This document shows positions 1-64,000 of a DNA stretch of 64,000 bases, in pieces; within the stretch, counting starts at the first letter, position 1, and every line of letters starts with the position of its first letter. This DNA is from a virus. The translations under genes and the position numbers were made by a program. Under the pieces are notes generated by a model, which was not told the origin of the DNA, did not search any database, and was given only the letters and a program-made list of their open reading frames with translations. The stretch is from positions 1-64,000 of IMG/VR virus record IMGVR_UViG_3300011115_000934; one strand, given 5' to 3'.

Positions 1-2
1 AG

Positions 3-10
3 TATCTTTA
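3..10 (+). promoter_or_regulatory. Host-type promoter, -7 element only
   Basis: TATCTTTA followed by GGTA is the same extended element found at 1237 and 26423. The -33 part lies outside the window. It sits 28 nt before the start codon at 39. Confidence 0.45.
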
Positions 11-38
11 GGTATCAATAATTAAAACAAGATACATT

Positions 39-311
39 ATGACAAGAGAACAATTCTTAAACGGAACAATTTTTACAGTAGGGTTTGTAACTTACAAAGG
101 AGCAAGTACTTATTCGTACAACGAGAATGCTGGATGTATAATGAGACAATCTAGATCTTCCCTAGATGAGAGGATAGTACTCAATGAATACGAATGTAAC
201 GTTCCAAAGATCACCAAGACTAGTTTTACAGGTTTCACTTATGTGATGAAGAAGAAAGTAGTAGTAAGGTATAAGTTTGAGGACTTAGTAGTTTTTAAAG
301 AGGGAGTCTAA
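39..311 (+). CDS. Small hypothetical protein (90 aa)
   Basis: I do not recognise this protein. It is a soluble, basic 90-residue product with no membrane segment or signal peptide. It has its own host-type promoter element at the window edge, and its stop codon lies in the loop of the terminator hairpin at 301-328, so it looks like a one-gene transcript or the end of one. The host-type promoter suggests early rather than late expression. ATG at 39 is the only good start, preceded by an AT-rich leader without a Shine-Dalgarno sequence. Confidence 0.75.
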   Translation: MTREQFLNGTIFTVGFVTYKGASTYSYNENAGCIMRQSRSSLDERIVLNEYECNVPKITKTSFTGFTYVMKKKVVVRYKFEDLVVFKEGV

Positions 312-328
312 CGACTCTCTTTTTTTTT
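301..328 (+). terminator. Rho-independent terminator
   Basis: An 8-bp stem (AGGGAGTC / GACTCTCT, one G-T pair) with loop TAAC is followed by nine T. The loop contains the stop codon of the upstream gene. Confidence 0.85.
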
Positions 329-799
329 GAGATTTGTAACCGAGCTCGAGGTGATGTCACCTTGATGTCAATTTGAAATAAGTTTGATCGTTTATTTCAT
401 GCAACGGTTTTCCACTCGGTTTTCCGCAGGACCTATAGATTAGTTTATTTCTGATAAAAATTGAGGTATGGGGATATATACTTATATATACTATATTTAC
501 AAAGCTGGATGTTGTTATGAACCTATCTCTTCCTAGTACTGCAATTATTGCTAATTGTACCCTACTTAAAGCCCTTCGTAAGAAAATTTAAAGTTCAAGA
601 TGTCCTCCTTCAAATGTCGATATAGCTGCTTTACTTCAAGCACGAGTTACCACCTATATCCCTCACCTACCTCTTATGTTGTATCACTGTCGATTTATTG
701 CCTATATTCAATATACAACCTTTTTGGCTTTTTTTGCAACAAAGGGTAAAAAATTTTTGGACAAAATTTCGTTATATAAAACATATATATTTATATAGA
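329..799 (+). other. 470-nt gap without a supported gene; possible structured RNA
   Basis: No convincing intact gene is seen here. Nested inverted repeats lie at 338-421: an outer pair AACCGAG (338-344) with CTCGGTT (415-421), enclosing AGGTGA/TCACCT (349-354/357-362) and TGAAATAA/TTATTTCA (374-381/392-399). From 517 to 798 one frame reads 94 codons with a single in-frame TAA at 589-591; it could be a decayed gene or chance. A late-type TATTTATA is at 788-795, only 4 nt before the next ATG. This is the longest unassigned stretch in the window. Confidence 0.4.
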
Positions 800-1213
800 A
801 TGAAGAAACTAGACAGTAGGGGATTATTTAACATATTTTCCCAGCAAGACGAAGCAATATACCACGAGCATGGAATACCTAACGCTCTTAATGATGATTT
901 TATATTATTTGGTACAGTTATAAAGGGGGTAGAGAATTACTTTATAATACATACAATTTATAGCTATAAGTTCGGACAACAGTATGATAGCGTAAGTAAT
1001 TCAATCAAAATGAAGTATTTCAACGGACTTATTAGTTATCTCGAGAGAATCGATATATCACAGTCAGAAACGCTAATAAACATATTGGATGAGTTCGAAC
1101 CCGATGTAGTGCAGAGTGTATTGCAGCAATTACTACAATTTTACGAGGAGAAAGAAATGTATGAAAAATGTGTAATTATTTTTAAATTTATTGACTTTTT
1201 TTTCGCAAAATAG
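800..1213 (+). CDS. Hypothetical protein (137 aa)
   Basis: Unrecognised. It is predicted soluble and helical, with acidic helices in the middle (residues about 75-120) and an aromatic-rich C-terminus ending Phe-Phe-Phe-Ala-Lys. The frame stays open upstream to a TTG at 698, but the upstream codons read poorly as protein and ATG 800 starts a normal basic N-terminus (Met-Lys-Lys-Leu-Asp), so I prefer 800. It lies alone between the gap at 329-799 and a host-type promoter at 1214. A TATTTATA motif ends 4 nt before the ATG; if that is a promoter the mRNA would be nearly leaderless. Confidence 0.6.
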   Translation: MKKLDSRGLFNIFSQQDEAIYHEHGIPNALNDDFILFGTVIKGVENYFIIHTIYSYKFGQQYDSVSNSIKMKYFNGLISYLERIDISQSETLINILDEFEPDVVQSVLQQLLQFYEEKEMYEKCVIIFKFIDFFFAK

Positions 1214-1244
1214 TTGCTAGAACCAATCTTTGTGCGTATCTTTA
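1214..1244 (+). promoter_or_regulatory. Bacteroidota-type promoter
   Basis: TTGC at 1214-1217, a 19-nt spacer, then TATCTTTA at 1237-1244 followed by GGTATA. The spacer length and -7 octamer are identical to the promoter at 26400-26430. It lies 31 nt before the ATG at 1276. Confidence 0.65.
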
Positions 1245-1275
1245 GGTATATAAATCAATAAAACAAAAAAAGGTT

Positions 1276-1482
1276 ATGGAATCAACTATCTTACAATACG
1301 TATTACACTACGTTTTTATCGGAATCACTTTAGCACTTCCACTTATTACGGTAACAGAAACTAGTGATGAGACAGAGCCAACTACTGCAAAAGAAGTATT
1401 GCTTACAGTATTCCTTTGGCCTTGGTTATGGGTTTTATTAATTGAAATGTTTATTAAGTTTGTGATCCGTAAATTATGGTAG
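1276..1482 (+). CDS. Small two-pass membrane protein (68 aa)
   Basis: Two hydrophobic segments are visible (residues about 8-26 and 42-62), separated by an acidic Thr/Glu-rich loop (TSDETEPTT). The C-terminus ends in a short basic stretch. It is the first gene behind the host-type promoter at 1214, so early expression is likely. It overlaps the next membrane protein gene by 7 nt, which suggests coupled translation and a joint role in the inner membrane. I cannot assign a function; superinfection exclusion or anti-host membrane roles are common for such early phage proteins but nothing here proves it. Confidence 0.7.
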   Translation: MESTILQYVLHYVFIGITLALPLITVTETSDETEPTTAKEVLLTVFLWPWLWVLLIEMFIKFVIRKLW

Positions 1483-1676
1483 AGTTTATTTTAAATACTA
1501 TTTTTTCAGTACCATATTTTACAATAGGGGTTATTATTACAGCTGCATTTGATATAGCAATCTACTATACTAGAGTAAGTGCTCGTTTTACTTTTATAGA
1601 AATACTCGGTTGTACCATGTTTTGGCCCCTTGCAGTACTGTGTTTCTTAGTAGCATTTTTTAAAGGAGAAAATTAA
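1476..1676 (+). CDS. Small two-pass membrane protein (66 aa)
   Basis: Unrecognised family. Two hydrophobic segments (about residues 9-27 and 40-61) flank a short loop with two Arg. It starts inside the last codons of the gene at 1276 and is alike in size and topology. Both share a FLWPW / MFWPL-like aromatic-proline segment, so the two may be distant paralogues or a two-component membrane unit. The same early transcript probably continues to the gene at 1693. Confidence 0.7.
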   Translation: MVEFILNTIFSVPYFTIGVIITAAFDIAIYYTRVSARFTFIEILGCTMFWPLAVLCFLVAFFKGEN

Positions 1677-1692
1677 TTAAAGTTAATAAGTT

Positions 1693-2325
1693 ATGTATAA
1701 AGATAAAATAAGTATGACAGAGGCCATGTCCCTCGAATTAATAGGACAGATTACAATTGTTGATTCTTCACCAGAGTCTATTTTACCTTACCCTAAGGTA
1801 GGAAAAACTTGGAAGGAAAACTTTATCAAGTTACAATCCAAACACAGGCATATATCTCCAGAAAAACTCCTTACGTTTCTTTCGGCAAAATACCTTATAG
1901 AGGTACCTGAGGGTGTAATAGATAAAGATAGTAATACTTATTCGTGGAGATATTTTCATGGTATAGAAAATAGAAAGATACACGAGAAGTCTAAGGACAA
2001 TATTGAGTATGTTTATATTCTCGTAAATGCGGGGTATCCAAACCTTGTTAAGATCGGAATGACAATTACAACTGTTCCTGCCAGAGTTGCGGGATTAAAC
2101 GCCTCTAGTACGGTTGATGAATGGCAAGCAAAGTTTGCTTTGCCCCTAGAGAAAGGTTCGGCGTATAAAGTGGAACAGGCCGTGCATGCTTACTTTGCTT
2201 CTTTGAGGGTTTGTTCGGATCAAGGAGGTTCTCGAGAATTCTTTGAGGTGGATCCGTTATCGGCTTTTGATAAGGTGAGGGAAATAGGAGCTTTGTTTGC
2301 TGTAGGGAATCCTATTGTGTTTTAG
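1693..2325 (+). CDS. T5orf172 (GIY-YIG-like) domain protein (210 aa)
   Basis: The C-terminal half (residues about 105-200) matches the T5orf172 / MUG113 branch of the GIY-YIG nuclease fold: YVYIL (107-111) in place of GIY, KIGMT (120-124) in place of YIG, then Arg131, Glu161 and the REFFEVD block (181-187). The N-terminal 100 residues are a separate helical region I do not recognise. Such proteins are common in phages as stand-alone endonucleases or DNA-binding factors. It follows the two membrane genes by 16 nt on the same transcript. Its substrate is not known. Confidence 0.8.
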   Translation: MYKDKISMTEAMSLELIGQITIVDSSPESILPYPKVGKTWKENFIKLQSKHRHISPEKLLTFLSAKYLIEVPEGVIDKDSNTYSWRYFHGIENRKIHEKSKDNIEYVYILVNAGYPNLVKIGMTITTVPARVAGLNASSTVDEWQAKFALPLEKGSAYKVEQAVHAYFASLRVCSDQGGSREFFEVDPLSAFDKVREIGALFAVGNPIVF

Positions 2326-2455
2326 AATATATAAGAAAAGTGCGCCGCGTAACTCCTCTGTTGTTTCTTTAAAAAAAAATCGGTAACTTCAATCTATAAG
2401 CTCTTAAAGAAAAAGGGATATAAAAAAAATAGTAATAAAAATAAACTAAAGTAAA

Positions 2456-2629
2456 ATGAGAAACAAAGATTTATTCGAACAAAAATTAGAAAGATTCGAA
2501 GCAGAAGTAAAGAACATAGGGTATAATATTCATAAAAATGAATTAGACGTAGCTTATAGTTTGGTTGAAGTTCTTTTAGAAAAGGTAGGAGATCTTAGAA
2601 CTCTGTTAAATACAGAACACCAAGACTAA
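2456..2629 (+). CDS. Small helical protein (57 aa)
   Basis: The start is Met-Arg-Asn-Lys-Asp-Leu-Phe-Glu, and the whole product is a charged, amphipathic two-helix protein. Its stop overlaps the next start in a TAATG junction at 2627-2631, so it is translationally coupled to the HD-domain gene. No function can be assigned. The reading frame is clean, has the A/T-ending codon bias of its neighbours, and begins after an A-rich leader typical of this genome. Confidence 0.6.
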   Translation: MRNKDLFEQKLERFEAEVKNIGYNIHKNELDVAYSLVEVLLEKVGDLRTLLNTEHQD

Positions 2630-3366
2630 TGAACTTAGTAGCAGAGCAAATACAAAAAAATTGGGATAAGCATCTCAAAATTGTAGATACTTTTATAACA
2701 GGAGAACGTAAGGAGAAGTTAAAATCTCTTTACGTTTCTTTGGCTGATGATATGGTTTTAGCTCCTGCTTCAGGTAAGCCTTCTTTCCATAATGCATTTG
2801 CTGGAGGATATATAGATCATGTTAATCGTGTAGTTCACTGTGCTTTGAAAACAAAGCAACTTTGGCAAGAGATGGGATCTACTATAGATTTTACAGATGA
2901 GGAATTAGTATTTTCTGCTCTTAATCACGACTTAGGTAAAATAGGTTCACAAGGTCAACCCTACTATCTCCCTCAGACAGATAAGTGGAGACAGGATAAG
3001 TTAGGAGAAATTTATACTCATAATAAGGACTTATCATACATGCTTATTCAAGATCGTTCTCTATTTACACTCCAGCAAAATCAAATAGCTATTACAGAAA
3101 AGGAATATCTAGCAATTAAATTACATGATGGATTGTATGATGATGTAAATAAACCATACTACATTTCCTTTAATCCAGATTCTAAACTTAGAACTAATTT
3201 AGTTTATATTTTACATCAAGCAGATTTCTTAGCTTCTAAAATAGAATACGATACTTGGAAAGCTTCAGGAGAGGTTCAAGAACCTAAGGTAGAGAAAACA
3301 AAAGCAAGTACAGGTAAAACAGTTAACGCCTCAGAGGGGCTAATGAATTTAGTAAAAAATATTTAA
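2629..3366 (+). CDS. HD-domain phosphohydrolase-like protein (245 aa)
   Basis: The metal-binding HD pattern is visible: His64 in GGYIDHVNRVVH, the His100-Asp101 pair in ALNHDLGKIG, His166 in IKLHDGLY and Asp199 in HQADFLASKIEYD. This order fits HD-superfamily metal-dependent phosphohydrolases or nucleotidases. The last 40 residues are a Lys/Thr-rich tail. The gene starts within the stop of the 57-aa gene (TAATG) and is followed 1 nt later by a membrane protein gene. In a phage a role in nucleotide turnover or in removing a signalling nucleotide is plausible, but the substrate cannot be read from the sequence. Confidence 0.8.
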   Translation: MNLVAEQIQKNWDKHLKIVDTFITGERKEKLKSLYVSLADDMVLAPASGKPSFHNAFAGGYIDHVNRVVHCALKTKQLWQEMGSTIDFTDEELVFSALNHDLGKIGSQGQPYYLPQTDKWRQDKLGEIYTHNKDLSYMLIQDRSLFTLQQNQIAITEKEYLAIKLHDGLYDDVNKPYYISFNPDSKLRTNLVYILHQADFLASKIEYDTWKASGEVQEPKVEKTKASTGKTVNASEGLMNLVKNI

Positions 3367-3367
3367 G

Positions 3368-3661
3368 ATGGAAATTTTATTAATAATATCAACAGTAGTT
3401 CTTTTATGTTTAGCATACATAGTTTTTAACCTAAATCGTAAGGTGGTTAAGCAAGAGGGCATTATAGAATACCAAGTAGGTTATTTAAGAAATGTTGCGT
3501 ACCTTATTAATGAGTCAAAAATTTATGTTGAACAATTAGATGAAAAAGGTGCATTTAGATCCGACGACGAAGTAGGGGTCTTCTTTAATTTTATGAAAGA
3601 AATACAAGAAACCATAAATGATTACCGTCTCCCAGAAGACTATGGCAAAGCCACAAAATAA
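3368..3661 (+). CDS. N-terminally anchored membrane protein (97 aa)
   Basis: A single hydrophobic segment at residues 2-20 (ILLIISTVVLLCLAYIVF) is followed by a charged, helical, probably cytoplasmic domain of about 75 residues. It does not look like a cleaved signal peptide because no Ala-x-Ala site follows. The 3' end overlaps the sigma factor gene by 20 nt if that gene starts at 3642. Function unknown. Confidence 0.7.
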   Translation: MEILLIISTVVLLCLAYIVFNLNRKVVKQEGIIEYQVGYLRNVAYLINESKIYVEQLDEKGAFRSDDEVGVFFNFMKEIQETINDYRLPEDYGKATK

Positions 3662-4340
3662 AGATAATTACTATTTTACACAAGAAACAGAGGACGCAAT
3701 CGTAAGATATAACGCATCCTCTGATCCTGTTTTTAGAGATAAAATATTTACAAAAGAGATATATTACCCTCTATATAAGTTAGCAGAAAATATTATTCAT
3801 ACTTTTAAATTTTACTACCTCGATGTGGATAGTATTGAGGATTTAAAGTTAGATGTAGTAAGTATGCTTGTTGAGGAAAAGCTATATAGATTTGATCCAA
3901 CTAATGGTGCTAAGGCATTTTCTTACTTTCAAACAATAGTAAAGAGATGGCTTATTAATTACAATAATAAGAACTACAAGAAGCTAAAACAGGTAGGATC
4001 TTTTGAAGAGATGGAAGATTCGTACGAAGTAGAGGGAGTTCCAAACTCGGAACGAAAAGTTAAAATAGCTACAATTGTAAATCTTTTTATAGAAAACAGC
4101 TATGAAAATATAGAAGAACTTTTTCCAAAAGAACAAGATCAAAAGGTAGCAGATGCAATCCTTACCCTATTTACTACACGTCATGACCTGGAAATTTTTA
4201 GAAAGAAAGCTCTGTACATTTATATAAGAGAAATGACAGATTGTGAAACTCCAACCCTTACTAAGGTAATTTCTAAACTTAAAGATGAATTCTATACCTT
4301 ACATAAGACCTACCAAGATGCAGGATTTTTAATTCAATAA
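3642..4340 (+). CDS. gp55: gp55-like late-transcription sigma factor (232 aa)
   Basis: Residues about 68-112 contain the sequence typical of T4-like gp55 late sigma factors: a helix ending in EEKLYRFDPTNG, then KAFSYFQTIVKRWLINYNNK, corresponding to sigma region 2. gp55 replaces the host sigma factor on RNA polymerase and directs it to short late promoters made of a -10 element only. The frame opens at ATG 3618, but ATG 3642 (Met-Ala-Lys-Pro-Gln) gives a shorter overlap and a more usual N-terminus. It lies directly upstream of the baseplate block, whose genes carry the conserved TATTTATA motif this factor probably reads. No gp33 or gp45 partner is recognisable here. Confidence 0.75.
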   Translation: MAKPQNKDNYYFTQETEDAIVRYNASSDPVFRDKIFTKEIYYPLYKLAENIIHTFKFYYLDVDSIEDLKLDVVSMLVEEKLYRFDPTNGAKAFSYFQTIVKRWLINYNNKNYKKLKQVGSFEEMEDSYEVEGVPNSERKVKIATIVNLFIENSYENIEELFPKEQDQKVADAILTLFTTRHDLEIFRKKALYIYIREMTDCETPTLTKVISKLKDEFYTLHKTYQDAGFLIQ

Positions 4341-4342
4341 CA

Positions 4343-4350
4343 TATTTATA
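4343..4350 (+). promoter_or_regulatory. Putative late promoter TATTTATA
   Basis: TATTTATA ends 13 nt before the ATG at 4364, in a 23-nt gap. It probably starts the baseplate transcription unit. Confidence 0.55.
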
Positions 4351-4363
4351 TAATAAATACACC

Positions 4364-4711
4364 ATGGGATTAGATACTACAATTTTTGGAACCAAAACAG
4401 TCTCAGATATCTTAAAAGAAATCTATGACAACTCTCGAAGCAAATCAAAACAAGTTAACGCTCTTATTGGAGAACTTAAGCCTCTTGTAGAGAATATAGG
4501 AGATGCAACTCTTGTTGTACCTATGATAAAAGAATACTTAGAAGTAGGAGTAAAGAATGATGAACACCTTATTAAAATGGTAGCACTTGTACAGAGGTTT
4601 GATAATGGAGGAAAGGGAGCGGAGGCAGATTTTTTCAATCCAGAAGAGCTGGCTAAGTTAATGGAGCAAAGTGAAGAGATAGGTAAGAAGTTGGATAAAA
4701 AGGATGAGTAA
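4364..4711 (+). CDS. Hypothetical structural or assembly protein (115 aa)
   Basis: Unrecognised. It is a helical, soluble protein with a Lys/Glu-rich C-terminus (residues 98-115). It opens the baseplate transcription unit behind a late-type promoter and its stop overlaps the start of the gp5-like gene by one base (TAATG). Its position suggests an assembly partner or chaperone of the hub protein, but this is inferred from context only. Confidence 0.7.
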   Translation: MGLDTTIFGTKTVSDILKEIYDNSRSKSKQVNALIGELKPLVENIGDATLVVPMIKEYLEVGVKNDEHLIKMVALVQRFDNGGKGAEADFFNPEELAKLMEQSEEIGKKLDKKDE

Positions 4712-5862
4712 TGACAAGAAATAACTATTTCTTAGGCAGTAAGATAGGAGGACTAATTCAATCACAAAACTCAGGAGGTTCCTCACAAGGAGCGTTAGTT
4801 TTTGGAAGAGTTACTAAAATTTCTTTAGATGAAAGTACTGAGATTTTAGATGCTCAAGGCAATGCATTACCTATAGGTACAATACTATATAGAGATATCA
4901 CAGCTCAAAAAGAAACAAAAGCAACTGAGTATCCTGCACTACCTCTCCATACTAACATTAAACAATTCCCACTACTAAATGAAGTAGTAATGCTAGTACA
5001 AGGACCTACCTCAGATATACAAACAAATGTAGGTACAAAAGATGTATACTATTCAACTATAGTTAATTTATGGGGAAGTAATCACCACAATGCATTACCA
5101 GAGCCAAATACAGATATAAGTACTATATTGGGTAAGGACGTAAAAGAGCTCTCCGATATTAACCCGATGTACCCCTTCCCAGGAGATGTTTTGATAGAAG
5201 GAAGGCAGGGGCAATCTATTAGGTTAGGTGGAAATATGTCTCCTAAAAATAAGTTAGTTGACGATAGCAATAATGCTAAGCCGTTTATATTGGTTAGTAA
5301 TGGCCAAATTAAAACAGATAATGGAATAGATCATATAGTAGAGGATATTAATAAAGATCCAAACTCTATACACATGCTTTCTGATCATATATCAGATTTA
5401 ATTGCGATTAACAAAAAGAGAGATTCATACGATGTACAACCACTAGCTTCTAATAGGTACGTAGGAAACCAAGTAATTATAAATGGAGGAAGACTTTTCT
5501 TTAATGCAAAAGAAGACTCAGCATTCATATCAGCAAGAGAGTCAATAGGACTAAACGCAAAAACAGTTAACATTGATGCAAATACATACTTCTGTGTTGA
5601 TGCAGCTAAGATATATTTAGGAAAAGCAGCTAGAACCTCAATAACAAAAGAACCAGTAGTACTAGGTATTCAATTGGAGAACTGGCTAAACAACTTAATA
5701 GCAATATTAAGAACAATTTCAATCACACTACCAACTGTAACATCAACTCCAGCAGGAGCAATACCAGGACTAGCAGAATTAGGTAAGGCAATAGATCAAC
5801 CAATTAAAGATCTAACGACAACTACGATATTATTCCAATCTAAAAAAGTATTTACAGAATAA
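4711..5862 (+). CDS. Baseplate hub/spike protein, gp5 OB-fold type (383 aa)
   Basis: The N-terminal 190 residues resemble the OB-fold domain of T4 gp5-like hub proteins. The most telling segment is PGDVLIEGRQGQSIRLGGN (about residues 154-172), close to the EGR(F/W)GNSIRFG signature of marine T4-like gp5. A C-terminal beta-strand-rich part (residues 249-305) looks like the start of a beta-helix. The T4 lysozyme domain between them is absent, so cell-wall cutting must come from another protein if it occurs. It is stop-start coupled on both sides. Confidence 0.7.
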   Translation: MTRNNYFLGSKIGGLIQSQNSGGSSQGALVFGRVTKISLDESTEILDAQGNALPIGTILYRDITAQKETKATEYPALPLHTNIKQFPLLNEVVMLVQGPTSDIQTNVGTKDVYYSTIVNLWGSNHHNALPEPNTDISTILGKDVKELSDINPMYPFPGDVLIEGRQGQSIRLGGNMSPKNKLVDDSNNAKPFILVSNGQIKTDNGIDHIVEDINKDPNSIHMLSDHISDLIAINKKRDSYDVQPLASNRYVGNQVIINGGRLFFNAKEDSAFISARESIGLNAKTVNIDANTYFCVDAAKIYLGKAARTSITKEPVVLGIQLENWLNNLIAILRTISITLPTVTSTPAGAIPGLAELGKAIDQPIKDLTTTTILFQSKKVFTE

Positions 5863-6854
5863 TGGCAGGAGAATTAGAAAAAGCTCAAGCAGCTCAAGCT
5901 GCAGTAGAGTCGTCAATAGCAAAAATCAGAGAAGCTCAAAAAAAGTTTGAAGAAACAAAAGCTAAGGTAGAAGCTGCGAAAAAGAAAGCAGAGGATGCAG
6001 TTAAAAAAGCAAAGGCTCTTCAACAAACCATAAAGATACTACGAGCACAACAAAGGACTCCTGGAGCAATAAGGGGAGGTATAGCAGTAGTAGCAGCTTC
6101 CCAGATAGGAGCACTAAAAGGTGCACTAGCCGCTCAGATATTAAAACGAGTTATTGCTATGCTGAGTAAATTCTCAAGCGGATGTCCAGATAATAAGGAG
6201 CTTCAGAAGATTATAAAAATTAGAAGTACGTTATTAAAACACTTAACAAGTTTCGAAAAGAGAGTAAGCGCCTTTGCTGCAATAGCAAATCAGCTTACAG
6301 CAGTAGTAAGTGTAATTAAAATTATTATACAATTAATAACATCACTCCCAATACCTGTAGCTGTACCGCCAGGAGCAGGTATACCTATAAGTGTACTAAC
6401 TAAGTATAGTAACGCGTTAATTAAGGTAAATAAGAAGTTAGATATAATATTAACAGAAGCAGCAGCAATAACAGGGATAATAAATACAGTAAGTCCAATA
6501 ATAACTAACTTAAAAAATAGGTTAGAATCAATAGATATAGCAATCGAACAATGTAGTATAGGAAATCCTGCAGACTTAAGTGATATATTAGCAACAGCAC
6601 AACCTCCTCAAAACACAGGGTCAGAAGGTACACCTACAGATGCTCAGGGAAACCCAGATCCTAATTACGAACATAAGGGATATATTCTAGCTATAGTACA
6701 AGATCCAAATTCACCTAAAATAGCACCAAGAAGGTATGCAGTAGCAAAAGATAAAGCAGGAACAATTAGATTAAGAGGAGAATCTTCGTTCAGTTCAGAC
6801 ACACAAGTTCTATTAGATGAACTTAAATTTAAAATAGATAATCAATTTACATAA
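5862..6854 (+). CDS. Coiled-coil baseplate-region protein (330 aa)
   Basis: Residues 1-60 form an Ala/Lys/Glu-rich coiled coil. Residues 65-105 and 135-185 are hydrophobic, Ala/Ile/Gly-rich segments that could insert in a membrane. The last 60 residues form a compact domain around YILAIVQDPNSPKIAPRRYA. I cannot name the family. It lies between the hub protein and gp25, start codon overlapping the upstream stop. The hydrophobic middle makes a membrane-contacting hub or tail-tip role possible, but that is speculation. Confidence 0.75.
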   Translation: MAGELEKAQAAQAAVESSIAKIREAQKKFEETKAKVEAAKKKAEDAVKKAKALQQTIKILRAQQRTPGAIRGGIAVVAASQIGALKGALAAQILKRVIAMLSKFSSGCPDNKELQKIIKIRSTLLKHLTSFEKRVSAFAAIANQLTAVVSVIKIIIQLITSLPIPVAVPPGAGIPISVLTKYSNALIKVNKKLDIILTEAAAITGIINTVSPIITNLKNRLESIDIAIEQCSIGNPADLSDILATAQPPQNTGSEGTPTDAQGNPDPNYEHKGYILAIVQDPNSPKIAPRRYAVAKDKAGTIRLRGESSFSSDTQVLLDELKFKIDNQFT

Positions 6855-6871
6855 CAAAACTATTTATTAAT

Positions 6872-7282
6872 ATGAAGTTAGACTTATTAACAAAACTAAT
6901 AAAAGAAGCGGTTAAAGAAGCAGTTCGTGAGGAGTTGGAAACAATTCTTTCTGAAGATGTAAAACATACACAAGCACCTAAACAAACTGTTACAAAATAT
7001 GCAGAACATAGACCTGTAGTAGCAAGACCAATTCCTACAGGTAATCCAATTGCAGATCTAATGAACGAGACAAAATACTCAATGACTCAAGGAGAGTATC
7101 AGAGTATGATAAGTGCAACATCAGATATGGTTCAAGCACCAGGATTAGGAATGAATCCAATAGAGCAATTTAGACAAGGTCCAGAACCAGGATTAGACAT
7201 ATCGCAATTTGATTTTATAAAAAAAGCAGGCGCAGTTTATAAAGCATCACAAGAAAAAGATAAACAAAGATTTGGAGCATAA
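6872..7282 (+). CDS. Hypothetical protein with N-terminal amphipathic helix (136 aa)
   Basis: It starts with a long amphipathic helix (LLTKLIKEAVKEAVREEL, residues 4-21) that ends ILSE (26-29) before Asp30. The rest is Pro/Gln/Met-rich and probably extended. The N-terminal layout resembles the (L/I)xE-terminated leader peptides of proteins encoded further on (for example at 32692 and 42352). It is in the baseplate block, however, so this may be an interaction helix and not a head-targeting signal. It is stop-start coupled to gp25. A TATTTATT at 6861 lies only 3 nt before the ATG, too close for a normal late promoter. Confidence 0.7.
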   Translation: MKLDLLTKLIKEAVKEAVREELETILSEDVKHTQAPKQTVTKYAEHRPVVARPIPTGNPIADLMNETKYSMTQGEYQSMISATSDMVQAPGLGMNPIEQFRQGPEPGLDISQFDFIKKAGAVYKASQEKDKQRFGA

Positions 7283-7692
7283 TGGCATTTAATGTACAGC
7301 AAATAGATCCACTAGATTTACAACCTAGAAAAGCAGTTGGAGTTGGTTTACCTTTCTCCTCTACTTCTGTATTTAACTCAACATACTCAACTCAGGACGC
7401 ATTAAGATCCAACTTAGTTAATCACTTTCTTACAGAAAAGGGAGAGAGGTTTCTAAATCCAAACTTAGGAGCAGGACTTAGAGCACTTCTTTTTGATCAA
7501 ATGACATTAGATAAGAGAGACCAAATAGAGGGAGTAGTTAGGACTGAGGTATCAACCTATTTTCCGAACCTACAAATAAGCGACGTAGAGATAATAGCTT
7601 CCCCAGACACAAATACAGTGACAGTTTATATAAAATATAGTGTTACTCAGACAAACATACAAGACGAATTGTTAATTAACTTCGAACAATAA
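7282..7692 (+). CDS. gp25: Baseplate wedge protein gp25
   Basis: Length (136 aa) and content match the gp25/gpW lysozyme-like fold family of baseplate wedge proteins: residues 33-60 carry the usual DALRSNLVNHFLTEKGER pattern and the conserved glycine stretch FLNPNLGAGLRALLF, followed by the EGVVRTEVSTYFP helix and two closing beta strands. In T4, gp25 sits at the wedge-tube interface and helps trigger sheath contraction. It is followed by gp6 with a one-base stop-start overlap, the order found in T4-like phages. Confidence 0.9.
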   Translation: MAFNVQQIDPLDLQPRKAVGVGLPFSSTSVFNSTYSTQDALRSNLVNHFLTEKGERFLNPNLGAGLRALLFDQMTLDKRDQIEGVVRTEVSTYFPNLQISDVEIIASPDTNTVTVYIKYSVTQTNIQDELLINFEQ

Positions 7693-9491
7693 TGGCTCAA
7701 GATAGAGATATAAAATATGTAAATAGGGATTTCGGAGACTTCAGAAGCCAGCTAATAGAGTACGCTAAAAATTACTTTCCAGATTCTTATAACGACTTTT
7801 CTCCCACATCACCAGGTATGATGTTTATAGAAATGGCTGCCTATGTAGGAGATGTGTTATCATTTTACCAAGACACCCAACTTCAAGAAACATACATTCA
7901 ACATGCCAAAAACCCAGCTAATTTATATAATTTAGCATATATGATGGGTTATCGTCCAAAGATAACAACCCCTTCAGAAGTTACTATAGAAGTATCTCAG
8001 ATAGTAGGAGCAACAGGAGGTATTCCAGACTGGACTCAAGCCCTGAGTATACCAGCATATACGAGGCTAAGATCAACAGCAGCAGATCAGGTTAATTTCT
8101 TTATAGACAAACCTATAAACTTTACCTTCTCAAGTTCATATGACGATACAGAAGTAGAGGTAGAATCACTATCAGGAGGAAATCCCAATCAATTTAGATT
8201 AACTAAGACAGCAAAAGCCATTTCAGGAGAGTTAAAAACTATAACAGAGGTAGTTACTTCTGTAGAAAAGTTTAAAACAATTACAGTAGATGACACTAAT
8301 ATTATAGGTATTCAATCAATAACAGATAGTGGAGGCAATACTTGGTACGAAGTTCCATTTTTAGGACAAGATACGGTCTTTGTAGATAATACAAACCTCG
8401 ATCCAGACAAGCAATCTGTACCATATAGCCTAACACTTCAAAGAGTTCCAAGGAGATTTATTACAAGATTTAATTCTACAGGGCAACTTCAAATTCAATT
8501 TGGAGCAGGTATAGCAGGGCAAGATGACTCAGTAATAACACCAGACCCAACTAATGTAGGATTTGGCTCAAATCAAGGAGTAAGAAGAGTTGACTATGCA
8601 TTTGACCCATCTAACTTTCTATCAACAAAAACATATGGACTTGCACCTTCAAATACGACACTAACAATTAAATACTTAGTTGGAGGAGGAGTAGCAGCAA
8701 ATGCTCCTGCAAACACAATAAACACACTACTTAGCACTATTACAGATCCAACAAACTCACTTACTTTTAATAACCCACTAGCAGCTGCTGGAGGAAGAGA
8801 TGGAGATACTGTGGATGAATTAAGGGAAAATTCTTTAAGAGCCTTTAACGAACAAGGAAGAGCAGTAACACTCCAAGATTATACAGTTAGAGCTTTATCT
8901 ATGGATTCTAAGTACGGATCAATTGCAAAGGTATACGTAACACAGGACCAACTAACAAATCCAAATAGCGCTATTGATAGTATTATTGATAGTAATCCAC
9001 TATCACTATCACTGTTTGCTTTAGCATATGATAATAATAAAAATCTAACACCCACAACAAGTACCCTGAAGAGCAACTTAAAAACATACCTCTCAGAGTA
9101 TATGATATTAACAGATGCTCTTAACATCAAAGATGCTTTTATAGTAAATATAGGAGTTAATTTTGATATAATAGTAAAACCAAACTTCCCAGGAAGAGAT
9201 GTACTACTTGCATGTACAAATAAGCTAAAAGACTACTTTGATATAACAAAGTGGAGTATAAATCAACCAATCAATCTTTCAAGTATTTATACACTTCTTG
9301 ATCAAGAAAAAGGTGTACAAACAGTGCAGAAAGTAGAAATAGTAAATAATGTAGGAGGAATTTATTCTCAATATGCATACGATGTAGTAGGAGCAACTAG
9401 AAGTAATATAGTATATCCTTCATACGATCCATGTATATTTGAAGTAAAGTTCCCAGACACAGATATTAAAGGAAGAATAACAACACTATAA
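7692..9491 (+). CDS. gp6: Baseplate wedge protein gp6 (599 aa)
   Basis: It is large, lies directly after gp25, and begins with the gp6/gpJ-like pattern: YVNRDFGDFRSQLIEYAKNY, then the FSPTSPGMMFIEMAAYVGDVLSFYQD segment (residues about 36-62). The middle contains GGRDGDTVDELRENSLRAF (about 366-384), typical of the gpJ-like core. gp6 forms the dimeric wedge ring that joins the wedges around the hub. Length is close to T4 gp6 (660 aa). I am confident of the family. Confidence 0.9.
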   Translation: MAQDRDIKYVNRDFGDFRSQLIEYAKNYFPDSYNDFSPTSPGMMFIEMAAYVGDVLSFYQDTQLQETYIQHAKNPANLYNLAYMMGYRPKITTPSEVTIEVSQIVGATGGIPDWTQALSIPAYTRLRSTAADQVNFFIDKPINFTFSSSYDDTEVEVESLSGGNPNQFRLTKTAKAISGELKTITEVVTSVEKFKTITVDDTNIIGIQSITDSGGNTWYEVPFLGQDTVFVDNTNLDPDKQSVPYSLTLQRVPRRFITRFNSTGQLQIQFGAGIAGQDDSVITPDPTNVGFGSNQGVRRVDYAFDPSNFLSTKTYGLAPSNTTLTIKYLVGGGVAANAPANTINTLLSTITDPTNSLTFNNPLAAAGGRDGDTVDELRENSLRAFNEQGRAVTLQDYTVRALSMDSKYGSIAKVYVTQDQLTNPNSAIDSIIDSNPLSLSLFALAYDNNKNLTPTTSTLKSNLKTYLSEYMILTDALNIKDAFIVNIGVNFDIIVKPNFPGRDVLLACTNKLKDYFDITKWSINQPINLSSIYTLLDQEKGVQTVQKVEIVNNVGGIYSQYAYDVVGATRSNIVYPSYDPCIFEVKFPDTDIKGRITTL

Positions 9492-9492
9492 C

Positions 9493-10602
9493 ATGGCAGT
9501 ATATAGAATATTTCCTGAGAAGGATGCGTTTATATCATCGGAAGTACCAACAGGAAATGCTGGTAAAGACGAGATAATTGAGATAGGTGGGTATGCAGAT
9601 CTCTCAGCTACAGGACAAACTAACCGTTTACTAGTTCAGTACAGAACCTCTGAGATTCAAGATGTAATTACAAACAAAGTAACAGGATCATATAGTGCAA
9701 GTATACAACTATACCTAGCAGATGCATATCAAATACCAGTTGACTACACCCTATATGCATACCCAGTATCTGGAGCATGGGATAGTGGAGTGGGTAAGTT
9801 TGGAGATGTTCCAATCGATACTACAGGAGTTTCTTGGATAAGTAGGCAAGCAGGAGGAGCATCTGCTTGGAGTACAGCTTCATTTACAGCAGGAACTACA
9901 GGTTCATTCAAGTCAGGTTCAACAGGTGGAGGAGGAAACTGGTATACAGGTTCTTTAGGTGTGGATTTAGAATTTACCCAATCACATGGACTAAACACAA
10001 CTAACGATGTTAATATAAATGTTACAAGAGCTATACAGTTATTCAATGCGCAAACACTGAGTAATAACGGGTTTATAGTGAAACTCCCAAACGATCTTGA
10101 GTATAACGTAACAGCTTCTATCCGACTTAAGTACTACGGCGTAGATACCAATACTATTTACCCACCGTTCTTAGAATTCAAATGGGACGATAGTGTATAT
10201 ACTACAGGATCTCTTTCTATTCTATCAAGTAGTACATCTATTATAAACCTTACAAATAACAAGGGTAAATACGTTGATAATGGAAAACAGAGATTTAGAC
10301 TTTCAGCAAGACCAAAATACCCAGTCAGATCCTTTACAACATCATCAGCATATTTAACAAATTATGCACTTCCTTCAGCATCATACTGGGGATTAAGAGA
10401 TGAAAATACAGAAGAAATGGTTGTTGATTTTGATACTAGGTTTACTAAAATAAGTTGTGATTCAAACGGAGCATTCTTTGATGTATATATGGATGGGTTG
10501 CAACCTGAGAGATATTATCGTATATTAGTAAAGACGACTTTAGATGGAAGCACTACAGTAGTAGATAATCAAAACATATTTAAAGTAGTAAGAAATGGCT
10601 AA
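9493..10602 (+). CDS. Baseplate-associated structural protein (369 aa)
   Basis: A beta-rich protein with a Gly/Ser/Thr-rich loop at residues 125-155. The N-terminus (YRIFPEKDAFISSE) resembles the opening of DNRLRE-type beta-sandwich proteins. It starts 1 nt after the gp6 stop and overlaps the next gene by 8 nt, so it is made with the wedge proteins. It probably decorates or extends the wedge; the exact T4 counterpart is unclear. Confidence 0.75.
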   Translation: MAVYRIFPEKDAFISSEVPTGNAGKDEIIEIGGYADLSATGQTNRLLVQYRTSEIQDVITNKVTGSYSASIQLYLADAYQIPVDYTLYAYPVSGAWDSGVGKFGDVPIDTTGVSWISRQAGGASAWSTASFTAGTTGSFKSGSTGGGGNWYTGSLGVDLEFTQSHGLNTTNDVNINVTRAIQLFNAQTLSNNGFIVKLPNDLEYNVTASIRLKYYGVDTNTIYPPFLEFKWDDSVYTTGSLSILSSSTSIINLTNNKGKYVDNGKQRFRLSARPKYPVRSFTTSSAYLTNYALPSASYWGLRDENTEEMVVDFDTRFTKISCDSNGAFFDVYMDGLQPERYYRILVKTTLDGSTTVVDNQNIFKVVRNG

Positions 10603-10930
10603 TGAAGTTAACATGCAGAAAACTGTGTTTAGCACTACTGACTTTAACAAAGTTATAAGTAGCGCCTTTAACACATTTACGCAACCAGTACCAGAGGAAG
10701 ATCCAGATACTCCTGAGGAGTTGTTTAGATTATATGAGAAACTCTACTACGACATAGACGTAACAGGAGACATAAACTCACACGAATACCTAGTAAAAAG
10801 GAGTTCAGAATTACTAACTTTTGATAGAGTTACAGAAGATATACAACCGCTATTAGATGAGATAGCACAATTAAGACAAGAGAATCTAGGACTAAATCAA
10901 CAACTACTTACCCTAGAAACAAAAATATAG
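10595..10930 (+). CDS. Small coiled-coil baseplate protein (111 aa)
   Basis: Residues about 80-111 form a heptad-like coiled coil (LLDEIAQLRQENLGLNQQLL), preceded by an acidic Pro/Glu segment (QPVPEEDPDTPEEL). Unrecognised family. It lies between two structural genes and overlaps the first. The coiled coil suggests it oligomerises with or bridges wedge proteins. Confidence 0.7.
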   Translation: MANEVNMQKTVFSTTDFNKVISSAFNTFTQPVPEEDPDTPEELFRLYEKLYYDIDVTGDINSHEYLVKRSSELLTFDRVTEDIQPLLDEIAQLRQENLGLNQQLLTLETKI

Positions 10931-10933
10931 TAC

Positions 10934-13900
10934 ATGGCAGATATAGTTTATACAGTTAACCAAGACTCACCAGAAAACATAGCAGGTTTTGAGCAGTACT
11001 CTCAAGAAGATAAGGCACTAGTAAGTTCCTTTCAGATTAATAATACATTTGATTCAACCAATAACTATTCAGAATTACATATACTATCGCTATCAGACGA
11101 ACTTCTAGAAAGCATTTATAACTATACAGGATTTACACAATTAGGAAACGCACAATCAGCAGGCCAGGCTGGAGCATCAGTATTAACTATTGATCCAATT
11201 GCAGATAGCAAAGCGTACGGATATGATAATGGAGGAGTAAAGTTACTATACCACTTCTTAGACGATTTATATACAACAGATGGTACTCTACAAGAGTTCT
11301 TTATACAAGATATATCGCAAGATAGGACAGAACTAGTTCTATCTACACTAAACTTAACAGCAGAGCAATTAACAGCAACAACCTCTGCAATTAAGACTAA
11401 CTTACAAAGTCAATCTTACTTTACAGGATTTAGGTTAAATTTTAAGAATAATGATCTATTCATTGCAACTAACATTGATACGCTAGATTCAGGTATAGAA
11501 AAAGTAGTTGTAGTAAAACTATATGAACCACTTCCAGATACTTATAATTTAAAAAGCACATTAAACATAGTAGACGTAGTATCAGATTCAGTAGCATATG
11601 AAATTGATGCAGAATATATAGTACCACCTGAAGTAGCTCCTACTCTAAGATCTCCTAATTTTGATATTGATGTAACAGATAATAGCGTAGTTCCTACAGG
11701 ATATTACAACTACAATGAATTATTTAGCTACCCAGTCAACAACACAAATAGTCAGATATTTTCAACAGTTAGCGAAAAAGGGATTGATATTAGTGTTGAT
11801 TATACAACATTTAGCGACTTTGTACACTTTTCATCAGCACAAGAACGACTTCTTAACTTTAAGTATAAATTAGATTTAGTAGCAAGCTACTCTGCAAGTT
11901 TAGCAACCATAGCTAATTCAACAACAGGACTTCAAGGAGTATCGGGAAGTAGAGATTACTACCAAAACCTATTAACAGGAGTTGTAAGTAATTTTGATCA
12001 CTACGAGAGATTTTTATACTACGAATCAGGAAGTAGCTCTTGGCCAAAAAGCAATACAAAAAAGCCATATATAAATAGAGCAAGTACAAACTCTGAGGCG
12101 ATAACTTGGTATACAAATCAAATTGCAAATGCAATTAAGTACGACCAAACAAATTATAGCTCACTTGCTTATAGCATTCCAACATATCTAAGAGACGATG
12201 CAAATAATGAAAATTATTTAACATTTGTTTATATGGTTGGACAGCATTTTGATAATTTATGGCTATATTCAAAAGCAGTAACAGATAAGTATGATGCTGA
12301 TAATAGAATTGATAAAGGTATTTCAAAAGACTTAGTAGCAGAGGCTCTAAAAAACTTTGGAGTAAAATTATATACTTCTAATAAGTCTATAGAAGATTTA
12401 TTTACAACCTTTGTAGGGCAGGCTTACCAATCTGGAAGTGAAAAAATAAACTTCTACATAACAGGTTCATTAACAGGATCGAATACTCCTATTCAACCAA
12501 CTGCTTATGATGATTACCAAAAAGAGATACAAAAAAGAATCTACCACAACTTACCTTTACTTTTAAAATCAAAAGGAACAGAAAGAGGATTAAGAGCTTT
12601 AATTAATTGCTTTGGAATACCAGCAGATATATTAAAGATAAAACTATACGGAGGTAGAAACACAAACGAAAGACCTTTTTATGGAGATTATCAAAACTAT
12701 ACAAGTTCTATAAATAAAATACGATTAGATAATACAGGAAGTTTAGTAAGTGGAAGCACACTATCAAACTATGTTTCTATCATAAAAAGAGATGATAAGT
12801 ACACAGATGATGTCCATGTAATCGAAGTAGGATTCTCTCCTTCAGACAATATAGATAATTATATTATTTCTAGATCACTTGCTACAGCATCCCTTTCAAA
12901 CTTTAATATAGACAATTACCTAGGTGATCCTAGTAACATATATTTAGATAACTATTCAGGATTACAAAATATAACTGCAACTATTGTAAGTGGCTCTGCA
13001 GGAGTATCAGGTTCGTACGATTTAAGAGATTACGTAAGACTTATTAAATTTTTTGATAATACAGTATTTAAAATGGTTAAGGATTTTATTCCTGCTAGAG
13101 CAGTAGCAGATACAGGAATCATAATAAAACCACATTTACTTAATAGATCAAAAGCTAAATCAGTAATACTTTCAGGTTCAAGACCAGAATATACAGGTTC
13201 AATCGATACAGCCTTTATATCAGCAAAAAATCCAAATACATTCAAATTTCTAAACGGAGAAGTATCGTTACAGTATACCGATCTTGTACAAACACCAACA
13301 GGTATTCAAAGAGCAACACCCCATTCTGCAGGAGAGGCTGGATACAATGGAGAGATATCTGGTAGTATGATTGTAGCATCAAAAGTAGACTTAAACAGCA
13401 GCAATCCATATAAAACAGACTCATATGTAGTTAAACCATACTCAGTAGAATTTGTAAGTTCTTCAAACGCGATATGCTTATTAGGAACTGTAGCAACTCC
13501 CCTTTACATCACATCAGCTCAGTATCTTTGGCAACCAAATGAATTTTTCACAGGTATAAACAGTAACTGTGTATATAGTGCATCAAATAACATAGCGTCG
13601 CCTACATATACGCCAACTACTTTTCCTCGTGCTTTCGGAAGTCTGCCCGCTAATGGAGGATATGCACAGTATCAAGACTTTTATATTAGAGCACTAAATA
13701 AGAACGTAACAGTAGGACCTCCTTGTATAGCAACCATACAAGTAAGATTTGCAACATGTAGCATAGGAGTAAGTTCTGCAGGACAGCAAATAAATAACGT
13801 ACAAAAGTACAGTACACAAACTTTACAACCAACATATCCAATAGCAAGCTGGTTTAACAATCCAAATAGCCAACTAATACAGTATACTGCATCGTGGAGT

Positions 13901-14989
13901 ACTAACACAGTAGGTATTCCTACTGCAGATATTAACTCATATAAATTCACTCAAGATGAAGGAAGTTCAGTAACAATAACAATGCGGGATCCAAATATAG
14001 GGAATCTATGTGCAGTAAGCAAAACAGTATCAGTAGGAGGATGCTACTTAGGAGCTTCAACACTTTACCCAGGCAGTGAGGAAGCAACTCATGGCCGTCA
14101 GTTTACCTACACACAGGACTACTCTGGTTTTGAACAAGAAACTCTTGCTATAGTTCAATCTCCATTTAGCAACACAGCTATTGGTAATGACCGCTATTCA
14201 GGATATGTAACAATACAACAAACAGCTCAGTACGGAACAGGTCAACAACAAGATGTCACAACCTACGGCGTGTATAGACGTATACATCAATTAGGGTATT
14301 ACGAAGGACGTGATGTAACACCAGTAAACCCTACAGGAATATTTTCAGGTATTCAAAGGTACTTTACTTATAATAATGACTTTACACTAGGGTTTGCACA
14401 AGATCCAATGATGCGGTATAACATATATAAACTATATAACAGGGGCGTCGATAACCAAACATTTAGGTATAGTCTAACCTCAGTTGCTAACGGTCTAAAT
14501 CCAAACCAACCAATATACAACTGGGGATACCAACTTGGCCCAGAGTACGAGTTCCTAGATACATCTGCTTTTTCCAACAATAACTACTACACAGGTTATA
14601 GTTTTCCAATTATACTGAACACTCCTGCAATAACAGAAACTCGTGGATGGGCACCACAGAATAGTAGCTTTGACCAATCAGTATCAACTATAAATCTAAG
14701 AACAGTACCACAAGCATATTTCCTAGAAGCCTATAGAGCAAATGCGCCTTTATGTAGACAATCTGTTATGGTATATGGGGATAGAGGCGCACTAGGTAGT
14801 GTGCTTGCAGCAACTACTGGCTATGGCCAACTTCCACAATATCAAACTGTAAACATTCTAGCAGATTGGAACTACGATATAGCACCCCCACCAGTAGCTC
14901 ATCCAGCACTACCTGGAGGATACACAGGTCCAGGATGGAAATCGGTTAAAATAAGATTGTACGGTACAACTGCAATCGGAACTCCATAA
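10934..14989 (+). CDS. Very large baseplate wedge protein, gp7-like (1351 aa)
   Basis: This is the largest complete gene here. Residues about 530-570 (YQKEIQKRIYHNLPLLLKSK, then GTERGLRALINCFGIP) resemble the helical core seen in gp7 or tail protein I-like wedge proteins. The last 500 residues are a string of beta-rich modules with several Cys (CATIQVRFATC, LCAVSK, GGCYLG) and many Tyr, Asn and Gln, looking like surface-exposed adhesive or Ig-like domains. T4 gp7 is about 1030 aa, so this protein is enlarged, mainly at its C-terminus. Position after gp6 fits gp7. The N-terminal 450 residues are not recognised. Confidence 0.75.
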   Translation: MADIVYTVNQDSPENIAGFEQYSQEDKALVSSFQINNTFDSTNNYSELHILSLSDELLESIYNYTGFTQLGNAQSAGQAGASVLTIDPIADSKAYGYDNGGVKLLYHFLDDLYTTDGTLQEFFIQDISQDRTELVLSTLNLTAEQLTATTSAIKTNLQSQSYFTGFRLNFKNNDLFIATNIDTLDSGIEKVVVVKLYEPLPDTYNLKSTLNIVDVVSDSVAYEIDAEYIVPPEVAPTLRSPNFDIDVTDNSVVPTGYYNYNELFSYPVNNTNSQIFSTVSEKGIDISVDYTTFSDFVHFSSAQERLLNFKYKLDLVASYSASLATIANSTTGLQGVSGSRDYYQNLLTGVVSNFDHYERFLYYESGSSSWPKSNTKKPYINRASTNSEAITWYTNQIANAIKYDQTNYSSLAYSIPTYLRDDANNENYLTFVYMVGQHFDNLWLYSKAVTDKYDADNRIDKGISKDLVAEALKNFGVKLYTSNKSIEDLFTTFVGQAYQSGSEKINFYITGSLTGSNTPIQPTAYDDYQKEIQKRIYHNLPLLLKSKGTERGLRALINCFGIPADILKIKLYGGRNTNERPFYGDYQNYTSSINKIRLDNTGSLVSGSTLSNYVSIIKRDDKYTDDVHVIEVGFSPSDNIDNYIISRSLATASLSNFNIDNYLGDPSNIYLDNYSGLQNITATIVSGSAGVSGSYDLRDYVRLIKFFDNTVFKMVKDFIPARAVADTGIIIKPHLLNRSKAKSVILSGSRPEYTGSIDTAFISAKNPNTFKFLNGEVSLQYTDLVQTPTGIQRATPHSAGEAGYNGEISGSMIVASKVDLNSSNPYKTDSYVVKPYSVEFVSSSNAICLLGTVATPLYITSAQYLWQPNEFFTGINSNCVYSASNNIASPTYTPTTFPRAFGSLPANGGYAQYQDFYIRALNKNVTVGPPCIATIQVRFATCSIGVSSAGQQINNVQKYSTQTLQPTYPIASWFNNPNSQLIQYTASWSTNTVGIPTADINSYKFTQDEGSSVTITMRDPNIGNLCAVSKTVSVGGCYLGASTLYPGSEEATHGRQFTYTQDYSGFEQETLAIVQSPFSNTAIGNDRYSGYVTIQQTAQYGTGQQQDVTTYGVYRRIHQLGYYEGRDVTPVNPTGIFSGIQRYFTYNNDFTLGFAQDPMMRYNIYKLYNRGVDNQTFRYSLTSVANGLNPNQPIYNWGYQLGPEYEFLDTSAFSNNNYYTGYSFPIILNTPAITETRGWAPQNSSFDQSVSTINLRTVPQAYFLEAYRANAPLCRQSVMVYGDRGALGSVLAATTGYGQLPQYQTVNILADWNYDIAPPPVAHPALPGGYTGPGWKSVKIRLYGTTAIGTP

Positions 14990-15010
14990 AGATTACAAAA
15001 ATTAAATGAA

Positions 15011-16171
15011 ATGACACAACAAGAATTCTATATACATGCGCAATTAAACCCCGACCAAGTAAACATCTGGTACGATACGGGAGGGCCTCCATATACACTT
15101 AGAGCAATAACTATACCAGTACTAGATAATAGTGCACCACGTCAAGACATTTCACCAATACTTGAGAATTTAAAAAACATAGTACTTCAACTTAGTACAG
15201 GAGAAAGGATAACTCTAAAGATACTATCAAGAACAGCACCACAATCAACCCCAGCAGGATCTCCTGTTGCAGTAAGGTATTATTATTATGATATACAACC
15301 TTTAACTATTGCAACTATTGGAAGTGTTGCATTAACAATCCCAATCGTTTTCTCACCTGCAATAGATACCTACCAATTTAACGCAAGTCCATATAACATA
15401 CTAAAGGGAACTATAGACACAAGTAGAGCATCAAGCTATATAATGCAAGCCGATAGATATAAGATAGGAACTCTAGCAAATCCTGCGTATACAGGTCCAT
15501 TAAATATAAATGAACTTTTAACTGGTTCTGCTGTTAAGGCAGGTGTACAAGATAGCAACTATACAATTACTGGTTGGACTAATGGAAGGTATAATGGAAG
15601 TAAAACAGATAGAGTAGACTATAAAACAGAGCCAGCAGTAACAGGGAGATTTTTTCTAGCAGCTGAATTTCCTTCTGGATCTGACATAGGACATATCAAC
15701 TACCTAATATCAAGTAGCCAAGTAGAGTACAAGGAGTACTTCTTTTCAGGAGTAGGAGATATACCAGGATTTGAATCAACAGATTCAGGATTTACAACAA
15801 TTAACACAGTACCAATTAACCAATCATTTATACAGGTAGCACCAAGAGGAAATAATCTTGCTGCTCCTAAACCAGGAGACATACTAAGGCCAGTAGTGGG
15901 AGGAGTCGCCAAAGAATTACTACAGATATATTTAGTAACTGTTCAAAGTGAGATCCCACTAATATATAATATATTCGCAATTAGGGGGTACTTTCAATCA
16001 CCTAGTAGTGCCATACCACAATCAAGCCCCTTGCAATTAATAACACCAGTACAGATATTTTCTACAGAAAATGGCAGACTTTCTGGAGTTCCTAAAGGTA
16101 CTCTGTTAATAAAGGAGACTGGATACATTGTAGGAGTGGACTCGTTAGGGTACGTAGTTGCTTCATCATAA
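15011..16171 (+). CDS. Baseplate/tail structural protein (386 aa)
   Basis: Unrecognised, beta-rich protein with many Ile, Pro, Ser and Thr and few charged residues, typical of virion surface proteins. It lies 21 nt after the gp7-like gene and before another late-type promoter, so it ends the first baseplate unit. The composition resembles the C-terminal modules of the gp7-like protein, so it may attach to or extend them. Confidence 0.7.
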   Translation: MTQQEFYIHAQLNPDQVNIWYDTGGPPYTLRAITIPVLDNSAPRQDISPILENLKNIVLQLSTGERITLKILSRTAPQSTPAGSPVAVRYYYYDIQPLTIATIGSVALTIPIVFSPAIDTYQFNASPYNILKGTIDTSRASSYIMQADRYKIGTLANPAYTGPLNINELLTGSAVKAGVQDSNYTITGWTNGRYNGSKTDRVDYKTEPAVTGRFFLAAEFPSGSDIGHINYLISSSQVEYKEYFFSGVGDIPGFESTDSGFTTINTVPINQSFIQVAPRGNNLAAPKPGDILRPVVGGVAKELLQIYLVTVQSEIPLIYNIFAIRGYFQSPSSAIPQSSPLQLITPVQIFSTENGRLSGVPKGTLLIKETGYIVGVDSLGYVVASS

Positions 16172-16185
16172 AATTAAACTATACA

Positions 16186-16193
16186 TATTTATT
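16186..16193 (+). promoter_or_regulatory. Putative late promoter TATTTATT
   Basis: TATTTATT followed by AATAAA, ending 17 nt before the ATG at 16211, in a short gap between structural genes. Confidence 0.5.
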
Positions 16194-16210
16194 AATAAAC
16201 ACATATTAAA

Positions 16211-16870
16211 ATGGGATATTTAGACAATTCAACAGTAACGGTTGATGCAATTTTAACAAAAAAAGGAAGAGAACTTCTTGCAAAAGGAGATGGCTCTTTC
16301 AAAATTACACAATTTGCTTTAGCAGATGATGAAATAGACTATACATTGTATAATCCAAATCATCCAAACGGATCAGCATTCTATGGTGAAGCAATTGAGT
16401 CAATGCCACTACTGGAGGCATTTCCTGATGAAAACCAGATCATGAAGTATAAACTTACAACTCTTCCAAGAGGTACAGCTAAGTTACCAATTTTAGATTT
16501 AGGATATGCAGCAATCAGACTAAAACAAGGAGCTTCGTTAGCGATTACACCTCAAACACTAAACTATTTAGGATCTTCTAATGCTTTTGAAGCTGGAGGA
16601 TATGTAGCAACTATTGCAGATGCTAGAGTATTAAGCAACTTTAATGGAGTAGGGATAAATACAGCAGATGCAATAGCATTAAACTCAACTACTACACTGG
16701 GAACAAATGTTTCTAAAACAGTAATTGGAACTTCAATCAACTTATCTGCAACAACAGTTAATACCCTATTTGGAGGTAATACATCACTACAAACAACAAT
16801 TACAATAATAGGTAGAGATTCAGGAGCTAGGTTAACAATTCCAGTAACAATTATTCAAGTAACACAATAA
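16211..16870 (+). CDS. Virion structural protein (219 aa)
   Basis: The N-terminal 60 residues carry the pattern TVDAILTKKGRELLAKGDGSF and FALADDEIDYTLYN, which I associate with a structural family in T4-like phages of Bacteroidota and marine hosts; no precise function is known to me. The C-terminal half is a small beta-sandwich-like domain rich in Thr, Asn and Ile. It is the first gene behind a late-type promoter and upstream of two paralogous structural genes, probably baseplate-fibre connectors. Confidence 0.75.
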   Translation: MGYLDNSTVTVDAILTKKGRELLAKGDGSFKITQFALADDEIDYTLYNPNHPNGSAFYGEAIESMPLLEAFPDENQIMKYKLTTLPRGTAKLPILDLGYAAIRLKQGASLAITPQTLNYLGSSNAFEAGGYVATIADARVLSNFNGVGINTADAIALNSTTTLGTNVSKTVIGTSINLSATTVNTLFGGNTSLQTTITIIGRDSGARLTIPVTIIQVTQ

Positions 16871-16880
16871 AAAAGGAACT

Positions 16881-17933
16881 ATGTCATTTAAAAGATTAGA
16901 CCCAGAAGATATTTCAATATCAGCAGAATCAATCGTAGCACCAGCATGGTCTTCACAACAAACAACGCTTCCTTTAGCAGGACTTACTTTCTACACATCC
17001 TCACAACAATCCAATAATCCCTCAGGAAAGTACTATTACGATATATACCAAATTGACCCAGCAGATGCAGGAGGAACCTCTACAAGGAATCCTCTATCAT
17101 CAGTACAGTTTTCTATTGCTTACGGAAATTACTTAGGAAGTGGATCAAATCAACTTTCATCAGTATCAGGATCTTCACCATCTGCAATTACTTACGGACA
17201 ATATAGAACATTGGTAAATGGAGATGAAAATACCAATTTCACTTTTGGAACAGTAACCCCACAATCTGTATATGTACTATCAATTAACAGAGCAAAGTAT
17301 AAAGAGAAACTACTACCAGGAAGCTTTAACTTAATCCTTATAAGTGGAAGTAATACTTTAAAACTGACAGATAATAGCAAGAGTGTGACAGCAGTATCCT
17401 ACGTAGATGCAGGAAGAGTCTTTGACATAGTATCAGGATCAGATGGAGTAGCTTATACAGGAGTAAACACCTCAGGATTCTCAAAAGATTCAGGCTCATA
17501 CGGAAAATTCTTACCAGACGTAGGAATAGCAATCCTAAATGGGGCTGCACTAAGTGGATCAGGAGCAGCAGGAGGACTAGGGATGACTATAAACCAAGGT
17601 TCAAATGTTGGTTCTACACTGAATTTACAACAAATGTACAATGTAATAAAAAACGGAGGAAACTTTAAACTTCAATCAGAGGAAACAGTTTCATCAAACT
17701 ATGTATTTGTTAGAGTTAGAAACAGTGAGTTCAACTACTCAACAAATCCTTCCAACATCTCAGGTTCAGGAGAATTGAGATGGAATGTAATGGTAAATAC
17801 TCCACAGTCCTATATTACAACAGTTGGAATGTATAATGATAATAATGACCTTTTAGCAGTAGCTAAATTATCAAAACCTTTATTAAAGGATTTTACAAAA
17901 GAGGCGTTAGTAAGAATCAAGCTTGATTATTAA
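16881..17933 (+). CDS. Tail-fibre connector-like protein, paralogue A (350 aa)
   Basis: Beta-rich, Gly/Ser-rich protein. Its last 75 residues (VRNSEFNYSTNPS, then YITTVGMYNDNNDLLAVAKL) align by eye with those of the next gene (VRDLEYNFTYNPS, YITTVGLYNDANQLIAVGKM), so the two are paralogues. A middle segment, LLPGSFNLIL, also pairs with IRPGSFSILI of the neighbour. It probably forms part of the baseplate-fibre interface. The family name is not known to me. Confidence 0.7.
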   Translation: MSFKRLDPEDISISAESIVAPAWSSQQTTLPLAGLTFYTSSQQSNNPSGKYYYDIYQIDPADAGGTSTRNPLSSVQFSIAYGNYLGSGSNQLSSVSGSSPSAITYGQYRTLVNGDENTNFTFGTVTPQSVYVLSINRAKYKEKLLPGSFNLILISGSNTLKLTDNSKSVTAVSYVDAGRVFDIVSGSDGVAYTGVNTSGFSKDSGSYGKFLPDVGIAILNGAALSGSGAAGGLGMTINQGSNVGSTLNLQQMYNVIKNGGNFKLQSEETVSSNYVFVRVRNSEFNYSTNPSNISGSGELRWNVMVNTPQSYITTVGMYNDNNDLLAVAKLSKPLLKDFTKEALVRIKLDY

Positions 17934-17936
17934 TGA

Positions 17937-18995
17937 ATGGGTGCTTACAAGAAATTAAACAAACAAGACGCATATATAACTACCTATACTGCCCATAAAC
18001 AATGGGCATTATCTGGTAGCCAATTTGATAGTTACAGAATTCAAGCATTCAATTCAGCACAAAAGTACAATCCAACTCTACAGACATTAGGACCACTTGC
18101 TACAGCACTTAACACATCCTACACTGCACAGAGTTTAGCACAGCTATATTACCCAACAAGATCTGCTGCAGGTGAAATTATCTCACATTCATTCGACTAC
18201 TACTACCAAAGCACCCTTACATTATCAGGAAGTAGAACCTATGATAAAAATAGGTCTACTATCACAGGAGATTTGAAACCATACTTAATTTCAATACCAA
18301 GAAATTTATATGGAGTAAATATTAGACCTGGTAGCTTTAGTATATTGATAGGAGCCATAGATAGTGCTGCACCAGTAGTAACCGGATACGTAGCAAACGG
18401 ATATGTAACTAACGGAGGAATAGGTACAAATTTCGATGTTAACTCTACTTTTAAGATTTTAGATGATGGGGAAGGAAGTATTTACGTATCTGGTAGTAAT
18501 CCAAAATACATAATAGGAGATATAATATATCCACACGGAATGGTTGTAGTTACCGATGATCTTTATATTAAATTTTTTGCAGCAGTACAAGCACCACTTT
18601 ATTTGAAGGACCCTATTACAGGTATAAAATACTATACAATAGGAATACCTTGGTCAAGTACTACAATGTCTTTTGATTCAAGTCATCCAATCTTTACCCA
18701 CAACTACCACTGTAAAGTAAGAGATTTGGAATACAACTTTACATACAACCCATCAGCACTGAGTAGTTCCATTAAGACTACGTACGACAGTAGTAGAAAT
18801 ATTTACAACACAGCATCAGCTGAAAATAACGGAGTAGTAAAAAGCAATTTAACAGGTAGCGCATTTCAACCATATATAACCACAGTAGGATTGTATAACG
18901 ATGCAAATCAACTAATAGCAGTAGGTAAAATGCCTAGACCGGTACCAAAAGCAGCTAATACAGAAATGACAATTATAGTAAAAATAGATATTTAA
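17937..18995 (+). CDS. Tail-fibre connector-like protein, paralogue B (352 aa)
   Basis: Nearly the same length as the gene at 16881 and shares its C-terminal motif (YITTVGLYNDANQLIAVGKM) and PGSF segment. The N-terminal half differs (KKLNKQDAYITTYTAHKQW). Tandem duplication followed by divergence is the simplest explanation. It starts 3 nt after the previous stop and precedes the long SHAEG fibre, so a fibre-attachment role is plausible. Confidence 0.7.
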   Translation: MGAYKKLNKQDAYITTYTAHKQWALSGSQFDSYRIQAFNSAQKYNPTLQTLGPLATALNTSYTAQSLAQLYYPTRSAAGEIISHSFDYYYQSTLTLSGSRTYDKNRSTITGDLKPYLISIPRNLYGVNIRPGSFSILIGAIDSAAPVVTGYVANGYVTNGGIGTNFDVNSTFKILDDGEGSIYVSGSNPKYIIGDIIYPHGMVVVTDDLYIKFFAAVQAPLYLKDPITGIKYYTIGIPWSSTTMSFDSSHPIFTHNYHCKVRDLEYNFTYNPSALSSSIKTTYDSSRNIYNTASAENNGVVKSNLTGSAFQPYITTVGLYNDANQLIAVGKMPRPVPKAANTEMTIIVKIDI

Positions 18996-19006
18996 AAAAT
19001 AAAGAT

Positions 19007-21571
19007 ATGGCAATCACATTAAGATCGGTAACAGGATCAACACTTTCAATCGATCAGTTAGATACTAACTTTTCATCACTCTTCTACTCCGCTTCTATGT
19101 CAGGAAGTGTTATAACCTTTTTTACAACAGGTAGTGATGGAGTAGACGTACCAACTCCTACATCAATGTCTATTTCAGTTACTACAACCTCTCCTTGGAC
19201 TACCTTAGGTAGTGGTACATTATCAAGAAATAGTAATATAGAAATAACAGGATCACTATCCCAAGGTTTAATTACAAGATCAACAGGAAACTATTCACAT
19301 GCACAGGGCTCAGGTTCACTAGCATCAGGGCAATTCTCACATGCAGAGGGACTTCAAACACAAGCAACCAAATCAGGTTCACACGCAGAGGGTTTTGGTA
19401 CTACTGCAACTGAAGATTATTCTCACGCTGAAGGATACTATTCTAATGCAATAGGAGCTTACTCACATGCAGAGGGAAATGGTACAAGTGCATTTACAAC
19501 AGGATCACATGCTGAGGGTATTAGTACACAAGCATATGGACAATATTCCCACACAGAAGGAGAATCTGCTCAAGCAAGAGGATACGCTTCACATGCTGAA
19601 GGGTACGATACAAAAGCGTCGGGATCTTATTCACATGCAGAAGGAGAGAGTACTTTAGCATCAGGTAGTGCCTCACATGCAGAAGGATACCTTACAGAAG
19701 CAATAGGAAATAACTCACATGCAGAAGGGTACCAAACCTTTGCAAAAGGACCCTGGTCACATGCAGAAGGACAGGGTACTTACGCATCAGGATCCTCCGC
19801 CCATGCTGAAGGAAGTAGTACAGTAGCATTGGGAAGTTATTCACATGCTGAGGGATATAGTACACAAGCAATAGGATACTGGTCACATGCAGAAGGTGGA
19901 TTTACAACAGCGTTAGGATATAACTCACATGCTGAAGGAGCTTATACATTAGCATCAGGAAGTTATTCACATGCTGAGGGATCAGGATCAATAGCACAGG
20001 GAATAGCATCACATGCAGAAGGAGATAGTACAATAGCTTCAGGAACAGGTTCACATGCAGAAGGGTATAATACAGTAGCATCAGGTTTATATCAACACGT
20101 ACAGGGTCAATATAATATATCTTCATCAGCACAATCTGCTTTTATAGTAGGAAACGGAACAGCAGATGGATCTAGAAGTAATCTAATATTTGCATCAGGT
20201 TCACAAGTCCAAATAACAGGATCACTACAAGTAACAGGAGGTATAACAGGATCTTTATTCGGTACAGCATCCTATTCAATTGCAACAGCAACAAATGCAG
20301 TTACAGCTTCTTATATTAATCCTCTAAACCAGAATGTAATAATAACAGGTTCTTTAGCACAAGGAACAGCAGGAAATATATCATCAGGATCTAATTCACA
20401 TGCTGAGGGAGATACTACACAAGCTAAGGGAGAGGGATCACATGCAGAAGGAAATGGTACAATAGCATCAGGAGCTTACTCACATGCTGAAGGTAAGGCA
20501 GTAAACGCATTAGGAAGCTGGTCACATGCAGAAGGAGGGTATACACTTGCATCAGGTGGCAACTCTCACACAGAAGGCTACAACACAACTGCATCAGGCG
20601 ATTTTTCGCATGCTGAAGGAGAATCTACAAAAGCAACCGGAAACGGATCACATGCAGAAGGATATCTTACAATAGCAGCAGGATACCGGTCACATGCTGA
20701 AGGAGCAAGTGCATTAGCAACAGGTTCTTATTCACACGCTGAAGGAAATACTACAGTAGCATCAGGTTCCTATTCACATGCAGAAGGGTATGAGTCAAAA
20801 ACAACAGGATCATACTCACATGCAGAAGGATATCGAACACGGGCAGTAGGAGAAGCCTCACACACAGAAGGAATAATCACATTAGCATCAGGAGATTATT
20901 CACATGCAGAAGGATCGGATACAAAAGCAACAGGTCCCTTCTCACATGCTGAAGGAGATGGTGCATATGCAATAGGATCAGGATCTCATGCTGAAGGGTA
21001 TATTACATTTGCAAACGGAACTAATTCACATACAGAGGGGGGCGGTACAACTGCAAACGGAGAAGCATCTCATGCTGAAGGAAGTGCTACATATGCAAAC
21101 GGACCAATCTCACATGCAGAAGGAGTGTTTAGTACTGCTCAAGGAACCGGTTCACATGCAGAAGGATTTTTTACAACAGCAGTAGGAAACTACTCACATG
21201 CTGAAGGACACTACACTATAGCATCTGCATCTTATTCACATGCAGCCGGTAATCAAACAGTAGCATCAGGATCGTATCAATCTGTAATAGGACAATTTAA
21301 TATATCATCATCTGCTCAATCAGCTTTTATAGTAGGTAATGGTACTGCAGTAGGTTCTAGATCAAATTTAATTTTTGCATCAGGTTCACAAGTACAGATA
21401 ACAGGTTCGTTAATGGTAACAGGTTCGTTAATGATAAATGATATTTTACAATTAACAAGAAGAGCATCATTACCAACACCGGCAGTGGAAGGAATGATAG
21501 TAGCACAGGGATCGGCAGGATCTAGTACACTATATTACTACAACGGAACAATTTGGAATGCATTATTCTAA
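19007..21571 (+). CDS. Long tail fibre with about 40 SHAEG repeats (854 aa)
   Basis: After a short N-terminal region (1-95), two arrays of a 14-residue repeat with consensus SHAEGxxTxAxGxx occupy residues about 97-362 (19 copies) and 464-755 (21 copies). The period and the SHAEG core match the YadA-head / Hep_Hag type left-handed beta-roll, which works as a trimer. Each array ends with the same module: an irregular repeat (QHVQG or QSVIG), then NISSSAQSAFIVGNGT, then NLIFASGSQVQITGSL. The C-terminal 60 residues form a small cap. It is probably a trimeric adhesive fibre on the baseplate. Confidence 0.8.
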   Translation: MAITLRSVTGSTLSIDQLDTNFSSLFYSASMSGSVITFFTTGSDGVDVPTPTSMSISVTTTSPWTTLGSGTLSRNSNIEITGSLSQGLITRSTGNYSHAQGSGSLASGQFSHAEGLQTQATKSGSHAEGFGTTATEDYSHAEGYYSNAIGAYSHAEGNGTSAFTTGSHAEGISTQAYGQYSHTEGESAQARGYASHAEGYDTKASGSYSHAEGESTLASGSASHAEGYLTEAIGNNSHAEGYQTFAKGPWSHAEGQGTYASGSSAHAEGSSTVALGSYSHAEGYSTQAIGYWSHAEGGFTTALGYNSHAEGAYTLASGSYSHAEGSGSIAQGIASHAEGDSTIASGTGSHAEGYNTVASGLYQHVQGQYNISSSAQSAFIVGNGTADGSRSNLIFASGSQVQITGSLQVTGGITGSLFGTASYSIATATNAVTASYINPLNQNVIITGSLAQGTAGNISSGSNSHAEGDTTQAKGEGSHAEGNGTIASGAYSHAEGKAVNALGSWSHAEGGYTLASGGNSHTEGYNTTASGDFSHAEGESTKATGNGSHAEGYLTIAAGYRSHAEGASALATGSYSHAEGNTTVASGSYSHAEGYESKTTGSYSHAEGYRTRAVGEASHTEGIITLASGDYSHAEGSDTKATGPFSHAEGDGAYAIGSGSHAEGYITFANGTNSHTEGGGTTANGEASHAEGSATYANGPISHAEGVFSTAQGTGSHAEGFFTTAVGNYSHAEGHYTIASASYSHAAGNQTVASGSYQSVIGQFNISSSAQSAFIVGNGTAVGSRSNLIFASGSQVQITGSLMVTGSLMINDILQLTRRASLPTPAVEGMIVAQGSAGSSTLYYYNGTIWNALF
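19295..20090 (+). repeat. SHAEG repeat array 1 (42-nt unit, 19 copies)
   Basis: In-frame 42-nt repeats coding for SHAEGxxTxAxGxx. The most constant part in DNA is TCACATGCWGARGG. Variants SHAQG, SHTEG and AHAEG occur. Confidence 0.9.
20396..21281 (+). repeat. SHAEG repeat array 2 (42-nt unit, 21 copies)
   Basis: Second in-frame array of the same 42-nt unit, separated from the first by a copied capping module of about 300 nt. The final copy has SHAAG. Confidence 0.9.
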
Positions 21572-21582
21572 AAAAATAAACA

Positions 21583-22032
21583 ATGTGGTTATATCAAAAT
21601 AAAGAAATAAAAGAACTTACAGATATGCCCGAATCAACGTTCGGGTTTATCTACGAAGTAACACATGTTCCAAGTGGTAGAAAATACCTAGGAAGAAAAC
21701 AACTAATTTCAGTTACAAAAAAAGCTTTAGGTAAAAGAGAACTTGCTTTAATAACCGATAAAAGATCTTCAAAAAAGAAGACCGTAATAAAGGAAACAGA
21801 TTGGAAAACGTACTATGGCTCCCATCCAGAAATTAAGCAACAAATAAAAGACAAAAAGCATTTGGAATTCACAAGAGAAATCCTTATGTTTGTACCAACT
21901 AAAAAGCAGTTAACATATTACGAGGACAAATACTTGTACATGAAAGGGGTGATAGAACCTGACTCTATTTATTATAACGATAACATAAGTGGTCGTTTTT
22001 TTAAGAAAGATTTTTATGATAAAACTACTTAA
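21583..22032 (+). CDS. Seg-like GIY-YIG homing endonuclease (149 aa)
   Basis: The layout is that of the small Seg-like endonucleases of marine T4-like phages: GFIYEVTHVPSGRKYLGRKQL (residues 21-41, with FIY and YLG for GIY and YIG), then a basic stretch, DWKTYYGSHPEI (about 83-94), and FTREIL (about 105-110). The YYGS and Glu-containing helices complete the fold. Such genes are selfish elements that cut phage DNA lacking them and spread by repair. It stands at the fibre to accessory junction and its 3' end overlaps the next gene by 17 nt. Confidence 0.8.
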   Translation: MWLYQNKEIKELTDMPESTFGFIYEVTHVPSGRKYLGRKQLISVTKKALGKRELALITDKRSSKKKTVIKETDWKTYYGSHPEIKQQIKDKKHLEFTREILMFVPTKKQLTYYEDKYLYMKGVIEPDSIYYNDNISGRFFKKDFYDKTT

Positions 22033-22804
22033 TCTATTAGTTGAAACAACTCCAGGCTTAAATTACCATTTAAAGCACAAACTGCCTTTATCTGAGAATA
22101 TCTACAGGTATTCTTCTAATGCATTCTTACAACTATTCACTGAGGCAAGAACTCTTCACAGAGACGGTTTTTTACAACTATGTGAAGCAGATAGAATTCT
22201 TTTAGAAGAAACAAATATAGGTGAGTATGGAATGTATCAAGGACAAAAAGTACCATTAGATCTTCCAATGGTTTATGAGGAAATAAATACAAGACTTCCT
22301 AGGGCAGGAGAACAAGGTGGAAACATAAGAAGAAATATGATCGTTACTGATAAACAAAACAGACAGTTACGAATTGTAGATATTACAGACAATAAGATAA
22401 TTCTAAAACCATCATCAGTATCAGGAGACACAATAATCTTTCCAAACGATTATGATCAGTTTGCTAAAATATTTGAATTTTGGGATTACTTTAATTTAGA
22501 TAAAATAAACGAAGCAAAGCACAAAGGACAGGATGTACAATTGAACAAACCTAAAAGAGGAGGACCTAAAAAGTTCTATGTCTACGTTAAAGATCCACAA
22601 ACTAAAAATATAAAAAAAGTAAACTTTGGCGATTCAGGAAACTTAACAGTTAAGTTAAATGAGCCAGGAGCAAGAGCTTCTTTTGCAGCTAGACATAACT
22701 GTGCTGCAAAAAAAGATAGAACAAGTCCAGGATACTGGAGCTGCAATATTGGAAGGTATTGGAAGTCGTTAGGAGGAGCAAAGAACTTTAGCGGATATTG
22801 GTAA
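22016..22804 (+). CDS. Putative head-packaged protein with RARHNC-type C-terminal domain (262 aa)
   Basis: The N-terminus MIKLLNLLVE followed by TTPG looks like a capsid-targeting peptide ending in a prohead-protease site (LVE). The C-terminal 75 residues (KKVNFGDSGN, SFAARHNCAAKKDR, PGYWSCNIGRYW) form a Cys/His/Arg/Trp-rich domain seen in many phage virion-associated proteins; its function is not known to me. An upstream in-frame GTG at 21989 exists, but ATG 22016 gives the leader-like start and I prefer it. Residues 85-160 look like a beta-barrel (NRQLRIVDITDNKIILKPSS). Confidence 0.75.
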   Translation: MIKLLNLLVETTPGLNYHLKHKLPLSENIYRYSSNAFLQLFTEARTLHRDGFLQLCEADRILLEETNIGEYGMYQGQKVPLDLPMVYEEINTRLPRAGEQGGNIRRNMIVTDKQNRQLRIVDITDNKIILKPSSVSGDTIIFPNDYDQFAKIFEFWDYFNLDKINEAKHKGQDVQLNKPKRGGPKKFYVYVKDPQTKNIKKVNFGDSGNLTVKLNEPGARASFAARHNCAAKKDRTSPGYWSCNIGRYWKSLGGAKNFSGYW

Positions 22805-22812
22805 TATTTATA
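22805..22812 (+). promoter_or_regulatory. Putative late promoter TATTTATA
   Basis: TATTTATATAA fills the 20-nt gap and ends 12 nt before the ATG at 22825. It overlaps the upstream stop codon. Confidence 0.5.
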
Positions 22813-22824
22813 TAAAAAACAATA

Positions 22825-23190
22825 ATGGAAAATTTTACAAAAATGGTATCATGTCTGTTTCATTCAAGAACACAGGTACATGTATTTCACCTACAAACTA
22901 AATCATTCTCAGAACACCAAGCATTAGGTGCATACTATGATGGCATTATTGACATAGTAGATGGGTTAATTGAATCGTATCAAGGTAAGTATGGAATTGT
23001 AATGAATTATACTAACCTACCTATAAAGAATTATACGGACAATACTCAAGTGCTTTCATATTTTATGCAACTAGGAGAAGTGGTTGATATATTGAGACAA
23101 GATGTACAAGATTCGTACTTACAAAATCAAATTGATAATGTATCACAATTAATAGAGTCGACTAAATACAAGTTAAGATTCCTAGCATAA
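22825..23190 (+). CDS. Ferritin-like/Dps-like helical protein (121 aa)
   Basis: The sequence LFHSRTQVHVFHLQTKSFSE is followed by HQALGAYYDGIIDIVDGLIE: this His, Glu and Asp spacing on two helices resembles the Dps/ferritin-like fold found in phage proteins. The C-terminal half supplies two further helices. The family could bind iron or another metal, or may act structurally; metal-site residues cannot be confirmed by eye. It starts a small unit behind a late-type promoter. Confidence 0.7.
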   Translation: MENFTKMVSCLFHSRTQVHVFHLQTKSFSEHQALGAYYDGIIDIVDGLIESYQGKYGIVMNYTNLPIKNYTDNTQVLSYFMQLGEVVDILRQDVQDSYLQNQIDNVSQLIESTKYKLRFLA

Positions 23191-23203
23191 CATATTCTCT
23201 GAC

Positions 23204-23473
23204 ATGAGTCAAGAAAGCAGACCCTACCAAGAATTAAAAACATTTGATTTTATCTATAGAAAGTTTACACAGGATATAGACGAACAAGAATTAGTGTGGC
23301 ATAGGGATAAAAATGACAGAGAAGTAAAAATAATAGGACAAACAGACTGGGCGTTTCAACTAGAAGACGAAATACCTCAGCAATTAAAAGACACTATATT
23401 TATACCAAAGAGTACCTATCATAGGCTAATTAAAGGAACAGGAGAGTTAAACATATTAATACAAGAATTCTAA
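23204..23473 (+). CDS. Small cupin-like phage protein (89 aa)
   Basis: The pattern ELVWHRDKNDREVKIIGQTD, then AFQLEDEIPQQL and FIPKSTYHRLIKGTGEL is a conserved-looking small beta-barrel; the HRD and IPKxTYHR motifs suggest a cupin-type fold with two His. I know similar short proteins from T4-like phages of marine hosts, without assigned function. It is packed between the ferritin-like gene and a tiny membrane peptide. Confidence 0.7.
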   Translation: MSQESRPYQELKTFDFIYRKFTQDIDEQELVWHRDKNDREVKIIGQTDWAFQLEDEIPQQLKDTIFIPKSTYHRLIKGTGELNILIQEF

Positions 23474-23563
23474 GTGGAAGAAGGATTACCAGCACACTAT
23501 TGGATAGCAACAATACTGCTATTAGGAGTAATTTTATTTGTCGTAGAATTTAAGAAAAAATAA
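23474..23563 (+). CDS. Tiny single-pass membrane peptide (29 aa)
   Basis: Starts with GTG directly after the upstream stop (TAAGTG). It codes for VEEGLPAHYWIATILLLGVI plus LFVVEFKKK: an acidic N-terminus, one hydrophobic helix and a basic C-terminus. It ends 3 nt before the next ATG, filling an otherwise unexplained 93-nt gap. Small membrane peptides of this form occur as holin-like or membrane-modulating phage products; the function is unknown. Confidence 0.45.
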   Translation: MEEGLPAHYWIATILLLGVILFVVEFKKK

Positions 23564-23566
23564 ATA

Positions 23567-24046
23567 ATGAAAAGATCACAATTAAAAGAAATAGTCTTAG
23601 AAGTAATGAAAGGGTATTCAAAATATGCTCCAGGAGGAACTACAAGTGGTGGTACAACCGCCGACTTCGCAACTATTCTAAAAAACGTAGCTTTAGGAAA
23701 GGATCAAGTAACAAGAGGAAACGATACACTGGATAAAGCAAATCCTGATAACGTAGCTAGAATTTCTAGAGGTGAAAAACCTATTTACGAAGGAGATGCA
23801 AAACTATACTCAAAAGAAGAAGCAGTTGATTACATTGAAAACAATCCACCAGCTAAGTACTATAAAATTGGAGTAAGCCAAGGTACATCCCAACAAGCAA
23901 CAAGCATAGATGATGCAATTGAGATAGTAAGACAGTCACCAATCACACAATTTGAATTAACCACTTACGGACAAGTTATTCAATTTAGTGCTCCATTTGA
24001 TCAAAAGAATGCTGACTTAGTAAGATCAATGGGTTCTTTAGACTAA
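23567..24046 (+). CDS. Putative head-packaged protein (159 aa)
   Basis: It begins MKRSQLKEIVLEVMKG, an amphipathic basic helix with an (I/L)xE-like site (VLE12), closely similar to the leaders of the proteins encoded at 32692 and 42352. Then come a Gly/Thr-rich linker (GGTTSGGTT) and a C-terminal region with an alpha-beta pattern (YYKIGVSQG, QFELTTYGQ). No domain is recognised. It is coupled by overlap to the kinase-like gene. I infer it is an internal head protein, from the N-terminus only. Confidence 0.7.
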   Translation: MKRSQLKEIVLEVMKGYSKYAPGGTTSGGTTADFATILKNVALGKDQVTRGNDTLDKANPDNVARISRGEKPIYEGDAKLYSKEEAVDYIENNPPAKYYKIGVSQGTSQQATSIDDAIEIVRQSPITQFELTTYGQVIQFSAPFDQKNADLVRSMGSLD

Positions 24047-24486
24047 TGATTAGCATTTCTAAAATACTAAAAGAGATCCTAGATCCAACCCAAGAATACC
24101 AAGAACTTGTAAATGATATCATTGATCAAGGAGGAGAATATTTAGGAGAAGGAGATTATGGAGTGGTATTTTCAGTAGGAGATAAAGTAATGAAAGTAAC
24201 TACTGATTCAGAAGAATTGGAAGATGCACAACAAATAAAACAACAAAAGACTAAATACTTTGTATACATATACGATGTAGAGGTTAGAAATCCTAAACTA
24301 GGAATTATTACAATGGAAGATCTAGAACCTTTCACAGGGTCTGAACAAGATGTTCCAATTGACGATATAATGGAAGAAGCAGATATGTTAGGAATATATC
24401 CAGACTTGGAAGGACCAGGTGGTTCAATTAAAATGGATAACCTAATGCAAGATAAAAAAGGTAGAATAAAAGTAATAGATGTGTAA
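24046..24486 (+). CDS. Kinase-like N-lobe protein lacking a C-lobe (146 aa)
   Basis: Residues 30-95 read as a protein-kinase N-lobe: glycine loop GEGDYG (34-39), the beta-3 lysine K50 in VMKVT, and a hinge-like TMEDLEPF (89-96). Near the end, SIKMDN (127-132) takes the place of the catalytic loop DLKxxN, with Ser for the catalytic Asp, and VID (143-145) corresponds to the DFG strand. The protein stops one residue later, so the helical C-lobe is absent. It begins with a leader-like MISISKILKE. It may bind ATP or mimic a kinase but is unlikely to be an ordinary active kinase. Confidence 0.65.
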   Translation: MISISKILKEILDPTQEYQELVNDIIDQGGEYLGEGDYGVVFSVGDKVMKVTTDSEELEDAQQIKQQKTKYFVYIYDVEVRNPKLGIITMEDLEPFTGSEQDVPIDDIMEEADMLGIYPDLEGPGGSIKMDNLMQDKKGRIKVIDV

Positions 24487-24605
24487 TGGCTAGAGGCACT
24501 CACAGTTCTCCACAAAGAACAAAGTTTAGTAAAAGAAAAAAGTCAATAGTAAAAACTGCTAAGTTAATAAAGCACAATGAATTGATTCTTAAAAAACTAA
24601 AATAA
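24486..24605 (+). CDS. Tiny basic protein (39 aa)
   Basis: The start overlaps the previous stop (TAATG). The product is very basic: MARGTHSSPQRTKFSKRKK, then an amphipathic Lys/Leu/Ile helix. It could bind DNA or RNA, or be packaged with DNA. It is similar in style to the 44-aa basic protein at 31289. A terminator follows 9 nt after the stop. Confidence 0.55.
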   Translation: MARGTHSSPQRTKFSKRKKSIVKTAKLIKHNELILKKLK

Positions 24606-24613
24606 TTAAAGAA

Positions 24614-24639
24614 AGGCTTGTTTATTCAAGTCTTTTTTT
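24614..24639 (+). terminator. Terminator overlapping a promoter
   Basis: Stem AGGCTTG (24614-24620) and CAAGTCT (24627-24633), one G-T pair, loop TTTATT, then seven T. The left arm and loop contain the -33 element TTGT of the promoter that follows. Confidence 0.75.
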
Positions 24640-24648
24640 GTATCTTAT
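24618..24648 (+). promoter_or_regulatory. Bacteroidota-type promoter of the primase unit
   Basis: TTGT at 24618-24621, a 19-nt spacer, then TATCTTAT at 24641-24648. The spacing is identical to that of the promoters at 1214 and 26400. It lies 24 nt before the ATG at 24673. Confidence 0.55.
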
Positions 24649-24672
24649 AATGTCAACCAGTTATGTACAACT

Positions 24673-25593
24673 ATGAGTAGCAATATACTATTGGGTTTTA
24701 TAGAGAATGTATTAGGAAAATCCCACAAAAGAGCAAGGGAGAACTATGCATTTAACTGTCCTAAATGCAATCACCACAAACCAAAACTAGAAGTAAACCT
24801 TCATACAGACGAGAATGGACAAAATCCATTTGAATGTTGGGTATGTGGATTTAAAGGACGTACAATAAAGTCGCTATTAAAACAACTACAAGTACCTGCA
24901 GAACAAGCATACGAAATACTTAAATACGTAAGAAAAGGAGACGAAGTAGGATATGCACCAACATCTACAGTAGAATTACCAAAAGAGTTTCAATCTGTAT
25001 ATGAAGCAACAACCACTTCTATTATAGCAAATAAAGTAAGAAAGTACCTATACAAAAGAGGATTCACAGATAGAGACTTCCTAAAATACAATATAGGATA
25101 CTGCACCTCAGGACAATATACAGGAAGAATAATAGTACCTTCATACGGAGAAAACAATCAACTAAACTTCTTTGTAGCAAGAACATTTGAGGATGCATAC
25201 CACAAATACAGAAATCCAGAGTGTTCAAAAGATATAATAGGATTTGAGAATTTAATAAACTGGTCTCAACCAATTATATTGGTAGAGGGAGTATTTGATG
25301 CAATAGCAGTAAAAAGAAATGCAGTACCAATACTAGGAAAGTCTTTATCAAAAGCCCTGATAAAGAAAATAGTATCAAGTACTGTTGAAGATATTTATAT
25401 AGCCCTTGACAGGGATGCACTAAAAAAAGCTCTGCAATACGTAGAGCAGTTTCTGAATATGGGAAAAAAGGTATATCTAGTAGATATGCAGGATAAAGAT
25501 CCAAGTGAGATGGGATTTATAAATTTCACTCATCACGTACAACAAGCAGAGGAAATAGACTTAGGAAAGTTACTCCGCTACAAACTATCATAA
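24673..25593 (+). CDS. gp61: DNA primase, DnaG/gp61 type (306 aa)
   Basis: Zinc ribbon: Cys29-x2-Cys32 and Cys55-x2-Cys58 around HKPKLEVNL and FECWVCGFKG. Toprim domain: ILVEGVFDA with Glu205, and ALDRD with Asp246 and Asp248. Together these define a DnaG-family primase; the length is close to T4 gp61 (342 aa). It makes RNA primers for lagging-strand synthesis with the replicative helicase, which is not in this window. It has its own host-type promoter behind a terminator, so it is expressed apart from the surrounding late genes. The next gene starts 1 nt after its stop. Confidence 0.9.
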   Translation: MSSNILLGFIENVLGKSHKRARENYAFNCPKCNHHKPKLEVNLHTDENGQNPFECWVCGFKGRTIKSLLKQLQVPAEQAYEILKYVRKGDEVGYAPTSTVELPKEFQSVYEATTTSIIANKVRKYLYKRGFTDRDFLKYNIGYCTSGQYTGRIIVPSYGENNQLNFFVARTFEDAYHKYRNPECSKDIIGFENLINWSQPIILVEGVFDAIAVKRNAVPILGKSLSKALIKKIVSSTVEDIYIALDRDALKKALQYVEQFLNMGKKVYLVDMQDKDPSEMGFINFTHHVQQAEEIDLGKLLRYKLS

Positions 25594-25594
25594 C

Positions 25595-26377
25595 ATGATA
25601 CAAAAAGGACAGAATGTTTTGTCAGAACATGCTAAGAAGAGGTTAGATTTTAAACCTGAACTTAAACAAATTAACTTCCTTGATAGGAGGGTTTATCAAC
25701 GATCAGAAGGAGTATACTACCCTTCAGTTACTTCAATCTTGCAATACATGCCAAAGAATAAGTTCTTTGAAAATTGGATTAAAGATGTAGGACACAACTC
25801 AGATATCATAATGAGAAGAGCCGGAGATGAAGGTACTCAAACTCATAATGCAATTGAAGAGCTATTAGAGGGTAAGGAAATTTCTTGGATGGATGATTAT
25901 GGCAATGCTCGATACAATGAATTAGTATGGGGAATGATTATAAAGTTCAAAGAGTTTTGGGCAGCTGCAAAACCTGAACTAATATTCACAGAAGAGTTTA
26001 CATACTCAGACACATACAAGTACGCTGGAACAGCTGATATAGTTGTAAAGATAAACGGAGAAATTTGGCTTATCGATTTTAAGACATCAAACAGTCTTCA
26101 TAAATCATACGACTTACAGTTAGCAGCTTATGCAAAATCAATCGAAGAAACAAAAGGAATCAAAATTGATAGAACAGCAATTCTTTGGTTGAAAGCAGGA
26201 ACAAGAGGAGAAGATAAAAGTGGTAAAAAGTTACAAGGTAAAGGATGGGAGTTAAAAGTGATTGACGATATAGAAAAGAACTTTGAATTATTCAAATTAA
26301 TCTATAAACTATATGAGCTTGAGCATCCAACAACAGAGCCAAAGTTCACATCATATCCAACTACTATCAAACTTTAG
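25595..26377 (+). CDS. PD-(D/E)XK nuclease, RecB/Cas4-like (260 aa)
   Basis: The catalytic set of the RecB-type nuclease family is visible: His84 in GTQTHNAIEELLEG, Asp148 in YAGTADIVV, the Asp161-x-Lys163 pair in WLIDFKTS, and the QLAAYA motif (Gln175, Tyr179). The family acts as DNA exonuclease in recombination and repair. It is co-transcribed with the primase (1-nt gap), so a role in replication or recombination is likely. No Fe-S cysteine cluster of the Cas4 type is seen. Confidence 0.85.
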   Translation: MIQKGQNVLSEHAKKRLDFKPELKQINFLDRRVYQRSEGVYYPSVTSILQYMPKNKFFENWIKDVGHNSDIIMRRAGDEGTQTHNAIEELLEGKEISWMDDYGNARYNELVWGMIIKFKEFWAAAKPELIFTEEFTYSDTYKYAGTADIVVKINGEIWLIDFKTSNSLHKSYDLQLAAYAKSIEETKGIKIDRTAILWLKAGTRGEDKSGKKLQGKGWELKVIDDIEKNFELFKLIYKLYELEHPTTEPKFTSYPTTIKL

Positions 26378-26380
26378 TAC

Positions 26381-26388
26381 TATTTATT
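26381..26388 (+). promoter_or_regulatory. Putative late promoter TATTTATT
   Basis: CTATTTATTTAA just after the upstream stop, 58 nt before the ATG at 26447. With the host-type promoter beside it, this gap may hold an early plus late promoter pair. Confidence 0.35.
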
Positions 26389-26399
26389 TAATATAACTG

Positions 26400-26430
26400 T
26401 TGCATAATTTAAACATTATGCGTATCTTTA
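26400..26430 (+). promoter_or_regulatory. Bacteroidota-type promoter with inverted repeat in spacer
   Basis: TTGC at 26400-26403, 19-nt spacer, TATCTTTA at 26423-26430 followed by GGTA. The spacer holds GCATAAT-N6-ATTATGC (26402-26408 and 26415-26421), a possible operator. The ATG is 16 nt downstream. Confidence 0.65.
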
Positions 26431-26446
26431 GGTAAATAAAATTAAA

Positions 26447-27355
26447 ATGGGAGGAAACGTATTCGATAGTACAGCACCAATAAAAAAAGAACATATTAAA
26501 CCGACTCTATTAGAGTTCTTTAAGCAGTTCAAAACTATATTTCCAAAAGCAGAACCATTCTTTAGAGAAATGAAAACTTTAGGATCTGTAGGAAAGAAAG
26601 ATTATTCAGGGGATATTGACCTAGCATTGGCTGGGTCGTCCTTTGATAATGTAGAGGATTGGGGACTAGACGAAAAACACGTTCAAGCATTATTTGAAGG
26701 ATTCAAGAAAAGAGCTAGAACATCTTCGGATGATCAGTTAATGAAAAGAGCTGTAATTGTTGCAATAGCACAAAAGATTGCAGAAGCCGATACAGAAATT
26801 ATTGCAGATGTAAAAGGATCTTCTGCAGGAGCTTTATTTCTTTTATTCCCTCAATACGATGAGAATAACGAAGTAGTAGGACAAAACGTTCAAATAGATG
26901 TAAATGTAGGAGACGTTGATTGGTTACAATTTGCATACCACTCAGCCACTTACTCAGGAAACGTAAAAGGGTTACATAGAACACAATTACTTGTATCTTT
27001 ATTCTCTCAGAAAGGATTTACATTCTCTCACAATTATGGAGTAAAGGATAAACAGTCACAAGAGATTGTAGCAAACACACCACAACAGGCAATAGATCTT
27101 TTAAACAAATCATATGATCTAAATTTAGATCGAGATACAATAGGAGATTACTTTAAACTAATGGAAACATTAGAAGCAGGTTTATCTCAACAAGATCTAA
27201 ATAATGTTTACGATACTTATCTAAAAATACTAGATAGTACTAGAGCAGATATACCAGAGGACTTACAACAGTACTGGATTGACAACCAAGAAAGATTAGG
27301 ATTAAAAGGTAAGTTTTTACCCGATAATTCAAATTTAACACAATACAAAGTATAA
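26447..27355 (+). CDS. Pol beta-type nucleotidyltransferase (302 aa)
   Basis: Starts MGGNVFDSTAPIKKEHIKPT, then TLGSVGKKDYSGDIDLAL with Gly46-Ser47 and Asp56-x-Asp58, the GS and DxD signature of the DNA polymerase beta nucleotidyltransferase superfamily; a third acidic site may be in VQIDVNVGDVDW. I recall this type of phage protein from marine T4-like phages. The substrate (tRNA, protein or small molecule) cannot be read. It sits behind a host-type promoter and 1 nt before the 906-aa fusion gene, whose N-terminal domain is also a nucleotidyltransferase. Confidence 0.8.
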   Translation: MGGNVFDSTAPIKKEHIKPTLLEFFKQFKTIFPKAEPFFREMKTLGSVGKKDYSGDIDLALAGSSFDNVEDWGLDEKHVQALFEGFKKRARTSSDDQLMKRAVIVAIAQKIAEADTEIIADVKGSSAGALFLLFPQYDENNEVVGQNVQIDVNVGDVDWLQFAYHSATYSGNVKGLHRTQLLVSLFSQKGFTFSHNYGVKDKQSQEIVANTPQQAIDLLNKSYDLNLDRDTIGDYFKLMETLEAGLSQQDLNNVYDTYLKILDSTRADIPEDLQQYWIDNQERLGLKGKFLPDNSNLTQYKV

Positions 27356-27356
27356 T

Positions 27357-30077
27357 ATGTCAGGAGTAGCAGGAGGAAATAGAATAGAAAGAGGAGATGT
27401 ACAGAGTACGTTTAATAAATACGTAGAAGAAGTTCTAAGTAAAATACCAGGCTTCAAAAAAGCTTCTCTATCAGGATCTGTAAAAGCAGGTTCAAAAGCT
27501 GACTTTGGAGACTTAGATATTATAGTATGGTTTGAGGGAGATGATAAGAGGGAAGTAAAACAACGACTTATTGATGCAGCCCTAGCTCTTCCTCAAAACA
27601 TAATTGTACCTTTCAAATCAGAAAAGTATACAGGTAGAAGATATTACAACTCAGGTGAACTAATCTCAGTACTATACCCAATTGTAGGAAAAGAAGATCA
27701 GTATATACAAGTCGATAACATCATTTCACTTTCAGAAGAGGAACATGCCTTCAAAGGATCATTCTTAGATCTACCGGCAGAAAAGCAAGGAATATTAATA
27801 GGATTAGCAAAAGTAATTCTATTGGAGCAAGATCCACAAGATGTGTTTAGAAGAATGGGTATTTCAAATGTACCTAAACTTAAAAAAGGTGAAGAGTTTG
27901 AATTCAACCTATCATCAGTAAAATTATCTCTTAGAAAAGTTCAACTCGAAGGATTTAAAGAAATAGCAAGAGAAGAAATATGGTCAACAACAGCTTGGGG
28001 TACTATAAAAATACTATTTCAAGGATTTAATATTGACGGATCTTTTGAAGACCTATTAGACGATGTTGCTAGAAAACTTACAAATGCTAGATCTAAAAAT
28101 AGAATAGCAGGTATTTTTAAATCAATGGTATCTGTTAAATCAGGAGAAGTTGGAACAGCTAAAGGAAAAGGTAAAGAAGATGCACTAGAAAAAGTAGCAC
28201 AAACACTTGCAGAAGCATTGGATGATGGATCTGAAGTAGTAGCACTTTATGCTGGAGGATTTAAACCACCACATTTAGCTCACTTTCAAAATGCTAAATT
28301 CCTTTCTACTAAAGCAGATAAGATTGTAATCTTTATTGGACCTAAAATCAGAGAAGGAGTAAAGATTACAGCAGAACAATCAAAAGCAATTTGGGAGATT
28401 TATGCCAAATATTTAAACGTACCAGTAGAAGTTGTTATTAGTAGAGTAACTCCAATTTTGGATACCTATGAATGGATTGATGCAAATCAAGACAAAGTAA
28501 CAGACATTATAACTGGAGCAATGGCTGATGAAATGGGTAAATTCTCAGGTATAGCAAAAAGAAAAGAAAAAGGAGATTACAAAAACGTAGAAGTGAAAGA
28601 GCTTCCAGTAATTGTAGATAAAGAGGACAGCAAATTCTCAGCAACTGATATTAGAAAATCAGAGAAGTTTTTATTAGGAGGTTCGTGGATTCCAAAAGTA
28701 GTATCAAAAGAAGATAAACAAACAATCATAGACATCGTGACACCACAAAAAGAGGATTCAGTAGAAGACAAAATGCTAAGTGCAGTGGATAACGTATTTG
28801 AAAGTTTCTTTCCAAAGAAAACCAAAACAATAAAAGAAGGATCATCAGGAACAGCAATAACACCAGGAGGAGCGATTCCCTCAAAAGATAGAGCTTCTTT
28901 AGAGCATCTTTATGATGACTTAAAACAAACAATAGATCCAGACAAATACACAATAGTATTTAACCAGGATAGAATTGACATCTATATTAAAACATATTCA
29001 GATGTCAGTTTTGATGGAACACCATATCAAAAGCATTTACCAGAACAAGTAGAACAACAGAAGTTTAATTATACACCATACATAGGATCTCTTTTAGAAT
29101 ATATGCTGGATCAAGGAATGAACATCACTCCACTTCCAGAAGTAAAAATAAGATACGACGAACAAGAAGCAGATAACTTCTTTGGTAAAACAGCTTACTA
29201 TGATCCAAATAATAGAGAAGTAATTCTGTACGTAATGGGAAGACATCCAAAAGATGTTTGTAGATCATTCTCTCATGAAATGATTCACCATATGCAAAAC
29301 ATGGAAGGAAGACTTGGAGGATTGGCAGGAACTACCAATACAAATGAAGACGATCGTTTACAGGAAATAGAAAAAGAAGCTTACTTAAAAGGAAACATCA
29401 CATTTAGAAACTGGGAAGACGGTTTAAAAAATAATGATAATAAAGAGGTTATGGCAGAAGGAAAGTACGATAAACTAACAAACATAATCTCCTCAGATAT
29501 ATTCAGAGCTTGGAAAGAGGGAATAGATGCTGGAGAGGATGGAGTGCAGTTTAAAAAAAAGTATAAAGCATTAGGGGGAAAGTTTGATTTAATAGCAACT
29601 CTTGAACAGACTTGGGAAACAGGTAAGATGGAGGTAATGGAACCTACAGGAGCAGGTACAGATAAAAAAGGAGATTTTATTGTCATTGAAATTGATATAG
29701 ATGAAGATCTACTACCAGAAATGTGGGAAGAAATCTCTATGACTTTAAAAGATGTAGTAAGACATGAAATTGAACACCTAACACATAACATAGGAAGTTC
29801 TACATCTAATCCTAATAAAGGAATGGAGGATGATATAGCACAAAGAGACGCTATAAGAGCAGATAGAAGAACGATTCATAAATACTTTAAACTAGACAAA
29901 GAAGTAGATGCAAATCTACAGGGATTGTATTTTAGAGCTAAAAAAGAAAAGAAACCATTTGCAGATGTTGTAAACAGATATTTAGACTCTCAACAAATAA
30001 CTCCAAAACAGAGAGAGGAAGTAAAGGCAATATGGAGAGAAAGATTACCTGCATTAGGTATTAAACAAACATTATAA
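27357..30077 (+). CDS. Four-domain enzyme fusion: NTase + nucleotidylyltransferase + two zincins (906 aa)
   Basis: Domains in order. Residues 1-200: pol beta-type nucleotidyltransferase with Gly40-Ser41 and Asp52-x-Asp54. Residues 290-450: HxGH-type nucleotidylyltransferase (cytidylyl/NMN-adenylyl superfamily) with GGFKPPHLAHF (His306, His309) and SATDIR (428-433). Residues 510-690: zincin with HEMIHH (640-645). Residues 705-906: second zincin with HEIEH (803-807). The linkers hold possible prohead-protease sites: LAE286 before Ala, IKE494 before Gly, MAE701 before Gly. The last two each precede a new domain. I infer a polyprotein cut into separate enzymes. The substrates are unknown; NAD or nucleotide metabolism is possible for the second domain. 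Confidence 0.8.
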   Translation: MSGVAGGNRIERGDVQSTFNKYVEEVLSKIPGFKKASLSGSVKAGSKADFGDLDIIVWFEGDDKREVKQRLIDAALALPQNIIVPFKSEKYTGRRYYNSGELISVLYPIVGKEDQYIQVDNIISLSEEEHAFKGSFLDLPAEKQGILIGLAKVILLEQDPQDVFRRMGISNVPKLKKGEEFEFNLSSVKLSLRKVQLEGFKEIAREEIWSTTAWGTIKILFQGFNIDGSFEDLLDDVARKLTNARSKNRIAGIFKSMVSVKSGEVGTAKGKGKEDALEKVAQTLAEALDDGSEVVALYAGGFKPPHLAHFQNAKFLSTKADKIVIFIGPKIREGVKITAEQSKAIWEIYAKYLNVPVEVVISRVTPILDTYEWIDANQDKVTDIITGAMADEMGKFSGIAKRKEKGDYKNVEVKELPVIVDKEDSKFSATDIRKSEKFLLGGSWIPKVVSKEDKQTIIDIVTPQKEDSVEDKMLSAVDNVFESFFPKKTKTIKEGSSGTAITPGGAIPSKDRASLEHLYDDLKQTIDPDKYTIVFNQDRIDIYIKTYSDVSFDGTPYQKHLPEQVEQQKFNYTPYIGSLLEYMLDQGMNITPLPEVKIRYDEQEADNFFGKTAYYDPNNREVILYVMGRHPKDVCRSFSHEMIHHMQNMEGRLGGLAGTTNTNEDDRLQEIEKEAYLKGNITFRNWEDGLKNNDNKEVMAEGKYDKLTNIISSDIFRAWKEGIDAGEDGVQFKKKYKALGGKFDLIATLEQTWETGKMEVMEPTGAGTDKKGDFIVIEIDIDEDLLPEMWEEISMTLKDVVRHEIEHLTHNIGSSTSNPNKGMEDDIAQRDAIRADRRTIHKYFKLDKEVDANLQGLYFRAKKEKKPFADVVNRYLDSQQITPKQREEVKAIWRERLPALGIKQTL

Positions 30078-30090
30078 AAACAAAAAGGTT

Positions 30091-30681
30091 ATGGGAAATT
30101 TAACAGACTTACTATTAGAAGAATCAGACTTCATACCAAAGTATCGGATATACTGTGATATGGATGGAGTATTGACGGACTTTGAAAAAAGGTTTCTTAC
30201 ACTACTAAGAAAAGAGGGTCCAAAGTATTATTCAAAGGCAGTTATTGCACAAGTAACAAGACCTAAACATTTTCAGAAACTAGAAGGAGACGAAGAGTTT
30301 TATAAATTTATAGACCAGCACATTGGACTAGAATTTTGGTCAGACATGGAATGGATGCCAAATGGAAGAGCATTATGGGACTTTATACAACCATACGGAC
30401 CAAAGCTTTTAACATCACCATCAGAGGATGACACCTCAAGATTAGGAAAAAGATTGTGGGTAAGAAATAACCTAGAACCAGCACCAGAAGTAATTTTTAG
30501 ATTTGGAGATTCAAAGGCGGATTTCGCAAATGAAAATAGTATATTGATAGACGACAAACCTTCCAACCTAGAAGCATTTGCTTCTAAAGGAGGAATAGCA
30601 ATACAATGTAAAGATGGAAACATTTCATCAGTTATAAACGAATTAATACAACTTGGTTATGGCAAAGGAGAGCTTACTTAA
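30091..30681 (+). CDS. HAD-family phosphatase with leader-like N-terminus (196 aa)
   Basis: HAD motifs: DMDGVLTDF (motif I, nucleophile first Asp), LLTSPS (motif II), and SILIDDKPSN (motif IV), with a Lys/Arg in FGDSKADF likely for motif III. It resembles 5'(3')-deoxyribonucleotidases, which would recycle or remove deoxynucleoside monophosphates. The first ten residues, MGNLTDLLLE, precede ESDF and look like the capsid-targeting leaders of neighbouring proteins (LLE site). Overlaps the next gene by 23 nt. The enzyme family is clear, the substrate is inferred. Confidence 0.85.
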   Translation: MGNLTDLLLEESDFIPKYRIYCDMDGVLTDFEKRFLTLLRKEGPKYYSKAVIAQVTRPKHFQKLEGDEEFYKFIDQHIGLEFWSDMEWMPNGRALWDFIQPYGPKLLTSPSEDDTSRLGKRLWVRNNLEPAPEVIFRFGDSKADFANENSILIDDKPSNLEAFASKGGIAIQCKDGNISSVINELIQLGYGKGELT

Positions 30682-31240
30682 AAAAGAATTTACATCCAAA
30701 GATGTTAACAGAGCTAGGAATCTGGTAAAGAAAGATTTTAATGCAAAAACAGTTGATGGTGTTGGATATGCAAAAGCACAAGTAGCATATAAGGAAGGAG
30801 ATATTTGGGAAGAGAGTGGAAGAACTTGGACTATTAAAAACGGTCTTAGACAAAACATTACAAAACTCGATGCAGCTAAAAAGGCTTTTCAGATACCACT
30901 AGCATGTCCAAAATGCCAAAGATCAATGAAACATCACTTAGCACAAAAAATGTATAAAATACATAAAATGTGTTTTGAATGTGTAGTAGATTATGAAGCA
31001 GAACTACGAAATGCAGGATTATACGATGCATACGAAAAGAATATGATGCAGGGAAGTATGAAGGCTTTTGCTAGAGATGTGGAGCAGTGGGTACTTGATA
31101 GCTTAGAATCAGTAGACACTTTTGTTACCGAACAAGGGGATGTGGAGGATTGGAATAACAACAATTCAAAATTTAAAGAACAAATCACAAAGAATCTCCA
31201 GGAATATTTGAAGCATCTAAAAAGCCATATAGATTCGTAA
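30659..31240 (+). CDS. Zinc-finger-like phage protein (193 aa)
   Basis: A treble-clef or zinc-ribbon pattern is visible: CPKCQRSM and, about 20 residues on, CFEC. The rest is helical and charged, with an Asn-rich stretch near the end (WNNNNSK). It overlaps the HAD gene; a TTG at 30653 is in frame but ATG 30659 (Met-Ala-Lys-Glu-Ser) is the natural start. Similar single-ribbon proteins are common in T4-like phages; function unknown, DNA or protein binding likely. Confidence 0.7.
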   Translation: MAKESLLKKEFTSKDVNRARNLVKKDFNAKTVDGVGYAKAQVAYKEGDIWEESGRTWTIKNGLRQNITKLDAAKKAFQIPLACPKCQRSMKHHLAQKMYKIHKMCFECVVDYEAELRNAGLYDAYEKNMMQGSMKAFARDVEQWVLDSLESVDTFVTEQGDVEDWNNNNSKFKEQITKNLQEYLKHLKSHIDS

Positions 31241-31250
31241 TAAGTTTTTC

Positions 31251-31281
31251 TTACTATTTATTTTTAAACAGTAAATAGTAA
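31251..31281 (+). promoter_or_regulatory. Late promoter inside a 10-bp inverted repeat
   Basis: TTACTATTTA (31251-31260) and TAAATAGTAA (31272-31281) are perfectly complementary with an 11-nt loop. The late-type motif TATTTATT is at 31255-31262, in the left arm. The ATG follows 7 nt after the right arm. Confidence 0.55.
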
Positions 31282-31288
31282 TTCACTT

Positions 31289-31423
31289 ATGGCAAAAGCG
31301 GCACCTTCTACGACTAAGATAGAAAAACCTAAAGTAGCAAGACCTGGAGTTCATTCAAAATGTAAAACTTCAAAATTAAAATCTTCTAAGAATTATAAGA
31401 AGCTTTATAACGGACAGGGCTAA
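31289..31423 (+). CDS. Small basic protein (44 aa)
   Basis: Product MAKAAPSTTKIEKPKVARPG then a Lys/Ser-rich C-terminus ending NYKKLYNGQG. Very basic and probably unstructured, suited to binding DNA or a nucleoprotein. I know similar short KxxYxGQG-ending proteins from T4-like phages, without function. It lies behind the hairpin-embedded late promoter and ends 1 nt before the next gene. Confidence 0.6.
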   Translation: MAKAAPSTTKIEKPKVARPGVHSKCKTSKLKSSKNYKKLYNGQG

Positions 31424-31424
31424 T

Positions 31425-31916
31425 ATGAAAACATCACAGTTTATAAATTTTGTCAATAACGAATTTGATATTGAGACTCTTGAATTAATGCAGGGAGTAA
31501 TCAGTAAACGATTAGGCGACTTACAAAATGCAGTAGATGCAGCAGATCCTAGAACAGTAGTACAAGGGTTTAAGAGATACGACCTTCAGGAAATGTTTAG
31601 ACAAATATTAAAAGAGGCAGCAACTAATACTAACGAAGTGATTGAACAGTTTGCACAAACTCGTGAAAAGGGAGCTGAAAAGATTGCAAATAGTGCTAAA
31701 GAAAAAGGTGGGTTAGCTTTACTAACATGGCACCACTTTAAAGTTAAATTGCCGTATTATAAGAAAGCAGCTGAAGGAAAGCTTGATTTTGAAAAAGCAA
31801 AAAAGGAATACGAAGAAACTTATAAAAAGATTTCTCTTAATACAACTCAAATTGAATTTCAAAGAGAAGTAGGAAGATTGGAAGTACTAGGTGAGCTATT
31901 AATTAAGAACAAATAG
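31425..31916 (+). CDS. Helical hypothetical protein (163 aa)
   Basis: All-helical, charged protein. Residues 51-64 (YDLQEMFRQILKEA) hold an internal leader-like helix ending LKE before Ala-Ala, a possible prohead-protease site. No known domain. It ends 1 nt before the GTG start of the flavoprotein gene, so these are co-expressed. It could be an internal head protein or prohead core component. Confidence 0.65.
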   Translation: MKTSQFINFVNNEFDIETLELMQGVISKRLGDLQNAVDAADPRTVVQGFKRYDLQEMFRQILKEAATNTNEVIEQFAQTREKGAEKIANSAKEKGGLALLTWHHFKVKLPYYKKAAEGKLDFEKAKKEYEETYKKISLNTTQIEFQREVGRLEVLGELLIKNK

Positions 31917-31917
31917 T

Positions 31918-32688
31918 GTGATTAAATTAACTGATTTAATAAATGAAATGATGTTGCAAGAAGAGCTGGTTCAATCCGATGCTTGGAAAGCGATACAAAA
32001 AACTATTGACGTTCTTAAGAAAAAAAAGAAAGTACTATTACTAAGTTGTTCAAATAGATACAATTGGGATGACAATGCTATTGATGTTCCAAAATCAAAG
32101 ATGATAGCAATGTACCTTCACAGCCAATTAACAAACAATTCAGTACTAATAGACGTACCAGAACTTAACATCTTTCCTTGTGAAGGAAACGTATCAAGAA
32201 AAGACGGGAATAGTTGCGGAGTACTAAAAGCGGCACTTAAAGACAAAGATAAGAATCCATCAGGACATCACAGATGCTGGGCAAGCTATAATAATCCAAA
32301 AGATGAATTGTGGAAAATCTCAAAAGAATTATTCGAATCAGATGCAGTAATATTTTTCAGTTCAATAAGATGGGGTCAAACAAACATGTATTACCAAAAC
32401 TTAATTGAGAGATTGACTTGGATTGAAAACAGACATACAACTTTAGGAGAGTCAAATCTTATAAAAGATGTTCAATCTGGATTTATATGTGTGGGTCAAA
32501 ACTGGAATGGAGAAGTTGTTAGTGAAACACAAAAAGATGTTCATAAGTTTTATGGGTTTAAACCAAATAATGACTTATATTGGAATTGGCAATACACTAA
32601 AAATGTAAACGACGAGACACAAAAATCATATAAAGCATCGCATAAAAAGTTTATACAGGATACTAAGATACCAGATAACACAAAGTAG
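31918..32688 (+). CDS. Flavodoxin-fold (FMN reductase-like) protein with leader peptide (256 aa)
   Basis: Residues 1-17 (MIKLTDLINEMMLQE) form a leader-like helix with two candidate protease sites (INE10, LQE15). From residue 38 the sequence reads as a flavodoxin-like NADPH-dependent FMN reductase: KVLLLSCSNRYNW (phosphate loop), then VLIDVPELNIFPCEG, DAVIFFSSIRWGQTNMYYQN and the final FICVGQNWNG strand-loop. Family members reduce FMN, quinones or metals with NAD(P)H. Start is GTG at 31918, 2 nt after the previous stop. A redox enzyme with a head-targeting leader is unusual. Confidence 0.75.
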   Translation: MIKLTDLINEMMLQEELVQSDAWKAIQKTIDVLKKKKKVLLLSCSNRYNWDDNAIDVPKSKMIAMYLHSQLTNNSVLIDVPELNIFPCEGNVSRKDGNSCGVLKAALKDKDKNPSGHHRCWASYNNPKDELWKISKELFESDAVIFFSSIRWGQTNMYYQNLIERLTWIENRHTTLGESNLIKDVQSGFICVGQNWNGEVVSETQKDVHKFYGFKPNNDLYWNWQYTKNVNDETQKSYKASHKKFIQDTKIPDNTK

Positions 32689-32691
32689 GGG

Positions 32692-33222
32692 ATGAAAAAG
32701 AGTGTACTAACAGAGTTGATTAGGGAAATTATAAAAGAAGAGTCTAAAGGACTGTGGGCTAATATAAATGCAAAACAAGAAAGAGGAGAAAAGCCTGCTA
32801 GAAAAGGAAGCAAAGCATACAAAGCAGCAGTTAGTGCAGCAAAAAGGATTACAGCAATGAAAGAGATGACTTCTTCTGAACTAGATTCAGTAGAAAGACA
32901 TGCTGATTCAGAATTAGATCCAATTGACATTCAGTTTGGAAACCACTTCTTTGATCGATTAAATGATCCTAGAAACGGTAAAGAAATAACATCAGATGAA
33001 CTAATATCTTTTTTTGACAGATTAGCTAAAAAGAAAGAAGCTTTTATAAGCTTTATTAAAAGGTATCAGGAATTTGTTGTTAAGGACAAAAACAGTAGTA
33101 TTAATATTCCTTTTGTTAGTCAAGTAAATCAAGCACTAGCAAAAACAATAATGAGAAAACCAGGTTTTATGACACCTAATCCAACAATAGCTTTGCAAGA
33201 AAAGCTCACTAAGAAAAAATAA
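32692..33222 (+). CDS. Putative head-packaged phage protein (176 aa)
   Basis: Leader-like start [18 protein letters not shown] with an IKE16 site. Next is [20 protein letters not shown], a basic tag I associate with virion proteins of marine T4-like phages. The C-terminal domain (residues 80-170) carries [31 protein letters not shown] and [14 protein letters not shown], a conserved-looking phage domain of unknown function. It is likely made as a precursor trimmed in the head. Confidence 0.7.
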
Positions 33223-33239
33223 ATTTATATCTTTACAAG

Positions 33240-35219
33240 ATGGCAAACTATACAAAATTACAACTTTCAAAGAAACTACTACAAGTAGAATCAGCAATTA
33301 ACAGTTTGAGAAAAACTCAATGTTCAAAATCTGAGCAAGGAGTAATTAAAGAGCAGATCACACGATTAAAACAAGCTAAGAATACTCTTACAGGTTTGCT
33401 AAAAGAAGAGATGACACCAGCCGAAGCACAAGCTAAGAAGTCTGCCATAGCTCTTCAACAAGAAAAGATAAAAGACGCTACAAAGCAACTTCAGACAGCA
33501 AAATCTCCATTAGAGAAAAAAGCAGCACAAGACGCTTTAGTAGCTGCAAAAGAAGACCTAACACAAGCAACCGCAACCCAAGAAAGTATTTCGGAAGAAA
33601 CAAGAAAATACACTACACAAGAATCAGCAGCAGTTGGAAAAGCAGTTGCTAAATCTCTATTAAAAGTTCTTAGAGCAGAAGGAGATGAAGTTGTAGGTTT
33701 AAGACTTACAGGATTAGGTGTTGATAAATTTAACATAAATGTTCAATACGGAAACGACAGAGGATCGGATATTTTTAAATTCAACCTTAATCCAGAAGGA
33801 ACAGCTATTATATTAGACTTAGGAAACGAACCAATAGAGCTAGTAGACTTTATTATCACACAGGGTAATACCGTTTCTCTTCCAACTCCTGAGCTAGAAG
33901 ATAAGTTGAGTGATGCAATGAAAAAGTACGTTGGAGAACCGTCAAATGATGAATACGATCAAATGGCTGCAATGGAACCTGAGCATGATGAGTCACAAAT
34001 CAACAAGTATATTAACGAGGATGACTATTTACAATCGGATGACGAATCTTCAATGGCAAAGTCGCAATTAAAATCCATTCAATCAAATGCAAGTAAGTTA
34101 ATAAATATAATTGGAGATGATGAGCAATTGGATGCTTGGATTCAATCTAAATTAACAAAAGCAGAAGACTATTTAGATGCAGCAGCAGGATACTTAGAAT
34201 CAGAAGAAGGAGAACAAGAGCAAGGATCCGTAACAGTAGCACTAGCATTAAATGAAAAAAAAGGAACTTGTTGTCATAAATGTGGACATGTTCACGTGAA
34301 AGGAACACCACACCCTTCTCCATACTTTACAGGTAAAAGAAGTTGTGAGTTTAACAATACCAACGAAGCATTAGATGCAGTTGGAAAAGAGGATGACGAT
34401 ATCAATAATGATGGAAAAGTTGATAAAACAGATAAGTATTTAAAAAATAGAAGAAGTGTTATTTCTAAAAAACTATCAGAAGGAACAGTAAAAGATTTCT
34501 TTAAAGATCCAATGCATGCAGCGGATGCTAGAGGATGGATTAGAAATCCAAAACTAACAGATACTCAAAGAAGAGATAAGATTAAAGCAGTAATGAAAGA
34601 TCCTTCTAAATTTAATGACTTAATGGATGCTTTTACAGATGAATTAGGAAACATAAAAAATGTAGTGTCTAAGAAAGAACTAAAAGAAATAATGCTAGAA
34701 GCATACGTTGAGGTTCTTCAAGAAGAAGAAGGAGCAGTTCTTAAAACTTCTACTCAAGAAATATTAGGAAAATTTCCTACAGTTAAGAAAACACTAACAT
34801 CCCTATTCACATCAGAATTCCCAGAATTTGTAACGGACGTAAGATGGGTAGTTCCAAAACCTTCCACATTTGCAGTTGATCTTAAAAATGGTCAATCATT
34901 CAATATTAAATGGATGGGTAAAGGATTCGAAGCACAAATTGAAGGTAAAAAATACTACCTAAACGATCTTCCAGATTATCAACAAGCATTGGATAAATTA
35001 AACGACCTTCTTAAAAACGGACCAATCTCACAAGGTGAAGAACCAGGTGGAGAAGAATTCGGAGCACCAGCAGAACCTGCAGCAGCAGGAGGCGGTGGAG
35101 GTGGAGACTTTCCAGGTGGAGAAGCCGGAGGAGAAGAACCAGCAGCTGAATTCGGAGCAGAAGAAGCTCCAGCAGGAGATGAAGGAGGAGCAGAACCAGA
35201 AACACCAGAAGCACTATAA
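33240..35219 (+). CDS. Modular acidic phage polyprotein (659 aa)
   Basis: Modules in order: helical region (1-120) ending in SISE119; beta-rich domain (125-215); helical module [20 protein letters not shown] (285-304), known to me from virion proteins of marine T4-like phages; Cys/His zinc-binding-like segment (Cys344, 345, 348, 369); EF-hand-like loop with Asp387, Asn389, Asp391, Asp395, Asp398; a domain at 410-470; leader-like helix [19 protein letters not shown] (477-495); beta domain (500-590); and a Gly/Glu/Ala/Pro-rich acidic tail. Several (L/I)xE sites fall between modules (LLKE, LSE414, LQE495). This suggests cleavage in the prohead. ATG 33240 follows a TATCTTTA without a -33 element. 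Confidence 0.75.
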
Positions 35220-36298
35220 TGAGCGTAGTAGATAAAATAGTTACAGAATGGGCCTTTCGTTGTAAGAAAGGATACCCAGATATGAATAATCCTGATGATA
35301 TGAAAATACTAAAAGAGATTTATTCACAGTTTGGTATTGTACAAGAAGAGGAAAAACCTGAGGAAGAGGAAATATCTATATCAGTAGCTGATATAAAAGG
35401 AGTATTAGGATCAATTAAAGACGATCAAGATGCAATAAAATATATATACAAATACATAAAAGGTAGATCAAGAAATACAGAACTACAAACAGTATTGACT
35501 AGAGCAAACATAAATGCAAAAACTATATCAGGAATGAATGCTCCTAAGGCTATTTTTGACATACTAACACATAACGATGATTTAGAAAACTTTATGCAAT
35601 ACGTAAAGAGCGATAAACATCTAACCTATCCAACTTTAGGAGAAGGAGGTAACTTAGTCGATAAATTAGCAGTCACAGGTATATCGAGAAAGAGTATTGA
35701 AGAGCTTATTGGGTTAGGAGGATTTGAGGGAGGAAGAGGAGTTGGTAAGGGAGAAGTTGCATTAGCACTTCTTGTAGACGACCTAAGCATGAGAGAAGGA
35801 TCTGGAGACTTAGATTGGCAAGGAAAGTACGTAGAGGTAAAAGGATCAGGAGGACGTATGGGAGGTAGAAATACTAAAATTCCCGAAAACCTAAGCCTAG
35901 TAAAAAGATACAGACAAGCAAACCCACCAATTGCATCAAAAAGGTTAAACGAAATAATCCCAGCACTACTACAACAAGGTACTCCAAAAGAAGATCTTCG
36001 CAAAGAGTGCGAGGAACTAATAGATAGCATATATCCACAAGGAAAAGGTAGTGCATACATTACAGCGGAAAACTTGGGTAATTCAAAAGAGTTGAGAGCA
36101 GCATTTCAAAAAGCATATTTTTACAACTACCTAAATACAGAAGGAGTAGACTACTTGCTTATGCTAAATACATCTTCAACAGGATTGGGTAGGTACATTA
36201 ATCTACCTGTAAGCAAAGTGGGAGCATATGTAGAAGAGCATCCAACAATAACTTCTCCAATAAACTTGGATGAGAGTACACCACAGATAAAAGTATAG
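35219..36298 (+). CDS. PD-(D/E)XK-like nuclease protein (359 aa)
   Basis: A nuclease-like core: GKGEVALALL (Glu179), GSGDLDWQGKYVEVKGSGGR with Asp197/Asp199 and Glu206-Val-Lys208, the spacing of restriction-endonuclease-like folds. The N-terminal region (EWAFRCKKGYPDMNNPDDM) is a separate small domain, and residues 44-51 are poly-Glu. The C-terminus is alpha-beta. It could cut host DNA or resolve phage DNA. It is coupled to the modular protein upstream by a TAATG junction. Confidence 0.75.
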   Translation: MSVVDKIVTEWAFRCKKGYPDMNNPDDMKILKEIYSQFGIVQEEEKPEEEEISISVADIKGVLGSIKDDQDAIKYIYKYIKGRSRNTELQTVLTRANINAKTISGMNAPKAIFDILTHNDDLENFMQYVKSDKHLTYPTLGEGGNLVDKLAVTGISRKSIEELIGLGGFEGGRGVGKGEVALALLVDDLSMREGSGDLDWQGKYVEVKGSGGRMGGRNTKIPENLSLVKRYRQANPPIASKRLNEIIPALLQQGTPKEDLRKECEELIDSIYPQGKGSAYITAENLGNSKELRAAFQKAYFYNYLNTEGVDYLLMLNTSSTGLGRYINLPVSKVGAYVEEHPTITSPINLDESTPQIKV

Positions 36299-36315
36299 GT
36301 AACAGAAAAATAAAC

Positions 36316-36323
36316 TATTTATA
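36316..36323 (+). promoter_or_regulatory. Putative late promoter TATTTATA
   Basis: ACTATTTATAAACA ends 18 nt before the ATG at 36342, in a 43-nt gap. Confidence 0.6.
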
Positions 36324-36341
36324 AACAAAATAAAAACACAA

Positions 36342-37934
36342 ATGGCAGATAATTTTAATTTAAGAGCATTCTTATCAGAGAATAAACTTACAAAGAACGC
36401 ACAACTTCTAAAAGAGCAAGAATCACAACACACACCCGAAGAGGAACTATACTACAAAATAGTAGAACAACTTGATATAGCAGGCCTAACAGGAGAAGTA
36501 ACTGTAGCACTTCACTCAACCCACGGTATGCCTAAACCAGAATTCCAAGTAATGAATGCAGATGATGCTGCGTGGATGATCGCAGAAGCAGTAGTAGAGG
36601 CCGAAGCAGATGTAGACGATATACTGTTTGCACAAGGTGATGAAATAGATCAACAAGGAGAACTTGACCCAGAAACAGAAGGACTTGAATGTGGATTAGA
36701 GATTGCAATTGTAGATGTTGGTACCTATGAGATTTATCAAGGTTCTAACAAAGGAGGAGAAGACAATCTTGACGAAGGAAGTTACTCAGACAGCTACGAT
36801 ACACCAGCTGCTAAAAAAGTAGGAGGACAACTTCAATCAGCAATTCATGACGTACGGTCTCGTAGTGAGATTGATCCAACAATAGATAAACTAATTGCAG
36901 CAGCAGAGCAAGAAACACAAAGTCAAGTAACTTCTTCTGAAAAAAGAATACTATCATCACAAGGATACCACATCTATAGCAATAATGCAGAAATGGAAAG
37001 AGAAGGAACACAAAATAAAAAACCAATGATGAAAGAAACAAAATTAACTGCTAAAGAAAGACGTTTAGTAGAAATGGTAAACAATGCCATGGGAATGAAA
37101 AAAGAAAACCACCTAGGATATGCAACTCATGACGAGGATCAAGAATTCGATCCAGGACATGACATCGAACAAGCACAACACGATATTGAAAGACAATACG
37201 AGGGAGAAGATTACGGCACTAATGCAGTTACAGGAAAGCCTTTACCTAAACCAGATCCAATCGTAGAAGATGGAATGGCTGACGAAACTGTAATACCTGA
37301 ATACAATACAATCGACGAGTTAATGAATAGCATTGACCACGGAACTAACGAGGTAGCAGAAAAGCATAAAATGGAGCAAATGAAAAAGATTGCTGAAGCA
37401 TTAAGAATGAAAGCAAAGAAAATGGAAGAAAGTGAGCATGCTGCACACATTAGTCCAAAAGACTTAAAGCAATTAGCAACAGATGCTGCAAAGTTAGAAA
37501 AAGCAGCAGAAAAGTTAAAAGCAGCATTCGATAAAAAATTCAACAAAAAAGAAAAACCAGCTTCAGCTGCAAAAGCAGAAAAAGTAGAAGCATTACAAGA
37601 AAATAGAATGGAAAATTTTGATTTAAAAAAGTTCTTAGTAGAGAACAAATTGACTACCAACTCTAGAATGGTAAATGAAGAGTTAAAATTTATAGATGCG
37701 ACTGATCCGGTAAGAAACAAAGGAGGTGACCAACACCTAAAACTTTCAGACTTAGTACCAGGAAAAACAGTAATTGCACTTAATAAACATTACAGTAATA
37801 AAGCTGAATTAGAAGATGAAGCAGGAACCTTTATAGAAGTAGACGAAAACGATTACATACACTGGAAAACTAAGGACGGCAAAGATAAAGTATGGAAATA
37901 CTTTGAAGATCTAGCAATAATTAAAAACCTATAA
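36342..37934 (+). CDS. Acidic protein with two copies of a leader peptide; likely polyprotein (530 aa)
   Basis: The N-terminus NFNLRAFLSENKLTKN (4-19) recurs inside the protein as NFDLKKFLVENKLTTN (425-440). The internal copy begins with its own Met423 and follows directly after LQE420-Asn-Arg, a good prohead-protease site. Both copies end in (L)xE sites themselves (LSE13, LVE434). The stretch between is acidic and helical with coiled coils (residues 320-415), and the last 90 residues are a small beta-domain (VPGKTVIALNKHY). I read this as two precursor proteins in tandem, each with its own head-targeting peptide. Function of the mature parts unknown. Confidence 0.75.
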   Translation: MADNFNLRAFLSENKLTKNAQLLKEQESQHTPEEELYYKIVEQLDIAGLTGEVTVALHSTHGMPKPEFQVMNADDAAWMIAEAVVEAEADVDDILFAQGDEIDQQGELDPETEGLECGLEIAIVDVGTYEIYQGSNKGGEDNLDEGSYSDSYDTPAAKKVGGQLQSAIHDVRSRSEIDPTIDKLIAAAEQETQSQVTSSEKRILSSQGYHIYSNNAEMEREGTQNKKPMMKETKLTAKERRLVEMVNNAMGMKKENHLGYATHDEDQEFDPGHDIEQAQHDIERQYEGEDYGTNAVTGKPLPKPDPIVEDGMADETVIPEYNTIDELMNSIDHGTNEVAEKHKMEQMKKIAEALRMKAKKMEESEHAAHISPKDLKQLATDAAKLEKAAEKLKAAFDKKFNKKEKPASAAKAEKVEALQENRMENFDLKKFLVENKLTTNSRMVNEELKFIDATDPVRNKGGDQHLKLSDLVPGKTVIALNKHYSNKAELEDEAGTFIEVDENDYIHWKTKDGKDKVWKYFEDLAIIKNL

Positions 37935-37944
37935 GAACAAACAT

Positions 37945-37972
37945 AACCCACCCCACAAAGGTGGGTTTTTTT
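37945..37972 (+). terminator. Rho-independent terminator
   Basis: Perfect 8-bp stem AACCCACC/GGTGGGTT with 7-nt loop, then a run of T. Ends the accessory block. Its stem is nearly identical to that of the terminator at 44532. Confidence 0.9.
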
Positions 37973-37981
37973 ATATCCATA

Positions 37982-37989
37982 TATTTATT
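37982..37989 (+). promoter_or_regulatory. Putative late promoter TATTTATT
   Basis: ATATTTATTATA ends 17 nt before the terminase ATG at 38007, just after the terminator. Confidence 0.6.
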
Positions 37990-38006
37990 ATATATAATTA
38001 TATAAT

Positions 38007-39581
38007 ATGTCACAACAAGATATCAAACAAATAGTTGCACAGGAATACGTAAAGTGTGCAAAAGATCCGGCATACTTCATGAAGAAGTATTGCTATATTC
38101 AACATCCAACAAGAGGTAGAATTTTATTTAACCTCTATCCGTTCCAAGAAGGAGTATTACATTTATTCAGAGATGAAAAAATGTTAATAACTCTTAAGTC
38201 AAGACAGTTAGGAATATCAACACTAGCCTCAGCATACGCTTTATGGTTAATGATCTTCCACAAAGATAAAAACGTACTAGCATTAGCGATTACTCAAGCA
38301 ACAGCTAGAAACCTTGTAACCAAAACAATTTTCATGTATGAGAATTTACCAAAATGGTTACAACTTCCTTTCTTAGAAAAGAATAAGCTATCAATGAGAC
38401 TTAAAAACGGTTCTAAAATAACAGCTAAATCTTCCAATTCAGATGCAGCTCGTTCAGAAGCAGTATCTTTATTACTAATAGATGAGGCAGCTTTCATCGA
38501 TAACATTGAAGAAACATTTACAGCAGCTCAACAAACACTTGCAACAGGGGGTCAATGTATGGCTCTTTCTACTCCAAATGGTGTAGGAAACTGGTTTCAC
38601 AAAACATGGGAAAAAGCAGAAGCAGGAGAGAATGGATTTGTACCCATTAAACTAAAATGGGATGTACATCCTGAGAGAGCACAAGACTGGAGAGATGAAC
38701 AATCAAGACAATTAGGAGAAAAGCATGCAGCACAGGAATGTGATTGTGATTTCTTATCATCTGGAGATACAGTAATAGAAGTTGAGAATATGACCTTTTA
38801 TGAAGAAACCTATGTAAAAGATCCAACTGAAAGAAGAGGGGTTGATGGAAATCTTTGGATATGGGAATCACCTGACTACCAAAAATCTTATATGGTTGTT
38901 GCCGATGTCGCTAGAGGGGATTCTACCGATTATTCTGGCTTCCATGTATTCGATATTGAAAGCTGTACACAAGTTGCAGAATACAAAGGTAAAATATCTC
39001 CTAAAGAATACGGAAACGTATTGGTAGGAATAGCAACAGAATATTGCGATGCACTTTTAGTAATAGAAAATGCAAATATTGGATGGTCAACAATCGAACA
39101 AGTAATATCCAGAGAATATAAAAACCTATACTACTCGTCAAGATCGGATACTGAAACAGTTGAATCATATATGGCCAAATACGAAAGAGATAAACTGGTA
39201 CCAGGATTTACAATGTCTTTAAAAACCAGACCTTTAGTAATTGCTAAGATGACTGAGTACGTTCGAGAAAGATCAGTTATAGTACAATCAAAAAGGTTGC
39301 TAGGAGAAATGCGTGTATTCATATGGAGAAACGGTAAGGCCCAAGCACAATCAGGATACAATGATGATTTAGTTATGTCTTTTGCTACAGCTTTGTACGT
39401 AAGGGATACTGCAATTCGTATGAGACAACAGGGATTAGATCTTTCAAGAGCCACAATGAATGCATTTGTAGGACTGAACCAAAGGCAGACTGGAGTATAT
39501 AACGTTGCTCCTAGACAAAATAATCCCTATCTTATGGAAACACCTGGTGGCCAAGAGGATCTTACGTGGCTATTAGGATAA
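38007..39581 (+). CDS. gp17: Terminase large subunit gp17 (524 aa)
   Basis: ATPase domain: Walker A-like LKSRQLGIST (63-72), Walker B LLLIDEAAF (Asp159, Glu160), coupling motif STPNG. Nuclease domain: VADVARGDSTDYSG (Asp300), VIENANIGWSTIE, and GYNDDLVMSFA (Asp453, Asp454), all typical of T4-type large terminases. The enzyme cuts concatemeric DNA and pumps it into the prohead by ATP hydrolysis. Length is a little shorter than T4 gp17 (610 aa). No small subunit gene is recognisable next to it. Confidence 0.95.
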   Translation: MSQQDIKQIVAQEYVKCAKDPAYFMKKYCYIQHPTRGRILFNLYPFQEGVLHLFRDEKMLITLKSRQLGISTLASAYALWLMIFHKDKNVLALAITQATARNLVTKTIFMYENLPKWLQLPFLEKNKLSMRLKNGSKITAKSSNSDAARSEAVSLLLIDEAAFIDNIEETFTAAQQTLATGGQCMALSTPNGVGNWFHKTWEKAEAGENGFVPIKLKWDVHPERAQDWRDEQSRQLGEKHAAQECDCDFLSSGDTVIEVENMTFYEETYVKDPTERRGVDGNLWIWESPDYQKSYMVVADVARGDSTDYSGFHVFDIESCTQVAEYKGKISPKEYGNVLVGIATEYCDALLVIENANIGWSTIEQVISREYKNLYYSSRSDTETVESYMAKYERDKLVPGFTMSLKTRPLVIAKMTEYVRERSVIVQSKRLLGEMRVFIWRNGKAQAQSGYNDDLVMSFATALYVRDTAIRMRQQGLDLSRATMNAFVGLNQRQTGVYNVAPRQNNPYLMETPGGQEDLTWLLG

Positions 39582-39586
39582 GTTAC

Positions 39587-39594
39587 TATTTATA
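39587..39594 (+). promoter_or_regulatory. Putative late promoter TATTTATA
   Basis: ACTATTTATAAATAAAAC ends 17 nt before the portal ATG at 39612. Confidence 0.6.
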
Positions 39595-39611
39595 AATAAA
39601 ACATTTCACAA

Positions 39612-41471
39612 ATGGCAGAAAGAAATTTATTCACCTCACTCCAGAGACTGTTCTCAACAGACATATTAGTTAGAAACGTAGGAGGAGACGAGTTGAAGAT
39701 TGCTGATGTTAACCACATTCAATCAACAGGGAAGTATCAAACCAATTCACTATTGGATAGGTTTTCTCGTTTATACATATACAATAATAAAAACATATTT
39801 AATCCGAACCTAAACTACCAAACACTTAGGATACAACTTTATTCGGATTACGAAGCAATGGATACAGATGCAATTATTGCTTCCACTTTGGATGTACTAG
39901 CAGATGAATCCACTTTAAAAAGTGCAATGGGAGAAGTTCTTTCCATTAAATCTACAGATGAAAATATACAAAGAGTCCTTTATAACCTTTATTACGATGT
40001 ACTAAATATCGAATTTAATCTATGGTCATGGGTTAGAAATATGTGTAAGTATGGGGACTTCTTTTTAAAATTAGAAATATCAGAAAAATTTGGTGTTTAT
40101 AATGTACTTCCTTATACAGTTTACCACATGGTAAGACATGAGGGAATGGATAAAGAAGATCCAACCAAAGTAACATTCTCAATTGATCCAGACGGATTAG
40201 CAGCTTCATCAGATCCAAACTATATTCCAAATAATAGTAAACAAACAATCACTTTAGACAATTACGAAGTAGCCCATTTCAGACTACTATCAGATACAAA
40301 CTACTTACCATACGGTAGATCTTATATTGAACCAGCTAGAAAAATTTACAAGCAATTAACTCTTATGGAGGATGCGATGTTGATTCATAGAATCATGAGA
40401 GCTCCAGAAAAGAGAATGTTCTACATTAACGTAGGATCTATTCCACCAAATGAAGTTGAGCAGTTTATGCAAAAAACTATTAACAGTATTAAGAAAACTC
40501 CTTATGTTGATCCACAAACAGGTCAATATAACTTGAAGTTTAACATGCAAAACATGATGGAGGATTTCTACCTACCAGTTAGGGGTGGTGATACTTCAAC
40601 TCGTATTGATACTACAAAAGGATTAGAGTATGATGGTACAAATGATATCGAATACTTAAGAGATAAAATGTTTGCAGCACTTAAAGTGCCAAAAGCATAT
40701 TTTGGATACGAAAAAGATTTGACAGGAAAAGCAACTCTAGCAGCTGAAGATATTCGTTTTGCCAGAACAGTAGAAAGACTTCAAAGAATTGTAGAGAGTG
40801 AATTAACTAAAATTGGTTTAGTGCATTTATACGCTCAAGGATTTACAAAAGAATCTCTTACCAATTTTGAGATTAAATTAACAACTCCTTCTATCATCTA
40901 CGAACAAGAAAAAGTAGCTCTTTGGAAAGAGAAAGTTGACCTAGCAACTCAAATACAAGCAACAAAACTATTCTCATCAGATTACATCTACGATAAACTA
41001 TTTGATATCTCAGAAGACAGCTATAACGAAATGAGAGATCTTATTAGAGAGGATAGCAAAAGATCATTTAGAATATCTCAAATAGAGAATGAGGGTAACG
41101 ATCCAGTATCAACAGGAACTTCTTTTGGAACACCTCACGATTTAGCTACAATTTACGGATCAAGAGAGCAGGGAGAATTACCAGCAGGGTACGATGAGAA
41201 TGCAACAATAGGAAGACCAAGAGAGAAATTCTCAATACTAGGAACACAAGCAGATCCAGTAGGAGGAAGAGATAGATTGGGAGTTCATGGAATGAAAGGT
41301 GGGTATCCAAGTGATCCTGAAAATGTAAGAGAAGGTATGAATAATACAATGTCAGTTTTTCTAAGAAACAAAGATCTGTTTCCAACCAAGAAACAAAACA
41401 TCTTTGAGGAAGAGGTAGAAACACCATCAGATCTTTTAAATGAAAATAACATTAAAGATTTAGATAACTAA
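39612..41471 (+). CDS. gp20: Portal protein gp20 (619 aa)
   Basis: T4-type portal: YSDYEAMDTDAIIASTLDVL near residue 80, the FNLWSWVRNMCKYGDFFLKL segment (about 135-154), the HFRLLSDTNYLPYGRS clip/wing motif (about 221-236), and DAMLIHRIMRAPEKRMFYI (about 254-272). Twelve copies form the DNA gate at one head vertex. The C-terminal 90 residues are low-complexity and acidic. Order terminase-portal-protease-scaffold-capsid matches T4-like phages. Confidence 0.95.
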   Translation: MAERNLFTSLQRLFSTDILVRNVGGDELKIADVNHIQSTGKYQTNSLLDRFSRLYIYNNKNIFNPNLNYQTLRIQLYSDYEAMDTDAIIASTLDVLADESTLKSAMGEVLSIKSTDENIQRVLYNLYYDVLNIEFNLWSWVRNMCKYGDFFLKLEISEKFGVYNVLPYTVYHMVRHEGMDKEDPTKVTFSIDPDGLAASSDPNYIPNNSKQTITLDNYEVAHFRLLSDTNYLPYGRSYIEPARKIYKQLTLMEDAMLIHRIMRAPEKRMFYINVGSIPPNEVEQFMQKTINSIKKTPYVDPQTGQYNLKFNMQNMMEDFYLPVRGGDTSTRIDTTKGLEYDGTNDIEYLRDKMFAALKVPKAYFGYEKDLTGKATLAAEDIRFARTVERLQRIVESELTKIGLVHLYAQGFTKESLTNFEIKLTTPSIIYEQEKVALWKEKVDLATQIQATKLFSSDYIYDKLFDISEDSYNEMRDLIREDSKRSFRISQIENEGNDPVSTGTSFGTPHDLATIYGSREQGELPAGYDENATIGRPREKFSILGTQADPVGGRDRLGVHGMKGGYPSDPENVREGMNNTMSVFLRNKDLFPTKKQNIFEEEVETPSDLLNENNIKDLDN

Positions 41472-41475
41472 ACAC

Positions 41476-41483
41476 TATTTATA
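41476..41483 (+). promoter_or_regulatory. Putative late promoter TATTTATA
   Basis: ACTATTTATAACAA ends 17 nt before the ATG at 41501. Confidence 0.6.
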
Positions 41484-41500
41484 ACAAAGACATACCTAAG

Positions 41501-42355
41501 ATGCGTATTAAACACAGTAAGTATAAAAACACGGGCTTAATATTTGAACTATTAGTAAAACAAATAGCAGCGGACACCTTATCGAAAAGAGACTCCCCAG
41601 CTTTGACAGTACTAAGAAAGTTCTATACAGGAAACACGACCCTTGTAAGAGAATTCAAATTATACGATTTTGTATTAAAAAATAAAGGAGTAGGACCTAA
41701 AAAAGCAGAATCAATACTTAGCACAATTGTAGAGATTTCTAGAAAGCTTGATGCAAAGTCTCTTAGTAAACAAAAATACGAATTAATAAAAGAACTTAAA
41801 AGTCACTACGATTTAGAAGAATTCTTTTCTATTAAAGTTGAATCATACAAGCCATTAGCAGCTCTTTACTGTTTGATGGAAGCACAATCAACAGCAGGTC
41901 TTGTAGACCTAGATGTATTTGTTGATAATAAAACTACAATACTTGAGCATTTAACTCAAAGTAAAACAGATAACGGACAAGTAAAAAATGCTTTAATTGA
42001 AGAGTATTCAAAATACGATAAAGATTTAAGACTTTTGACATATAAAATACTTTTAGAAAAATTTAACCACCAATACAAAGATCTACTTCCAGAACAAAAG
42101 AATATTCTAAAAGAATTTATTGTATCTGTTAACTCTTCTACACGATTAAGAAACGTAGTAAATGAGGAAATGACGAAATTGCAAACACAAATTTCTAAAT
42201 TAAAAAAGAATGTTACTGATAAAGTAGTAAAAATTAAATTAGAAGAAATTCAAAAAGCAATTGTTCCTGTAAAAAATACTCAAAAAGTAGACGATAATCA
42301 TTTAGTATCTTTAATGCAGTACTATGAATTGGTAAATGAACTAAAAGCTCTATGA
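41501..42355 (+). CDS. Head-cluster protein of unknown function (284 aa)
   Basis: All-helical, Lys-rich protein opening MRIKHSKYKNTGLIFELLVK. I associate this type of protein with the portal-to-protease interval of marine T4-like phages, but have no name for it. A coiled coil lies at residues 222-252. It overlaps the next gene by 4 nt (ATGA). A prohead assembly role is likely from position only. Confidence 0.7.
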   Translation: MRIKHSKYKNTGLIFELLVKQIAADTLSKRDSPALTVLRKFYTGNTTLVREFKLYDFVLKNKGVGPKKAESILSTIVEISRKLDAKSLSKQKYELIKELKSHYDLEEFFSIKVESYKPLAALYCLMEAQSTAGLVDLDVFVDNKTTILEHLTQSKTDNGQVKNALIEEYSKYDKDLRLLTYKILLEKFNHQYKDLLPEQKNILKEFIVSVNSSTRLRNVVNEEMTKLQTQISKLKKNVTDKVVKIKLEEIQKAIVPVKNTQKVDDNHLVSLMQYYELVNELKAL

Positions 42356-42723
42356 AAAGGTCAAAATTACTTGAGATAATAAGAGAAGTCCTAAGTGAAG
42401 ACGGAGCAATAGGAAACGTAACTGGAGCTATGGATGGTGGAATGGGATCTCCTAAAACACCTAGAGCTTTTGCTAAACCAGGACAAGGAGAAAATTCTGC
42501 TACTAAAGTAATGAAAAAGGATGGATTTAAAACAGTAGCAAGACCAAAACGTCCGTCAAATACTAAGATGTTTGACTATCTAGATGAAATGCATTTTGGA
42601 ACTCCACATGCTTTTGTAACAGAAGCAGAAATGGAAAACAGTGATGCAGTTAAACATACAGAGGAAATGGGTTACAAGCTAGTAAAGAAAACCAACAAAG
42701 CATCAGATAAAAAGAATAAATAA
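42352..42723 (+). CDS. Putative prohead core protein with leader peptide (123 aa)
   Basis: Starts MKRSKLLEIIREVLSED, an amphipathic basic helix ending in LSE16, the best-formed example of the repeated leader plus protease site in this window. The remainder is Gly/Lys-rich, with a central FDYLDEMHFGTPHAFVTE (about 73-90) and a Lys-rich tail. Position between portal and protease matches the small prohead core genes (67/68) of T4, though sequence similarity is not evident. The stop is 1 nt before the next ATG. Confidence 0.7.
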   Translation: MKRSKLLEIIREVLSEDGAIGNVTGAMDGGMGSPKTPRAFAKPGQGENSATKVMKKDGFKTVARPKRPSNTKMFDYLDEMHFGTPHAFVTEAEMENSDAVKHTEEMGYKLVKKTNKASDKKNK

Positions 42724-42724
42724 C

Positions 42725-43630
42725 ATGAGAACACTACAAGAAAAATATAATGCAATTCAAGAGGGAAAATTCTCTAAGGATCATTTTTTAGCTGAAGCTA
42801 GAATGCAACAACCACAACTAGTAACTCGTTTCAACGGATACGACGATGCTGTTCAGATCCTTAAGAATAAAGGAATGATTAAAGAAGCTGTGGTAGAAGA
42901 AGCAAAACAACCAAAAGCAACAAAAAAAGGATTAGCAGATTACAGATATAAACCAACTAACGAAATGGACAAGTATCCATACGAACAAATCCTAAGAGGT
43001 TTGAGAGTTGAGTTAGAGGGGTTAGGAGTTCAAGGAACACCAACTGCAGAACAATATGCAAAAGCATTAGCAACAGTATCTAAAAATTTAGCAAAAGATT
43101 CAATCTTCTATACAAATCAAGTAGCAGGTGTTAATCCAAAAGTAGATCTTCACGATAAAATGGTTCCTGTAACAGCAAAAAATACTGTTGACACTTTCAA
43201 CGGTATGAAAAAAGCTGAATTAAAAGAAGGATTCAAAAAACTAATCAAAAAAGTATTATCTGAAGAATTAACTGACGTAGAGAATTACAATAAGCCTGAC
43301 GTGTATGAAATGTACGGAGAGGATAGTGTAGATGAATCAGCAATGGGAGACATCTACACTTTAGCTCAAGAGCATGATAGATTTGAACACTTTGTACAAG
43401 CTGTAGAAGATGAGTTTGGACCAGTAGACGATATAGCAGAACTAGAGCACATTTTCAATGCTACAAGAGGTGAAGACGATATTGACTATGGTGATGAGAA
43501 CTTCTCAGATGCTGAAATTGATACAGAATACGAATCACCATCAGACAGAATGTATAACTCAGATGCATGGGTACAAGCACAAAGAGATATGATGGAAACA
43601 AAAAAATCGTTATCTGAATTATTAAAATAA
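42725..43630 (+). CDS. Putative prohead core/scaffold-associated precursor (301 aa)
   Basis: Opens MRTLQEKYNAIQEGKFSKDH and continues FLAE24-Ala, a classical T4-type prohead-protease site, then the TRFNGYDDAVQILKNKGMI segment I associate with head genes of marine T4-like phages. IKE54-Ala is a second candidate site. An internal leader-like helix (MKKAELKEGFKKLIKKVLSE, 161-180) ends at LSE180, after which an acidic C-terminal region follows. It is probably part of the inner prohead core and cut on maturation. Confidence 0.75.
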   Translation: MRTLQEKYNAIQEGKFSKDHFLAEARMQQPQLVTRFNGYDDAVQILKNKGMIKEAVVEEAKQPKATKKGLADYRYKPTNEMDKYPYEQILRGLRVELEGLGVQGTPTAEQYAKALATVSKNLAKDSIFYTNQVAGVNPKVDLHDKMVPVTAKNTVDTFNGMKKAELKEGFKKLIKKVLSEELTDVENYNKPDVYEMYGEDSVDESAMGDIYTLAQEHDRFEHFVQAVEDEFGPVDDIAELEHIFNATRGEDDIDYGDENFSDAEIDTEYESPSDRMYNSDAWVQAQRDMMETKKSLSELLK

Positions 43631-43635
43631 GTAAG

Positions 43636-44217
43636 ATGAACAATCCACTATTAATAAATGTAACTCCTTTCAAAGGACTTCTTACCGAAGTAAAAAACAG
43701 ACCAGGTGTATTTGAGGTAACAGGTATTATGCAAAGAGCAGGAGCTAAAAACCAAAACGGAAGAATCTACAAAAGAGAAATACTAGAAGATCAAGTAAGA
43801 GAGTATGTAGAGAATTTTGTAAAAGTAGGAAATGCTTACGGAGAATTAGATCATCCAGAATCAGCAATTGTATCTTTAAAAAATGCATCACACGTTGTAA
43901 AAGACTTATGGTGGGATGGAGATGATTTAATGGGGAAAGTAGAATTACTAAACACACCTTCAGGAAACATTGTAAAAGAAATACTAAGAGGAGGACATAC
44001 AATAGGAATATCTTCTCGAGGAACAGGATCAGTAACACAAACAAACGAAGGAACTTTAATGGTTCAACCAGACTTTGAATTAGTATGCTGGGATTTCGTT
44101 TCTAATCCTTCTACGCAAGGAGCTTTCATGAATCCAATTTCTTTAAACGAACAAAAACAAGCAGTAGGAAAATACGATAGACTAGATTCTATCATTAACA
44201 ACATATTAAGAGCATAA
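43636..44217 (+). CDS. gp21: Prohead core protease gp21 (193 aa)
   Basis: T4-type prohead protease. GRIYKREILE is followed by the catalytic histidine in YGELDHPE (His73) and the catalytic serine in GISSRGTGSV (Ser126/127), with WDFVSNPS (Asp153) supplying the third site. It degrades the scaffold and trims head proteins after (L/I)xE motifs. Length is close to T4 gp21 (212 aa). It provides the activity on which the packaged-cargo hypothesis for this window depends. The start of the next gene overlaps its stop. Confidence 0.92.
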   Translation: MNNPLLINVTPFKGLLTEVKNRPGVFEVTGIMQRAGAKNQNGRIYKREILEDQVREYVENFVKVGNAYGELDHPESAIVSLKNASHVVKDLWWDGDDLMGKVELLNTPSGNIVKEILRGGHTIGISSRGTGSVTQTNEGTLMVQPDFELVCWDFVSNPSTQGAFMNPISLNEQKQAVGKYDRLDSIINNILRA

Positions 44218-44501
44218 TGGAAAACAATTTCGACATGCACCAATGGCGTGCAAATTTTTTAAAAGAAGACTATAAAATAGGAGGAGATAGTGGCTTAGAT
44301 ATACCAGGAGACGAGCCTACTCCCGTAAAAGTAGATAAAGTTGCACAAGAAGTAGGTAGCATTGCAAGTACAATAGAGGACACATTTCAAGCATTTACTA
44401 AAGAGGTACAACAGAAGTACCCTGACATATTTCAGGATAAGAATATACTAGACCGTATCAATATGATGGCACAACAGATTAAACGGTTAAAAGGACTATA
44501 A
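44217..44501 (+). CDS. Small head-cluster protein (94 aa)
   Basis: N-terminus MENNFDMHQWRANFLKED resembles the leader of the 530-aa protein (NF-x-(L/M)-x3-FL-x-E) with LKE17 as candidate protease site. An acidic Pro-containing linker and a helical C-terminus (DRINMMAQQIKRLKGL) follow. Couples to gp21 by a TAATG overlap and ends before a terminator. Probably a minor prohead core component. Confidence 0.65.
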   Translation: MENNFDMHQWRANFLKEDYKIGGDSGLDIPGDEPTPVKVDKVAQEVGSIASTIEDTFQAFTKEVQQKYPDIFQDKNILDRINMMAQQIKRLKGL

Positions 44502-44531
44502 AGAGGTATATAACAACTATACACAAAACAC

Positions 44532-44557
44532 ACCCACCCCATAAAGGTGGGTTTTTT
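44532..44557 (+). terminator. Rho-independent terminator
   Basis: Stem ACCCACC/GGTGGGT with a 7-nt loop and six T. Same stem as the terminator at 37945. Confidence 0.88.
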
Positions 44558-44577
44558 ATGTTTTGTAAAACAGTATA

Positions 44578-44585
44578 TATTTATT
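44578..44585 (+). promoter_or_regulatory. Putative late promoter of scaffold-capsid unit
   Basis: TATATTTATTTAAG lies 98 nt before the scaffold ATG at 44684, giving the longest late leader in the window. Confidence 0.5.
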
Positions 44586-44592
44586 TAAGAAT

Positions 44593-44659
44593 ATATCACG
44601 ACCCTATGTGATATCTACTACAAAGTAAAACACTATTACGCTACTACTTAATAAGCGTA
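44593..44659 (+). promoter_or_regulatory. Leader with two hairpins upstream of scaffold and capsid genes
   Basis: Hairpin 1: ATATCAC (44593-44599) with GTGATAT (44608-44614). Hairpin 2: TACGCT (44637-44642) with AGCGTA (44654-44659). Both lie between the late promoter and the ATG, and may stabilise the mRNA or tune translation. Confidence 0.45.
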
Positions 44660-44683
44660 CGACAATCAAAAAATCAAATTAAA

Positions 44684-46159
44684 ATGTCAAACAAAGATTT
44701 ATTAAAGCAAGCTATTGCCGAAGCGAAAACTATTCGTGAAGCTGCAATTGCCAATGCTAAAGAAGCTTTAGAAGAAACATTGACTCCTCACTTAAAAGAA
44801 ATGCTTGCTCAAAAATTGCAAGAAATGGAAGATGCAGATGATGAGACAGTGGATGAAACTATTAACAACGCCGAAGCCGAAAGCTATTCTGAAAATCCAT
44901 CAAAACATGGTAATTTAGAAGAAGCAGAAGAAGAGGAAGAGGAAGCTGAAGAAGAAGAAACTCCTGAAGAAGGAGAAGAAGGTGAAGAAGAAGAGGAATT
45001 AGAAATCGAAGACATGTCTGTTGAAGATTTAAAAGACCTAATCAGAGACATCGTTGCACAGGAAGTAGGTAATGACGAAGAAGCAGAAATTGAAACTGGT
45101 GAGGAGTCTGAGGACGATATGACTAGTGTAGATGATTCAGAAGAAATCGACATTAACGAATTATTAGCAGAATTAGAAGGAATGGACGAATCATCTTACA
45201 CCAAGAACCCAAAAGACTCAGACAAAAGTGGAGCTAATGATGGATTTACAAATCCTTCAAAAAGAACACCAGCAAACTCTAAACATGGAAACACTTATCA
45301 AGCAGGTGCTGGTCATAAGCCAGGAAGAGAAACCTACACAAACGAAGGTGAAGAAGTAAATGAGGATTTACAAGCAGACGTAAAAGCTTTAGCCGCTAAG
45401 TACGGTCAAGCATTTGATGCTTGGATTACAAAAACTGGAGAAAAAATTCACGGTGGTCAAGGATTAGGTCTTACTAAAGGTGCATTCAAAGAAACAGTAA
45501 ATGAGGACTTGAAGGCAGACATGGAAGCTTTAGCTAGTAAATATGGAAAAGCTTTTGATGCTTGGATTACAAAAACTGGAGAAAAGATTCATGGTGGTCA
45601 AGGATTAGGACTTACTAAAGGTGCATTTAAAGAAACAGTAAATGAAGATCTAAAACAAGACGTAGAAGCTTTAGCCGCTAAGTACGGAAAAGCATTTGAA
45701 GATTGGATTACAAGAACTGGAGAAAGGATTCATGGTGGTCAAGGATTAGGTCTTAATAAACCATCTAGAGGTATCGGAATGGAAGAAGAAGTATCTGAAG
45801 AATTAAACGAAGCTTTAAAAGCAGTTAGAATTCTAAGAAATCAACTTCAAGAAGTTAATCTTTTAAATGCAAAATTACTTTATGTAAATAAAGTATTCAA
45901 ATCAACTAATTTATCTGAAGGTCAAAAAGTAAATGTTATCGCAGCATTTGACAAAGCCGAAACAGTTAAAGAAGTAAAATTAGTTTTCGAAACAGTTTCT
46001 AAAAATGTAGTTGCTAAACCAGCTGCATTAAAAGAGCACAGATCTTTTGCTTCTAAAGCAACAGGTAACGCACAAACAACTGCACCAAAAGAAATCTTAT
46101 CAGAAGTATCTGAGCAAGTTCAAAGATGGCAGAAGTTAGCAGGAATCATTAAATCATAA
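44684..46159 (+). CDS. gp22: Prohead core scaffold gp22-like with triplicated module (491 aa)
   Basis: Acidic helical protein directly before the capsid gene. Residues 1-180 are Glu-rich (a run of EEEEEAEEEE type at about 85-110). Residues 227-367 contain three tandem 47-residue repeats with cores AAKYGQAFDAWITKTGE and IHGGQGLGL. The C-terminal part (LNEALKAVRILRNQLQEVNL, then LLYVNKVFKSTNLSEGQKV) is the piece most like gp22 of marine T4-like phages. gp22 fills the prohead and is destroyed by gp21. The repeats are unusual and may be surviving peptides. Confidence 0.8.
   Translation: MSNKDLLKQAIAEAKTIREAAIANAKEALEETLTPHLKEMLAQKLQEMEDADDETVDETINNAEAESYSENPSKHGNLEEAEEEEEEAEEEETPEEGEEGEEEEELEIEDMSVEDLKDLIRDIVAQEVGNDEEAEIETGEESEDDMTSVDDSEEIDINELLAELEGMDESSYTKNPKDSDKSGANDGFTNPSKRTPANSKHGNTYQAGAGHKPGRETYTNEGEEVNEDLQADVKALAAKYGQAFDAWITKTGEKIHGGQGLGLTKGAFKETVNEDLKADMEALASKYGKAFDAWITKTGEKIHGGQGLGLTKGAFKETVNEDLKQDVEALAAKYGKAFEDWITRTGERIHGGQGLGLNKPSRGIGMEEEVSEELNEALKAVRILRNQLQEVNLLNAKLLYVNKVFKSTNLSEGQKVNVIAAFDKAETVKEVKLVFETVSKNVVAKPAALKEHRSFASKATGNAQTTAPKEILSEVSEQVQRWQKLAGIIKS
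45362..45784 (+). repeat. Three tandem 141-bp in-frame repeats
   Basis: Copies start at 45362, 45503 and 45644, each 141 nt (47 codons), within the scaffold gene. The first two copies are very alike; the third diverges at its end. Confidence 0.9.
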
Positions 46160-46183
46160 AAATAAAAAACAAAAAACAACCAA

Positions 46184-47797
46184 ATGGAATTAAATCAATT
46201 ATTCGAAGGTTCAAATAACTACAAGTCTTTACAAGCTGACGCAGCTCGTTTGTCTGGTAAATGGGCCAAATCAGGTTTGTTAGAAGGAATTTCTAACGAA
46301 ATCGAAAGAAACAACATGGCTATGATTCTTGAGAATCAAGCAAAACAAATTGTATCTGAGGTATCTAACACAGGTAACGGTGCAATCGGAACAACTTCAG
46401 GTAATGCTGCAGGTGGTGCTGAGCAGTGGGCAGGTGTTGCTTTACCATTAGTACGTAAAGTATTCGCTCAAATCGCAGCTAAAGATTTCGTATCTGTACA
46501 ACCAATGAACTTACCTTCAGGTCTTGTATTTTACTTAGACTTTAAATACGGTACTGCAACTGGTGGTAGAACTGCAGGTGAGAACATCTACGGTAACGTT
46601 TCTACAGCTAACTCTAAAATAGCAGTAGATAGTGAAGTATCAGGAGGTTTATATGGAGCAGGTCAGTTTGGATACTCAATTAACCAAACATCTTCTGTTG
46701 TTCCAACTATTACAAACGGAACTGCAACTTCAGCTTCTATAGGATATCAAGATGGAATAAACCCAGCTTCTTTCAAAACTGCTGCAATCGCAATAACAAG
46801 CCTTTCAGGATCTGACATAGAGGCAGTTAGAGCCTTTAGATTATTGTCAGCATCAGTAGATGTAACAACTAACCCTGAATTAACATTTGTTTCTAGTTCA
46901 GCAGGTGTCAACTTCGTAGTATTTGTTTCTTCTACAATAGGAGCAGCAGCTACTATTACAACTCCTAACGTTAGATTTACAAAACAACCACTTGACACTA
47001 CAAGAGGTGACTTTGAAGATACAGGAGCTTCTACAGGATTCGGTAACATTACCATCCCAGAAATCAACGTATCTCTTGCTTCTGAAGCAATTGTTGCGAA
47101 AACAAGAAAATTAAAAGCACAATGGACTCCTGAGTTCGCACAAGATTTGAATGCTTACCACTCAATTGATGCTGAAGCAGAATTAACTTCATTATTATCT
47201 GAATACATCTCTATGGAGATTGACTTAGAATTAATGGATATGTTGATTCAAGATGCAGCTACAACTGAAAGATGGTCAGCAGCAAACAACAAAACTTGGA
47301 CAGGAACAGCTTGGTCTACTACAGCATCAGCTTTCTACAACACTCAAGGTCAATGGTTTGGAACTTTAGGTACTAAAGTACAAAAAGTATCTAACAAAAT
47401 TCACCAAAAAACTTTAAGAGGTGGAGCTAACTTCTTAGTATGTTCTCCAACTGTAGCTACAATCTTGGAATCAATCCCTGGATATGCAGCAGATACAAAT
47501 GGTGATAAAATGGACTTCGCAATGGGAGTTCAAAAAGTAGGTAACTTGAATTCTCGTTTCAGAGTTTACAAAAACCCTTACATGACTGAAAACGTAATCT
47601 TATTAGGATACAGAGGATCTCAATTCTTGGAAACTGGTGCAGTTTATGCTCCTTACATTCCATTAATCATGACTCCACTTGTATACGATCCAGTTACCTT
47701 CACACCAAGAAAAGGTATCATGACTCGTTACGCTAAGAAAATGATTAGACCAGAATTCTATGGTAAAATCTTCGTATCAGATATCACTACAGTGTAA
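46184..47797 (+). CDS. gp23: Major capsid protein gp23 (537 aa)
   Basis: HK97-fold T4-type capsid protein of usual length (T4 gp23 is 521 aa). The N-terminal 60 residues are a delta-like segment with candidate gp21 sites LFE8, LLE34, ILE50 and VSE59 before the Gly/Asn-rich mature start region. The core contains SVQPMNLPSGLVFYLDFKYG and, late, ITTLxx-like end after TPRKGIMTRYAKKMIRPEFYG. It follows the scaffold gene and ends before a strong terminator. Codon choice (more C/T-ending codons such as AAC, TAC and GGT) is visibly different from the neighbours, fitting very high expression. Confidence 0.95.
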   Translation: MELNQLFEGSNNYKSLQADAARLSGKWAKSGLLEGISNEIERNNMAMILENQAKQIVSEVSNTGNGAIGTTSGNAAGGAEQWAGVALPLVRKVFAQIAAKDFVSVQPMNLPSGLVFYLDFKYGTATGGRTAGENIYGNVSTANSKIAVDSEVSGGLYGAGQFGYSINQTSSVVPTITNGTATSASIGYQDGINPASFKTAAIAITSLSGSDIEAVRAFRLLSASVDVTTNPELTFVSSSAGVNFVVFVSSTIGAAATITTPNVRFTKQPLDTTRGDFEDTGASTGFGNITIPEINVSLASEAIVAKTRKLKAQWTPEFAQDLNAYHSIDAEAELTSLLSEYISMEIDLELMDMLIQDAATTERWSAANNKTWTGTAWSTTASAFYNTQGQWFGTLGTKVQKVSNKIHQKTLRGGANFLVCSPTVATILESIPGYAADTNGDKMDFAMGVQKVGNLNSRFRVYKNPYMTENVILLGYRGSQFLETGAVYAPYIPLIMTPLVYDPVTFTPRKGIMTRYAKKMIRPEFYGKIFVSDITTV

Positions 47798-47817
47798 TCT
47801 AACTTAGAATAGAAATT

Positions 47818-47845
47818 AAAGAGAGCTTCGGCTCTCTTTTTTTTT
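47818..47845 (+). terminator. Strong terminator after capsid gene
   Basis: Stem AAAGAGAGC/GCTCTCTTT with a TTCG tetraloop and a long T run. Confidence 0.92.
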
Positions 47846-47861
47846 ATACAAACATTTCGTA

Positions 47862-47869
47862 TATTTATT
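47862..47869 (+). promoter_or_regulatory. Putative late promoter TATTTATT
   Basis: GTATATTTATTAG ends 23 nt before the phoH ATG at 47893, after the terminator. Confidence 0.5.
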
Positions 47870-47892
47870 AGAAACAAATACAGTTTATATAC

Positions 47893-48579
47893 ATGGGATC
47901 TAATCACCACACCGATGAAGTTTTCACTCCAAAGAGAAAACCAAAAAATCCAATTAAGTTCCAACTCCAACTTAATGAAGAACAAAAATTAGCAAAAGCA
48001 CTTATTATTGAAAACCCAGTAGTCGTTCTAAAGGGAATGGCAGGTTCGGGAAAAACCTTAGTAGCAGTACAAGCAGCCCTTGATATGCTATTCTGTAAAG
48101 AGGTAGAAAAGATTGTTATAACAAGACCTACCGTTGCTAAAGAAGAACTAGGGTTTCTACCAGGCGATCTTAAAGAAAAGATGGATCCTTGGTTGGCACC
48201 AATTTATCACAACTTATATATGCTTTATGGAAAAGATAAAGTAGATAAGGAATTAGAACAAGGACATATCGAAATTGTACCATTTGCATTTATGAGAGGT
48301 AGAACATTTGTTAACTCTTTTGTAATAGTAGATGAGGCTCAGAACGTTACTCAAGACCAAATGGAAACAGTATTGGGGAGACTTGGTAAAGGATCCAAAA
48401 TGGTAATCTGTGGAGATTTAGCTCAAATAGATTTAAAAATAAAAAAGGAAACAGGATTTTCTTTTCTAACAAGAGTTGAAGAACAAGTAAAAGGATTTAA
48501 GATATTTGCTCTAAAAGCCAATCACAGACATGAGATCGTTTCACCTATTTTAAAAGTGTACCAAGACTTCAGGGATTAA
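47893..48579 (+). CDS. phoH: PhoH-like ATPase (228 aa)
   Basis: P-loop ATPase of the PhoH family: Walker A GMAGSGKT (48-55), TRPTVAKEELGFLPGD (78-93), Walker B FVIVDEAQN (Asp147, Glu148), and CGDLAQIDL. PhoH-like proteins are very common in phages of marine hosts; a role in RNA or phosphate-stress metabolism has been proposed but not settled. It has its own promoter between the capsid terminator and the fibre genes. ATG 47893 gives a short polar N-terminus before the domain. Confidence 0.92.
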   Translation: MGSNHHTDEVFTPKRKPKNPIKFQLQLNEEQKLAKALIIENPVVVLKGMAGSGKTLVAVQAALDMLFCKEVEKIVITRPTVAKEELGFLPGDLKEKMDPWLAPIYHNLYMLYGKDKVDKELEQGHIEIVPFAFMRGRTFVNSFVIVDEAQNVTQDQMETVLGRLGKGSKMVICGDLAQIDLKIKKETGFSFLTRVEEQVKGFKIFALKANHRHEIVSPILKVYQDFRD

Positions 48580-48589
48580 AGTAAACTGC

Positions 48590-48597
48590 TATTTATA
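48590..48597 (+). promoter_or_regulatory. Putative late promoter TATTTATA
   Basis: GCTATTTATACATAA ends 14 nt before the ATG at 48612. Confidence 0.6.
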
Positions 48598-48611
48598 CAT
48601 AAAAGATATCA

Positions 48612-49010
48612 ATGGCTGCAGGAATATACAATTTTACAATAGAACAAGGAACTACAGTAGACTTTGAGGTACAGTATAAAGACTCAAATTTAGTACCTGT
48701 AGATCTAAGTGCCTACACTGGTAGAATGCAAATACGATCTACCTATGCAGATAACCAACCAACAACATACATTACTCTATCAAGCTCACGAGCACCTGAT
48801 GGAACAGGTTTAAATTTTAGTGGAAGTGCTGCAAGAGGATTGAAACCACCTACAAGTGGTTCAATTGGAGTATACATATTGGCAGCATCTTCATCCGCTC
48901 TTAACTTTGCAAAAGCAAAGTACGACTTAGAATTATACTCAGGAAGCTTCGCAGTAAGATTGTTAGAAGGAACAGTAACACTAGATAAGGAAGTAACTCG
49001 AGTACCATGA
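48612..49010 (+). CDS. Small virion structural protein, beta-sandwich type (132 aa)
   Basis: The sequence FTIEQGTTVDFEVQYKDSN, VDLSAYTGRMQIRS, then AKYDLELYSGSFAVRLLEGT and EVTR is a widespread phage pattern of Ig-like or baseplate-upper-type beta domains. It is encoded just before the collagen-like fibre gene with a 4-nt ATGA overlap, so it may cap or anchor that fibre. Confidence 0.75.
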   Translation: MAAGIYNFTIEQGTTVDFEVQYKDSNLVPVDLSAYTGRMQIRSTYADNQPTTYITLSSSRAPDGTGLNFSGSAARGLKPPTSGSIGVYILAASSSALNFAKAKYDLELYSGSFAVRLLEGTVTLDKEVTRVP

Positions 49011-51100
49011 TAGTAAACGTATTAACAGACGATGGAACTACTGTAGAAATAATTCAAGGTGGTTTACCTAACGTTGTAGAAGTTTTTCAATCTGCAGCAC
49101 CACAGGTTGTAGAAATAGTTACGGCTGGACCTCAAGGACCTCAAGGACCAGCAGGAGCCACTGCTAGTACAGCATCCTTTGTAACAACTGCATCTTTCAA
49201 TTCATATACAGGTTCAAGTACATCTCAATTTGCAGGTACTTCGTCATTTGCAACAACTGCTTCCTATGTACTAGGAGGTGGTGGAACTGGAGCAGGATTC
49301 CCATACTCAGGTTCAGCAGTCATAACAGGTTCATTAGCAATAACAGGATCATTAAGGGTAACTCAAGGAATAACAGGTTCTTTATTTGGAACTGCATCAA
49401 CAGCAACTACTGCATCTTTTGCATTGACATCGTCAAACATTTCACCTGCTATAGCAAATAATATAAATAATTTAATACTAACAGCAACAGGTGGAGGTAC
49501 TATAAATGGTGAAAGTAATTTAAGATTTGACGGAACTACACTTGTAGCGAATTCAAACTTTCAACAAGGAGGTGATGTAACAGCAACTGGAGGATACTCA
49601 CATGCTGAAGGAGGAGGAGGTACAGTAGCATCAGGAGACTATTCACATGCAGAAGGAGAGAGCACACAAGCAATAGGACGATCTTCACACGCTGAAGGTA
49701 ATAGCACAGTGGCATCAGGGAGTTGGCAACACGTACAAGGAGCTTATAACATATCTTCATCAGCTCAATCAGCTTTTATAATAGGTAATGGTACATCAAA
49801 TACAGCTAGATCAAACTTAGTATTTGCTTCTGGAAGTACTTTTCAGGTAACAGGATCATTACGAGTATCAGGCTCAATAACAGGATCACTATTTGGAACT
49901 GCTTCAAGAGCAGTATCAAGTTCATATGCTTTAAATGCTACCAATGCAACAAGTGCTTCAGACATCTCACCTGCTATTACAAATAACCAAGACAACTATT
50001 TACTAACAGCAACAGGTGGAGGTACAATAAACGGTGAATACCAGCTAACGTTTGATGGAACTAGATTCATAGCTTATTCATCATTTCAACAAGGAAATAG
50101 TACAGACGCAAGTGGAAACTATTCCAATGCTCAAGGAAGTTCAACAAAAGCTGAAGGAGTTAGCTCGCATGCAGAAGGAAGAAGTACCTCTGCAACAGGA
50201 GACTATTCACATGCAGAAGGATATAGTGCAAGAACGTATAGAGGCTATTCACATGCAGAAGGAAATCGTGCAAGATCTTATGGTAGCTACTCACATGCTG
50301 AAGGACAAGAAACTGAGACAGGAATTACAACTGCCTTTAAGTCAACAGTATCATCAGGAGTTTTTACTATTGAATCAGGATATGGGGATATAACAAGTAT
50401 CTTTACAATAGGAAACACACTAATATCAGATGACTCAGAGTATGATGCTTTATATGGAAAACAGCTATATACAATATCAGCTGTAGATTGGAACGGTACA
50501 AATACTATAATTACAATTACAGATAACTCAATTAATACATCTTATTCAAATATAGGAGATATTAGTTACATATTTCAATGGAAAGATTATAACGGTAACA
50601 AAACAATCTCTGGAGAAGCTTCACATACAGAAGGATATTTTACACAAGCAGTAGGAAAGAGTTCACATGCTGAAGGAAACGGTACAATGGCACTAGGAGA
50701 TTATCAACATGTACAGGGTCAATTCAACATACCACTTACAACACCATCTTCTTTTATTCATGGAAATGGTACAGATAATGCAAATAGATCAAACTTAATA
50801 CATGCACATGATTCTACAGTAGAGATAACAGGATCTTTAATAGTAACAGATACAATAACTGGAAATTTAACAGGAACAGCCACAAATGCGACAAATGCAG
50901 ATAATGCTACAAATGCTGCAAATGCAACTCAAGCAGTAAGTGCTTCTTTTGCAGTATCATCTTCAAGAGCAATATCGAGTTCTTTTGCAACAACAGCTTC
51001 ATTTGCAGCTACAGCATCTTTTGCTTTAAATGCAGGAGGTGGTGGAATAGATTTAGGACTAGTACAAGCATTCTCAGTAGGATTACAAAATATATTTTAA
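49007..51100 (+). CDS. Second tail fibre: collagen-like start, SHAEG repeats and inserted domain (697 aa)
   Basis: Residues 1-45 end in a short collagen-like GPQGPQGPAGA, followed by TASF-type repeats (TASFVTTASF). A short SHAEG array (about residues 200-240), the shared capping module NISSSAQSAFIIGNGT, then a second array interrupted near residues 435-540 by a non-repeat domain (GVFTIESGYGDITSIFTIGN). After it come two more SHAEG units and a cap with HGNGTDNANRSNLIHAH. The C-terminus has an Ala/Thr/Asn stalk (ATNADNATNAANATQ). A trimeric fibre related to the one at 19007; probably the receptor-binding arm that carries the glycine-rich tips encoded downstream. Confidence 0.8.
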   Translation: MIVNVLTDDGTTVEIIQGGLPNVVEVFQSAAPQVVEIVTAGPQGPQGPAGATASTASFVTTASFNSYTGSSTSQFAGTSSFATTASYVLGGGGTGAGFPYSGSAVITGSLAITGSLRVTQGITGSLFGTASTATTASFALTSSNISPAIANNINNLILTATGGGTINGESNLRFDGTTLVANSNFQQGGDVTATGGYSHAEGGGGTVASGDYSHAEGESTQAIGRSSHAEGNSTVASGSWQHVQGAYNISSSAQSAFIIGNGTSNTARSNLVFASGSTFQVTGSLRVSGSITGSLFGTASRAVSSSYALNATNATSASDISPAITNNQDNYLLTATGGGTINGEYQLTFDGTRFIAYSSFQQGNSTDASGNYSNAQGSSTKAEGVSSHAEGRSTSATGDYSHAEGYSARTYRGYSHAEGNRARSYGSYSHAEGQETETGITTAFKSTVSSGVFTIESGYGDITSIFTIGNTLISDDSEYDALYGKQLYTISAVDWNGTNTIITITDNSINTSYSNIGDISYIFQWKDYNGNKTISGEASHTEGYFTQAVGKSSHAEGNGTMALGDYQHVQGQFNIPLTTPSSFIHGNGTDNANRSNLIHAHDSTVEITGSLIVTDTITGNLTGTATNATNADNATNAANATQAVSASFAVSSSRAISSSFATTASFAATASFALNAGGGGIDLGLVQAFSVGLQNIF

Positions 51101-51118
51101 TAAATTAAATAAAAAACA

Positions 51119-51541
51119 ATGGCAGTAAACACAGCACCAATATTCTCAGCAAAAGGAGCTATAGAATGGACAACGGTACAAACATCAGCAAATACAACAT
51201 ATGACGGAACAATTGGTACACCAGCAATTGTATTTACAGCTTCCATAGATGGAGGATTTGTACAAAGACTAAGATTTAAAGCATCAGGTTCAGCACAAGC
51301 AACTGTGGCTAGAGTTTTTATTAACAATGGGCAATCAACTGGATCGGCAGCAAACAACGTACTATTTGATGAAATTACACTAGCAGCTACTACTGCAACT
51401 CAAACAGCAGCTACAGTTGTTTACGAATTACCTCTAAACATTGCTCTACCAACAGGGTACAGAATTTTAACAACTTTAGGAACAGTACAAACTACAGGTG
51501 GTTGGTATGCAGTAGCAGTTGGAGGATCCTACTCACTATAA
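51119..51541 (+). CDS. Small beta-rich virion protein (140 aa)
   Basis: Ala/Thr-rich, beta-rich protein (IVFTASIDGGFVQRLRFKAS, VVYELPLNIALPTGYRIL) of the kind that decorates phage fibres or heads. I do not know its precise family. It sits between the fibre and the adhesin genes in one probable operon. Confidence 0.7.
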   Translation: MAVNTAPIFSAKGAIEWTTVQTSANTTYDGTIGTPAIVFTASIDGGFVQRLRFKASGSAQATVARVFINNGQSTGSAANNVLFDEITLAATTATQTAATVVYELPLNIALPTGYRILTTLGTVQTTGGWYAVAVGGSYSL

Positions 51542-51555
51542 TATAAATAAAAACT

Positions 51556-51735
51556 ATGAAATACTTATTAATGCAAAGCGATGTAGAACCGTTTAATCAG
51601 TTCTATTATGTAGTAGATTCACAAGACGCAAACATCTTTATTAAAGCAACAGATTTAGAGTGCAATGAAATTTCATTACCACCAGCTTTCAGTATTGTGG
51701 ATCTAAATCCACAACAACCAACTTGTGCAGTTTAG
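51556..51735 (+). CDS. Small hypothetical protein (59 aa)
   Basis: Starts MKYLLMQSDVEPFNQFYYVV and ends PQQPTCAV. It fills the gap between two structural genes (14 nt after one stop, 9 nt before the next start). Mixed alpha-beta composition, no membrane segment. Possibly a fibre-tip chaperone or accessory, judged only by position. Confidence 0.6.
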   Translation: MKYLLMQSDVEPFNQFYYVVDSQDANIFIKATDLECNEISLPPAFSIVDLNPQQPTCAV

Positions 51736-51744
51736 TAAAAAAAT

Positions 51745-52629
51745 ATGTTAGATATATCTCACATACCTTCTCAACAACAATCTACCTTTATACTTTACAC
51801 TACAGGTGACTGGCAAACCTTTGTAAAACCTCGTAATGCAAAATTTATAGAAATATTTTGTTTAGGTGGAGGTGGTGGTGGGGGACACTGCACTATAAAT
51901 GCTGCAGGTTCTGCAGGAGCTGGAGCAGGAGGTTCATCAGGAATTGTAAGAGGAATTATTCCTGCATTTCTACTACCGGATACTTTATATATCCAAGTTG
52001 GAAAAGGAGGAGCCGGTGCTAAAACTAGTGGTGGTGGTGGTAGTACTGGAGGGATTAGCTATGTAGGATTGCAACCATCAATATCCGAACAAACTCTTGT
52101 TTGTAAATCATCAACTACAGGAGCTACAGGCGGACTAGCATCAGGAACAGCAGGCTCTGCAGGTTCAGTATCAGTACCAGCATTATCTGCATTTGGTAAT
52201 TTGGGACTATTTACAGCTATTATAGGAATTAATGGAAACAGTGGAGGTAACAATACAGGCACAGGAGGAACATCACAAACAGCATTAGCCTCTAACATAA
52301 TAACAGGAGGAGCAGGTGGTGGTGGAAAAACCGCATCTGTATTTGGAGGTGGAGGTAGTATAGATCCAGCTACAGTTATATTAACTTCAATTGTAAAAGG
52401 TGGAATAGCATCAGGAGAAGATGGAGCAAGTGGATATGGAACTTTACAACCTTTTTGTGGAACAGGAGGATCCGGAGGAGCCGGCAGATCAGGGACAACT
52501 TTAGCAGGCGGAAAAGGTGGAAATGGATTCTACGGATGTGGCGGCGGTGGAGGCGGTGGGGCTTCTACTACTGGAGGGTTTGGTGGTGATGGTGGAGACG
52601 GAATAGTAATAATAACAGTTATATCATGA
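51745..52629 (+). CDS. Glycine-rich tail-fibre adhesin, copy 1 (294 aa)
   Basis: N-terminus MLDISHIPS and WQTFVKPRNAKFIEIFCLGG, then about 200 residues of poly-Gly-rich loops (GGGGGGG, GGAGAKTSGGGGSTGG) and a final GGDGGDGIVIITVIS strand. This layout matches glycine-rich receptor-binding proteins such as gp38-type adhesins, in which Gly-rich (polyglycine type II) sandwiches present variable loops. First of three tandem paralogues. Confidence 0.75.
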   Translation: MLDISHIPSQQQSTFILYTTGDWQTFVKPRNAKFIEIFCLGGGGGGGHCTINAAGSAGAGAGGSSGIVRGIIPAFLLPDTLYIQVGKGGAGAKTSGGGGSTGGISYVGLQPSISEQTLVCKSSTTGATGGLASGTAGSAGSVSVPALSAFGNLGLFTAIIGINGNSGGNNTGTGGTSQTALASNIITGGAGGGGKTASVFGGGGSIDPATVILTSIVKGGIASGEDGASGYGTLQPFCGTGGSGGAGRSGTTLAGGKGGNGFYGCGGGGGGGASTTGGFGGDGGDGIVIITVIS

Positions 52630-53492
52630 TAGACGTTTCATATTTTCAAACAAATAACGCTAACACACAAATATTTCAAAATGGTGATACTTGGCAAACT
52701 TGGATAAAACCAAGAAATGCTAAAACAGTAAACTTCTTTGTTGTAGGAGCAGGTTCCGGTGGTGGAGGTGGATTCGTAGCTGCTGCTGGAAATAAAAGCG
52801 GTGGACAAGGAGGTTCTAATGGTGGTAATGTAAAACTAATACTACAAGCATCTCTTCTACCAGACATATTATATATTATTCCAGGAACTGGAGGAGCAGG
52901 TGGTATAGGAGGTAATCCTTCAACAGCAGGAGGAGCAGCAACTAAATCATTCGTATGCCTAACACCAGATACTGGAAGCGTTTCAAATATAGTCTGTACT
53001 TCAGGAAATGCAGCAGCAACAGGTGGTACAGGTGGATCTACATTAACTGCAACAGGTGGAGTTGGAGAAACCATAGCCACGACTGCAAATATGATATTTG
53101 TAAATTTAGGAAATTTTATAGCAACAGCAGGTACTGCGGGGTCCTCTGGAGGATTAACTACTGGTGGAAATAATGGAGTTGTTGCATTCATGGTACCAGG
53201 TTCAGGCGGTGGAGGTTCATCCACAGCAGGTGGAAACCCGTCTGCTGCGGCAGGACCATTCCCTTTACAATCAGGAGCTACAACTGCCACAGGTCCAAAA
53301 AACGGATTAATATTCTACAAACCTATTTTTGGATTAGTAGGAGGAGTTGGTGGAGGTGGAGGAACCACAGGAGTAAACGGCGGAAACGGAGCACCAGGAT
53401 GTGGTGGTGGTGGAGGTGGAGCAGGAACCACATCAGCAGGAAATGGTGGAAGAGGTGGAGACGGATTCGTTATAATAACTACAAACTTTTAA
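52626..53492 (+). CDS. Glycine-rich tail-fibre adhesin, copy 2 (288 aa)
   Basis: Same plan as copies 1 and 3: N-terminal WQTWIKPRNAKTVNFFVVGA, Gly-rich middle (GSGGGGGF, GGVGGGGGTTG), final GGRGGDGFVIITTNF. It overlaps copy 1 by 4 nt (ATGA) and ends 3 nt before copy 3, so all three are co-translated. The loops between conserved Gly segments differ strongly among copies, as expected for receptor choice. Confidence 0.75.
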   Translation: MIDVSYFQTNNANTQIFQNGDTWQTWIKPRNAKTVNFFVVGAGSGGGGGFVAAAGNKSGGQGGSNGGNVKLILQASLLPDILYIIPGTGGAGGIGGNPSTAGGAATKSFVCLTPDTGSVSNIVCTSGNAAATGGTGGSTLTATGGVGETIATTANMIFVNLGNFIATAGTAGSSGGLTTGGNNGVVAFMVPGSGGGGSSTAGGNPSAAAGPFPLQSGATTATGPKNGLIFYKPIFGLVGGVGGGGGTTGVNGGNGAPGCGGGGGGAGTTSAGNGGRGGDGFVIITTNF

Positions 53493-53495
53493 TTT

Positions 53496-54398
53496 ATGTT
53501 AGATTTATCTCATATACCAAGTAATCAAGAAAATATAAAAGTATTCTACTCAAATGGAATTACAAATGCCTGGCAAACTTGGCAAAAGCCAAGAAAATGT
53601 CAATATGTTTGGATAATGTGTATTGGAGGTGCAGGTGGTGGTGGTGGAGGAACTTCGGGTGGTTTTCCATATTCAACAGGAGGAGGATCAGGAGCAGTAA
53701 CGAGAGCTTTATTTAATGCAGCACACTTACCCAATACACTATATGTGCAAGTAGGTTTAGGTGGTGCAGGTGGACTAGAGGGGCTTAATGGATCATCAGG
53801 TACTAGAAGTAACATAAGTATCTTACCAAATACCACAGCAACAAATGTCGTATTAGCATCAGGCACTACAGCAGCCGTAGGAGGAAAAGGTGATGGGACA
53901 GCAACAAATGCTGCAGGAGAAACTGCATTTACTAGTGGTATAGGAGCTTTTGTAACTTTAGCTAATTTTATTTCAACAGCAGGAGTTACAGCAGTAGGAG
54001 TAGCATTGGCCCAAGCACCCGATTTAGTACCTTTTACTTCTCAAATAGTAACAGCAGGAGGTGGAGGTCCTAGTTATAATCCTCCATTACAACTAGCATT
54101 TAATGGTGCCTCAATATTATCGTCCAGCATTAGTTCACTAATCCCAGGAGGAGTGGGTACAAATACTTCAGGAAGTAATGCTACAAATGGAGCAAATGGT
54201 ATTACATCTTTTAATCCTTTTTTCTCAACAGGAGGAGCTGGTGGTGGAACCGCAGTAAGTGGTTCTGGAGGGAATGGTGGACTTGGAGGAATAGGCTCAG
54301 GTGGTGGTGCTGGAGGGGCAGGAAACACATCTTTAGGATATACATCCGGAATAGGTGGGAAAGGTGGTGATGGTTTGGTTATTATAGTATCGTTCTAG
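53496..54398 (+). CDS. Glycine-rich tail-fibre adhesin, copy 3 (300 aa)
   Basis: Third paralogue: MLDLSHIPS start as in copy 1, WQTWQKPRKCQYVWIMCIGG, Gly-rich core, and final GKGGDGLVIIVSF. It is the longest and has a larger central insert (residues about 140-215). Three different Gly-rich adhesins in a row could allow several receptors, or alternative tips on the same fibre. Confidence 0.75.
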   Translation: MLDLSHIPSNQENIKVFYSNGITNAWQTWQKPRKCQYVWIMCIGGAGGGGGGTSGGFPYSTGGGSGAVTRALFNAAHLPNTLYVQVGLGGAGGLEGLNGSSGTRSNISILPNTTATNVVLASGTTAAVGGKGDGTATNAAGETAFTSGIGAFVTLANFISTAGVTAVGVALAQAPDLVPFTSQIVTAGGGGPSYNPPLQLAFNGASILSSSISSLIPGGVGTNTSGSNATNGANGITSFNPFFSTGGAGGGTAVSGSGGNGGLGGIGSGGGAGGAGNTSLGYTSGIGGKGGDGLVIIVSF

Positions 54399-54418
54399 AT
54401 AGCAAACTTCAATAAAAA

Positions 54419-54447
54419 CAAACTATTGGAATAGTTTGATATTTATA
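54419..54447 (+). promoter_or_regulatory. 9-bp inverted repeat next to late promoter TATTTATA
   Basis: CAAACTATT (54419-54427) and AATAGTTTG (54430-54438) form a near-continuous palindrome directly before TATTTATA (54440-54447). The motif ends 19 nt before the ATG at 54467. The repeat may be a terminator without a T run or an operator. Confidence 0.5.
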
Positions 54448-54466
54448 ATAAAAATAAACATATAAC

Positions 54467-55624
54467 ATGGCCAATATTTCTATATGGAACGGTAGTTCTA
54501 CTTTTGCAGCCGGACAAACCCCTTTTGGATTCTACGATAGTGACACATCTTTTCGAACAGAAGCAGATAAAGTTGCAAAATTCTGTGCAATACGTTTAGG
54601 ATACCCACTAATGGATGTAGAATTAAATTCAGGTTCATTCTATGCTTGCTTTGAAGAAGCACTTACTACTTACGGAAACGAAGTATACCAAGCACTTGCA
54701 GTTCAGAATTATATATCATTAGAAGGAGGAGATATTAACAATCCACTAAATGATGCAGTAGTAACTCCAAGTCTTCAAAATGTTGTTAGACTTTCAAACA
54801 GCTACGGAACAGAAGCTGGAGTAGGAGGAAATGTTACATTGAATAAAGGATATATAAACGTTTCTTCAAGCATACAAGAATACGATCTAAAGCAATGGGC
54901 AATAAACGAGGGAATAACAGGAGGTATCGAAATACGAAAAGTATACTACGAAGCACCACCAGCCATCATGAGATATTTTGACCCTTATGCAGGAACAGGT
55001 ACAGGTATTCAATCACTTATGGATGCGTTTGATTTCGGATCTTTTTCACCAGGGGTGAACTTTTTATTAATGCCAATTTCTTATGACTTACTGAAAGTAC
55101 AAGCAATTGAATTTAATGACCAAGTAAGAAAATCAGCATACTCTTTTGAGGTACATAATAATCATTTAAGACTTTTCCCAACTCCTAAATCAGATGGTTT
55201 AATTTGGTTTGAGTATTATAAATTAACAGACAAGCAATTACTAGACGATGCAGCTTCAACTCCTGGAGGAGTAGGAGGAGCAATTACAAACGTATCAAAC
55301 GTACCTTACGAAAATCCAACATACAGTGCAGTCAATTCAATTGGAAGACAGTGGATATACAAATATGCATTGGCTCTATCAAAGGAACTCTTAGCGTATG
55401 TTAGGGGTAAGTACACAACTGTACCAGTTCCTGGATCAGAAGCAACTTTAAACCAAGCAGACCTCTTAGCAGATGCTCGTTCAGAAAAAGAAGCATTAAT
55501 TGTAAACTTAAGGGATATATTAGAAAAGACATCAAGGGTAAGTCAATTAGAAAGAAAGTCTCAAGAGGCTGGATTTTTACAGTCAGTACTTAAAGAAGTA
55601 CCAATGGTAATATTTGTAGGATAA
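54467..55624 (+). CDS. Neck protein, gp13-like (385 aa)
   Basis: Begins with FGFYDSDTSFRTEADKVAKF and CAIRLGYPLMDVEL, a pattern I associate with the neck or head-completion proteins of T4-like phages of marine hosts, followed by YACFEEALTTYGNEVYQ. The later IRKVYYEAPPAIMRYFDP and SYDLLKVQAIEFNDQVRKS fit the same family. It lies with other neck and tail genes; gp13 versus gp14 cannot be decided by eye. Coupled to the next gene by overlap. Confidence 0.72.
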   Translation: MANISIWNGSSTFAAGQTPFGFYDSDTSFRTEADKVAKFCAIRLGYPLMDVELNSGSFYACFEEALTTYGNEVYQALAVQNYISLEGGDINNPLNDAVVTPSLQNVVRLSNSYGTEAGVGGNVTLNKGYINVSSSIQEYDLKQWAINEGITGGIEIRKVYYEAPPAIMRYFDPYAGTGTGIQSLMDAFDFGSFSPGVNFLLMPISYDLLKVQAIEFNDQVRKSAYSFEVHNNHLRLFPTPKSDGLIWFEYYKLTDKQLLDDAASTPGGVGGAITNVSNVPYENPTYSAVNSIGRQWIYKYALALSKELLAYVRGKYTTVPVPGSEATLNQADLLADARSEKEALIVNLRDILEKTSRVSQLERKSQEAGFLQSVLKEVPMVIFVG

Positions 55625-55929
55625 TGAAAATAAAAAATTTAATTAACGAAGTAACTTTTACAATGTACCAAGGATTGGTACGAGTAGGACATACAGATGA
55701 AATAACAGCCTCAGAGGTAGCCGACTTTGTAAGAGCAATGCCAGGAGTAACAAGAGTATCAGCAGTAGATTCAAATGAAGATACCAATATAGTGATACTA
55801 AAAGTAAAAATACTAACTGCCAAACCAGGACCAGTAGTATTTGAAAAATTAAAAAAAGATACTTTTAAACTTGTACCAAATATTAAAAAGGTAGAGATTT
55901 CAATAAAATCAATTGAGAAAATAGAGTAA
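55624..55929 (+). CDS. Small ferredoxin-fold-like protein (101 aa)
   Basis: Starts MKIKNLINEVTF, so a leader-like segment with INE9 may be present, then a beta-alpha-beta pattern (MYQGLVRVGHTDEIT, DTNIVILKVKILTA, FKLVPNIKKVEISIKS). Stop-start overlaps on both sides tie it to the neck genes. Function unknown. Confidence 0.65.
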   Translation: MKIKNLINEVTFTMYQGLVRVGHTDEITASEVADFVRAMPGVTRVSAVDSNEDTNIVILKVKILTAKPGPVVFEKLKKDTFKLVPNIKKVEISIKSIEKIE

Positions 55930-56417
55930 TGATATTTGGAAGCCAAAACGATTTTAAACTATTTGTAGGAATAAACAGAGAGCTACTATCAGATGTAATA
56001 GAGCAAGAAGTTTTATACCATAAGATATCTTTGGAACAAACTACAGCAAATATCTATGGAGAGGCACAAGATAAACTATACTGGTCTCCAATAAAATTAA
56101 ACTGCTTAATTGATAGAGGAGATCAACAAACAACGGTAGATGATTTTGGACCAGACAATATAAGAAGCCTAAGTTTTAAATTTTTAAGACAAGATCTTAA
56201 AGATGCAAATACCTTCCCTGAGGTAGGAGATATTATACAGTGGAATGAAGATTATTACGAAGTTGATAATACAACAGAGAACCAACTATTCCTAGGGAAA
56301 GACGAAAATTACAACCTAACCGATTACGGACCAAACTTTGGAGGAACACTTTCAATTATCTGTATTTGCCACTTAACAAGAGCAGACAAAGTAGGATTAC
56401 TTAAACAAAGAATCTAA
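55929..56417 (+). CDS. Neck/head-completion protein, gp14-like candidate (162 aa)
   Basis: The segments YGEAQDKLYWSPIKLNCLID and GDIIQWNEDYYEVDNTTENQ resemble head-tail connector proteins of the gp14 type in T4-like phages. Short, alpha-beta, encoded between gp13-like and tail genes with one-base overlaps. The call rests on these motifs and gene order, so moderate certainty. Confidence 0.65.
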   Translation: MIFGSQNDFKLFVGINRELLSDVIEQEVLYHKISLEQTTANIYGEAQDKLYWSPIKLNCLIDRGDQQTTVDDFGPDNIRSLSFKFLRQDLKDANTFPEVGDIIQWNEDYYEVDNTTENQLFLGKDENYNLTDYGPNFGGTLSIICICHLTRADKVGLLKQRI

Positions 56418-57298
56418 TGGCATTAACAAGAAAACCTATACCAAAATCACAAGTTGAATTGTCTCAAGAGACGATCACACCCTATATAGATCAAGGTAAG
56501 GCTCCCGTACCTGCTAATAAAAAAAGAGAGAATCAAATATCACTAAAAGGAGATGATGTAAAACAACTCTCAGTAGGATTAAAAGACGTAGATGAATCAA
56601 TCTTTTTTTACTTTAATAATGTTATTAGACCATCAGTAATCCAAAACAGTACTAAATTAAATGTACCAGTTCTATACGGATCACCTGAAAGATGGGCATC
56701 TATGCAAAAGGATGGATTTTACAGAGATAATAACGGTAAGATTCAGACCCCACTTATCATGGTAAAACGTGATTCTATAGAGAAAAATAGGTCTTTGGGT
56801 AACAAAATGGATGCAAATAATCCAATTCACTTTGGTGTTTTTCAAAAAAAATACTCACAAAAGAACGTCTATGACCACTTTTCTACACTAAATAACAGAC
56901 AACCAGTCAAAGAATACTACGGAGTTATCATGCCTGACTATGTAAATTTGGTTTACACTTGTGTAATTTTTACAGAATACGTAGAGCAAATGAATAAGAT
57001 TATCGAATCTGTAAACTTTGCATCAGATTCATACTGGGGAGATCCAGAAAGATTTAAGTTTAGAGCAGCAATTGACAACTATACAACGACAACAGAGCTA
57101 GTAGATGGAGGGGATCGTACAGTAAAAACTTCTTTCCAAATAAAAATAGCAGGATATATTGTTTCAGATGCAATAAATACATCAGTTGGTAATCCAAATA
57201 AGTTCTTTTCCAAAGCAGCAGTAACGTTTGGAGTAGAAACAGTAGGATCAATAGATGTACTAACAAACAAAACAGATCCAGGTACATCAATAAATTAA
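56417..57298 (+). CDS. Tail-terminator/neck-junction protein candidate (293 aa)
   Basis: Contains ESIFFYFNNVIRPSV, LYGSPERWASMQKDGFYRDN and RSLGNKMDANNP, a recognisable structural pattern of T4-like phages from Bacteroidota or marine hosts. Gene order (between neck and sheath) suggests a gp15-like tail-completion role, which caps the sheath and tube. I cannot confirm that from sequence alone. Confidence 0.65.
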   Translation: MALTRKPIPKSQVELSQETITPYIDQGKAPVPANKKRENQISLKGDDVKQLSVGLKDVDESIFFYFNNVIRPSVIQNSTKLNVPVLYGSPERWASMQKDGFYRDNNGKIQTPLIMVKRDSIEKNRSLGNKMDANNPIHFGVFQKKYSQKNVYDHFSTLNNRQPVKEYYGVIMPDYVNLVYTCVIFTEYVEQMNKIIESVNFASDSYWGDPERFKFRAAIDNYTTTTELVDGGDRTVKTSFQIKIAGYIVSDAINTSVGNPNKFFSKAAVTFGVETVGSIDVLTNKTDPGTSIN

Positions 57299-57326
57299 TT
57301 ATGGTATACAATTAACAATAAAATTT

Positions 57327-57578
57327 ATGGAAACAAAAAAGTTACAAGAAACAGAAGTACAACAACTCAAATTAATTCAACAAAAAAACCAAGACATATT
57401 ATTAGAGTTTGGACAAATTGAACTAATTAAATTAGAGCTAAAAAGCAGAGTACAAAGTGCAAAAGCATTTTTAGAAGAGCTAAGAGAAGAGGAAAAAACT
57501 CTATCTGAATATTTACAAAGTACATACGGAAAAGGAAGTGTAAATTTAGATAAAGGAGAGTTTACTCCTTTTGAATAA
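57327..57578 (+). CDS. Small coiled-coil protein (83 aa)
   Basis: Almost entirely a charged coiled coil (EVQQLKLIQQKNQDILLEFG, LEELREEEKTL). It lies between neck and sheath genes. Many phages encode a similar short coiled-coil chaperone or regulator near the tail genes; no function is proven here. Its 3' end lies within a small hairpin (57552-57571). Confidence 0.65.
   Translation: METKKLQETEVQQLKLIQQKNQDILLEFGQIELIKLELKSRVQSAKAFLEELREEEKTLSEYLQSTYGKGSVNLDKGEFTPFE
57552..57572 (+). terminator. Weak terminator at gene end
   Basis: AAAGGAG (57552-57558) pairs with CTCCTTT (57565-57571), followed by only a short T stretch. It overlaps the end of the 83-aa gene. Confidence 0.35.
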
Positions 57579-57605
57579 TATAGAAGGGTTTTGATCCTCC
57601 TTTCC

Positions 57606-57613
57606 TATTTATT
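57606..57613 (+). promoter_or_regulatory. Putative distal late promoter TATTTATT
   Basis: CCTATTTATTATAG, 84 nt before the sheath ATG. It is the first of two motifs in the 119-nt gap. Confidence 0.45.
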
Positions 57614-57662
57614 ATAGAATATAGAACCTAGCACTATAGGAAGGTTTACCAAAACCACATGA

Positions 57663-57670
57663 TATTTATA
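57663..57670 (+). promoter_or_regulatory. Putative proximal late promoter TATTTATA
   Basis: GATATTTATAATAAATT, ending 27 nt before the sheath ATG at 57698. The same GATATTTATAATAAA is found at 54438 and 59819. Confidence 0.6.
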
Positions 57671-57697
57671 ATAAATTAAAAAACAAATTTACAAAAC

Positions 57698-59806
57698 ATG
57701 GCAGAATCAATTATCTCTCCAGGAGTATATACAAGAGAAAACGATACCTCTTTCATTACACCAGCACCAATTCAGGCAGGAGCAGCATTTGTTGGACCAA
57801 CAGTTAAAGGGCCGGATAACCAGCCTCTTATCGTTACATCCTATAGTGACTACGTAAGAAAGTTTGGTGAAACCTTTTTATCAGGTTCTACCTTTTACGA
57901 ATATCTTACCTCAGTATCAGTAAAAAACTATTTCCAGAATGGTGGTCAAACAGCTTTAGTAACAAGAGTCGTATCAGGATCATACACAGGAGCAGTTTCA
58001 ACTAACTTATTTACAGGAGCAAACAAAGCTACAGGTTCAGGAACATTTGCATCACAATCAGCAGATGGTCAACAGTATGCAATATCGTATGCAGGAACTA
58101 CTTACACATTTGTTGCCACTGGATCAATACCAACACCAACAGATTCACCTTCTAGTGGAGTGTTTTATTTTGCAACTGGATCATCAATAGCAACTACAAT
58201 TACAAATTTAGCTACTGAGATAAACCTATACCCAACATATCTACCAGTTTCAGCATCAGCTACTGCTACAGCATTGCAATTATCATCTTCATTAGGTACT
58301 GTAGGAAATGGAATCACTTTCTTAACAGGGTCTATTGCAGGTGGAACACCAAACCTTACCTTAGCAACTTTAGGAGGTGGTACAGATCAAGCACCATTCA
58401 CTCTAACAACATTAGGAGAAGGGGCTATCTATAACAATGCAACAGGATCAGCAGATTCAGGAAGGTCAAACAGTGATGGATCCTTAGTATCAGGTTCAGC
58501 AGATAACGTAAGATGGGAAATTCAAAATACTAATACTACATTAGGAACATTTACAATAGTTGTAAGACAAGGAAATGATAATACTAACAACAAAACAATC
58601 CTTGAAACATTTACTGTAAATCTTGATCCAAACTCAGATAATTATATTGAAAAAGTAATTGGTAACCAATTTGTTTCAGTAGCAACAGATTCTTCAACAG
58701 GAACATCATATAACTACTTAAACGGAACATTCCCAAATAGATCAAGCTATGTTAGAGTATCTTCAGTAGCATTATCAACTCCAAACTACTTAGGTAATGA
58801 TGGAGTGACAGTTAATAGAGATGCAGCTGGTAACTTATTCTCAACATACATACCAAGAATAGCATCAGGAGCATTCTACAATGCAACAGGAGCAGCTAAA
58901 TCAGGAGCTAGCTATTTTGGTGGAATTGGAACTACATCAGGAGAATCTCAAGGACTGGTACCTGCAAACTACACGACTGCATTATCGCTATTATCAAATA
59001 AAGATGATTACCAATTTAATATCGTATCAGCACCAGGATTAATTAATAATGCAGGATTTACTTCTACAATAAGCTCATTTATTGCATTAGCAGAAAATAG
59101 AGGAGATTGTATTGCAGTAGTAGATTTAGTAAAAACAGGATCTATTGTAAGTGATGTAACAGGTCAAGCAGTAACAATAAACTCATCATACGCAGCAACA
59201 TACTGGCCTTGGTTACAAATTCAATCAGCTACAGGTAGAAACGAATACGTTCCAGCAGGAACAGTAATACCAGGAGTTTATGCATTTACAGATGCTTCAT
59301 CAGCACCATGGTTTGCACCAGCAGGACTTGTAAGAGGTGGAATTGGAGGAGTAATTCAAGCAGAAAGAAAATTAACTAAAGGTGATAGAGATGTTCTTTA
59401 TGCAGGAAAAGTTAATCCAATCGCTTCTTTCCCAGGAACTGGTATATCAGTATTCGGACAAAAAACTTTACAAACTAAAGCATCAGCATTAGATAGAGTA
59501 AATGTAAGAAGATTATTAATTGAACTTAAGAAATTTATTGGTGATCAAGCAAGAAACTTAGTATTCGAACAAAATACTATTTCAACTAGAAACAAGTTCT
59601 TAGCGACGGTCAATCCTTACTTAGAATCAGTAGTACAAAGACAAGGTCTTTATGCTTACAGAGTTGTAATGGACGATACTAACAACACAGCAGACGTAGT
59701 TGATAGAAATCAATTAGTAGGTCAAATATTTATTCAACCAGCTAAAACAATTGAATTTGTAGTATTAGACTTCACAATTGAGCCAACTGGAGCAACTTTT
59801 GGATAA
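57698..59806 (+). CDS. gp18: Tail sheath protein gp18 (702 aa)
   Basis: N-terminus SPGVYTRENDTSFITPAPIQ and AGAAFVGPTVKGPDNQPLIV is typical of T4-type sheath proteins, as are YFQNGGQTALVTRVV (about 84-98) and the C-terminal LIELKKFIGDQARNLVFEQN and VDRNQLVGQIFIQPAKTIEF. The sheath contracts to drive the tube through the cell envelope. Length is near T4 gp18 (659 aa). Preceded by two late promoter motifs, in line with high demand. Confidence 0.95.
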   Translation: MAESIISPGVYTRENDTSFITPAPIQAGAAFVGPTVKGPDNQPLIVTSYSDYVRKFGETFLSGSTFYEYLTSVSVKNYFQNGGQTALVTRVVSGSYTGAVSTNLFTGANKATGSGTFASQSADGQQYAISYAGTTYTFVATGSIPTPTDSPSSGVFYFATGSSIATTITNLATEINLYPTYLPVSASATATALQLSSSLGTVGNGITFLTGSIAGGTPNLTLATLGGGTDQAPFTLTTLGEGAIYNNATGSADSGRSNSDGSLVSGSADNVRWEIQNTNTTLGTFTIVVRQGNDNTNNKTILETFTVNLDPNSDNYIEKVIGNQFVSVATDSSTGTSYNYLNGTFPNRSSYVRVSSVALSTPNYLGNDGVTVNRDAAGNLFSTYIPRIASGAFYNATGAAKSGASYFGGIGTTSGESQGLVPANYTTALSLLSNKDDYQFNIVSAPGLINNAGFTSTISSFIALAENRGDCIAVVDLVKTGSIVSDVTGQAVTINSSYAATYWPWLQIQSATGRNEYVPAGTVIPGVYAFTDASSAPWFAPAGLVRGGIGGVIQAERKLTKGDRDVLYAGKVNPIASFPGTGISVFGQKTLQTKASALDRVNVRRLLIELKKFIGDQARNLVFEQNTISTRNKFLATVNPYLESVVQRQGLYAYRVVMDDTNNTADVVDRNQLVGQIFIQPAKTIEFVVLDFTIEPTGATFG

Positions 59807-59820
59807 TTTAGAAACAAAGA

Positions 59821-59828
59821 TATTTATA
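59821..59828 (+). promoter_or_regulatory. Putative late promoter TATTTATA
   Basis: GATATTTATAATAAAATAAA ends 19 nt before the tube ATG at 59848. Confidence 0.6.
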
Positions 59829-59847
59829 ATAAAATAAATAAAATAAA

Positions 59848-60336
59848 ATGGCAGTATTAGATCCAAATGAAATTATGTTTAGAGCCTTCGAACCAATGGT
59901 TCAACACAGGTTCGTAATGTATATAGACAATATCCCAGCATTCATGATTAAAAACGTGAAAGCTCCAAACTTCACAGATTCAGAGATCAAACTTGATCAC
60001 ATTAACTCTTACAGAAAAATAAGAGGAAAAAGAAACTGGGAGAATATGGATATGACTTTATACTCACCAATCACTCCTTCTGGAGCTCAAGCAGTAATGG
60101 AATGGGCTCGTTTAGGATACGAATCAGTAACAGGTAGAGCTGGATATTCAGATTTCTATAAGAAAGATTTAACTCTTAACATTCTAGGTCCTGTAGGAGA
60201 TATTGTAGGGGAGTGGATTATCAAAGGAGCTTTCTTAACAAAAGGAGATTTTGGACAATTTGACTGGACTTCTGCTGACGGAGTAGTAGAGATAGGAATT
60301 TCAATTGCAATGGATTATTGTGTCCTCAACTATTAG
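59848..60336 (+). CDS. gp19: Tail tube protein gp19 (162 aa)
   Basis: T4-type tube: FEPMVQHRFVMYIDNIPAFM, then KIRGKRNWENMDMTLYSPIT and SGAQAVMEWARLGYESVTGR, length equal to T4 gp19 (163 aa). It forms the inner tube within the sheath. It follows the sheath gene, as in T4, and has its own late-type promoter. Confidence 0.95.
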   Translation: MAVLDPNEIMFRAFEPMVQHRFVMYIDNIPAFMIKNVKAPNFTDSEIKLDHINSYRKIRGKRNWENMDMTLYSPITPSGAQAVMEWARLGYESVTGRAGYSDFYKKDLTLNILGPVGDIVGEWIIKGAFLTKGDFGQFDWTSADGVVEIGISIAMDYCVLNY

Positions 60337-60369
60337 AGTCGTATACTAAATTACTACTTTTTAAAACTT

Positions 60370-60404
60370 ATGCCTATTTATAATAAAGTAAATAGGCATT
60401 TTTT
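60370..60404 (+). terminator. Terminator with late promoter in its left arm
   Basis: Perfect 11-bp stem: ATGCCTATTTA (60370-60380) and TAAATAGGCAT (60389-60399), loop TAATAAAG, then six T ending directly at the ATG (60405). TATTTATA (60375-60382) lies across the left arm and loop. Read-through RNA would fold; RNA started at this promoter would lack most of the left arm. Confidence 0.8.
60375..60382 (+). promoter_or_regulatory. Putative late promoter TATTTATA inside hairpin
   Basis: CCTATTTATAATAAAG, ending 22 nt before the ATG at 60405; see the terminator entry at 60370. Confidence 0.5.
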
Positions 60405-61031
60405 ATGGAACAGTATTTTAAAATTATTAGACAAGCAATACAAGAGGGTAGGAAAAAAGGACAAGGGACTTACTATGAGGCACATCATATCATTCCTAGA
60501 AGTTTTAATAAGAAGTCAACAACAATACTACTGACACCCGAAGAACACTACACAGTTCATAAGATATTAGCAGAGTATTGGAAAGGACATTCAATCTATA
60601 GTAGGAAAATGTTATGGGCTTTCCATAGAATTTCTTTTGATGGTAAGAGGAAAATTACAAAAAAGGAGTATGGAGAAGCAAGGAGAATTTTACAAGAGTT
60701 GTGGCAAAGTGATAAATCTATTTCTCATAAAGAAAAAATAGCAATTGCACTAAAAGGGAATACAAATAATTCTACAAGAGTCTTCAAAGGAATGAAATCG
60801 GACATGACAGATGAAGGTAGAGCATCCCTATCAAAAAGCATTTCAAAAAGAAACAAGGGACTTAAGTTAGCAGCAAAAGGTCCATACACAGTAGTATTTG
60901 AAGATGGAAGAACTTATACAGAGAAATCCTACCAGGACATATCCAATCAGATAGGAATAGCATACGCTACACTCCAACACAGACATAAAAATAATCCAGG
61001 AGAGTTTAAAAAAGGATGGAAAATACAATAA
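60405..61031 (+). CDS. HNH homing endonuclease (208 aa)
   Basis: HNH core: YEAHHIIPRSFN (Glu25, His27, His28) then LLTPEEHYTVHKILAEYW (His48, His52). A C-terminal region (HKEKIAIALKGNTNN, GRASLSKSISKRNKG) resembles the NUMOD3-type DNA-binding repeats, and the last 50 residues look like a small helix-turn-helix (YQDISNQIGIAYATLQHRHK). It stands alone between tube and hub genes, a typical site for a free-standing homing endonuclease. Confidence 0.9.
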   Translation: MEQYFKIIRQAIQEGRKKGQGTYYEAHHIIPRSFNKKSTTILLTPEEHYTVHKILAEYWKGHSIYSRKMLWAFHRISFDGKRKITKKEYGEARRILQELWQSDKSISHKEKIAIALKGNTNNSTRVFKGMKSDMTDEGRASLSKSISKRNKGLKLAAKGPYTVVFEDGRTYTEKSYQDISNQIGIAYATLQHRHKNNPGEFKKGWKIQ

Positions 61032-61033
61032 GA

Positions 61034-61060
61034 CCTGGCAATCGTCAGGCTTTGTTGTTT
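61034..61060 (+). terminator. Probable terminator after HNH gene
   Basis: CCTGGC-AATC-GTCAGG (61034-61049, one G-T pair), followed by CTTTGTTGTTTT. The T run is interrupted. Confidence 0.5.
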
Positions 61061-61079
61061 TAAAAAAGTTTTAACCGTA

Positions 61080-61087
61080 TATTTATA
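61080..61087 (+). promoter_or_regulatory. Putative late promoter TATTTATA
   Basis: GTATATTTATATATAG, ending 30 nt before the ATG at 61118. Confidence 0.5.
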
Positions 61088-61117
61088 TATAGAAAAAGTT
61101 ATTAACAAATAAAATTT

Positions 61118-61867
61118 ATGGAAAACAAATTTAACCTACCAACCGAAACGGTAGATCTTCCTTCAAAGGGACTTCTTTATCCAAAAGATTCTCCACTATC
61201 AGAAGGTAAAATTGAAATGAAATATATGACCGCTAAGGAAGAGGATATTTTAACAAATTCAAACTATATTAGACAAGGAGTAGTTATTGATAAACTACTA
61301 CAATCATTAATTATCTCTCCAATTAACTACTCGGACTTGCTTATAGGAGATAAGGATGCAGTTATGATGGCAGCTCGTATTTTGGGGTATGGAAAGGATT
61401 ACGACTTTCAATACGCAGGAGAAAAAATTACAGTAGATTTGTCTACGTTAAAACTTAAAGAACTAGACGAAAGTGTAATAAAGGAGAAAGGTAAAAATGA
61501 GTTTGAATATAAACTTCCAAATACTGACAATGTTATTACTTTTAGATTATTAACACAAAAAGATGATAGGGATATTGATGCTGAATTAGAAGGATTAAAA
61601 AAACTTAATAAGAATTCTAACAACGAACTAACAACACGTCTAAAGTATATGATACTGTCAATTAACGGTAACTACGAAAGAGGAACAGTAAGACAGTTTG
61701 TAGACACAGCATTTTTGGCTAGAGATTCAAGAGCATTTAGAGAGTACTACGCACAAATATCTCCAGGAGTAGAAACAAAAATTAAATTTGAAACAGAGTT
61801 TGGTGACGAGGAGGACATCAACATTCAGTTTAATTCTAACTTTTTTTGGCCTGAGTCCGGAAACTAG
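61118..61867 (+). CDS. Baseplate hub/tail assembly protein, gp26-like (249 aa)
   Basis: Opening LPTETVDLPSKGLLYPKDSP and then GKIEMKYMTAKEEDILTNSN match the T4 baseplate hub family (gp26-like). The end of the gene reads Asn-Phe-Phe-Trp-Pro-Glu-Ser-Gly-Asn. A run of seven T at 61841-61847 codes for the Phe-Phe, and the next gene lies in the +1 frame, overlapping here. Together with the tape measure gene right after it, this is the usual place of a tail-assembly chaperone pair. Confidence 0.85.
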   Translation: MENKFNLPTETVDLPSKGLLYPKDSPLSEGKIEMKYMTAKEEDILTNSNYIRQGVVIDKLLQSLIISPINYSDLLIGDKDAVMMAARILGYGKDYDFQYAGEKITVDLSTLKLKELDESVIKEKGKNEFEYKLPNTDNVITFRLLTQKDDRDIDAELEGLKKLNKNSNNELTTRLKYMILSINGNYERGTVRQFVDTAFLARDSRAFREYYAQISPGVETKIKFETEFGDEEDINIQFNSNFFWPESGN

Positions 61868-62120
61868 AGGAAACATTTTTAGACAAATACATGAAATAGT
61901 ATTTCATGGACAAGGAGGTTATGACTGGGAGGCAGTATATAACATGCCTGTATGGCTAAGGAGATTTACATTCAGTACACTACAAGAACATTATGATAAA
62001 CTAAATGCAGAAAATGATGATGAACTCAAACCAGTTAAAAACGGCAACAAAGTAGCACCACCAGATATTGTCCAAAAAGCAATGACACCAACTTATAGTA
62101 CGAAGGCATCCAGTAAATGA
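61788..62120 (+). CDS. gp51-like hub assembly protein, perhaps made by +1 frameshift
   Basis: The part after 61848 reads GNIFRQIHEIVFHGQGGYDW, then YNMPVWLRRFTFSTLQEHYD, a pattern I associate with small gp51-like baseplate-hub assembly proteins of T4-like phages. The frame has no ATG before the conserved part; only TTG 61788, TTG 61800 or GTG 61803 are possible, all deep inside the upstream gene. A +1 shift at TTTTTTT (61841-61847) would instead make a 333-residue fusion with the gp26-like protein. The coordinates given are those of the open frame. Confidence 0.6.
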   Translation: MKQSLVTRRTSTFSLILTFFGLSPETRGNIFRQIHEIVFHGQGGYDWEAVYNMPVWLRRFTFSTLQEHYDKLNAENDDELKPVKNGNKVAPPDIVQKAMTPTYSTKASSK

Positions 62121-62130
62121 TGCCTTTTGC

Positions 62131-62138
62131 TATTTATA
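62131..62138 (+). promoter_or_regulatory. Putative late promoter TATTTATA
   Basis: GCTATTTATACATATA ends 15 nt before the ATG at 62154. Confidence 0.6.
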
Positions 62139-62153
62139 CATATATAGAACACT

Positions 62154-64000
62154 ATGGCAACTAACCAAGGACCACAAAAAACTTTCGACGATTATTCTAA
62201 ATTAATCACACAACTAGACGCTAAGATTAAAAACTTAGGTGGAGATGGTATTCCAAATCTACAGAATTTTTTAAAGTCTATGGGTAGTGACACTGCCTTA
62301 GCTGCAAAGCAGTTTGGACTTATGTCAAGAGAGGCTCGTGACTTGGAAGATGTATTTGGAGCAATCTCAACTACAATAAAAAACGTAGTAGCAGATTTAG
62401 ATAGATCAACAAAGTCAACTACTCTATTCAAAAGAGGATTAAATAGCGTAGAGGGGATAGCTAGAAAATTAGCAGATCACAAAAATGATGAGAATATACT
62501 TACTGTAAAGCAGCTAGGTAATCTAAATAAGCAATTAGGTCTTGAGATAGAAAACCTAAAGATAGCTCGTGAAAAAGCATCTGAAGAGCAAAAAACACTA
62601 CAAAGAAAGATAACTTCCGGTAGAGCTTCTGCAGCAGAGGTACGGTATTCTGAAGAATTACACAACTACACTAAAGAAATAAACTCAGCCTTAAACCTAA
62701 AGAATAGCTATCTTGATAAAATTGTAAAGCATTCTGAAAGAGAAATACAGATTGAGAGGGACATTCAAAAAACAATTGGACTTACAGGATTAGCTTTCAA
62801 AGGAATTGCAGGAACACTTCAAAAAATAGGAGTAGAATCCCAAGCTATAGAAGATCTTAATAAAAAAATCCGAGCTACAGCAAAAGAGACTGGAAGTGCT
62901 TGGAAGACAGCAGGTACGGCTATTGGTGGTACTTTTAAAATGATTGGTGAAAGCCTAAACGATCCAGCTGTTCAAATTGCTTTTGTAACAAAGTATTTTA
63001 AAACATTATACGAAATAGGTACACAGTTTAGTGCTAGGACTTTTGAAATACAGAAATCACTAGGACTCTCGACTTCTGCAGCAAAAGCTATGAATCAAGA
63101 ATTCTATAGCATGCAGCAAAGTACTAATAATATTTATGCAAACTACAAAGATCTAGCAGATGCAAACGCAAACCTAAATGAATCTTTAGGAACATCTGCT
63201 ACTTTTTCTGCAGATATGCTTACAACGCAAGCTAAGATAATGCAGGTAACGGGATTGACTTCTGAAGAATCTGCTAAAATTTACGAATACTCACTACTTA
63301 ACGGACAAACCCAAGAGCAGACATATAACTCAATGGGTAAGACTAATAAGGGAGTTCTTAGTAATAAAAAAGTAATGCAAGAGGTTTTAAAGACAAGTGG
63401 ACAGCTAGCAGCACAGTATAAAAACAACCCAGCATTACTTGCACAGGCAGTAGTACAAGTACAAAAGATGGGAATTAACTTAGAGCAAGCCAAAAAAATG
63501 GCTAGCGGACTACTAAACTTTGAAGATTCAATTGCCTCAGAACTAGAAGCAGAATTACTAACCGGACAAGAGCTTAATTTAGAAAAAGCAAGAGCACTGG
63601 CTCTTCAAGGTAAGACAGCAGAAGCAGCAGCTGAAATGCTGAAGCAAACAGGAGGTTTGGCTAAATTCCAAAGCATGAATGTGCTACAACAAGATGCATT
63701 AGCTAAATCGATGGGAATGTCTACAGATGAGCTAGCTGATTCGTTAGTAAAGGCAGAGCAGTTAAATAAATTAGGAGCCAGTGAGAAAAAAGCATTAGAC
63801 GAAAAAGTAAGTGCACTAAAAAAAGCAGGAGACTTCGAAAAAGCATCTCAGCTAGAAACAATGGCACTACAAGGAAAAAAAGTCGAATTAGCAGCACAGG
63901 AATTAGACACACAAAGTAAGATCGACAAATCAGTAAGTTCGATCAAAGAATCTCTTAAATCGGCAATTGCAGGACCACTTGCAAGTGTAACAGATAAATT
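62154..64000 (+). CDS. Tail tape measure protein, 3' end outside the window (partial, 615+ aa)
   Basis: Starts MATNQGPQKTFDDYSKLITQ and stays open to the window edge. Long helical, Lys/Glu/Ala-rich protein with short hydrophobic Gly/Ala segments (about residues 205-220 and 255-270), typical of tape measure proteins, which set tail length and are ejected ahead of DNA. Position right after the gp26-like/gp51-like pair supports the call. Repeat-like segments near the end (ELEAELLTGQELNLEKARAL, then QGKTAEAAAEML) may form a coiled-coil stalk. Confidence 0.75.
   Translation, partial: MATNQGPQKTFDDYSKLITQLDAKIKNLGGDGIPNLQNFLKSMGSDTALAAKQFGLMSREARDLEDVFGAISTTIKNVVADLDRSTKSTTLFKRGLNSVEGIARKLADHKNDENILTVKQLGNLNKQLGLEIENLKIAREKASEEQKTLQRKITSGRASAAEVRYSEELHNYTKEINSALNLKNSYLDKIVKHSEREIQIERDIQKTIGLTGLAFKGIAGTLQKIGVESQAIEDLNKKIRATAKETGSAWKTAGTAIGGTFKMIGESLNDPAVQIAFVTKYFKTLYEIGTQFSARTFEIQKSLGLSTSAAKAMNQEFYSMQQSTNNIYANYKDLADANANLNESLGTSATFSADMLTTQAKIMQVTGLTSEESAKIYEYSLLNGQTQEQTYNSMGKTNKGVLSNKKVMQEVLKTSGQLAAQYKNNPALLAQAVVQVQKMGINLEQAKKMASGLLNFEDSIASELEAELLTGQELNLEKARALALQGKTAEAAAEMLKQTGGLAKFQSMNVLQQDALAKSMGMSTDELADSLVKAEQLNKLGASEKKALDEKVSALKKAGDFEKASQLETMALQGKKVELAAQELDTQSKIDKSVSSIKESLKSAIAGPLASVTDK

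Follow-up and report, generated by a model that had tools for sequence, protein, structure and literature searches.

The reading frame at 27357..30077 of the window (the whole stretch of viral DNA analysed here, 64,000 nt within a 161,982-base virus record) encodes 906 residues that probably form a polyprotein carried as cargo by a T4-like phage; from sequence comparison we infer that it is packaged in the head, cut by the prohead protease, and injected. Four modules, conserved sites, shuffling of the modules among relatives, and a gene for a head protease are all evident in the sequences compared.

Four modules in one reading frame

The ORF and its modules are as follows.

27357..30077, + strand: four-module polyprotein ORF, 906 residues, an uninterrupted frame with one stop
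27357..28142, + strand: module A (residues 1–262), polymerase beta/lambda-like nucleotidyltransferase, from Foldseek and conserved residues
28236..28751, + strand: module B (residues 294–465), HIGH-superfamily adenylyl/cytidylyltransferase, from profile matches and H306, H309 and R433
28878..29435, + strand: module C (residues 508–693), a small alpha-beta lead-in and a zincin-like domain with HEMIH at 640–644 and E672
29460..30074, + strand: module D (residues 702–906), unclassified, of zincin-like topology, with HEIEH at 803–807 and E849

Translation and a scripted motif search confirm the original prediction of one unbroken frame with all of its motifs: GS at 40–41, DLD at 52–54 with a third Asp at D120, HLAH at 306–309, SATDIR at 428–433, HEMIH and HEIEH as listed, and LAE, IKE and MAE at 284–286, 492–494 and 699–701 respectively. 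The ORF is not a chance one, because there are 49 related loci in IMG/VR and an ORF with 79% identity in Flavobacterium phage immuto (immuto26A_183, gp183, QQO91862.1), a full-length orthologue that shares its neighbours. Searches with single modules matched at least 546 stretches for C, at least 461 for D and at least 278 for A. Members of the family occur on hundreds of viral contigs, in which the modules are split, reordered, duplicated or free-standing; module D is almost missing from cellular genomes, with two GTDB matches, both in MAG contigs. Whole-protein family scans of the 906-residue protein gave no useful match, because the family is too divergent. To the original prediction, which knew of no described protein with such a set of domains, it must be added that the protein is not an isolated case: the immuto orthologue is annotated, and the modules are found across hundreds of contigs. 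Polyvalent proteins, moreover, already combine pol-beta nucleotidyltransferases and zincins in injected proteins (PMC5512222). We note that immuto gp183 is annotated merely as 'nicotinamide mononucleotide adenylyltransferase, NadR', and that its modules and sites are not described there.

The four-domain reading is borne out by the AlphaFold model of the full chain (mean pLDDT 81.4, pTM 0.40), which has four confident domains with no fixed packing and low-confidence stretches at 466–475, 481–506, 546–568 and 694–699, and by the conserved catalytic residues. Conservation was counted in nonredundant homologues, 29 for A, 83 for B and C, and 52 for D. Loss of the metal and nucleotide sites in homologues would have spoken against the original prediction; the active-site residues are near-invariant in all four modules, and that objection thus falls away.

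Module A has a Pol lambda/beta fold (Foldseek E 3e-6, probability 1.00, target TM about 0.4–0.5) and the family X signature of GS...DxD plus a third Asp, with G40, D52, D54 and D120 present in 29 of 29 homologues and S41 in 27. In module B, profile matches to 1f9a (MJ0541, an archaeal NMNAT; E 3.3e-7) and also to phosphopantetheine adenylyltransferases (PPAT) accompany a HIGH fold with [HT]xGH and S/T-x-x-R motifs (H306, H309, SATDIR433); Gly308 is replaced by Ala here, and both H309 and R433 are kept in all 83 homologues. No curated NMNAT or NadR model among the NCBIfam families matches the 906-residue protein above its cut-off, and the kinase domain of NadR is absent; on these grounds we reject the NadR annotation. 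If one were to guess at substrates, an NMNAT-like activity for B would be the best supported of the guesses.

Of the two zincins originally predicted, module C is zincin-like, with HExxH plus Glu (H640, E641, H644 and E672 in 83 of 83), Pfam matches to a number of zincin families, all of them weak, and fold matches to IrrE-like viral predicted models; it has no PDB sequence match, and MPTase-PolyVal gives a weak Pfam match (E 0.12) in one of 12 members. Module D could not be placed by sequence or fold. It has no Pfam family, PHROG family or PDB sequence match, and against PDB folds nothing at E≤0.001 (best E at least 0.16, at low probability). Modelled alone it is nevertheless confident (pLDDT 91.9, pTM 0.86), with HExxH on one helix and a near-invariant Glu on a later one (H803, E804 and H807 in 52 of 52, E849 in 51), and we regard it as a new family that motif and predicted topology would make a zincin. 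Homology between C and D is not detectable by hhalign (P 7.2).

Module shuffling among relatives

Three genes neighbouring the 906-residue ORF in the window occur as fused modules in relatives.

26447..27355, + strand: 302-residue gene starting M/GGNVF, paralogous to module A by hhalign (P 87.6, E 3.5e-6)
30091..30681, + strand: NT5C deoxyribonucleotidase with N-terminal MGNLTDLLLEE, the next gene after the 906-residue ORF, fused after D in L035 and L180
32692..33222, + strand: 176-residue gene with a leader, whose domain is a B-C insert in eight relatives

Nonidentical ORFs display the architectures A-B-C-D, A-B-C, B-C-D, B-C, C alone, D alone, B-D-C and A-B-B-C-D, and in addition A-B-C adjoining a separate D gene. 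The cassettes inserted between modules include zinc ribbons and the domain of the 176-residue gene (the eight fused cases). In L287, L291 and L295 another HIGH transferase, of the GRFQPFHKGH type, takes the place of B in the same position behind A. The 302-residue gene, which ends one base before the 906-residue ORF and has the motifs GS...GDIDL...QID, is joined to module A in a single chain in L302, through a TLNE junction and behind a HIGH transferase; in the window the two are adjacent genes. A homologue of this gene is fused in L206 as well, where a chain no shorter than 1428 residues also includes D, a zinc ribbon, HAD-like and HD domains, and DUF6267; there was no DUF6267 match in eight longer records, where the control was silent too. 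Free NT5C copies among the matches listed all have N-terminal extensions, most of them containing L-x-E. The A-B/C-D split of L074 is left out as a key case, as an insertion may account for the additional sequence found where the chain is broken. The domain of 32692–33222 matches the T4 endoribonuclease RegB weakly (Pfam E 0.046), and it may be a packaged RNase.

Linker motifs and the head maturation protease

Comparative backing is strong for the idea, put forward in the original prediction, that three linker motifs are candidate prohead-protease sites: the motifs are conserved, enriched, and coincident with the boundaries of free-standing genes.

28206..28214, + strand: candidate site 1, LAE286, an [LI]xE directly before B in A-B linkers
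28830..28838, + strand: candidate site 2, IKE494, within the low-confidence linker 481–506, with E494 in 56 of 65 aligned sequences
29451..29459, + strand: candidate site 3, MAE701, an [LIVM]xE near the start of D in C-D linkers

The gp21 protease of T4 cleaves behind L/I-x-E, and the phage's cargo proteins bear targeting leaders of 10–19 residues (PMC9026906). LAE286 and IKE494 fit the strict rule, and MAE701, with Met at P3, fits a relaxed form only. In the AlphaFold model site 1 is at the end of a helix (268–288), site 2 is inside a low-confidence stretch, and site 3 borders one. Motifs were counted in 63 nonredundant multi-module proteins, with expectations from within-linker shuffles; the homologues are related and the counts are not independent. 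[LIVM]xE is present in every linker (19/19 A-B, 61/61 B-C and 40/40 C-D) and lies near the next module above the shuffled expectation, with [LI]xE just ahead of B in all 19 nonredundant A-B linkers versus 3.0 expected, and [LIVM]xE near D in all 40 C-D linkers versus 11.2; in B-C linkers the motif is near C in only 36 of the 61. Site density is 3.70 per 100 residues in linkers versus 1.37 in domains.

Exact boundaries are still stronger evidence: in several cases the junction Glu occupies the very position of the start Met of the free gene, as is seen on comparing M/GGNVF with NEIINE/GGNVF and VPINE/GGNVF, and M/SGVAGG with TLNE/SGSAGG. The sequence GGNxF, with which the 302-residue family starts, is preceded by Met (16 cases), by a 14–16-residue leader ending in hxE (13) or by an internal hxE (2), and occurs in no other context. 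Similarly, SGxxGG at the start of module A has Met before it, or TLNE in the fused form, and GRYD at the start of module D follows hxE in 61 of 61 cases (leaving out two chance pattern matches outside D), 59 internally and two behind a leader such as MKYIKQFENFLINE. Module D has a gene of its own in L079/L080, and there it bears no leader and no site.

The same genome encodes a gp21-type protease, as had been supposed, and several genes around it have leaders.

43636..44217, + strand: T4 gp21-type head maturation protease (phrog_207, E 4.7e-52), aligning with T4 gp21
46184..47797, + strand: T4-like major capsid protein (phrog_138, E 5.2e-71), putative propeptide end QIVSE
31918..32688, + strand: ORF with CTS-like leader KLTDLINEMMLQEE
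42352..42723, + strand: ORF with CTS-like leader MKRSKLLEIIREVLSE
44217..44501, + strand: ORF with leader MENNFDMHQWRANFLKE, kept in immuto, the remainder diverged
35219..36298, + strand: ORF with its N-terminus through VQE kept in immuto, the remainder diverged

The protease has a SLNE site at its own C-terminus, where L[NQ]E is kept across relatives, in agreement with the C-terminal processing of T4 gp21, and conservation of the capsid protein reaches as far as V[SA]E, beyond which the sequence varies. Among ten longer contigs with the family, nine match gp21 (phrog_207), the exception being G009, a fragment, and all ten have a T4-type capsid protein, the tenth weakly. A scan for N-terminal [LI]xE, with T4 proteins as positive control, found it in 12 of 17 ORFs between 26.4 and 47 kb (6.0 expected) versus 22 of 102 elsewhere in the genome (19.2 expected), and in several genes shared by the window and immuto the leaders are retained while the downstream sequence has diverged. 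The 906-residue ORF, which starts MSGVAGG, has no N-terminal targeting leader of 10–19 residues; its neighbours and its B-C-D relatives have leaders.

Several other ORFs of this region deserve mention. The 530-residue ORF at 36342–37934 has a leader, NFNLRAFLSENKLTKN, that recurs internally as NFDLKKFLVENKLTTN, with similar leaders at 44217 and at position 72301 of the genome record. The ORF at 35219–36298 has a possible PD-(D/E)XK-like motif (GDLDWQGKYVEVKGSGG), its N-terminal 45 residues being those kept in immuto and the rest strongly diverged. That at 33240–35219 (659 residues) has an EF-hand/dockerin-like segment followed by KKLSEG; HTVC008M gp133 has a similar segment, as do PHROG families such as the phrog_764 cytidyltransferases. 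In an acidic scaffold-like ORF at 44684–46159, a segment of about 45 residues (LKADMEALASKYGKAFDAWITKTGEKIHGGQGLGLTKGAFKETVNED) is repeated in tandem, with three almost identical copies.

Packaged and cut cargo, and its alternatives

We propose that the chain would be built into the prohead core, where the gp21-type protease would cut after E286, E494 and E701 to give enzymes of about 286, 208, 207 and 205 residues, which would be injected with the DNA and act at once in the host. Their substrates can be suggested only weakly: B most likely would make or repair NAD+ or a related dinucleotide, A may transfer nucleotides to RNA, DNA or protein, and C and D may cut host or defence proteins. The 906-residue chain is without its own leader, and therefore targeting would have to be internal; helices just upstream of sites 1 and 2 (268–288 and 469–484 in the model) could be the targeting elements. 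We found no virion proteomics of the window phage or immuto in the literature searched.

It is also conceivable, although unlikely, that the protein is packaged and injected as one uncut polyvalent chain whose hxE motifs are left over from the fusion of leader peptides. Leader fusion would itself leave hxE at the junctions, and the virion RNA polymerase of N4, which is a polyvalent protein with a zincin, is packaged without being processed (PMC5512222); however, the motifs are retained where linkers have diverged widely and also in the inserted cassettes, and similar sites are present in the phage's own capsid protein and protease. Less probable still is an ordinary intracellular multi-enzyme, for example of NAD+ salvage, made after infection and never packaged. 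The closest solved relatives of B are NMNAT and PPAT, and a GRFQPFHKGH-type transferase replaces B in the three relatives noted above, but the protein has neither a NadR kinase domain nor an NCBIfam NMNAT match, the genome has no NadV-type gene, and the junction motifs are left unexplained. NadV was found in one of eight records, and we have rejected NAD+ salvage with a phage NadV. Finally, self-processing by C, D or both, for which the two conserved HExxH domains and the proposal made for phage P1 DdrB (PMC5512222) might be invoked, is highly improbable, because the same hxE junctions are present in a chain without C or D (L302) and hxE also ends the N-terminal leaders of single-domain genes.

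The preferred reading, cargo cut by the head protease, has two partial precedents. Polyvalent proteins are multi-domain polypeptides of phages and conjugative elements, including pol-beta nucleotidyltransferases and zincins, and are proposed to be injected with DNA (PMC5512222, in the part considered). The 906-residue protein likewise has several unrelated enzyme domains, including these two types, in one phage polypeptide, and so unites two or more unlike activities in a single protein of a mobile element. It differs in having conserved head-protease-type sites between modules that swap with leader-bearing single genes; a HIGH transferase and module D are not met in that part of the account, and ArdC-N, MuF and ART domains were not seen in the chain. 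With the T4 internal head proteins (IPI–III, Alt) the system shares a gp21-type protease, the L/I-x-E rule, short leaders ending in the cut site, and several cargo genes (PMC9026906), but T4 cargo are single proteins, whereas the 906-residue polypeptide links several enzymes through internal sites and has no N-terminal leader. Multi-domain injected phage proteins and gp21-matured T4 internal proteins are thus already known; we read the 906-residue chain as combining the two themes, with the protease-site joint between shuffled cassettes as the new element, which we did not find as a standard joint in the open-access papers searched.

Transferases of B's superfamily are present in virions. A putative citidylyltransferase is reported in purified virions of cyanophage S-SM1 (PMC3037559) and a cytidylyltransferase in those of S-CREM2 (PMC10665884, which also cites NMNAT-like proteins in S-CBWM1, S-SZBM1 and S-SCSM1 virions). 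These are HIGH transferases of T4-like phages from another subfamily and are not orthologues of the 906-residue chain; the cyanophage matches seen have the transferase only, without A, C or D. Pelagibacter phage HTVC008M has in one block genes for a cytidyltransferase, for NT5C, for a protein with the KWDGAP motif that DUF6267 also shows, and for a kinase-like protein whose leader is MIPFILKE, and thus, as in the window, a HIGH transferase near an NT5C gene.

We lean slightly towards a broader proposal, that head-protease sites are standard joints by which T4-like phages of aquatic bacteria, including Flavobacterium phages, chain or free enzyme cassettes, mature them in the head and inject them as a defined kit, a combinatorial cargo that would be a phage counterpart of retroviral Gag-Pol processing. 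If so, the heads of a widespread phage group deliver enzyme chains that the capsid protease has matured. The [LIVM]xE joint would then be a sequence signature by which injected effectors could be recognised among genes whose function is unknown, and one may ask what has to be done early in infection that requires nucleotidyltransferases, nucleotidases, zincins and an NMNAT-like enzyme at once.

Further along the window, the ORF at 49007–51100 is rich in SHAEG repeats and resembles a trimeric adhesin head or tail fibre, and three consecutive ORFs at 51745–54398 with similar starts (MLDISHIPSQQQ, MIDVSYFQTNNA and MLDLSHIPSNQE) are probably tandem tail or fibre paralogues.
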